NCBI RefSeq assembly: GCF_041296385.1 | Contig: NC_091015.1 | Location: 52,022,345 to 52,086,344, forward strand | DNA: 64,000 bases | DNA from: Aphelocoma coerulescens | Lineage: Eukaryota > Chordata > Aves > Passeriformes > Corvidae | Direction: 5' to 3' | Shown: piece by piece, positions 1-64,000 of the stretch | Numbering within the stretch: position 1 is the stretch's first letter | Layout of the letters: every line of letters starts with the position of its first letter | The notes under the pieces: model-generated | What the model was told of the DNA's origin: nothing | The model's database searches: none | The model's input: the letters and a program-made list of their open reading frames with translations, nothing else | Made by a program: the position numbers and the translations under genes

Positions 1-1758
1 ATAGAAAGGTATACAGTAAATGTTACTATTTTAACAAAGAAACAGTGTTTCACTGGACTATAATGAGCACCATCTGACCTCTTTCTGCACATGAATTATA
101 AATCACTTGTGCTTTTAGGGCAAATCAGAGAATTTTCATAATGCTGTGTTAATTTAACTTATTTACCCATGCCATTATACTCCTGAAGTTGTGACATGTA
201 ATAACTATGTAACTAACAAACTCTGGCCCTAGTTTCTAGAAAAATTAGTAGAAGGCTTCAGGCACACTAGGTTCTTTCAAAAGAACATTAGCAAGGCTCC
301 TTTTGATGTCTTTAGTGCCATTAGTACAGGAGAAAATGATGAAATTTTGTTTTAAAATATGACTTCCTATGAAAGATAGCAAACAAAAATAAGCAGTCCA
401 TTTTACAAGGTACAAAAGGAAGGCAATTCTGAATTTATTTAAGGTTTCATGATATAGATTCTATGTTCTCTGTCTTTTCAATTTGTTTAATATCATCTGT
501 GCTCAGTTTTAATAAATTTAGATAAAATCCTTTCCAGCTGTTATTTCCTCAAAATTTTCCTTCTAAAAGGAAATATGTTCACGTGTACACGATGGAAAGT
601 GCAAAACTTGGAGTCTAAGCTCTGATCTAGCAACATCCAAGTCAGCCCTTTATTATTCATATTATATTTGTTCTCATGCAGCCTCATATTTCTTAGTTGA
701 TTCTTGTTTTTTTCTGGCTGAATGATAATTTAGCAGAATAAAAAATTTCTGCTGACATATGAGAAGGAAGCTTATAGTTTATTGCCTGGGTTGCTCCATA
801 GGATAAGCAGGAGCAAGAATCAGTATTTTCTTTACTTAGTATAAGCAGATTAAAACTCTGAATGCATGTGATGACATCTGGTGACTTTACATAAATCAGC
901 CTTCAGAGTAGAAAAGTTTAAAAGAGCTGCTTAGCAGGGGGAAAGGCAAAAAATTCTCTACCCAGCACTCCCTTAAATTTGAAATGATGGCAAGGCAATC
1001 AGCCTCACCACCACCCCCCAAGTAAATACAATTTCCCTTTTTCTTGCAGATGGATTTCTGCCCTTGCAGTTAAGAGTTGGTGTAATCTTTATGATCCTAC
1101 AAGTCTGTAGCCACAGATACTTAATGGCTTTACTTTGCTTTAGGAACTTCAGTTTAGAGATCACTCACACAGTCATTGCCAATTCTAATTCCTTTGAAGA
1201 GTTCTATCTATAACATTCTTTACAGAATGTTAATCAGAATTTGTGTTGTGTATAACACACAAAGCTGAAGTTTAATGCAAAGAAGTAATTATTTCTTTGC
1301 TCACCATTATATCCTGTAATACTGTGATATTTTAGAGCCATTTTTATTTATCTTAGTCCACAAGGCAATGCTTTTCCATTGGATCACATTTGGATGAGGT
1401 TGGGTGGTGGTCAGTGAAATTGTAGAATTCTAGAGCTTCTTCAGGGTTCCTCAAGCAATTCTGTGGTCAAATCTTCTACTGTGAAAGATTCTTTCCTCAG
1501 ATGATCACAGGAAACACATAGGTTGTTCTCATGCTAGAACTTTCTAATGCTAGAATTTTCTCTCCCAAGAAATCATCTTCACTCTTTGTCCCAGAAAGAG
1601 CTGAGATATCCTGTCCTTTTCTCTGTAGAAAAATAGCACCCATTAAGAAAAGGTGATAATCCTTCACTGGCACTAAAAAAAAAAAAAGAAAAAAGAAAAA
1701 GTCTTAATACATTTTGCCCATCTTCTAATGTTACTTTTGTGCCTGCTTTAAAACACAG
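1..1758 (+). other. Intron of the collagen VI gene (5' end outside the window)
   Basis: No coding exon is visible before the acceptor that ends at 1758. The missing front of the C1 VWA domain must therefore lie upstream of the window. The interval is AT-rich with no repeat family that I recognise. Confidence 0.6.
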
Positions 1759-1849
1759 ATTGATGACACAAGAAGATTTCAGTTATTTGTTTGGGAAAGA
1801 CAGCAGGATGAAAATTTGGAGGGCATCACATATTGTATACTTTGCTTTG
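1759..1849 (+). CDS. COL6A4: COL6A exon: end of C-terminal VWA domain C1
   Basis: The acceptor is a ...cacag and the donor is G|GTAAGA. Read in phase 0, it starts with the IDDTRRFQLFVWE segment and ends in a CILCF turn, which is the typical close of the first C-terminal VWA domain of collagen VI alpha3-like chains. The exon is 91 nt, out-phase 1, and joins in frame to the next exon to complete an Asp-Lys-Cys. Confidence 0.85.
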
Positions 1850-4800
1850 GTAAGACATTTTACTAATTGCATCCGTTGTATTGGTCTATTTACCATTTCA
1901 ATGACAAATCCTATAGCTTTTATTTTGCAAAGTAGTGATGGGGATTTTTTATGGTACACCTTAAACATGTCTGTGCTGAAATATAAAAGAAAAATATTAA
2001 TGAACAACACATTGGTCAGAATCCTACTGCCATAAATGGTTCTACAAAGGAGTTTGCAGAGATGTGTTAAGACCAGTATGGTTGGTTGCATGGAGCAGCT
2101 CAGCCCAGCTCTGCCGCCCATGGGGGTGTCTGAGTGTTCCCATTACAGGTTGGCTACAAGACAGTGCAGTGGCTGTGTCTTGTCATCTCCAAGAGAAACT
2201 TCACTCCTTTACAGTGGAAACTTTACTCCCTTTTCTGTCTCTGACATTCCAGCTTCCAGCCAGTTGAACCCTTCTGCGACTGGGCCTTCTTGCCCTCTGT
2301 GACAGATCATTTTGTGTTTACAGAATACCACTGCTGAGGAGTTACAATTCTAACTTCCTCTTCAGTGGATGGTAAGAATTAGAATCTCAAAACCACAAAA
2401 GCTGTATAATTAATTTCTGTCTCAGCCATGTGAAATGAATTACTGTGTTTAGCATTCCCTTTTTAACAGAAATGCACTTAAAATAGCAGTATGATTTTGG
2501 GAAACCAGGCTCATTTGCTATAAATTCTACACTGTGAGAGGGGGAGAAACTACTAAATGATAATATGTCAAAATGTTAAACAATGACCTGAGATGAAAAT
2601 TAGAGTTTGATTCTGTGTCCTTTACAATGTTTAGATTTGAACAGAAGAAAATTTCTCCGGGGAACTGTTATCTATGAAATTTTACCTTATGAATGTTTTT
2701 CTGCTCTTACGCATAAATAATTTCCCATGGTATCTCAAAAACTTCTTCATCTGTCATTCCTTGCTAGAACAAAAAGATTTCAAGCTCCCATGTTGTTGGC
2801 TGGTGGTTTTTTGTTTGTTGTTTGTTTGGGGGCTTTTTTTTGTTTGGTTTTTCTGGATCAAAGTTTAAGAATAATAAAAAAGATTTTTTGTAGTGGGCTG
2901 ACCCTGTCTGGATGCCAGGCACTCACCAAAGCCTCTCTATCTTTCCCCTCAACAGCTGGGCAGGGGATAGAAAATATAATGAAGGGTTGATGAGTTGAGA
3001 TAGGGACAGAGAGAGATCACTCATCAAACACTGCCATGGGCAAAACAAACTCTAATTAGAAATATTAATTGAATTTATTACTAACAAAATCAGAGCAGGA
3101 TAATGAAAAGTAAAATTAGACCTTAAAAGCACCTTCCCCCCACCCCTCCCTCCTTCCCAGCTCTACCTTCTCCCCACCAGCAGCCCATGGAGATGGGGAA
3201 TGGGGGTCATGGTCAGTTCATCACGCTTTGTTTCTGCCATTGCTCAGGGAGAGTGTGGGGTCCCACCCATGGGACATAGTTCTTCATGAACTTCTCCAAC
3301 AGGAGATAGGAGTCCATCCCATGAGTAACAGTCTTCTGCAGACTGCTGCAATGTGAGTTCATCCCATGGGCAACAGTCCTCCCCAGACTGCTGCAGCATG
3401 GGTCACTCTTCCATGGGGTGCAGTCCTTCAGGCACAGGGTCACAAGTCTTGCCAGACAACCTGCTCCAGCCTTTCTCCATGGGTCTGCAGGTCCTTGCCA
3501 GGAACCTATTCCAGCATGTGCTTCCCACAGGTTCACAGCCTCCTCTCAGGCATCCACCTGCTCCAGCACGGGGTTCAGCCATAGGCTGCAGTTGGATCTC
3601 TGCATCCCCATGGATCTCCATGGGCTGCAGAGGCACAGCTGCCTCACCATGGTCTTCACCACAGGCTGAAGGGGAATGTCTGCTCTGGTACTTGGAGCAC
3701 CTCCTCCCCCTCCTTCTACGCTAACCTGAAAGTCTGCAGAGTTGTTCCTGTCACATATTTCCACTCTGATTTTCTCTGGCCACAATTAAATCTGCACAAT
3801 AGCTTTTTTCCTTCTTCTTGTTCTTAAATATGTTATCGCAGGGGCATTTCCACCATTTCTAATTGGCCTTGGCCAGTGGCATGTCTCTCTTGGAGCTGGC
3901 TGGCATTGGCTCTGCTGGACATGGAGGAAGCTTCCATCAGCTTCTTACAGAAGCCACCCCTGTAGCCCCCCCCACTGCCAAAACCTGGCCACACAAATGT
4001 TATACCGATCTGCAGGACTGTGTGAATTTTTTAATAAATCATTGGTTTTGTTGTATTGCTAAATAATTCAATGCCTATTGGCTCTTCCTCTCTAGATAAA
4101 TGCAATCCAAGAACCAACTGTGAGGTGCCTTTTTCTCCCCTGGTTCAGATGGATATGGATATCACTTACATCATGGACAGCTCTCGCAGCATTAGCAGTG
4201 AAGAGTTTCAGAGAGCCAAAGACTTTGTGAGCAGCATGTTGGATCAGTTTGTCGTTTCCTCACAGCCAAACGAATCATATGGAGGCATCAGAGTGGCACT
4301 GGTGCAGCAGGCTCCCAGGGGCTTCCTGCCTGACAGAAACCAGACACCTGTGGCCTTGGAGTTTGATCTAGTCACATACAGCAATAAAGATTTGATGAAG
4401 AAACACATCCAAGAGTCTGTTCACCAACTGGAAGGGCCATCAGCCATTGCTTCTGCTCTACAGTGGACAGTTGAAAACGTGTTCTTTAAAGCCCCCAGAC
4501 AAAGAACACACAGGGTCATATTTACAATAGTTGGAAGCAAAACAAGCACATGGGACAGAGAAAGGCTGAGAGAGATTTCACTCGGAGCCAAGTGCCAAGG
4601 ATTCACCTTGTTCACTCTTGCACTTGGCAGAGATGTGAGTGACAATCAGCTGGTGGAGATGTCAAGCTCCCCCACAGACCAGCACTTACTGACAGTGGGC
4701 AGGCTTTCCACACCAGAGATGGTGTATGCTCAGAGGTTTAGCCGGGCATTCCTAAATCTTCTACAACGTAAGTATCACACAGTGGCATTTGCTTAAGTTA

Positions 4801-7800
4801 TGGAATGAAAGACAAATGCTGTGTAGAAAAAGGTAGTCAGTATGTATATGTTATCATTCAGTTCCTGGTCATACTTAGCTGCTTATCTTTCATGATTAGT
4901 TTACCTTAGATGCTGGACATTAATGAAAGTGCCAGTAATGACAGAACAGCATTCTGTTCTTGTCTTAAGTAGTCTTTTCCCCTTAAGGTTTTATTTAATG
5001 TGTGTCTTTGTGGACTCCACTTTCACTAAAGATGGACCATTCTTCAGCTAAGAGAACACCATCATATTCCTGATTTAGGCCCACATTTCTCCTCAGACCG
5101 TTGGCAAATCCAGATTTACTGAGCTGTTTATGCCTATTTAGGCTTTTGGACAGGTACAGGATAAATATTTAGCACATTTGACCTTAACCTCTATACGGAG
5201 CAGAGAGAGGACTCACTTTTCAAGACACATTCATGCAGATTAGAAGGTCTTAGATGCTTTGACATGGAAACAAGAGAATATGAAAAAGGAAATCACCATT
5301 TATTTAAAATCCTCATCAGAAGCATATGCTTGGAGACATCAAATTTTCTATAGAAGGATAAATAGTGTATTACAGAGCAAGACAAAAGTATAAAAGATTG
5401 GTTTAGGAGTCATTCTCATCTAGCTGATCTCTATTATAATTTTTGTTTTCCTGGACATGGTGTCTGTCACTCAGCATATAGTGTGTTACTTAATGAAAGA
5501 TGCAAATTCCAGTTCACAAAAACAGCCATGTAGTGTTTTTTATTAACCATATTGGGGTTTCATGGACTTTAAAACTCACCTGTGTTACCTGTGCTTTCTC
5601 ACAGAAGAAATGAACAGTTATCCTTCACCTGAACTTCAAGAAGAGTGTGAAAACTTAGATCGAGGAGACGTACAACAGGAGGCATCTACGACAGAAAGGT
5701 TGGAAATCGCCAGTTTAACTTCTTGAGTGTGTACCTCTGAATGTAAGATTCATCCCTTTGGGTTAGTAGTTACATTCAAAGTAGTTATAATAGAAATAGG
5801 ATTGGGGTCAAAATTTTTTCACATTTTTCAGAAGGAATGAACCAGATGCATTTTTCAAGGTCATATTGGTGCTTAAATATATTTTTTCCCCCCTATCCCT
5901 GGAAGGATGCCTTTTCCTGGAATGGCTGAAACTGGCTCCAGTCAAGTTTTGGAAGACGTGGAAAAAAATGAAAGTAGAGTCATGAAGAGTATGAAAGAGA
6001 ACGCCAAAGAACCTGTATACACAATGCCAGAAATGAGAGATGATTATGAGGAGAATGAACATTTCACAGAGAAAGATCCTAAAAGGGAAAAGCCTCAAGA
6101 GTGTGGAAAAGCTCAGGAGAAGAACAAGAAAAACTTAAAGGCAACAGTAGAAACTAGAGGTGCCTGTAATGATTATGGTATGATTCTAGAATATGAAAAT
6201 CTCTTTTAATTCAGTAAAAAGACTAAATTGTGAAGGACTCAGTTGAATACTTTTAAAAGAGGAAGAATTCCCAATTACATTTTTCCAAAGCTTTTAGTCA
6301 CCATATATTAGTATTCAGTCCAAATCTGTATAGTAGTTAAAGACTGAATTACAGGTGTCATTATAACTTCAGTTTTGATTTATAACTTTTTGTAATAATA
6401 TCATATAAAGTTCTAATCCGCCTTACTAAAACAGTCAGTCATTTTAAAATCCCCAAGTTGCACTGCAATTAGTGAGTTACTCCTGCTGCTAATTTAGCTG
6501 AACGTGGAGGAGCTAAATATATCTCTGCTACAGTCTGTTCCTGTAGGAAGAACAGGATCCATCAGCAGAGGTGTCAAAATAGATATACTTCATGTTTTTG
6601 ACTTTGTTTCCTAATGATGCATTTTTCATTGCAGATTTGCCATTAGATATAGGTATGGGAAGCTGATTGTGAGATTATTTGTCACTGATGTTCTTTTAAT
6701 ACTATTGAGTGTTTTTCTTGTTAAAACTACAATTAGAGAGAATTTATGTGAAAATAAATGAAAAGGTATCTGGACAGTTCGGGGTGTGGTTGCTCATTTT
6801 TACAGCTGTTATCCATTTGTTTTTCATCTCTCTCCACTCAAGAATGGTTCTGGAAATGTCTGGTAGCCTCATTCATGATGAGAGAGGATTAGTAACAGGA
6901 AGATATAAATGAATATATAAATAAAATATTTCCTTTGAGGAAGTAGTCATGGTCACTGCATTTCAGTGAGAAATGACCCAAGTCACTTATGAGAGATGTA
7001 TGAACTGCCTTTTCCAATCCTGTGTTGTAGTTAGTGACCCAACAGTTTACTTCTAAAAACATGTACCCCAGTTCCAGAACTTGCCTTTTGAGAGATGTAC
7101 TTTGTGCTCATCTCTTGCTTGAAATTTTTGCTTTTCAGTTGGTTAGGAGAAGGTTATATCATTTTAAATCTTTAAAATGTATTGTTATTGGTGTATTTCT
7201 TTATTTCTCAGTTCTTCCTCTTTAATGTTGTACTGACACCAAAGTCTAGAGCTGCCTTTCTGTCTTCTTTTGAGTAACTCCAAATATAAATTGGTGAAAG
7301 ATGATTTGATCTGTTCTTACTGAATACCAGATTGCTACAAAGTATGCTTCTCTCACCTGCTTTGCTAATTTACGCAGTTTGAATCTGTAATACTCTTGGA
7401 TTTGGCTAAGAGACTACCATGGATAGTTTAACAATCTATGTATATTAATTTATGAAATTTTATTCATGGATACCAGTATAAGAAATTGGAATAAAGAAGA
7501 GGGGAATTATTAAAAAGTTTATTCCACTAATCCCTATGGACCAGGTATATTTATTTTAGAATCATTTAAATAAAAACTTTATGTTAGAAAAGTAAACACC
7601 TTTTAGCATTCCTTCTGTTTATGGCAATGAAAATCTTGTTGTTTCAGAAATTCTTTCTGGGTAAAGATACCATGAAAAGAGGGTCTTCACGCTGACACTG
7701 TGGGGTTATAGATGAATACTTAGTGAATCTTTATAAGACCTTGAAGACTGGCTACTTTTGTCTGACAGTTTGCACTGAACATTACTTTTCCCTGAATTTA

Positions 7801-8033
7801 CGATTCTGAGAAGGGTGGACTTTTCTTTCATTAAATCTGTCTCTTATTTCCCTTTTCCAGATGCATGTGACCTTGTTCAAGATAGCGGAGAATGTCAGAA
7901 TTACATTTTGAAGTGGTACTACAACAAAGAGCAGAAAATGTGTGGTCAGTTCTGGTATGGGGGCTGTGGAGGCAATAAAAATAGATTTGAAACACAAGAA
8001 GAATGTGGATTCTTGTGTATAGAGTCTTCCTAG
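1759..8033 (+). CDS. COL6A4: Collagen VI alpha-4-like chain, C-terminal part (gene continues upstream of the window)
   Basis: Six spliced coding exons are visible: 1759-1849, 4096-4767, 5605-5698, 5906-6177, 6635-6652 and 7861-8033. Their phases join without a break (out-phases 1, 1, 2, 1, 1, then TAG at 8031-8033). They encode the end of the first C-terminal VWA domain with its Cys-x-x-Cys turn, a full second C-terminal VWA domain, a charged linker of about 125 residues and a six-cysteine Kunitz domain. Collagen VI chains assemble into beaded extracellular microfibrils. Two C-terminal VWAs followed closely by a Kunitz domain fit the alpha4 chain; alpha3 also ends in a Kunitz domain but has a long linker with a fibronectin type III domain, which is absent here. 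Position upstream of PIK3R4 on the opposite strand also fits the COL6A4/5/6 cluster. The triple helix and N-terminal VWAs lie outside the window. The paralogue name is inferred from domain order and synteny. Confidence 0.85.
1850..2888 (+). other. Intron sequence before the intronic LTR
   Basis: This is spacer between the C1-tail exon and the LTR. Several short open frames occur (for example 2036-2302), but none has splice signals or recognisable similarity. A G/T-rich run lies near 2808-2852. Confidence 0.5.
2889..3995 (-). mobile_element. Solo LTR of an avian endogenous retrovirus, in a collagen VI intron
   Basis: Read on the minus strand, the element starts TGTGTGGCCAGG near 3995 and ends ...CCCACTACA near 2889, so it has TG...CA ends. 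It contains a TATA-like CATATTTAAGAA about 170 nt in, a long stretch of imperfect repeats built on 'CTGCTCCAGC..GGG' (as read on plus), and an AATAAA near its 3' end (plus 3074-3079). I recognise this as a common passerine/Neoaves LTR, but the family name would need a repeat library. No gag, pol or env accompanies it. I did not find a convincing target-site duplication. Short open frames on both strands inside it are chance openings of the repeats. Confidence 0.75.
4096..4767 (+). CDS. COL6A4: COL6A exon: complete second C-terminal VWA domain (C2)
   Basis: The 672-nt exon runs from a ctctctag acceptor to a C|GTAAGT donor, in-phase 1 and out-phase 1. It opens with the inter-domain cysteines (KCNPRTNC) and then the VWA strand DITYIMDSSRSIS, which keeps the MIDAS D-x-S-x-S motif. 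Later hallmarks are the helix with SALQWTVENVF and the KCQGFTLFTLALG strand. The usual second metal-site aspartate (ITDG type) is replaced by the IVGSK region, as is common in collagen VI C2 domains. Potential N-glycosylation sites are NES and NQT. The ATG at 4056 lies in the intron, so it is not a start codon. Confidence 0.92.
5605..5698 (+). CDS. COL6A4: COL6A exon: linker after the C2 VWA domain
   Basis: The acceptor is tttctcacag and the donor AG|GTTGGA. It is 94 nt, in-phase 1 and out-phase 2. It encodes a polar segment around YPSPELQEECENLDRGD that includes one free cysteine. The homologous exon of the decayed paralogue is at 25204-25276 and has the same phases. Confidence 0.8.
5906..6177 (+). 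CDS. COL6A4: COL6A exon: charged linker between C2 VWA and Kunitz domain
   Basis: The acceptor is ccctggaag and the donor G|GTATGA. It is 272 nt, in-phase 2 and out-phase 1. It encodes about 90 residues rich in Glu, Lys, Asn and Met, probably unstructured. It has no fibronectin type III or Lys/Pro-repeat region such as alpha3(VI) carries here. Confidence 0.8.
6635..6652 (+). CDS. COL6A4: COL6A microexon, 18 nt
   Basis: The segment lies between a strong acceptor (tttttcattgcag) and a GTATGG donor. It is exactly 18 nt with phase 1 on both sides, so it adds six residues (core LPLDI) without changing the frame between the linker and Kunitz exons. Skipping would also keep the frame, so it may be alternatively used. 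Confidence 0.6.
7861..8033 (+). CDS. COL6A4: COL6A last coding exon: Kunitz (BPTI) domain and stop
   Basis: The acceptor is ccttttccag. In phase 1 it encodes a single Kunitz domain with all six cysteines in the usual spacing, including the ILKWYYN core and FWYGGCGGN loop, then IESS and TAG. The pattern closely resembles the C5 Kunitz domain of alpha3(VI). The residue after the second cysteine (P1 position) is Gln rather than Lys or Arg, so trypsin-type inhibition is unlikely. The ATG at 7815 lies upstream of the acceptor in the intron. Confidence 0.92.
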
Positions 8034-8347
8034 TGCAGAGACACTTAAATTACATTCGTTCATCAGTTAGACTCTCAGGTTGATGTGGAAAAGGCATTCA
8101 GAGAGGAAGCTTTACATAACCACTTGGCTCCTGTATTTCAGTTGAAAGAAATACTTGATTGTAAAGTTATTATCTGGTAACATAACTGTGAAAATAAAAT
8201 TTAGGCTATTTCTCTGTTGATCTAACATGTTGAGTATTGAGAAACTCTTTTTAGCCAACAGTGCATTGTTTAAAAGGCATAAAAGTATTGAAGCTTGACT
8301 TTCTTCCATAAATACAAAAATGTACACTTTCTGAATATACTGCATAA

Positions 8348-8353
8348 AATAAA
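8348..8353 (+). terminator. Probable polyadenylation signal of the collagen VI gene
   Basis: An AATAAA hexamer lies about 315 nt after the stop codon. An earlier AATAAA at 8193-8198 is an alternative that would give a shorter 3' UTR. Confidence 0.5.
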
Positions 8354-9240
8354 GCAGTGCATCAGAGAATTACACAAAATAATATCAAATGCAAGACACT
8401 AACATCAAAATGTTTTGATGTGTTTGCTTACATTTATCCTGCTTATAGAAAATACCAGAAAGCATTTAGATCTGACAGAATTCCTAGAACTTAATTCACT
8501 TAACAGGATTTAAGAGATTTATTACCATAGAGTCATTCTTGGCTTCTTTTTTTTTTTTTTTCCCTTCGGAATAATCCAATATGTGAATAAAATCAATCAT
8601 TCTCAAATGTGTTACTTCTGCTGTTAGTTCTTGAAACAGGTGTAAGCATATTCTCATGGTGTGGCTTTCCACTGGTAAATAAGCATTGGTCCCCTTTCCT
8701 TGTTACCAGATGTTAGACAAGTGCTTTTATTTTAGAACATTAGATTTTCATGGCTGCTCTCGAGTGAAAGAAAATATCCTGAGGACATCTGATTGAGGAT
8801 AATAAATGCAGTGCCCTGCAGAAGGGTAGGACTTAGCTGAAATCTCATACTCTGATGACTTACCCAAACTCTGTTGTTGCCCACTTTATGGCTGTAGAAG
8901 TCACGGTGCATTTAACTTTGTCACCATAGGCCATTCTGCAGAGATGGCTGTACTCACCTGGGATTTTGTTCTTTGCTGGATTCACTTACAAGATACAAGA
9001 ATAGATCTAGCATGAATAGATCTATATGCTCCCTTGAAAAAAAGAAAAAAGATTAAACTGGAAGAAGAGCTGTAAAAATTATGCAGAAAATGTTTCTTAC
9101 TGAAGAAATAAAGTGAAATAATGACATATATTCCATACATGAAAATGGATGTCACTGGATATAAAATAATATGTGCCAGCTTTCCTTAAACAAAATTTTA
9201 AATTTCCCTTTAAAAATACTGGGTTTGCTCTGATTCAGAG
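8354..9240. other. Intergenic AT-rich sequence
   Basis: I see no gene, RNA gene or repeat family here. A short poly-T tract lies at about 8548-8562. Confidence 0.5.
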
Positions 9241-9470
9241 GAATCCCATGCATGACAGGGAGCCCTCCCTAGCAGAATGGAAGGGCTGGTTATACTACTG
9301 ACTCTATGGAAAGGAGTTCTTGTCCACTTGTAGAAGAAGCTAGCAGGGAATTAATTCTATGATCAGTATTAGAGGGGCCCTGCCTCCATCCGGGTGAAGG
9401 AGAGGGATAACTGGGTTCGCTGAACTGTGTGGATTTGATGGCCCACCATATCAGCCCCACAGGAGTACAA

Positions 9471-9620
9471 GGCTTTAGTAGACACTGGTGCACAGTGTGT
9501 CCTAATGCCATCAAGGTATGCAGGAGCACAAGTCATTTGTGTTCCTGGAGAGACAGGAGGATCCCAGCAGCTGACTCTGTTGGAGTCTGAGATTAGCCTT
9601 CAACTGGGCATGAGTGGTGA
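9471..9620 (+). pseudogene. ERV protease fragment
   Basis: The frame beginning at 9481 reads D-T-G within the LVDTGAQ context (GAC ACT GGT at 9481-9489), the active-site signature of a retroviral aspartic protease. The frame is not continuous with the reverse transcriptase piece downstream. Confidence 0.6.
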
Positions 9621-9926
9621 AAGCATCCCATTGTGACTAGACCAGAGGGTCCATACATCCCTGGCATAGACTGGCTCAGGAGAGGGTATTCCAAGGACCC
9701 AAGAAGGTATTGGAGAGCTTTCAGTGTAGCTGTCCTGGAGACAGAGGAAATTAAACAGCTGTCTGCCTTACCTGGTCTCTTGGACGGCGCACGTGTCATG
9801 TTGCTGAAGGCTGGAGAACAATAGGTGCCAATCACTACCACAGCAGTGCACCAGAAGCAATATTGTATCAACTAAGACTCCATGATTTCCACCCATAAAC
9901 TGATTTGTTGACTGAAGAGCCCAGGA

Positions 9927-10553
9927 GTGATCAGCAGGACCTGCTCGCCCTTCAACAGCCCCATGTGTCCAGTGAGAAAGCCTAATGGAGGATGGAGGCT
10001 GACAGCAGACTACTGTGGCTTGAATGAAGTCATGCCACTGCTCAGCACCACTGGACCAGACATGCTGAACTTCCATATGAACTGCAGTCAAAGGCAGCCA
10101 AGTGCTGTGCCAAAATTAACATTTGCTAATGCCTTTTTCTCAGTCCCTTTGGCGGCAGAGTGCAGGGCACACTTTGTTTCACTTGGAGGTATTATTGTAT
10201 ACCTGAAATCAACTGCCCCAGGGGTAGAAAAGAAGCCCTACTGCCATGGACTGATGCAGACTGCACTGGAGCAGGGTGAAGCTGCAGAACACCTGCAGTA
10301 CATTGATGATACCATTGTGTGGGGCAATACAGCAGAAAAAGTTTTTGCGAAAGGGAAGAAAATAGTCCAAATCCTTTTGAAATCCAGTTTTGCCATAAAA
10401 CAAAGTAGAGTGAAGGGACCTGCACAGGAGATCCAGATTTTTAGGTGCTTCTCCTGGCACCCTGATTATCTGTGTTGGACTGGATGTTCTGAGGGAGGCT
10501 TTCCTGGGCACATCATGCAACTAATGCTACATGGAGTAAGTGGGTCACATTGA
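9927..10553 (+). pseudogene. ERV reverse transcriptase fragment
   Basis: An open stretch of about 208 codons carries the reverse transcriptase landmarks PVRKPNGGWRLTADY near its start and the catalytic Y-I-D-D at 10299-10310. The ATG at 9927 is incidental because pol is translated as part of a polyprotein. The frame differs from both the protease piece and the integrase piece, which implies frameshifts on both sides. Confidence 0.75.
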
Positions 10554-10597
10554 TCACATAATGAGTTCAAATAAGGAACCCCAGTCATCCAGGAATT

Positions 10598-11780
10598 TTG
10601 GAAGTGATCATGGACTGGCCAGAAGGCAAAGATTTTGGAATGTCACCTGAGGAGGAGATAATACATGCTGTAAAGGCCTCACTATATAATAAGTTAGCAG
10701 AATATGAGAAGCAATATGCCTTCTTTACTGGATGGAACCTGCCATCCTGTGAGAAGGCATCAGATACGGAAAGCCACTGTGTGGAGTCCCCTACTACAAG
10801 TCACAGAAACTGCTGAAGGAGAAGGTGAATCGAGTCAATTTGCAGAGGTCAAAGCCATCCAGCTGGATTTAGACTCTGCCAAATAGAAAAAGTGGTCAAT
10901 CCTTTTTACTGATTCCTGGATGCTGGCAAGTGCCCTGTGGGCCTGCCTGCAGCAGTGGAAGCAAAATAACTGACACCAGAGGGCTAAGCCCATCTGGGCT
11001 GCCGTATTGTGGCAAAGTACTGCTGCCTGGGTGGAGAATCTGGTTGTGCAGGTACATCATGTAGATGCTCATGCACCCAAGAGTCAGGCCACTGAAAAAT
11101 GTGAGAACAACCAGCAGCTGCCAAGACTGCCAAGACAGGTGGATTTGGATTGGCAGCATAAGCATGAATTATTTCTATCTCACTGGGCCCATGACACCTC
11201 GGGACATCAAGGAAGAAATAGGTGGGCTTGTGACTGAGGAGTGGACTTAACCATAGACATTATCCATGGATGTGAAAAATGCAATTAAGCAAGCCAGGCT
11301 GTTAAAACCTCTTTGGTACAGAGGACAATGACTGAAATACAAGTATGGGGAGGCCTGGCATATTGACTATGTCACACTCCATAACCCATGACGGCAAGTG
11401 CCATGTGCTTACAATGGTAGAAACAACCACCAGATGGCTGGAAACATACCCTGTGCCCCATGCCGCTGCCCAGGACACTATCATGGGCCTTGAAAAGCAA
11501 ATCTTAGGGGAGCACAGTACTCCAGAAAGAAATGAATCAGTGGAACTCATTTCCAAAACCATCTCATAGATACTTGGGCCAAAGAACATGGCATTTGAGT
11601 GGGTGTATCACATTCCCTATCATACAGCAACCCCTGGAAAGATAAAACAATGTAATGGACTGTTAAAGACTGCACGGAGAGCAATGGGTGGTGGGACCTT
11701 CAAATACTGGCATTTAGCATTTAGTGAAGGCTGCCTGGTTGGTGAACACCAGGGAATCTGCCAATCAGACTGGCCCTGAC
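10598..11780 (+). pseudogene. ERV RNase H and integrase remnants
   Basis: An integrase zinc-binding C-x-x-C lies at 11271-11282. The core-domain stretch starts near 11345 (the VETTTRWLETYPVPHA region) and continues in the 11588-11779 frame (WVYHIPYHTATPG). Several stops and frame changes interrupt it. The RNase H part (10600-11000) is recognised mainly by its position between reverse transcriptase and integrase. Confidence 0.6.
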
Positions 11781-11925
11781 CAGTCAAAAATTTACATACT
11801 GTAGAAGGGGATAGAATTCCTGTAGTGTATATTAAAATGTGATGAGGAAAACTGCCCGAGTTATTCTTACCTTAGGCAAGGCAAGCCCTTTCTACACTAG
11901 TCCCAGCAGCTAGAAGGGACTAACA

Positions 11926-12492
11926 TGGTTTAACCCCAGCCAGCAACTAAGCCCCACGCAGCCAAGGAAGAGAACTGAGAATGTAAAAGGGAGAAAACTC
12001 AAGGGTTGGGACAAAGGCAGTTTAATAGGTGAAGCAAAAGCCATGCACGCAAGGAAAGCAAAACAAGGAATTCGTTCAACACTTCTCATGAGCAGGCAGG
12101 TGTTCAGCCATCCTCAGGAAGGCAGAACTACCTCATATGTAATGGTTACTTGGGAAGGTAAATCCCATCACTCTGAACATCTCCTTTTTGTTCTTCCCCA
12201 GCTTTAGATGCTGAGCATGTTGCCATGTGGTATAGAATATCCCTTGGATCAGTGTGGATTGGCTGTCCCAGCTGTGTCCCCTCCCAACTTCTTGTGCCTC
12301 TCCAGTTTTCTGGAGCTTTCTGGCATGGTGGGGTGAGAAACAGAAAAGGCCTTGACTCTGTGCAAGCACTGCTCTGCAATAACCAAAACATCCCTGACTT
12401 ATCAACAGTGTTTTCATCACAAACCCAAAACTGACCTCTATACCAGCTACTGTGAAGAAAATCAGTTTTACCCCAGCCAACAAACACTAGCA
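11926..12492 (-). mobile_element. Solo ERVL-type LTR, opposite orientation to the neighbouring pol remnant
   Basis: On the minus strand it opens with the characteristic TGGCTGGGGTAAAACTGATT / CTTCACAGTAGCTGGTATAG region (12485 downward) and closes with GGCTGGGGTTAAACCATG at about 11926. An ATTAAA polyadenylation motif (plus 12021-12026) lies before the conserved 3' part. I recognise this as the abundant ERVL LTR of songbirds and relatives. Because it points opposite to the plus-strand pol remnant, it is a separate insertion, not that element's 3' LTR. Confidence 0.75.
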
Positions 12493-12499
12493 CATGCTC

Positions 12500-12735
12500 C
12501 ACCCCTATAGGCACTGGGTTGACCACGGCTGGATGTCAGGTGACCACCAAAGCCACTCTTCATACTCTTTCCCTGCTCCAGTGTGGGGTCCCTCCCATGG
12601 GGTGCAGTCCTGTGGAAAGAGGCTGCTCCAGCATGGGACCCCTACAGAGTCACCAGTCCTGCCAGCAAATCTGCTCCAACATGGACTCTTCTCTCCAAGG
12701 GAACAGCTTTCTAGATGTTCAAAATTTTGGTCTAT
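12500..12735 (-). mobile_element. LTR fragment of the same family as the one at 2889-3995
   Basis: It shares with the first LTR, in the same orientation, the segments 'ggctggatg.cagg..ctcaccaaagcc', 'gtgtggggtcc', 'cccatggggtgcagtcct' and the repeated 'ctgctccagcatgg' units. Only the 3' LTR part is present, and about 300 nt between these blocks are missing relative to the first copy. Confidence 0.6.
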
Positions 12736-15606
12736 TTCTAGACCAAATAAGGTCTCTGTGCCTTTTTTACAGCCCTGCATAAAACTGCACTTCTCTAGAT
12801 GGATTATGTTATAGTTGTCATCAGCTATTCTTGCCTGTCTCACCTCTTCCCCTCAACTAGGCCAAATCCCCGAGCAAAGTTTTAGTTACTGTAGAATTCT
12901 AGTAGCAGTCTTTGATAGAGTTTTGTAACAGCTGATCATTTCATGCCTGGATAATTACAGTGCAGATGTCTGTCAGGCCTGTCAGGTGAAGAAACTGTCC
13001 AAGCGCTTGAAGGTGTTTTTAATGTTGTATCAGGCTGTCCATCAATGAAAAATCCAAGAGTTTACACAAGCCAAGAAACTGATTTGTGAGAGTAACACCA
13101 CTCTGGGGTCTTTAGTCAAAGGAGGTTTCTCTGCATATACGAGTTCTTCTAGGTGACACCTTCTGCACATTTGTATCACCTTTGCTTTGTCAAGGTCAAT
13201 GTTCCCTGACTGTTTTACCCTCACAGAGTGGTCTTTGTGCTCTTTTCTTTGCATGGTATGTCTTCTGCTCTTGGGACCTGACCTTTTTCAGGAGATGAAA
13301 GAAGAGAGAAGGAAGTTTCCAACAGTCTCTGAACCTCTGGGGCAATTATTTCACAGCCTCATGGCAGTGCTCCTCTCCAACAACTCTGCAGGACAGCCTG
13401 TTAGCAGGTGTACATCACTGTGTCTGTCACAGGAAGCAAAAAAAATGATTCAAATGACTTCAGAGGCAGCTGGCATAAGTCCAACTCACATCAAATATGA
13501 ATGCACCTTCTGGACAATACACAACTTTGCCACGTCCATCTACCATTTCCCGAGTCAAGCAGTGTAGTGAAGCATTTTGTATGACCCATTTCTGCCCAGA
13601 TTGCTTTCTTTCTGGGTGAGTGCATGTTTCATGTTCCAGGGATGTCTATCTGCAGATTTTAAGATCTTAGGGAAAATCTTTTTACTTCCAAATCCCCTTC
13701 TTGCTTTTTGAAAAAAACAAAGTAAATAAATAAATATAAGAATCTTATTGTTAGCTCTTAAGTGTGTCTAATGGAAGATCATATCAGTTTCATCTGAGAA
13801 ATACGGTATTTGATTGTGAAAACCAGGGACTGCTTGATGATTTCTTCAAATTAAAACACTTGTTAGGAGGAAGCTGTGTATTACACCTTTCCAGATATTT
13901 ATTGCTAGCCCGTAGAAATAGCTGAGAACACAGCTATTGGAAAACCAATTAACTGCAATCTACAGCAAGGGAGGTCAAGGGTTTACTGTAACAGAGTCGT
14001 GAAGGACAATGTTCTCTAGTGGGATCCAAGTGGGAAATACCATATAATTTCTCTTCTTTAATTAGTTTTCTTGTCTAATTTAATCCACAGCTTTAAGTTC
14101 TGAGATTCTCTTATCTTTACACTTTCTGTGACAAGAAATCTCTGAGTTGCTACAGAATTCCCAAGGTAAGGCAGTGCTAGCAGCCACAGCCCCAGGAAAG
14201 GGCACATCTGAAGGGCCCTCAAGAGCCAAATCTGTAACTGCTAAAATTGAAATTGCAAGTCAGAACTGCCAGCACTGGCAAAAAAAAAGATGTTCTAGTA
14301 GTTGAAGACCATGTTGCAATTATCTTATCCCTGTTCTGTTCCTGCCTCCCTATCTCAGCTGTGCCTAGATAACCCCCAGTATCTGTAATGGAGTGCAGGA
14401 GACTTTTCCAGAGTCCTTAGATCAGCCGAGCCTGAGCTCATGAGGAAGTTAAGTCCTTGGCTGTAGCCTTGCTGAGGTTTTAAAAGAGCCATCAGCTTTA
14501 TGTCCAGAAATATGCATTGCAGTAGTTTGCACTGACAATTGTTTCCTAGTGACTTGGATACACATACATGTGTTTTATACACATATCTTTATGAAATATT
14601 ATACTAATAATCCTGCAAAATAAATGTTTTGTTGTAGCAAGTGTTCTGTTATCAGTAGACTCATAGGAATCAATTCTTCTCAACTAAAATAAATTCACAT
14701 AAATCGAACCTCAGAGCACAGTCTCGCCCACTAAAATTAGTGGAACTAAAATCACCACTCAATATTTTATAAAAAGATTTTCACCACATATTACTTTAAA
14801 AAACAAGATGAAAACCTTTTATGGAAAATAGTGGTATTTCAATATAAGATACCCAACCTTCTTGAAATCACAAACATGCCCATTTATTAAGGATTAATAA
14901 CTGTTCAAGACACATTTTTTTAAAATAGCTACCATTTGATTAATAGGTGGCTAGTTAAGTGTTTTCCACTTTCCTCCAAATTGGGGAAAAAAAAAAAGCA
15001 GGATGCATCTGGAGTTCAATAGAGCCAGCTTTTCCTGGTACACATGCATGTTAAAATCCAGCTTCTTCAGCTTTCTGACTGTGGCAATTCTTTTCACCTC
15101 CCTCAGAGAGAACCACCAGGACCAAAAGGAAGACAAGGGAACATGGGATAACCAGTTAAAAAAGGTTTAAAGGTTAAACAAAAATTCTGAAAATACTATG
15201 TAATTATGATTTTAAATAATTCTTCAGTGTTTTTATGACATATTTTTCTAACTTTTGCCATCATTTTTCTTTTCGTGGGTGCAAGGATTTTTTGGGAAAA
15301 GGGTACAGTGTTACTCTAGATAGTCTAAATTTGTCCATGCAATATTTTTTAGGGTTTTCTCTTGCAATAATTGAAGATTTTGAGAGTTTTGCAGAGATGT
15401 CAGTGAGTGTTAAGTCAATGTTACTTTTTTTTAAGCTTTGTGCAGATTGCTGCAGTGCCCACTTTGTGGTTTTGCCTAGGAAACACATGGGAAATCTAAC
15501 TGCAAGCATTAATTCCTGTGTTTAGGGGTTTTTTCTTCCTTTTTTTTTTCTGGTTGGTTGGTTGGTTGGTTATGTGAAAAATTCATGCACCTTTTTATTA
15601 TTTCAG
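12736..15606. other. Intergenic sequence without a supported gene
   Basis: It contains one open frame of 126 codons on + (13187-13567) and an overlapping one of 70 codons on - (13042-13254). Neither has recognisable domains. This interval, with 8.4-12.7 kb, is where the N-terminal VWA exons of the decayed collagen gene would be expected. I could not find them. Confidence 0.5.
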
Positions 15607-15649
15607 GAACAATGGGGAGGATGGGAGTGATGGCATTAGAGGAGAAGAG
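15607..15649 (+). pseudogene. Relic triple-helix exon 1
   Basis: After a tttattatttcag acceptor the frame reads NNGEDGSDGIRGEE, a Gly-X-Y register like the late part of the collagen VI helix. No GT follows: the sequence after GAA GAG is ATACATT, so the donor appears destroyed. Confidence 0.65.
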
Positions 15650-15735
15650 ATACATTATTGTCTTTCTTTTGCCTTCTTGACCTCAAAGTTACTGAGTGGT
15701 AAAAATGAAATAATGTACTTTATTTTGTCTCTAAG

Positions 15736-15789
15736 AGATCTCTTGGGGTTCCTGGAAAGAAAGGAGAAAAGGGTGACTTTGGATATCAG
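15736..15789 (+). pseudogene. Relic triple-helix exon 2 (54 nt)
   Basis: After ctctaag the frame gives exactly 18 codons, RSLGVPGKKGEKGDFGYQ. Five of the six register glycines are intact and the first is AGA (Arg, one base from GGA). 54 nt is the canonical collagen exon size. The exon is followed by TAACAC rather than GTAACAC, which looks like a one-base loss in the donor and creates a stop. Confidence 0.7.
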
Positions 15790-16214
15790 TAACACTTAGT
15801 CATCTTTTATTGGTCAGGATTTGGATTTAAGAACAACAGTATGGCTATTTCATGAAACTGTCCCTGTGAGAAATGTCTTTAATAAACTCTCAAGCACAAG
15901 GCACAACTTTTTACCATGAAGTTATTTGCACTTCCTTTTGTTTGAATTTCTATCAGAAGAGATATTACAGGACTTAAAATACTTTTTTGCTCTTCTGAAA
16001 AAGGGCAAACTACTGATGAATAGCCAGTGGGTAGTTTTGAAAACAGGATATATATTCAGTAGAAGAGGACAGTGTAGGACAGGGATAAAAACAGACAAGA
16101 TTGTTGCAGTGGACTTTATCAGAAGGTGATTATTAACACGTGTGCAATGCTCTATAATAACTACTTGGTACCTCACTTCCAGATAAAGCTTTCGTACCCT
16201 TTCTGTCCTTACAG

Positions 16215-16240
16215 AGGTGCTGAAGGATACACAGAGCTAT
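16215..16240 (+). pseudogene. Possible relic triple-helix exon (weak)
   Basis: After a gtccttacag acceptor the frame reads GAEGYTEL, two Gly-X-Y triplets in the right place between better-supported remnants. It is too short to be sure. Confidence 0.25.
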
Positions 16241-17398
16241 ATATGTTCCAAATACTGCACAGATAAAACTGCAAGTTTTAGGTATTTATAGCTTGCATGT
16301 AAGTATTGTTAGATATATAAAATTTCTTTTTTCATTTATTTCTGTCATCTTCCACCACCAGGCCTAGTGCTCAGCAAGTCTTTCCCCGTGATTACAGTAG
16401 TAAGTGATTTTTTAGTGTCCATACACAAGATTTTATTTCAAGACCATTACCACTGCATGGTTTCAGGAGTACTGTCTTTGAGTTGTTTTTGCTGTGTTGA
16501 TTGCTAGTTCTTTCTCTGTCTGCAGTGTTCAATGATGAAATCAGACTGAATAGATAGTTCCTCTGGAATCTTCATTGACATCTGTAAATGCAAGGAAGTA
16601 TGATATACATAAGAGGAAGATGTAAAGAAAAAGTTAAACCTTTTCGATACGATGAACTGCTGAACAGCATGGCTTGGTGACACTGTGGGCAGACCTCTGA
16701 ACCCAAAGCTTTCTAGTAACTTGTCATTTGTATATGGAGTAAAGAAGAGTAAGAAGTACTTCATGTTCCCACAGTTTGCTGACTGATATACATTCCCCCA
16801 TAGATGTAGAAAATCTGCCAGAGGCTTGTTCTTGTTGATATCACTGGATATTTTCAATGTTCTGTGCACAGAAATTGCCTTTAATATTTTCTCCAATATT
16901 TTTACTTACACAGAAATTAAGGAGCAATTAGAAGTTTTGTTAAATAAATTGAACTGACAGCTCTTCCATGTTCTCATGGGAAATCAGTGTGCGCTTCAGT
17001 AAACAAGTAGATAAATCACACTTTGGAAGCAGCCCACTTCTGCCACAGACAGTATTACTTGGAGAAAATACACCACAGTCAAAAGGATAGTTGAGGCAGA
17101 TTAAAAAGAGGAGTACTTTCAGTTGTGTGAAACAAGATGTTGCAAGTCTTTTGTTATCTTATGATGCTGCAGCAAAGGAACAGCTGCACCTCATTTTCCT
17201 TTTTTGCAGTAAAAAATTGTTGACTGGTCATTGTGCAAGTTTGATTTGGGGTTTCTATGCAAACCTATGACTAATATTTTGTGTTCCATATCCTTGTGTT
17301 TCAGGGGGAAAATGCTGTCATAATTTCTTGAGAAGCTTGCATTTTTTATCAGAAGAACTTCTTGTCACATTTTAATTGCATTTTTTCCAACTAATTAG

Positions 17399-17443
17399 GG
17401 TAAACCTGGAGACAAGGGACTTGCAGGAGAAACGTGCACTAAA
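17399..17443 (+). pseudogene. Relic triple-helix exon 3
   Basis: After ccaactaattag the frame reads GKPGDKGLAGETCTK. Four register glycines are intact and a Cys (TGC, one base from GGC) stands at the fifth. A stop follows three codons later with no clear donor. Confidence 0.6.
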
Positions 17444-18226
17444 AATATATAGAGGCAGAATGACAAGTACATCATCATTGATATCCTTTAATGGATTTTT
17501 TTTAACAGGTTCCTCCTTTATGTGTGCTGATTGCACATTCGTATTGATTTTTAAATGTTATGTCTGTCATTTGCAAAAGCTGTTAATGCTCTGTCCCTGT
17601 GTAAGTCACACTTAGCAGAAGCAATGACCATCTCTGGATATCCTACTATATGTGTTCCAGTTCACCTTCCTTTTTTGCCTTGGGTAAAAAACTGCTGTAG
17701 AAGAAATTATCTGGTTTAAGAGCAGTGTGATGGTCACTTTCATTCCCCATTAACTTCTTTGTCCTGTTTTTTTCTCGCTTCTTATTCATTTCTCTCTCCT
17801 TTTTCTTCACAAGCTTTTCCACGGCTGAATAGTAACTTCAGATGTTCTCTGCTATGACAGGGGCTGACGAGGGCTGGCTGCTCCCTGCTGAAGCATGTGC
17901 TAATATTATTTTAGGGACTGTATTTTTAAATGGACTTTGAACATATTGAATGAATAACTCAGTTAACAAAAATGAGCTGAACTACTAGAAGAAAATTGGT
18001 GCTTTGATGTTATCCATCCAGGTTGTTCATCTCTTAAAAGTGAAAATGGTGTCAGACCTGATGCTCTTCTTTCTTATTTCTCATTTGCAGTTAATTCAGT
18101 GGAACTTAAGCATGTAGCAAATAAGGGAAGAAGGAAAGAAATCTGTTAATTTCCAATTAAAAAAAAAATCATGACACCTCTGTATGTTGTTTGAATACCA
18201 CATATGTAACATGTAACATTCATAGG

Positions 18227-18307
18227 GCTATTCCAGGACCTGCTGCTCTGCAAGACAGTTGAAGTGACAGGGGATCTCCAGGATGCAGGGCAAGACCAGA
18301 CTCCAAA
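18227..18307 (+). pseudogene. Relic triple-helix exon 4 with mutated glycines and a stop
   Basis: In one frame the first 11 codons read AIPGPAALQDS, then TGA, then SDRGSPGCRARPDSK. Nine successive register positions are Ala, Gly, Ala, Asp, Ser, Gly, Gly, Ala, Asp. Each non-glycine is a single base change from a glycine codon, and the TGA is one base from CGA (Arg). X and Y positions keep collagen-like Pro, Arg and Gln. This is the expected look of a helix exon that has lost selection. Confidence 0.7.
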
Positions 18308-19139
18308 TATTTTCCCATTAGTGGAACCTATGCTTGTTCTTTTTCATTTTTAAGGGAAAATAAGGAATGAAACAAAACGTTTTCTTCCTGTTGTGGTGGT
18401 CTGGAGTGGTAATTTGTGCAATGTCCTGACAACTTCCAATGATGCAAATGGTAAATTGTAATTTACAATATTGTAAATTGCATGATTGTGTTACACTGTG
18501 AACTTCAATATTTTATTAAATAAAGAAGACTGTGAATCCATCTTTATGTAAGCACAAATCAGGTTCTTCTGAATGCAAGTGGGTAATTGTTTACCTATAA
18601 ATGTAATTTTCAGAAGTCACCAGCTAAATGCATGATTTGTGTGTATTTGAAAAGTGTACCTGACTCATACTTAGAACCTTTCCTTTTCACTGATGCAAAG
18701 GATAATGATTACTGTAATTTTTGATTGTCAGTAGCACAGTAAATTTTGCAATTATGTGTTCCTAACAAACCCTTTAGGAGTACCATTGTGGGAATTCAAC
18801 AGTATGTATCTTTAGTCTCAAATGAAAGAGGCTCACTTTAGAAAGGTTTATTTCCTCTTTGACTTTCGCTTTGCAAGTTCAACACAGTATAAAAGACAGA
18901 TTGGGTTCATTTTTCTCTCATTAATTGTTACCATTGCTAAGAAGTCTGCAGCTCTTGCTAAGGTAGTATTTTCCCTGTACATCTTTCTACAGATGATATA
19001 CTGTGAATTTCTTACAGCTTCAAAATAGGTGTAAAGGTGAAATGAATTGCAACAGTCATGTTCAAAAATTTCTGTAAGTACTAGAGGTCTGTCCTCACAA
19101 ACAAAAACCCATATGTTTTCTCAACCTAAATGATTTTAA

Positions 19140-19180
19140 CATATATATGTATACATATATATGTGTATATATATATATAA
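19140..19180. repeat. AT-rich simple repeat
   Basis: Alternating TA with TG/AC interruptions, about 40 nt. Confidence 0.85.
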
Positions 19181-19555
19181 ACAAGAAATTAAAATAACAA
19201 ATAACAGCTAGTGAAACCTTCAGTTCTACTGTAGAATTTCAATATCCCCAAATCATAGTAGACATTAAATAAAATATATAAAAATGTATAATTACAAATG
19301 TGTATAATTAGCTCTTGGCTTTGATTGGTTTTTTTCACCCATGATTAGTAAAATATCTGAGCAGTTGAGAGAGATGAGGAGAACATAACTATAAATTTTT
19401 TCTTTTTTTTTTTTTTAAGGGGAATAAATGACTGAATGGACAAGCCTGATTTTCTGCACATATCTCAAGCAACGTCCATGTTACAAACACAGACAATGCA
19501 CCACCTCCCTAAGTAATCATGTGCTGATGTATGGCTCTTTTGTTCTTGTCCACAG

Positions 19556-19590
19556 CCATGTGAACTCATTACCTACATCTACAAACCCAG
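19556..19590 (+). pseudogene. Relic exon after the triple helix (cysteine segment)
   Basis: It is bounded by a tgtccacag acceptor and a GTATAAG donor and encodes PCELITYIYKP. It resembles the Cys-x-Leu-Ile segment that collagen VI alpha3-like chains carry between helix and C1 VWA. The splice signals look intact, unlike those of the helix remnants. Confidence 0.6.
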
Positions 19591-21949
19591 GTATAAGAAT
19601 TCAATCCTGTTTTGATATTGTAAACCTGAGTAATCACTTGCTTTCTTCCCTGATTTATTAATATCACATTGATTCTGTGTTCAGCACACCTGTGAATTTA
19701 TGGTCTTAGCAGGCAGGTATTTGAAAAATGATGTTAGGGCTGAGTATTTTACTGAAGTTACTGTAGCATAATTTATTAGAAATGTTAAATGTCTTGGTAT
19801 CCAGTGGTCCCAGTTGCCATGAGGTAAGTTTGCATTATTTTTCCTAGTCTATCTCTCTTAATTCCTTAGGAGTTGATTGTGCTAAATACTGTGAGTTCCT
19901 ACAACAAGAAGTATTCTTATTTTTTTAAACTCTGAGAGAAACCTCTAAATGAAAATGTTTAGTGTGGAGTAGGCCCAGGTCCTACTTGTCCTTTTACTCC
20001 GTTCTCCAATAAAACCAAAAGGAATTTAGCAAGCATACATAGCAGTGGAATTCAATAATGCATCTTAAGTCACTGAAAGCTTTATAATCTGTAGAACTGT
20101 GGAAAATAAATTCAGTGTATGTTCCAACAGTGATTTCAGCTTTTTTTTTTGAAAACTCATTGGATGCAACATTTTTCAATTTAACTTTCTTTTCTCTTTT
20201 TTAACTTCCTGGCATGGTAAGTACTTCTTACTCCTATGTTACTGATACTAATGGTACTGTTTATTTGTCAGATTGACCTAGCAGGATCTGACAAGCTGTG
20301 AACTACTTTGCCTGTATAACGGTAGGCCCCACTTAACCAAACATTCTGAGATATGTGTTTCCTTCACAGGGGTAAAATCCTTCATTGAGTCAGGTGTTTA
20401 CTGAGCTGCAGGTTCAGTTTGCTCATCCATGTGTAGGTAGGAGAAAATGAAGTGAAAAACAACATTTTAAACTGGATGTAGTTTCTTCAAATCTTTTATA
20501 TATCACAAATTTCTATTTACAAGAAAGACTATGGGTCTTCTTAGAGGCTTGTATCTTTTTCAGTGATAATTTATTTAACCCCATTGGTAAGGCTATTGCT
20601 GGCAATAATGAAGTAGTACAAGTTCCTCCTTTGTAATTTCCCCCTGTTCTTTATGTTCCTGTGCTTATTATTTTTTATAATTTCTTTCCGCTTATCCGTG
20701 AGAGATACAGCTTGTGTTATCCTTCTCTGACCTTTCATCATTCTAATTGACTTGCAGCTTCAGCACTGCAGATTGTCTTCCTTGTCCCTTCTCTGACCTT
20801 CTTTTCTGTTTAACTTCACTCCCACCAGTTCCTCCACTGCTTCACACTGAGCTGACAAATAATTTTATCACACCTATCATTTAAAACTTTCTCCTCTTTA
20901 TTTGTTCTGATTTCAATACTGCTCTCCTTTGTTTTGCTTTATGGGTTTTTTGTTGTTGTTTTTTTTCCCTAACTATACTCAGTACTTGGTGTGTTCCATG
21001 CCCAAATGTGTCTGATACCAGTTATGTATAGGAAAAGATAATGGAACCCCTGTCCTACACTGAATTTGGCTGGAATGGTGAGTCAGTAATCTCTTCCCTT
21101 CATGAGTGCTAGATAAATGATCTTATTGTTACTGTAGTTATGATGCCTGCTGTAGCCTGTGATTTTTTGAATTACATTTTTCTTCATGATGCAGCACAGT
21201 ATTTTCTTCAACACTATTTCTGCTTATAGATGTAATATAATGGCTGGAGTAATTACAAGATGAAATGTGTTTTACTACAGAAATGTCACATTCATTATAA
21301 AGCCTGAACAGTTCTCTTAGTAATAATGCAGTAATAATAGCATCAAATCAGTATCTGAGCCACACAGCAGTACTTGAATTAGTGTAGGCCTGCACTGTGC
21401 CACAGAGGAGCTTTAAAAGGGAGTATTGTGTGATGAAATTGCAGGGTACAGCTATACACCCCAATGCAGACAGTTACAAGCTCCCTCTGAGCTCAGCAGG
21501 GCAGATCCTTCCTCTGCAGGCACACTCAGCTAGGAGGCACAGGCTGCAGCAGGTTTGCATTACCAGAGGTTGAGTGCAGGTGAATGTGAGCCTGCCAGAA
21601 GTTGGACAAAACCAAGATAATTTCTACCCCTGTTGTTGTCCTGTGCTTAGGTGGTGCTGGAAAAGCACCTTCTTTTCTCTACTGCAGCTTATCCATCTGT
21701 AAATAGTGCTAATATAATTTAGCACTATTTTTCAAATATCTTTGTAAAACATTTTCGCAGAAAAAAGCAATTTTTACTCTTCTGTGCTTCACTTCAGTAT
21801 ACATTGGGCAGATTTTTGTCTAGCTCCCCATGTTTCTCTGTGCTTGTATCCAGTGTGGGATGTAGTTTAGCATTGTGCTATATGGCTTTTGTGTGCATTA
21901 CTCTCTGCATCTGAGATGCAAGAGAACAAAATAATTTGGGGGTGTTTTT

Positions 21950-22405
21950 TGTTTCCTGCTACTCTGTTACCACCGCCTTATCTACTGCTCGGAGTTTCAC
22001 AACAAGAATATGCTACTCAATGCACTGAAAAATATTTCTCACCAGAGATCCTCCAGTGAACAGGACACTGGATGTGTGATGAGATTCATTCCCATTAATG
22101 TTTTCAGGAAAACTCTACAAGGTACTAAAGTGAGAAAAATAGCTGTGATTTACAGCCATGGACCAGCTTCTTCTGTTAAAAGAAGCTGTTATGGAGAGCT
22201 GTTACGGGGATGAGTGCAGTAGAAGTCATTCCAGTAGTTATTATGAAGTGTCCTGTTTTGAGGGACTGCATGAAGAAGGGGTTGGTGTGGAGCTTCTGCT
22301 TCATGAGAAAAACTGCAAAATGCCTCTGCTTGCCTGTTCTGGTGCAGAGCCATCTTCTCACATGTAGATGTTCTGACCTACTTTTACCTATGAGTGAATG
22401 CAGAT
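21950..22405 (+). pseudogene. Relic C1 VWA exon, frameshifted
   Basis: In the frame of 22010 the stretch LIYCSEFHNKNMLLNALKN, continuing ISHQRSS, DTG, NVFRKTLQG and VRKIAVIYSHG, matches the middle of a collagen VI C1 VWA domain. Near 22165-22210 the reading moves through a second frame (LLLKEAVME) into the frame of 22210 (SAVEVIPVVI), a strand that normally continues it. A piece like LLLHEKNCK then reappears in the other frame, and a C-x-C-x-D segment closes the domain. At least two indels are therefore needed. The N-terminal half of the domain, including MIDAS, was not found. Confidence 0.7.
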
Positions 22406-22654
22406 TCACTTTACAAAATGAGTTCTCAGAAAGGAGTAGCACTCTGCCACCTGATGTGCTTTCCTCTTGTGGTCTTAGTTCCCATTCTCTGTCATTTATT
22501 TTAAAGAAAATGGATGGGAGGCTGATAACTGGGCTTCTTCCATCTTGCTTTAGGAGCACAGGGCAGGGAAGATACGCCAGGAGAAGGGACCCTGTAAGGT
22601 AGTGAGACTGACACAGTTCATGCAGTGTTTTCACAAAAGAGAAACCGAAACGGC

Positions 22655-22775
22655 ATGAGCATAGGAAGTCTTTGGAGCTGGAAGACATGGACCAGCTGAG
22701 CAGCCTGGCTACTCAGTTGGATGTTGTCATCCACATTGCAAATCTCTCCTATCCATTGTTGCAAAAGATGCATTA
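22655..22775 (+). pseudogene. Possible trace of the C2 VWA exon
   Basis: The frame encoding LELEDMDQLSSLATQLDVV followed by ANLSYP aligns loosely with the EEFQRAKDFVSSMLDQFVV...NESYG stretch of the intact gene's C2 exon. The DNA also matches in patches around 4225-4285. The rest of the domain was not recognised, so this is tentative. Confidence 0.35.
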
Positions 22776-25203
22776 GTTGTATTGTTAAGTTAGATGGCCT
22801 TTATCACTGATGACTTCAAAATCCTCAAGCCAAAGAACTTCTTCTCTTGCAAAGTTTGAGCTGAAATCAATAGTGTCCATAGAGCAGCTAATGAAAATAC
22901 AAAACCTCTTCTGAGGTGTTTTCTACCTTTTTCTTATATTTTAAGTAATAAAGCTCAAAATTATTAGTAGTCACGTTGCTCTTACCAGGGCATTTTGTAG
23001 AATTACTATAGGTAGACTCTCTTTCTAACGTAAATTGCTACATGCAGTAAGTTCACTAAAATATGGATTATATGTTTTATTATTTTGCTGTTTAGTTTCT
23101 GGAAGGATTTTATACTCCTGTCACATGCTGTAAAAAAAAATGTTAGAAAGGAGTTCATAACTGTAGTGGTTCATTTAATACTGCCAAGTGGCCCTACAGG
23201 GAAATATGATCCGTATATTATAAATGTCCTAGGAAATAATGTAATTTCATTCTAGCTGAAAAAGACCAAATATCATAACATATAGTTGACATTAAAGAAC
23301 ATGTTGTGGAATGAGGGTGTATTTCTATGAAAAAATGTAAAAAAGAATGTCCAATAACTATGAAGTTTGTATTGAGAGTAAACTATTGTTCTGTCTGATT
23401 GGAATGAGTAAAAGGATATATGAAGAAATAATTTTCAGAAGGACACGGAAGGTTTTTACATTAAGAAAATTGAGTTAGTGATTTAGATTCTGTTAATGCT
23501 CACCAAAAATAATATGTGGTCTTGCAGAAGTTATACTAATACTGCTATGTAGGAAAGATTTTAGGAATTTAAAGAGTGTATTCTTCCTTTTTGCCCTATA
23601 TCATAAAGAAAACCACTTGTTTTAACATTTATTAGGTAGTGTTTCTCTAGCACACAGTTGAAACTCATGGAGCAATGTCCAAGATCCTTAGGTTTTCATT
23701 CTGACTGGCATAATTAAATAATATTATCTGGGAAAAAGACTTCCATGTCACGCATAGTCTGTGAAAAGTCTATGTTAGGTACAGTGTAACTCGTGTGAAA
23801 AACCCCAAAGGATAATTGTGTTTCTCATTAAGACTGAATTATTTAGTCCCATTCTGGTGGTTTCTATTGCAGATGAGTTATTTGAAATGGAAACCTCTTC
23901 CTTTTCCTCAAGTGTCATGCTCAGCTTAGAGGTTAACAGGTGAGAGACTGAAGTTGACTGAATATTTCTGTTCTTGTTCATATGCCTCAGGCCTCCTCAT
24001 GAGAGCAAGGCCAGCAGGAGCTGACCTGCCACTTCTTTCACATTCACTAGATTTTACTTATTTCCTAAAGCACTTTTTGTCTTCATCCAAAAAGGTGTGA
24101 CTTTTATTTAAAACCAATGCATTAAAGAAAAAAAAAGTTTTAAAATACCACCACAAAAGATTATGTAATTTGCTAAAGTTTTGTGTACTCTGGCATCCAG
24201 CACAGTTTTAGACTTTGTTCACCTTGCAAAATCACTACAAGGTGCCAGTGGTCACTGCTGCTGCTTCCTCTGTGTCACGTCCTGGGCAGATAGGGAGTTC
24301 ACTGTCTTTCTTTTTCTTGTAAAGATGTGAGGAAGTTCATTTCAAGCTGCGTCTGTTAGAGCAGTGGTGTGAGGGCAGACACAGACAGGGTATGGCAGAA
24401 CTAGTTTGGCTGTTTCAGATCTTTCCATAAGGATAAACAGCAGTTGTCTGGAGACAAAGTTCATTGGCAAGAGTGAAAGTGATCCAAAAAACTGCTACCA
24501 AATGACCTGGAAGCCTCACAGGGGTTCTGTGAGATTCTGGCCATTACATTCCCTGTATATATGATAATGAACTCAAAAATCCTGCCTTTGTTTATTCTAA
24601 AGAGAAGAGTTATTGGAGTAACTCCTGAAAATTGTTCTGTCAGATATTGGGGATCATATGTTTTATCGATCATGTATTTTATATTCATCATATAGCTAAA
24701 GAGGAAGTTCACCCATCATCAGGGTTGTTTAAATACAGAAAATGCAAGTGGAACTGAGTTCAGAATTCATTCTAACACCTAATTTTCTTACTACTATAAA
24801 AATATAAACTTTGCCTGTCAAATGAGAATGAGAACAGTCTTGTGATTGTCTGTATCCTTTACAAAGTGTGTTAAATTGGGAATATAGAACATATTAAAAG
24901 ACATTGAGCAAAAAATCAGAACACCTAAATAAGGAAATAAATAAGTAAGGTATAAATATAATCCTCACATTCATCTAAATGTTTATTTAGATCCTTCATT
25001 TTTTTCATTCAAGTCTTCCTATTGATCAGTGCAGAATCAGACCACCATAGCATTCATATATATATATGTATGGTCTTTGTTATAAGTGTATAAAATCAAC
25101 CCAGTCGCTTAATTTGCTGCTACTCTTGGATAAAGGCCAAAACTTTGCCAAAATCTTCCAAATTCCACAAAACTAATGAATTTTTTTACTGTTTTCTGAA
25201 CAG

Positions 25204-25276
25204 GAGAGGACAAGTACACACCAGAAGAGCCCAAGGAAAAGTGTAATAGACTCCACTTTCAGAATAAAAGAGCTGT
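25204..25276 (+). pseudogene. Relic tail exon, paralogous to 5605-5698
   Basis: It has an intact acceptor (tttctgaacag) and a perfect GTAAGT donor. It is in-phase 1 and out-phase 2, the same as the intact gene's exon after its C2 VWA domain. The product YTPEEPKEKCNRL lines up with YPSPELQEECENL of that exon, including the single cysteine. It has no stop in the required frame. Because its splice sites survive, it could still be included in a transcript. Confidence 0.6.
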
Positions 25277-28200
25277 GTAAGTCCATTAAATAATTATTCG
25301 GACATCAGGGGTTAATAGTGGATGAGATTTGCTCTCAGAGCACTGTCCTTATTGGGTATTTTCAACAAGCTTTTTGTTTGATTGGTAAAATTCTGCTTGA
25401 TTTGCAAAGAGGAAGAGTGGAACTGGACTATAAAAAATACACTAAAAATTGACATCATACCCTGTTTGAAAAGGTCTAAAATGGTTGTGCATAATTAATG
25501 ACATCCCTTGTGTTATTTCTGTGTTTATTCTGAGCTTTACAGTCCCATGAAACTAGTCATTGTGCTCCTCTGAAGATTTCCAAATGCCATAACATTTTAA
25601 TATTAAAGTGCTCCTTTCTTTTGTTGTTGTTGTTACACGAAGGCATAAATACAATGAGAAAAGAGAAGTCAAAACTGAGGAAATCAGTCACTGCTGGCGT
25701 CCAGTTTTGTGATTCCTCCTGCCAAAGGCATCGGTTGATTCTGAAACTGAATCAAAGTGGAAAGGGCTCACTTTCAATGCAGAGATTCACTGCCCACTAG
25801 GACACACACTGGAAAATGCTGCAAAAGGACTGCAGAGCCAGAGTTCTGATCAGCAAAAAAAAAGATGAAGGCATTATGAAACATGAAGTTTCCAAGCCAT
25901 TGTCTTCACAACTAAGAACAGTGTGAAAGTTCCTAACACTTTCCTGGTTCCCATTACTACTGTATAGAAGGATCTCTGTTATGTAGGCAGGCACATTGTC
26001 TTCTTACAGCTACTTGTTAGGGCAGCTTTAGCACAAACCTGGAGAAGAATTTGAATTCTTGCATTAGAAAGAATAGTGGTAATAATAGGCAAAACAAAAG
26101 ATTTTGAAAGCCTGCTCTTGGAGGAAAATAGCTGGACCAGCTGGTTGAGAGTTCTTGTTTCCATTTTCTTGTGTTTAGAAACACCATCTCTTATTTGCAG
26201 TTACCCCGTTTTGAGTTTTCTCTCGCAGCAGTTCACATTACAATGGATCATGGCTGATAATAGCAGTATTATTGACTTGTAAAAATCGACTTTGGTTTTG
26301 CTCCTGTTTCAAGCTGTTCTTTTCATTACTTTTCTCCTTCTCTATTTGCAAGTGAATGATTCGTGTAAACCTCCATCCATTTTCTGAGTGAATCCTCTCT
26401 AAGGGGAACAAAAAGCCTGATGCTTTTCCACTCACCTGCTGTGAGCTAGCCTTTTAAAGTACAAGGTTGTGTTTTGGTTTGTCTCAGCTCCATGCTGTTT
26501 CCAAGACTTAGGTGAATAAAAACTGAACTGCAGAGCAGGTATCAAAATAGTCAATAGCTGCTTAGAGAAAAGGAGTGGATCTTCTTCAAGAAAAAGTCCT
26601 ACAAATCATTCTTAGCTTTTTCTTGAATTGCATTTCCTGAGAATGAGTTTTGGGGTTTGCAATCAAATGTTAAAACATGCTTTGTAACTTTTATTCTGAA
26701 TTCTTTCTAGCTTTCATGCCTTTCCCATGGTGTGAATTCCAACCACAGATACTACATTATAAGAAGAAAATTGCTAGCACCATAAAGAGATGAAATGGCT
26801 TTTCCTTGCAATTTTCTGCTATTCACTGTCCCTTCAGAATGCATCAGCAATGTTTGCTGAAATCATGATCTGATGATGGCTCTTCTAAAAACTTGCAGAA
26901 GAGAAGTCATTTTTAGCAGTTCTGCTATGAAAGAGGAGACCAGAAGGCAGGGATTTCAGGTCCTTCAGACAGAGAGTTGGAGAGATATATCAAATTAATT
27001 GCAGGTGGAGTACATGGATTCTCCAGTTTCCATATCTTTAGTTTTTCTTTTTTTTTCTCATGCATTCTTAAGAGAAGAAAGGGGATTATGTTTTGCTGTT
27101 AGGGACTTCAGTGCTCCACAGGGATGAGAAATATTTTATTCCCATCTATTTCCATCACAGGCTCCTATAGGAGCACTCTTTAAATCTGCAAGCTCGACCA
27201 AGCATGTGAATTGGGAAGAGATTCCCTCAATGAAATATCCGGTATCTTGAAAAAAAAGAGGATGCAGAAGATGGGGAGAAATAACCAAAGAAATAAGTTT
27301 CTGTCTTCATAAGCCTGTGTTTGTGTTTGTTTTGCTTGTTAGGTGTCTGGGAAGGGGAGAAGGAATGTGCTCTCCTTAAAGGGCACTCAGTAACCCGAAG
27401 ACAGGCAGAAGCCATTCATGATTTTACTCTGAAAGTACACTGCATTCCAGAGAGATGTCTGTTTCTCTTCAATGTTTCCAAGAGTTACAGACCAAGGTCA
27501 CTAGAAAGATACTTTGTTTTGAAATTACAGTACCTGTTCCTCATGCTTCAGACAAATAAAATATCTCCATTACTTTCAGAAACCTGAAAATATACTTGAG
27601 CTCTTATGTTAATATGTAGCCTCTATACTGCACAGGTGAGGCTATTGAGAAGCTGCATCCTACCACAGTCCATCTGGTTCTATACTGGTGTTAATTGGTT
27701 TGCAAGGCGCCATGAAGTTTGTGTTTTACTTTTGGTTTTGTTGTTGTTGTTGTTGTTAATAAACTACATTGCAGGGTTTCCATTTATCCTGATGGCTCTG
27801 CTATAACATGTATATCCTTCCTTATTATAATGTTCTGCACAAAAATCATCCACAGGACAATTTCTTTCAGATGAAAGAGAACTGTGAAATAAAAATTAAA
27901 TTTGTCATATTTGTGAGACAGCATGTGTGTATCCCCTTTGCAATTTACAGCCTCGTCTATGTATCACAATATGGAATTGTCCCTCAGAGGTATAGGAATC
28001 TGGAATAGTGAGGATAAAGTGCAAGGAAGAAAGAATATTCTTTGTCTTCCAAGAAAGCTTGTGAAGAGCTGGGCTGTAATGGAGTTCTGGTACAGAAAAG
28101 CAGAAGAGATTTGTAGGGAGACAACACTGTAGTTTTATTTGAGTTATGTAATTTCAAGTCATCATAAAAATGGAAAACGTGTTGACTGCTCAAATGTTGC

Positions 28201-31200
28201 ACATTTCATGAAGCTTCAGATAATTGTTTTAATAAATTAACAGCAAGAAATGAGCATGTGCCATAACTCTTTATAGCTTATTAATTGTAATACATTCAAC
28301 ACAGAATATCAGCTTCTTTCTATAGATGAGTCAATTCTGATATCATTTAAATTACCAACTACTTCATTTATTAAACTTTTTAATGTGGAATTTTGCTGTA
28401 TCCAAGGTGACATGGAAGAATTGTAGTACAAAACAAAAAAAAATTTAGCAATCAGAATTGCCAGTAAAAATACTTTAGATATGTCATATAATACTGGGTT
28501 TCTTGCTGATCTAAACTTCTCCTAAATATAAGCTACTGAACCTATTTTACAGAAGGAGACTAACAGTAACTTTATAGAATAGATTCATTTTCTTATAATT
28601 TCTGTAAAAGAATAATTGGATCTGGATATTCTTAAAGGACTGGTTACTGTTTCCTTCATTAAGTTATAAGGTGAGTATGGGGGAATAAGGAAACTGCACA
28701 TTCTCCATTCTACAGTTACAAGAAGTCTTTTCTAAAGTATTTGTTATTTGTTCATTCAAATGGAGGGAAAAAAAGTTAATACTCTGATTGGAATAGTTGT
28801 GTCCTTAGCCAGGCTGGGCAAGGAAGGAGGAAAAGGATAGAAAGTGGGGCTCTCCCACTCTGTTCTCTGCCATCACCCCAGCTGTCCTGATTCTGCTTAT
28901 AATGGTATTCTCAGCACCTTTTCCTCTTCTCTCTCCTTGCTCTTTCACAGCACAGTTAAATATTGAAATCCATTCTTAGTTCTACCAGTTCTTGTTCTTT
29001 CAAACCATTCTCTTTTCTCTCCCAGTCAAAATATTTCAAAAAAAAGGATCATTTATAGTAAGAAATTTGCATCTATTTTAACTATTTCACAAAAACCAAA
29101 ACCAAACAAAAAAATCATCAAACTACTTGGAGACATCTTAATTCTGTGACGCAGCTGAAGTTGTTTGATCCCTGTGCCCCTGTCCTTGTGAAGTTGACCA
29201 TTGGTTCTTACTTCACACATCTTAGCATGTCTAGCACAGAATTACTTGGACTTTTTTGGTAATGATTGCACTGTAAGATGTAAGGAAGCTCTAAAATGAA
29301 GTGGATGCATAGAATTATCCATGGCCATGGCTGGGTATATGTGATGTGTCTCTTGGACTGCAGGTTGCATCTGAGCTCACACCCTGCTTTTCCTCTTAAC
29401 AGACCATTAAATTTGTCTCTAACCTCTGTACTGCGGTCATCTCTGTAAAGTCTGCAGGAAATTCACAACTTTGAGACCTCTACCTTTCTGTCACGTTTAG
29501 TTGAAATTGGCCAACACATTCACAGTTCCGCTCTGGCAAGAATAAACAGACAGACACTTGTAACAATATCAACCTCATTTTCATTGGAAAGAAGGCTAGA
29601 AAAGAACTGTAGAAAAGCAGAATTGGTACACTCCACCCTTCCTTCTCAAAATGGTCAGATTTTCATTGTACATGTGGAAAACTTGCTTTTAAAGACTTTC
29701 TTTTTAAAGCTAGCCCAGGTTATGAGATTGTGAAGAATTTTACAGGATGTCATATTTTTAAACTGAAAATGAAACATGGACTGAAGCAAGAAGTAGATTT
29801 CCAGCTAACCTTCTTTGACTAAACTGTCAAATAAAAGCTGGGCCAGAAATTTATTTCGTAATTTATGTCATACATGATTCAACCCGTGGTTCTGGATCCT
29901 GAGTCCTTTGTGCTTGCTGTGAAGGTAAACCACAGGACTACTTATGACTGTATGATTTCCTGTGGCTGATTTGTACTAACTCGCTCTGGCTTTTTGATTA
30001 TTTTTTTTCCCTCTTTTGAGAAAACATTCACAAAATACAATACAGTATAAAATACTCATTTTCTCCAAGCAAAACAGAAAAACTAATAGGTGTTCCAGCG
30101 TGGCCTGTTTTGTATGATACTTTGATATGCATGGAGTTCCAAAGCATGTGTTACTTTTCAGTATGAGGAGTGAACTGGGCTCCTGTGTGATGGAAAAGTG
30201 TCATTGAATGCCAGGGGCTTTTTCTTTCACTCAGTCTTTTTACAGTTTAGGACATAATGGCCTTTTCTTGCCTCAGTCTGAGATTAAAATTTTGGCTTGT
30301 GCTAGTTAATACAAAGCTATACATTTATGCATGTTACATTTTTATTGCAAGATGAGGATTTATGAATTTTAAAAGTCATGTGTTCTGTCTCCCTTGGCAA
30401 TACCCTTTTCATTCTGCCCTGCATAGTTAACTCAGCTGGCATTTAGAAATAGATTCTTTTCAAAATTTGCTTTGCATCCAGGAGAATTTTCTGACTTTAC
30501 ACATTATTTCTGTTTTCACTTTTGCTACCTTTTATTCTTGGTTTTTTTTCATTTTCAGATGCTAAGGCACTCTTGCAATTTTTGTTTGAGAAATCATTCT
30601 TTTAAAACCATGCACAAGTGAGAGATCAAAAAGAAGGATTTAAAAAATGTTGTTTGAAATAGATGCCTTAACTCACGCACCCCAAAACTCCAAGAAGTAG
30701 TAATAAAAATGGGTATGTCCAAACCTGGTTTGTAATATACTCAGGAGATGAATCAGAGAAGAATAAACTGCATTCTGGTGGCTGCTGCTGGCAGATGGTT
30801 ATGGCTTGACTTTCATTTCCAACCTTTTCCTAAACATTCTGCTTTTGACTCAAGCACAGATTCCACTGAGATCGTGTAAACTGTGCCAGAAGTGGACCCT
30901 CTAAACTGCATCTCACAGGCAGATGTGATATTTACATGGAACTGCCAAGGTAGATCTCATATTGAAGAGATTAGTGGGAAGCCCAAGCTCCTATTTTTTG
31001 AATGAAAAACTTTGACATTCTGAAAACAATAGAAGATGATTTTGTCCTTGCCATCACTCCTCCTGAATATGGCAAGTTCTATAATTTACAGTAACTCATG
31101 TTAATTCATCTATTCATTAATTCATTTCAGATTCAGTGGTGATTATTTTAATGAGGTAAATAACAAAGAGGTGTTTTCTTCTTGCAAAGTCACCTTTTCA

Positions 31201-31936
31201 TACAGTGTGTACATGGATGAAGTTGATTTCATTTGCAGATTAGTCCATCTGACCCCATTGCCTTCAAAGATGTAATATTCTCCTTCTGATCATCTGCAAC
31301 ACTAACATCAACCATCCTTGATTTGGGATTTGAGAGCGAGTTCTTTCTGTTACTCAGCTTGCTTGCATAATTTTCAGGTCTTTTTCTCCCCTGTGATTTT
31401 TAGACATACTGTCCTTGCCCTTCCTTTCCACAAATCCTTGAAAGATCACTTTCTTTGGCAGTGCCTTTCTTTTCCGTGTATCTAAGAATTTTAACTTCTT
31501 TCTCCTAATTATGCTAGCAAGGCCTCTTGTGATATAGTCTCTTCCCAAGAGACTATACTTGGTATCTCTTATCAAATCACTTCTATGTAATACCAATGTA
31601 ATGTAATAATATTCTATTTCAGTTTCTTCTAGTCTCTGATTCACTCATTCAAAACCCAGCTTTTACAGATATATGTAGATGATGATTTTATGTGTAATTG
31701 TCTCCTTTGAAGCTGACACTTTGAAGAAATCAATGAGCTATGGAAATAATAAGGTGAGAAAACAGGCTTCATTTCAGTTGTTATCCCTATCCTGCATTCT
31801 AGGAGATGACTGCCAAAGTGGTGTCAGCTGGAAGAGAAGAGTCTCTTGGAGGCTCCAACCAGCACAGCACAAACTCATTACAGTGCAAGATGAAAACCAG
31901 TGATTTTTAACACTTTATTTTTCCCTCTCCTTGCAG
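25277..31936. other. Long AT-rich stretch without a supported gene
   Basis: Only short chance open frames occur. Minor features are a (GTT)n run near 27738-27757 and a TTG/GTT run near 25621-25634. I see no RNA gene and no recognised transposon. Confidence 0.5.
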
Positions 31937-31967
31937 GAGAAGAAAATCTGGACTGTTATTTCCACAG
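31937..31967 (+). other. Exon-like 31-nt segment, possibly further tail of the relic gene
   Basis: It has a strong polypyrimidine acceptor (ttccctctccttgcag) and a GTAAAA donor. Taken in the phase left by 25204-25276 it reads RRKSGLLFPQ without a stop. I have no family evidence beyond the phase fit and its location. Confidence 0.25.
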
Positions 31968-34860
31968 GTAAAAATAGAACTTTTCCTTCTCGTTTCAGAG
32001 CTGCTGCCAGCTTTACTTTACTGGTAGTGCTAATGTTTTCTTCCTCCCAGAATCCATGGCACCTTGGTGCCTTATGGCAGCTGGTCTAATTTTGACAAGA
32101 AGTAAATTACCTGAGCAAAGCCAAGTCTTTGCTTTTTCTGTGGTGAGGATATACTAGCCCATGAGTATTTAAAGTTGGAAGGAAAGGGGATTTGTGATTC
32201 TGGCTGAATTTTTACAATCTCAGCCAGGTAATTCATAACAGTATTGGTAACATCAAACCGCTTCTGTTTTCATGGAAACTGAATTCCATTCAGGAAGTTG
32301 TTTTAATAAAAATACAATTTTCACTCCCATTTTACAGAAACCTGTGTGCACACAAATAAAATTTCATTATTTTTTCACAGGCCACCCCTGTCAGAAAATT
32401 CATTCTGGAGTTATTGCAAAAATCACAACTTTAATTTTCAATATGGCATTTTTGTATATAGCAGTTTTGTGACCAGTTGCCCTTAATGGATTCTTTTTTG
32501 CTCTGAATGTACTTAAGTATTATTTGAACACAGGCAAACCTTGGTGTTCACAACAGCCCAAAAGTATGAGTTTCATCATTTAATTACATGCTTTATGAAA
32601 TAGTACGTTCTTTTGTACTTGTTTATCTCATCTTTTATGTGATACTCTGTAGTTCTTGCATTAAGAGCATGAGCAAACAGTTATTTCCTATTCAGTGTTT
32701 CCTGCCATTGCTTATTTACAGATCTGTTACATCTTTCTTCTGTTTTCCAGATGCTGACTCTGAGTCTAGTTAACTGTTCTTTATATGGAAACCATTCTTT
32801 ACCCACAATAGGCCTCTCTCTCTGTGCCTCCCACAGTTGTATTATATATATTTTCATTATTAAGGGGAAGCGCTACACACATTATTCACAGTAAGAGGGC
32901 ACCATGGATTTGTTTGCTGGTATATTATCCTGTTCTTTCCCTTATAATGTCTAACATTTGCTGTAACTTCTGGATCAATACCGAGTATTTAGTTAATCTT
33001 TTTATAGGACTGTCTGTTATAACTCCAACATTTTTTCCCTGAACAGGACTATGTATGCAGAACTCCTTCAGGACTGCTCATTATGTAGACAAAGTTAAGG
33101 GTGGGATGTGCTTACCATGTACACCATTTTTACCTGCAAATAATTTAATTTTACATGGGATATTCAGCCATTCACTGTAATGAAATCCTTATGTAAAATT
33201 TTTACAGTCAGTTTTCATTCCTACTGCTTCAAGTAACTTACTGTCTTCAGCAACTTTGGGCATATTGCCATTCCTTTCTCTTTTCTAAGTCACTGATAAA
33301 CATATGAATGACTGACAGCTTTACTGGGAAAATGGATCTATTCATGATATCACATATTGTGTCTTAACTAGTATTAAATAGTATTTAATTTACCAACCAT
33401 CTTTAACAATGTTAGTCTGTGGGAATATTTTGTATAAGATGACAACATTAATTATTTTTGGATGGCATTCATTGGGGAACTTGTCAAAAGCCTTCTGAAA
33501 AAGCAAGACAATCAGCCAGATATGTATTGTTCACATGGCTAGCAATTCTTTCAAAGATAAGCTTATGATAAAAGACTTTACCTTACATGTTGGCTCTTCC
33601 TTGGTAGAGCACATTTATTGATGTCGTTACCACTTCTGCTCTTTTATATAATTCATAGTAGTTTGCCTACTGCATACATTAGGCTGGTCTCAAAACTCCC
33701 CAAGATTTTTCTTTGAGATCTGGTGTGAATTCTGACAGTTTCGACTTTTTTAATACTAGAGCAGTTTTAAGCAAGAGGCTCCAAACCATAGTTAGCAGTT
33801 CGGCTGTTTCTTTCCCGATGCCCTTTAAAACATATACTCTTTTGGATGAGAATTATTTGCTCTTGGCAATTTACTCCTGATTGAAACCTCTCCTACCAAC
33901 CTGGCAGATGTTTCAGGCAGAGAGATGCTGTGGCACATCACATACGTGTGCAGAAAAAGGACAGGATTCTAGTATAGGAACCCCCTGAAATCCTCCATGC
34001 TGAGCACAAAGTACCCATCTAATTATCTGCCGTTGCCTTGTTTTGTTTGAAATCTTCTTTTGCATCTTACTCAATTATTGGCCAAACAGAAACTGTCAGA
34101 TTCTCCTTCCCAATATATTTGGAAAGAAGTTTATTATTTGTTTTTAAATTTTTCAGAATGCTTTCCGGAGAATATATTTTGCCTTGCTATATTGTATTTT
34201 ACATATGGTTTCCAAAGCCTATTTTTCTGTGATTTCCATTTTAGTGTGACTTACGACTTTTGAAAGGCTTCCTTTACCTAATACTGGTCTTTAATATGTT
34301 ACTGTGAACGCGTTATCTGAAAATATTATCCTTGTTTAAATGTCACACAGAAGTAGGATGTCATCATCATCATGGCAGTTAAATGGAGTCTTTTGTGGTT
34401 GTGCTTTCCACCTTTGCAGCTTCTGTAATTTCCTTTAGCACAGATGGAATTGCCGTTCTGGTAGGAAAATCTATGCCTTCTTTTGATGGGATTCTGCTGC
34501 TTCAGCCTCCCTTTTGAGTTTTGCCAAGCTCTGCTCCAGGCCTAATCTGAGGATAAAAAGCTTCTATTGACATGAACCCAGAAGAAACGTCACTGCAAAT
34601 ATCATGCCCTTTCACATCCGTTCTCCGCTCCCCTTGCCTTTCCTTTAAATATTTCATCAAAACCTGTCTAACTGTAACTGTCAGCAGTGTGGTATAATTT
34701 TAGTTTAAGACCATCTTTCCCGAAGGAGCTACAAATGATTCCCCCGTACTCACTGAATCTCAGTTCTGCCTCCGTACACCGCTTCCCTGGCCAGACATTG
34801 TCTCTTTTGGGGAGTGTACGTGATTCTGGAAAGCTATTTTGGAAAATAATATTGTGACAG
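31968..34860. other. Non-coding stretch without a supported gene
   Basis: One weak exon-like 3' end follows the ttttccag at 32750 and encodes DADSESS plus TAA (32751-32773). Nothing else is recognisable. Confidence 0.4.
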
Positions 34861-36530
34861 TACTGGGCCTTTACCTCCTTGTTAAAAGCTCAATTTTTGA
34901 CTCCATAACATGTTTCCCATTGTTTTGTCTGTGATACCTGCCCACACAATGATTACCTGCCCCAATGAACTGGGCCTCCTTCAGATTTCCTAAGAGTCCA
35001 TCTGAATACCTTGCTCTGTGTTTGCACAGCAACCAGACAAGCCACCCTCTATTATTCCGTGGCATTACAAACCTGGCTATCACCAGTCAAATGCTATCAG
35101 CAGGGAGCCCCATTCCTCGTTTTATTCCCTGCTTCAATCCTGCTTCATTTGGATTGGTTTGTCTTTTTGCTTTCCAGACCTGTCTGAATTTTCTTGTTTT
35201 GACTTAACTCTGCTCCTAAGGATGGTGACAACACCAGCTTGTTGCCCTTGCAGTTAAACTGCCCTTTATCCACTTGAAGGCCTTACCTGGCTCACTCTAT
35301 GCTCTACCTGGACCATGGGAATTTTCCGGCTCACACATTTACCTATGTGGCAAGACTCCTATACCAAAGATAACCTAACAAGTCTGCCTTCCTTGATAAG
35401 CCATGAACTGCTTCTATTTAGTTAAGCATGGTTAGTTTTGCTGTCACAATGTCCTGTATCTTTGTGCAAAATTCCTAAGACAGTTTTGCACTTCAGGCTT
35501 TGGGATTGGTTTAGCCAGCTACTTGAAATGTGTTTTGAACTGTGGTTGAAGCACCAAGCTCTTGAGCTCTAAGATGCTTTTGATGAAATATTGATGAAAT
35601 CTGCTGAGTTTTATCTGCTACTTCTCTAGCTTTGGGAGGGATAACAGGGACTGAACCAATGTTGCTACTCTGAGAAAGATTAAAGACAGGTCCTGAACTA
35701 CTGGGTAAATCAGCAATTCCACTTAAGCCAGAAGCCTTCCTTGTTACAGGAAACAGTAAGTTAGTAGTTGAAAAATCCATGTTACTAATAGAGTAGTATT
35801 CTATAAGATGTAAGAGTTTTTTAAAATATTATTGAATATAATTTTGTTTTCTTTTTCCCCCTTTGCATCTGTCTACAGTGCAGCAGTGCCCCGCATGCAT
35901 GGTTGCCTTTTCCTAACCCTGATCTAAAAGGTGCTCCTGAGTTTAAATAATCCAGCTCTGATTTTAAAAGTTTGGGACTACAGGCAACACCAGAGAAGAC
36001 CTTACTGTCTTCCTGGACTGTGACCCCGCAACTTTTTTCCATGTGATCAGTCTTGGTGCAGTTTTTTGTGGGTCTGTGGGTCAAAATGGTATTGAACATG
36101 AGAGAAAAATGCCTCCTTTTATTAATCCTTGTGGTCTGTGACCCTTTGCTCTTGGTTTAGGTATGCCAGCATGTCCTGTGCCTCCCACTGATGTTTGCCT
36201 TGGACTTTCACTCAGAAGCTACACCTCAAATATTTAAAATAATGAAAGAAATTATAACTCTAGTAGGCAATGTCACCGAACTCAGATACAACAACCTCCC
36301 CGTAGGAGCCAGTCATTGTTGTCTCCTACACCTTGGCTGTCTACAGCCAGGTCTGCTTCTCAGAGTCCTGCAACAGCAATAAACACCTCAAAGGTCATAA
36401 AAACCCCGAACTACCAGAGATCCTCAAGTGGACATAATATTGGCAATGCAGTGAGGACATTGACAGAAACTTTTTCAAGTGAATGATGCAAGGTCCTAAC
36501 AGAAGAAAGAGCTGTGTATTTCAGCCAGAT
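34860..36530. other. Protein-like stretch of unknown origin (possible retroposed or decayed gene)
   Basis: Unlike its flanks, this interval is less AT-rich and has long open frames on both strands. Minus 35511-35780 (89 codons) is Ser/Pro/Val-rich (for example SSSGPVFNLSQSSNIGSVP). Minus 35821-36099 (92 codons) contains CGVTVQEDSKVF. On plus, a stop-free stretch at about 36238-36483 encodes a basic Ser/Pro/Thr-rich segment (RRSQSLLSPTPWLS, NTSKVIKTPNYQRSSS). I recognise no domain and cannot decide the strand. A decayed processed copy of a mRNA, or an unlisted repeat, are both possible. Confidence 0.25.
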
Positions 36531-39500
36531 CCCAACACAAATACAGTATTAAAAACTGCAATCCTGAAGTACTGCAAGTTGGACATTTGTAAGTGTATTT
36601 TTGCAAGTCGTGCCTTTAATCGTCCTGCCTTTTCTTATAAGGTTGTATAAACTCCTGTGTCCTCTGACTCCCTCATAATTTGGATTACTCCCTTGAATTG
36701 CTGGCTGTGCTGAGTCCTGAAGGGATTCAAGGCTCCTCACCAGGGGAGTGTATTTCTGACTTTTACTACATTTGTTTCTCTTTCAACCTTGAGCTATGCA
36801 CCCATGGAGTAATTCCACCTTACTGCTGCTTTCTATTCCATTTAGTATCCATGTATCCATGGTATCAGTGTAAGCTCCTGTGAAAGGCTGTCTAATATCA
36901 GGTGAGAATGCTGTATTTTAAATTAAAATTTATAAACTCTGGGGAATATATTCCTTCTAGATGTGACTGGGTAAACATGGAATTGACCTTAAGATTAAAT
37001 GGGTGCATATTGTGGGGTTTGGATCAGAATTTGTTAGATAAAAATTTGTATACAATAAACCCTCAAATATATGATTCACAAAGATCACCAAATAAGGTTG
37101 AAACTGAGTGGAAGACATAGTATTTTTCTACCAAGACATGCAGAAACCATTTTCTCTAGAACAACTGAACTGTTCCAAGCTGCTACCAGCTCTGGCAGCT
37201 CTAGGACATAGTTTCTAGCTGCACCAGACGAGGTTGAGGCTGGACATAGCAAGGAATTTCTTCACAGAAAGAGTGATTAAACATTGGAATGGGCTGCCCA
37301 GAGAAGTGGTAGAGTCACTTCCCTGAAGGTGTTCAAGAAAAGATTGGACATGGCACTCAGTGCCACGGTCTTGTTGACAAAGTGGTGACTGGTCAAAGGT
37401 TGGACTTGATGATCTCAGAGATATTTTCCAACCTAATTGATTCTGTGGTTCTAGCAGCTCACTTACATAAATTCAATTACATCAGGCATTCAAATCAACA
37501 ATGTCTACACTCACCTAAAATATATTAAAAACCCCCTTCATATTTGATCTAGATATTATTAACAGACTGCCATCTCTTAAGCAAAATGCTTCTGAACTAT
37601 CTATAAACACCAAGAGTAAAAAGAATCAGGAGTCAACTAAGGTGTATTATAACACCAGAGATAGAGGAGCTACTGAAACTGTAACTGCTGTGCTGCTTGA
37701 AAATACTGACATTTCTTAAGGCTGGAGCAAAGCTCATTTCCCTACAAGTGGTCCCACTGAAGCCCAACGAGATTTCTTGTAAAAATTGACATCCTTATTT
37801 TTTAACTCCACAACATTACTATATATGGGCAAAAGCCTCACTCAGACATAGTTTACTGGTTATGATGGTTCATTGCTTTTCCTGGTTTATGACCTTTTAA
37901 ATGATCACTAGAAATCATTTTAACATTGTGGAGATAAGGTTATATTGCAAATTCTTTTTAATACTCTACACACCATTCAAGAGGCCTGTGTTTCATACTA
38001 CTTAAAATGTCTTCTAAGCTTCATATGGTGTCAGTGGATTATAACACCTGAAAATGAAACCTGATCTGCTTCTTTCATCAAACTATTTTGTCAATGGACA
38101 AAACCATTAACCAAGCAATGCAGCCAAAGAGGTGGTTCCCTTCACCATGTGTATAAGGACCTGTTCAGAGCTGCACACCAAATGGATACAGCAGCAGAAC
38201 AAGCTTGACTTACCACCCTCTTCCTTGCTACTCTGCGATATAAGTGAACTGAGAAAACCTTCCTTATTCCCGAATTCATACAACATAAAGGGACAGCACC
38301 AGCTCCTCTATACAAAGCAAAGAAAAAACTTTTTCCAGCATAACAGTGAGCAGAAATTACAAGGTCTGCAAAGAAATGTCACACTGTTCTTGAGCTCACT
38401 TCCTCTTCTGAACTTGTTACACTTCGGGCAATGTCTACCTACTACACTAAATTATCCAAGTAATGCACTCTCTAATGAAAAGCAGGCAGAGTCTTTTTCC
38501 ACTGAATTCTGAGAGTTTTTAAACAAGTCATTATTTCATGTGTTGTCTCTTCAAAGAACCCAGTTCACAAGTTAAGAGCATTCCCTGCTTCCATCAGAAA
38601 CTCTGTAGAGAAGTAGGCTTCCATTTTTTCTCCAGCTACACTCAAGAAACACCTATCAAATTAGTGCTGTTTGTTGTCAGTGGCCTTCTGAGTCCATCCA
38701 TGCAGATGGGGTCAATCACCTGTTTTAGGGGGAAAAGTAGTCTGGAAATGCAGGTTAGTAAAGTTAAAGTCTGAAAAAGATTTGGGTATATGAAAAACTG
38801 GATCAGAGAGAGTGGTGGGAGAGTGGTGAGAACATTTACTGCCCCTGTCGGACATTCAGGACTTCCTCTCACATGAACATTCCATGACGAAAAGTACTTC
38901 CTGCTGAAAGCCATATTTTGTCTCTATTTGATATCCATACTGAATGACAGAGAACATCATCCTGGTGGTGAGGTTAGCCTTAGACTCAAGTTTAAAGCAA
39001 GCTGGATGCAAAGCACAGTTGAGGATTGACACAAGGCTAAGCTGATCTCAAATGACAAGGAACAGCCCAATGGCTCTGGCAGCTGAGACTGCGGAATCAC
39101 TGCAGAGGAACCACGGATGTAAAGAAACCCAAGCACCAAACAGGGAAGCTCAAGTGGACTTTATTATAGTTATTAGAATGTACAGGGACATTAGTGCACT
39201 GGTTCTTATTTAATTTCTCAGATTCAACACAGGAGCAGCTAGACACCAGCTCTTTGCTTTGTGCACATTTAGAATGTGTCATTTGGGATGTCCTTAAATA
39301 ATTTCCTGAAAGATTCTTGAAGAACAATGCAGTCAAAACCAGGCTAAGTGATTTCTTCATAGATTCCTTGGTATCTCAAGGAAATGCTATGGATATGAAA
39401 AAGCTTTAATATAAGAAGTGATTAGGAAGTGCCAACAGGGTGGTAGGATACAGGTAACTGATTTTATCATCACTTCTATAGTTTTTAAAGTCCATTCCAT

Positions 39501-39548
39501 TCCATTAACTGGAAACAGTCCTTGAAAACTTCATTATAACACTATTTC
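36531..39548. other. Intergenic sequence between the relic gene and PIK3R4
   Basis: It holds the CR1 fragment at 37227-37453. A 126-codon open frame (38132-38512, +) has no recognisable domain, and I do not call it as a gene. Confidence 0.5.
37227..37453 (+). mobile_element. CR1 LINE, 3' end
   Basis: The 3' region of an avian CR1 retrotransposon is recognisable from its standard phrases: 'gaatttcttcacagaaag.gtgatta', 'attggaatgggctgcccag', 'ggactcagtgccacggtc' type text, 'gttggacttgatgatctcagag' and the terminal 'ttctgtggttcta' repeat. It is 5'-truncated and non-autonomous. Confidence 0.85.
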
Positions 39549-39554
39549 TTTATT
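39549..39554 (-). terminator. PIK3R4 polyadenylation signal
   Basis: AATAAA on the minus strand lies only about 35 nt after the stop codon. It would give a very short 3' UTR. Longer isoforms using sites further left cannot be excluded. Confidence 0.55.
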
Positions 39555-39588
39555 ACAAATATTTACATACCATATATTAATACAACTT

Positions 39589-64000
<24,412 letters not shown>

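What the first reader, a model, noticed from the sequence alone, without database searches (positions are those of the whole stretch)
15607..25276. A dead collagen VI paralogue lies between the intact COL6A4-like gene and PIK3R4
Collinear remnants of helix exons, post-helix exon, C1 VWA, a C2 trace and a tail exon are present with clear decay (mutated glycines, a stop, frameshifts, lost donors). At this position other vertebrates have COL6A6. Lineage-specific loss of a collagen VI chain would matter for interpreting avian muscle and skin matrix and for the alpha3-like chain family.
Basis: partly seen in the sequence, partly recalled or inferred. Interest (0 to 1): 0.75.

Follow-up and report, generated by a model that had tools for sequence, protein, structure and literature searches.

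The report
Two dead collagen VI genes
Between a working collagen VI gene and PIK3R4, this songbird-like genome keeps the wreckage of one collagen VI gene that pigeons, shorebirds and ostriches still appear to have, and of a second, much older one.

Summary
The core observation holds. At 15107-25277 (+) lie eight collinear pieces of a collagen VI alpha3-like gene (psiA): five helix exons, post-helix exon, C1 VWA, tail exon, with two in-frame stops, frameshifts, lost glycines and lost donors. The claimed C2 trace was not found above a reversed-sequence control. psiA's C1 groups with a suboscine fragment (98/87) inside the avian 'COL6A6' clade, on a branch 3-5 times those of five Neoaves rows. 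Long predicted orthologues exist in pigeons, shorebirds, herons, ibis, pelican, cuckoo-roller, mousebird, ostrich and rhea, so the loss is not bird-wide; no passerine is among the 120 rows listed. The name COL6A6 does not follow from position: mammalian A5 and A6 group together, apart from sauropsid copies. In passing, predicted COL6A4 of Neoaves lacks much or all of the N-terminal VWA array. An intact copy elsewhere could not be tested. Ordinary in kind, moderately interesting in pattern.

The parts
4096..4767 (+). C2 VWA exon of the COL6A4-like gene, intact (acceptor AG before 4096, donor GTAAGT after 4767)
   Evidence: Pfam PF00092 82 bits; 74-95% identical to the bird COL6A4-type rows that cover most of it; splice sites read
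7861..8033 (+). Terminal Kunitz exon of the COL6A4-like gene with stop TAG; end of the intact neighbour
   Evidence: Pfam PF00014 69 bits
15107..15172 (+). psiA helix exon: stop TAA at 15149, Gly to Glu and Gly to Val
   Evidence: 77% to P0180 E 3e-5, P0179 E 1e-6; sequence
15607..15649 (+). psiA helix exon (NNGEDGSDGIRGEE) with acceptor AG, apparent 2-base deletion at its start, donor GT apparently changed to AT
   Evidence: 92.9% to P0185 in the exon; with the adjoining intron 76.7% to pigeon P0001, E 7e-21; sequence
15736..15789 (+). psiA helix exon (GVPGKKGEKGDFGYQ), first Gly apparently changed to Arg, donor lost
   Evidence: 86.7% to P0130, 72.7% to P0184; sequence; profile score at control level
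17399..17462 (+). psiA helix exon (GKPGDKGLAGE then frame change ALKIYRGRM), frameshifted
   Evidence: 65.6% to P0196 over 17430-17525, which includes adjoining intron, E 4e-7; sequence
18226..18289 (+). psiA helix exon (IPGPAALQDS*SDRGSPGCR): TGA at 18260, Gly changes
   Evidence: 70% to P0200/P0204, E 0.02; weak alone, collinear
19556..19591 (+). psiA post-helix exon (PCELITYIYK)
   Evidence: 51% to P0198 over 19517-19612 E 4e-5; flanking intron 73% to P0179 at 19630-19728 E 2e-8
21952..22242 (+). psiA C1 VWA, first ~50 codons and the acceptor deleted, frameshifts before 21971 and after 22186
   Evidence: 70.7% to P0180/P0185/P0186, E 3e-24; HMM 88.4 bits; tree
25204..25277 (+). psiA C-terminal tail exon (GEDKYTPEEPKEKCNRLHFQNKRAV, stop TAA at 25278)
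   Evidence: 59% to P0023, 52% to P0200, E 2e-3 to 6e-3; profile 3.8 bits
30952..31067 (+). psiB: end of an N-terminal VWA domain (EEISGKPKLLFF / frameshift / F*MKNFDILKTIEDDFVLAITPPE), stop TGA at 30999; tentative
   Evidence: 45-56% to crocodile, tuatara, lizard and mammal A6-type proteins, linked E 1e-4 to 5e-3; HMM only 1.6 bits, within the control
36160..36608 (+). psiB: C1 VWA (CPVPPT, frameshift, LMFALDFHSEATPQIF..NLPVGA, frameshift, VIVVSYTLAV..), stops TAA 36435 and TGA 36480
   Evidence: 51% over 41 aa E 6e-7, 33% over 100 aa, linked E 1e-12; HMM 24.3 and 17.5 bits with the reptile profile, control at most 1.8
39574..61600 (-). PIK3R4 (VPS15), tail to tail with psiB; C-terminal coding end near 39574, first coding exon inside 60222-61598
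   Evidence: 5 PDB sequences of PIK3R4, E 7e-53 to 1e-51; first exon recognised from its opening residues by recall on the ORF

Best explanation
The stretch holds two unprocessed, unitary collagen VI pseudogenes of the A5/A6 class, both on + between the functional COL6A4-like gene and PIK3R4. psiA (15.1-25.3 kb) is the passerine remnant of the gene annotated COL6A6 in other birds: N-terminal VWA exons, most helix exons and C2 are gone or unrecognisable, and the rest carries stops, frameshifts and lost donors. psiB (about 31-36.6 kb) is a second paralogue that died much earlier. Neither can make a chain able to join alpha1(VI)-alpha2(VI). Likely course (inferred): alpha3-like chains are interchangeable partners of alpha1-alpha2, so loss was tolerated once alpha3 and alpha4 covered the need; the copies then decayed neutrally by point changes and deletions. 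Shown: homology, order, lesions, long predicted orthologues in other birds, fast branch. Inferred: cause, timing, absence of an intact copy elsewhere; that psiB too is unprocessed is inferred from its position and order.
For: Collinear hits with E down to 3e-24; stops read directly; simulated controls at most 1.8 bits against 88.4, 24.3 and 17.5. Intron-homologous stretches shared with pigeon, pelican and shorebird gene models at the same points show that psiA is a non-processed orthologue. C1 tree: psiA with Pitangus 98/87, inside birds 100/99, end branch 0.18 against 0.036-0.060 in five Neoaves rows; psiB outside the bird COL6A6 clade, branch 2.12. 27 long bird rows form one clade. The window's COL6A4 exons are 89-92% identical to oscines.
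Against: No C2 remnant found. Several short psiA pieces score at control level by profile. psiB's N-terminal scrap is weak by profile (1.6 bits, control 1.8), and psiB's exact orthology is unresolved. Rhea's intact-looking copy has an end branch (0.18) as long as psiA's, so the branch alone proves nothing. Only protein predictions of other birds were available, not their DNA. No transcription data. The genome-wide search for an intact copy never ran. Absence of passerine copies rests on the 120 best of 1394 rows of one search limited to proteins of about 1406-4474 aa.
Confidence: 0.88

Rival explanations
1. One dead gene only: the 31-36.6 kb pieces are a stray partial duplicate of psiA rather than a separate ancestral gene.
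For: psiB's second C1 piece scores best with a bird protein (87, next Sphenodon 77).
Against: The other four of five pieces score best against non-bird proteins, the C1 tree puts psiB outside the bird COL6A6 clade, and its order N-VWA then C1 beside PIK3R4 matches a separate gene. A recent duplicate would resemble psiA and its kin, yet the best identity of the C1 row is only 41%, to a turtle.
Confidence: 0.12
2. A living, fast-changing or short gene: the exons are still used, for example spliced to the COL6A4-like gene as an alternative tail, as some database models suggest (Columba P0001, Pitangus P0023).
For: P0001 and P0023 join COL6A4 exons to exons of the psiA orthologue.
Against: Stops inside two exons, lost donors, frameshifts, a deleted C1 acceptor. 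P0001 reads through intron sequence and P0023 reads a helix exon in what looks like a wrong frame, so both look like automatic-annotation chimeras.
Confidence: 0.04
3. The gene is not lost but moved: an intact COL6A6 orthologue lies elsewhere in this genome and the locus copy is a relic.
For: Not excluded, since the whole genome could not be searched.
Against: No passerine protein is among the 120 best rows of the search with the pigeon orthologue, where one would be expected near the 67-90% identity of the other birds.
Confidence: 0.05

Closest known systems
Avian COL6A6 as annotated (for example P0180 Alca torda, P0182 Pluvialis apricaria, P0188 Struthio)
   Same: psiA pieces match it at about 51-93% and share intron sequence with some of its gene models; same clade 100/99
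   Different: psiA lacks recognisable N-terminal VWA exons, most helix exons and C2, and is disrupted
The broken human COL6A4 (COL6A4P1/COL6A4P2; names recalled)
   Same: An alpha3-like collagen VI chain lost in one lineage, leaving non-processed pseudogenes (stated in PMC6934817, passages seen)
   Different: There a chromosome inversion split the gene; here point lesions and deletions, and a different chain
Mammalian COL6A5 and COL6A6
   Same: Same class, and the mammalian gene order A4-A5-A6-PIK3R4 (recalled) fits two slots between A4 and PIK3R4
   Different: In 3 of 3 thirds of the alignment mammal A5+A6 form one clade apart from sauropsid genes, so one-to-one names do not transfer; gene conversion is an alternative reading
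Second alligator paralogue (P0224) and turtle/squamate extra copies
   Same: Candidate intact counterparts of psiB
   Different: psiB is too decayed to be assigned to one of them

Membership tests
Collagen VI alpha3-like chains, A5/A6 class (psiA) | Gly-X-Y helix exons | tested here: met
   Five exon remnants with Gly-X-Y frames matching orthologues; the scan for long Gly-X-Y runs found none here
Collagen VI alpha3-like chains, A5/A6 class (psiA) | C1 VWA after the helix | tested here: met
   70.7%, E 3e-24, partial domain
Collagen VI alpha3-like chains, A5/A6 class (psiA) | C2 VWA | tested here: not met
   No hit above reversed control in 22260-25150; expected in a decayed copy, so it counts against function, not descent
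Collagen VI alpha3-like chains, A5/A6 class (psiA) | N-terminal VWA array | tested here: not met
   No acceptable collagen VI VWA hit in 8050-15050
Collagen VI alpha3-like chains, A5/A6 class (psiA) | Groups with avian COL6A6 and not with A4 | tested here: met
   Tree 100/99; score 247 against bird COL6A6, 139 against A4
Collagen VI alpha3-like chains, A5/A6 class (psiB) | C1 VWA of the A5/A6 class rather than A4 | tested here: met
   HMM 24.3 and 17.5 bits; A4 is the lowest-scoring group for the two C1 pieces; tree, on a very long branch
Collagen VI alpha3-like chains, A5/A6 class (psiB) | Other domains: N-terminal VWAs, helix, C2 | tested here: inconclusive
   One weak N-terminal scrap; no accepted helix or C2 piece
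Unitary (unprocessed) pseudogene | Disabling changes in coding exons | tested here: met
   psiA stops 15149 and 18260, frameshifts, lost donors; psiB stops 30999, 36435, 36480 and frameshifts
Unitary (unprocessed) pseudogene | Introns kept, same genomic slot as functional orthologue | tested here: met
   Intron sequence between psiA exons matches read-through models of pigeon, pelican, shorebirds; slot inferred from A4 and COL6A6 rows sharing contig length in Alca, Pluvialis, Leptosomus, Numenius and Rhea. Not tested for psiB
Unitary (unprocessed) pseudogene | No functional copy elsewhere in the genome | tested here: inconclusive
   The genome search 'own' unanswered in 9 of 9 requests; no passerine row among the 120 listed
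COL6A6 proper (mammalian orthology) | Clusters with mammalian A6 rather than A5 | tested here: not met
   Mammal A5+A6 monophyletic, sauropsid genes a separate clade in 3 of 3 segments

The most novel reading that the evidence does not exclude
In passerines the whole alpha4-alpha6 collagen VI locus has collapsed from three chains of about 2,200-2,550 residues to one short alpha4 chain (signal peptide, N1, helix, C1, C2, Kunitz), with both A5/A6-class genes dead and the N-terminal VWA array of COL6A4 eroded through Neoaves. If so, these birds assemble alpha1-alpha2-alpha4 collagen VI with almost no N-terminal arm.
Probability: 0.45. Interest if true: 0.58.

Novelty: new member of a known kind. 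Interest (0 to 1): 0.42.

Why it matters
Collagen VI alpha3-like chains are tissue-restricted partners in muscle, skin and other matrix. A clade that has lost both A5/A6-class chains, beside relatives such as pigeons, shorebirds and ostrich that appear to keep one, is a natural knock-out series for what these chains do. It also warns that some bird records called COL6A6 are COL6A4 or fusions of the two, and that A5/A6 names should not be carried from mammals to reptiles and birds.

Tried and rejected
C2 trace of psiA: searched in 22260-25150 with all 274 proteins held; best 24.3 bits against 25.0 in the reversed control, rejected. Further pieces, same call, one reversed control per region: 8050-15050, two hits exceed the control (28.9 bits), namely 61.2 bits at 8076-8174 to Mimus P0012, an A4 model reading on past the stop, and 29.3 bits at 9993-10226 to an odd N-terminus (Fukomys P0162) inside the retroelement-like ORF; Vidua P0009 at 14988-15038 (28.5) is a flanking read of an A4 model. 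25300-30900: best 27.3 against 25.4. 31100-36050: best two 27.7 against 24.3, one of them an N-terminal VWA of a mammalian A6 (P0239) at 31937-32071, E 0.015. 36720-39560: best 28.5 against 26.9, to an A4 N-terminal domain. These exceed single controls by 1.6-3.4 bits at E 0.004-0.036; I did not accept them, and the P0239 hit, which would be collinear with psiB, stays open. A first version of this test returned no hits because of an invalid option and was rerun.

A Gly-X-Y scan at 6 of 8 triplets found no helix remnant because the exons are too short and damaged. Assigning psiB to one reptile paralogue was tried by pairwise scores and by tree and is not resolved. Naming psiA A5 by position was rejected by the segment trees.

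Papers: 10 of 10 searches used. In these listings I saw no paper on loss of COL6A5/COL6A6 in birds; four searches returned nothing. Only PMC6934817 was opened, as passages. This covers open-licence PMC papers only.

Full report
Setting. The window is bird DNA. Its COL6A4-like exons (C2 VWA 4096-4767, two tail exons, Kunitz 7861-8033) are 89-92% identical to the oscine rows P0009-P0013 and P0015 (P0009 over 369 and P0012 over 391 aligned positions, the others over 400) and at most 86.3% to the other bird rows. It is probably an oscine passerine. The Kunitz and C2 exons are sound. PIK3R4 occupies the minus strand, its coding end near 39574. The dead genes lie between.

The observation. All 274 proteins gathered were compared with the window by tblastn, and profiles of 13 bird, 19 reptile and 42 mixed A5/A6-class proteins were run against six-frame translations. 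psiA shows eight collinear pieces from 15107 to 25277. The strongest are C1 (70.7%, E 3e-24; 88.4 bits) and 15608-15787 (76.7% to pigeon P0001, E 7e-21, part of it intron). The weakest are 18230-18289 (E 0.02) and the tail exon (E 2e-3 to 6e-3). Ten Markov-simulated 52-kb sequences gave at most 1.8 bits; the first two helix exons together reach 13.9, but the other short pieces score -1.6 to 3.8 and are not significant alone. Stops read from the sequence: TAA 15149, TGA 18260. By comparison with orthologous proteins: frameshifts at 15607, in the 17399 exon and on both sides of the C1 core, donors lost after 15649 and 15789, glycines replaced in three exons, and the first fifty or so codons of C1 with their acceptor missing. 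The C2 trace was not found.

Unprocessed and orthologous. Stretches between psiA exons match places where pigeon, pelican and shorebird gene models read into introns (for example 19630-19728, 73% to P0179, E 2e-8; 21886-21954, 83% to P0189, E 5e-6). This shows an unprocessed gene. In a tree of the C1 domain (43 of 44 rows used, one left out for lack of columns) psiA joins the fragment from the suboscine Pitangus (98/87) inside the bird clade (100/99). Its end branch is 0.18 (Pitangus 0.19), against 0.036-0.060 in Alca, Pluvialis, Patagioenas, Colius and Theristicus, and 0.061 and 0.18 in ostrich and rhea. Rhea's long branch shows that length alone does not prove death; the lesions do.

Who still has it. 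Of the 120 rows listed (of 1394 found), 27 are birds, 1675-2589 residues long, and these form one clade: 2 pigeons, 16 Charadriiformes, 4 Pelecaniformes, Leptosomus, Colius, 2 ostrich and 1 rhea (orders by recall). Many are marked partial; P0179 and P0181 are flagged low quality; P0001 is a fusion. No passerine, owl, parrot, hawk, fowl or duck is listed, though the COL6A4 search lists passerines, owls, fowl and ducks. The search admits only proteins of about 1406-4474 residues, so short models are invisible.

The second wreck. At 36160-36608 lies another C1 VWA in three frames with two stops (two pieces of 24.3 and 17.5 bits with the reptile profile, linked E about 1e-12 by tblastn), and at 30952-31067 a scrap of an N-terminal VWA. 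The scrap is significant in linked tblastn but not by profile (1.6 bits; control 1.8). It is not psiA's: psiA has its own C1, and psiB's pieces lie beyond psiA's tail. In the C1 tree psiB falls with crocodile, turtle and bird rows (87/95) but outside the bird COL6A6 clade, on a branch of 2.12; such a long branch is not safely placed. Four of five pieces score best against non-bird proteins, one against a bird. None of the 27 listed bird rows falls outside the psiA-type clade, so none is a candidate intact psiB.

Names. In the full-length tree (48 rows) and in trees of three thirds of an alignment of 36 rows, mammalian A5 and A6 are together and sauropsid genes are together (supports 94-99 in the thirds). 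In the first third mammalian A5 and A6 are not separately monophyletic. Either the duplications were separate or gene conversion homogenised the copies. The grouping of birds and crocodile copy 1 held in 3 of 3 thirds; adding the squamate copies held in 2 of 3 (one at 57).

A wider pattern, outside the window. Of 49 COL6A4-type rows compared with the guineafowl protein at 60% identity or more, 24 are Neoaves; these cover 0-962 of its 1380 N-terminal residues. Four of the 24 (P0001, P0009, P0010, P0023) are incomplete models also in the rest. Fourteen cover all 1155 residues from N1 to the end but at most 242 of the N-terminal ones. The 13 palaeognath and Galloanserae rows (one unnamed, P0019) cover 1159-1380; the other 12 rows are reptiles and amphibians. 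Several Neoaves models start with the signal peptide followed at once by N1. The four best-covered Neoaves rows are flagged low quality by their source, as expected of eroding exons. These are predictions and were not checked on DNA.

Mechanism. Collagen VI monomers are alpha1-alpha2-alphaX, with alphaX being alpha3, alpha4, alpha5 or alpha6 (PMC6934817, passages seen). Redundancy of X makes loss tolerable; the rest is neutral decay. This step is inference.

Limits. No DNA of other birds, no RNA, no whole-genome search (nine unanswered requests).

Noticed in passing
proteins P0001-P0038, outside the window: Predicted COL6A4-type proteins of 24 of 24 Neoaves rows (4 of them incomplete models) cover only 0-962 of 1380 N-terminal residues, 14 of them with the rest complete; 13 palaeognath and Galloanserae rows cover 1159-1380.
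   Followed up: partly
P0001 (Columba guinea Col6a6) and P0023 (Pitangus): Database models that fuse the COL6A4 C-terminus with exons of the psiA orthologue, one of them reading through introns; likely annotation chimeras.
   Followed up: partly
tree and segments: Mammalian COL6A5 and COL6A6 group together apart from the sauropsid A5/A6-class genes tested, implying separate duplications or gene conversion.
   Followed up: partly
window 9912-10550 (+): Reverse-transcriptase-like fragment of a retroelement (PF00078, 20.1 bits, below the Pfam cut-off) between the COL6A4 end and psiA.
   Followed up: no
P0062, P0160, P0169 (Elgaria): A lizard with three A5/A6-class proteins on contigs of the same length, so copy number in this locus may vary among sauropsids.
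   Followed up: no
window 31937-32071 (+): Weak match (27.7 bits, E 0.015; reversed control 24.3) to an N-terminal VWA of a mammalian A6, in the right order to belong to psiB.
   Followed up: no
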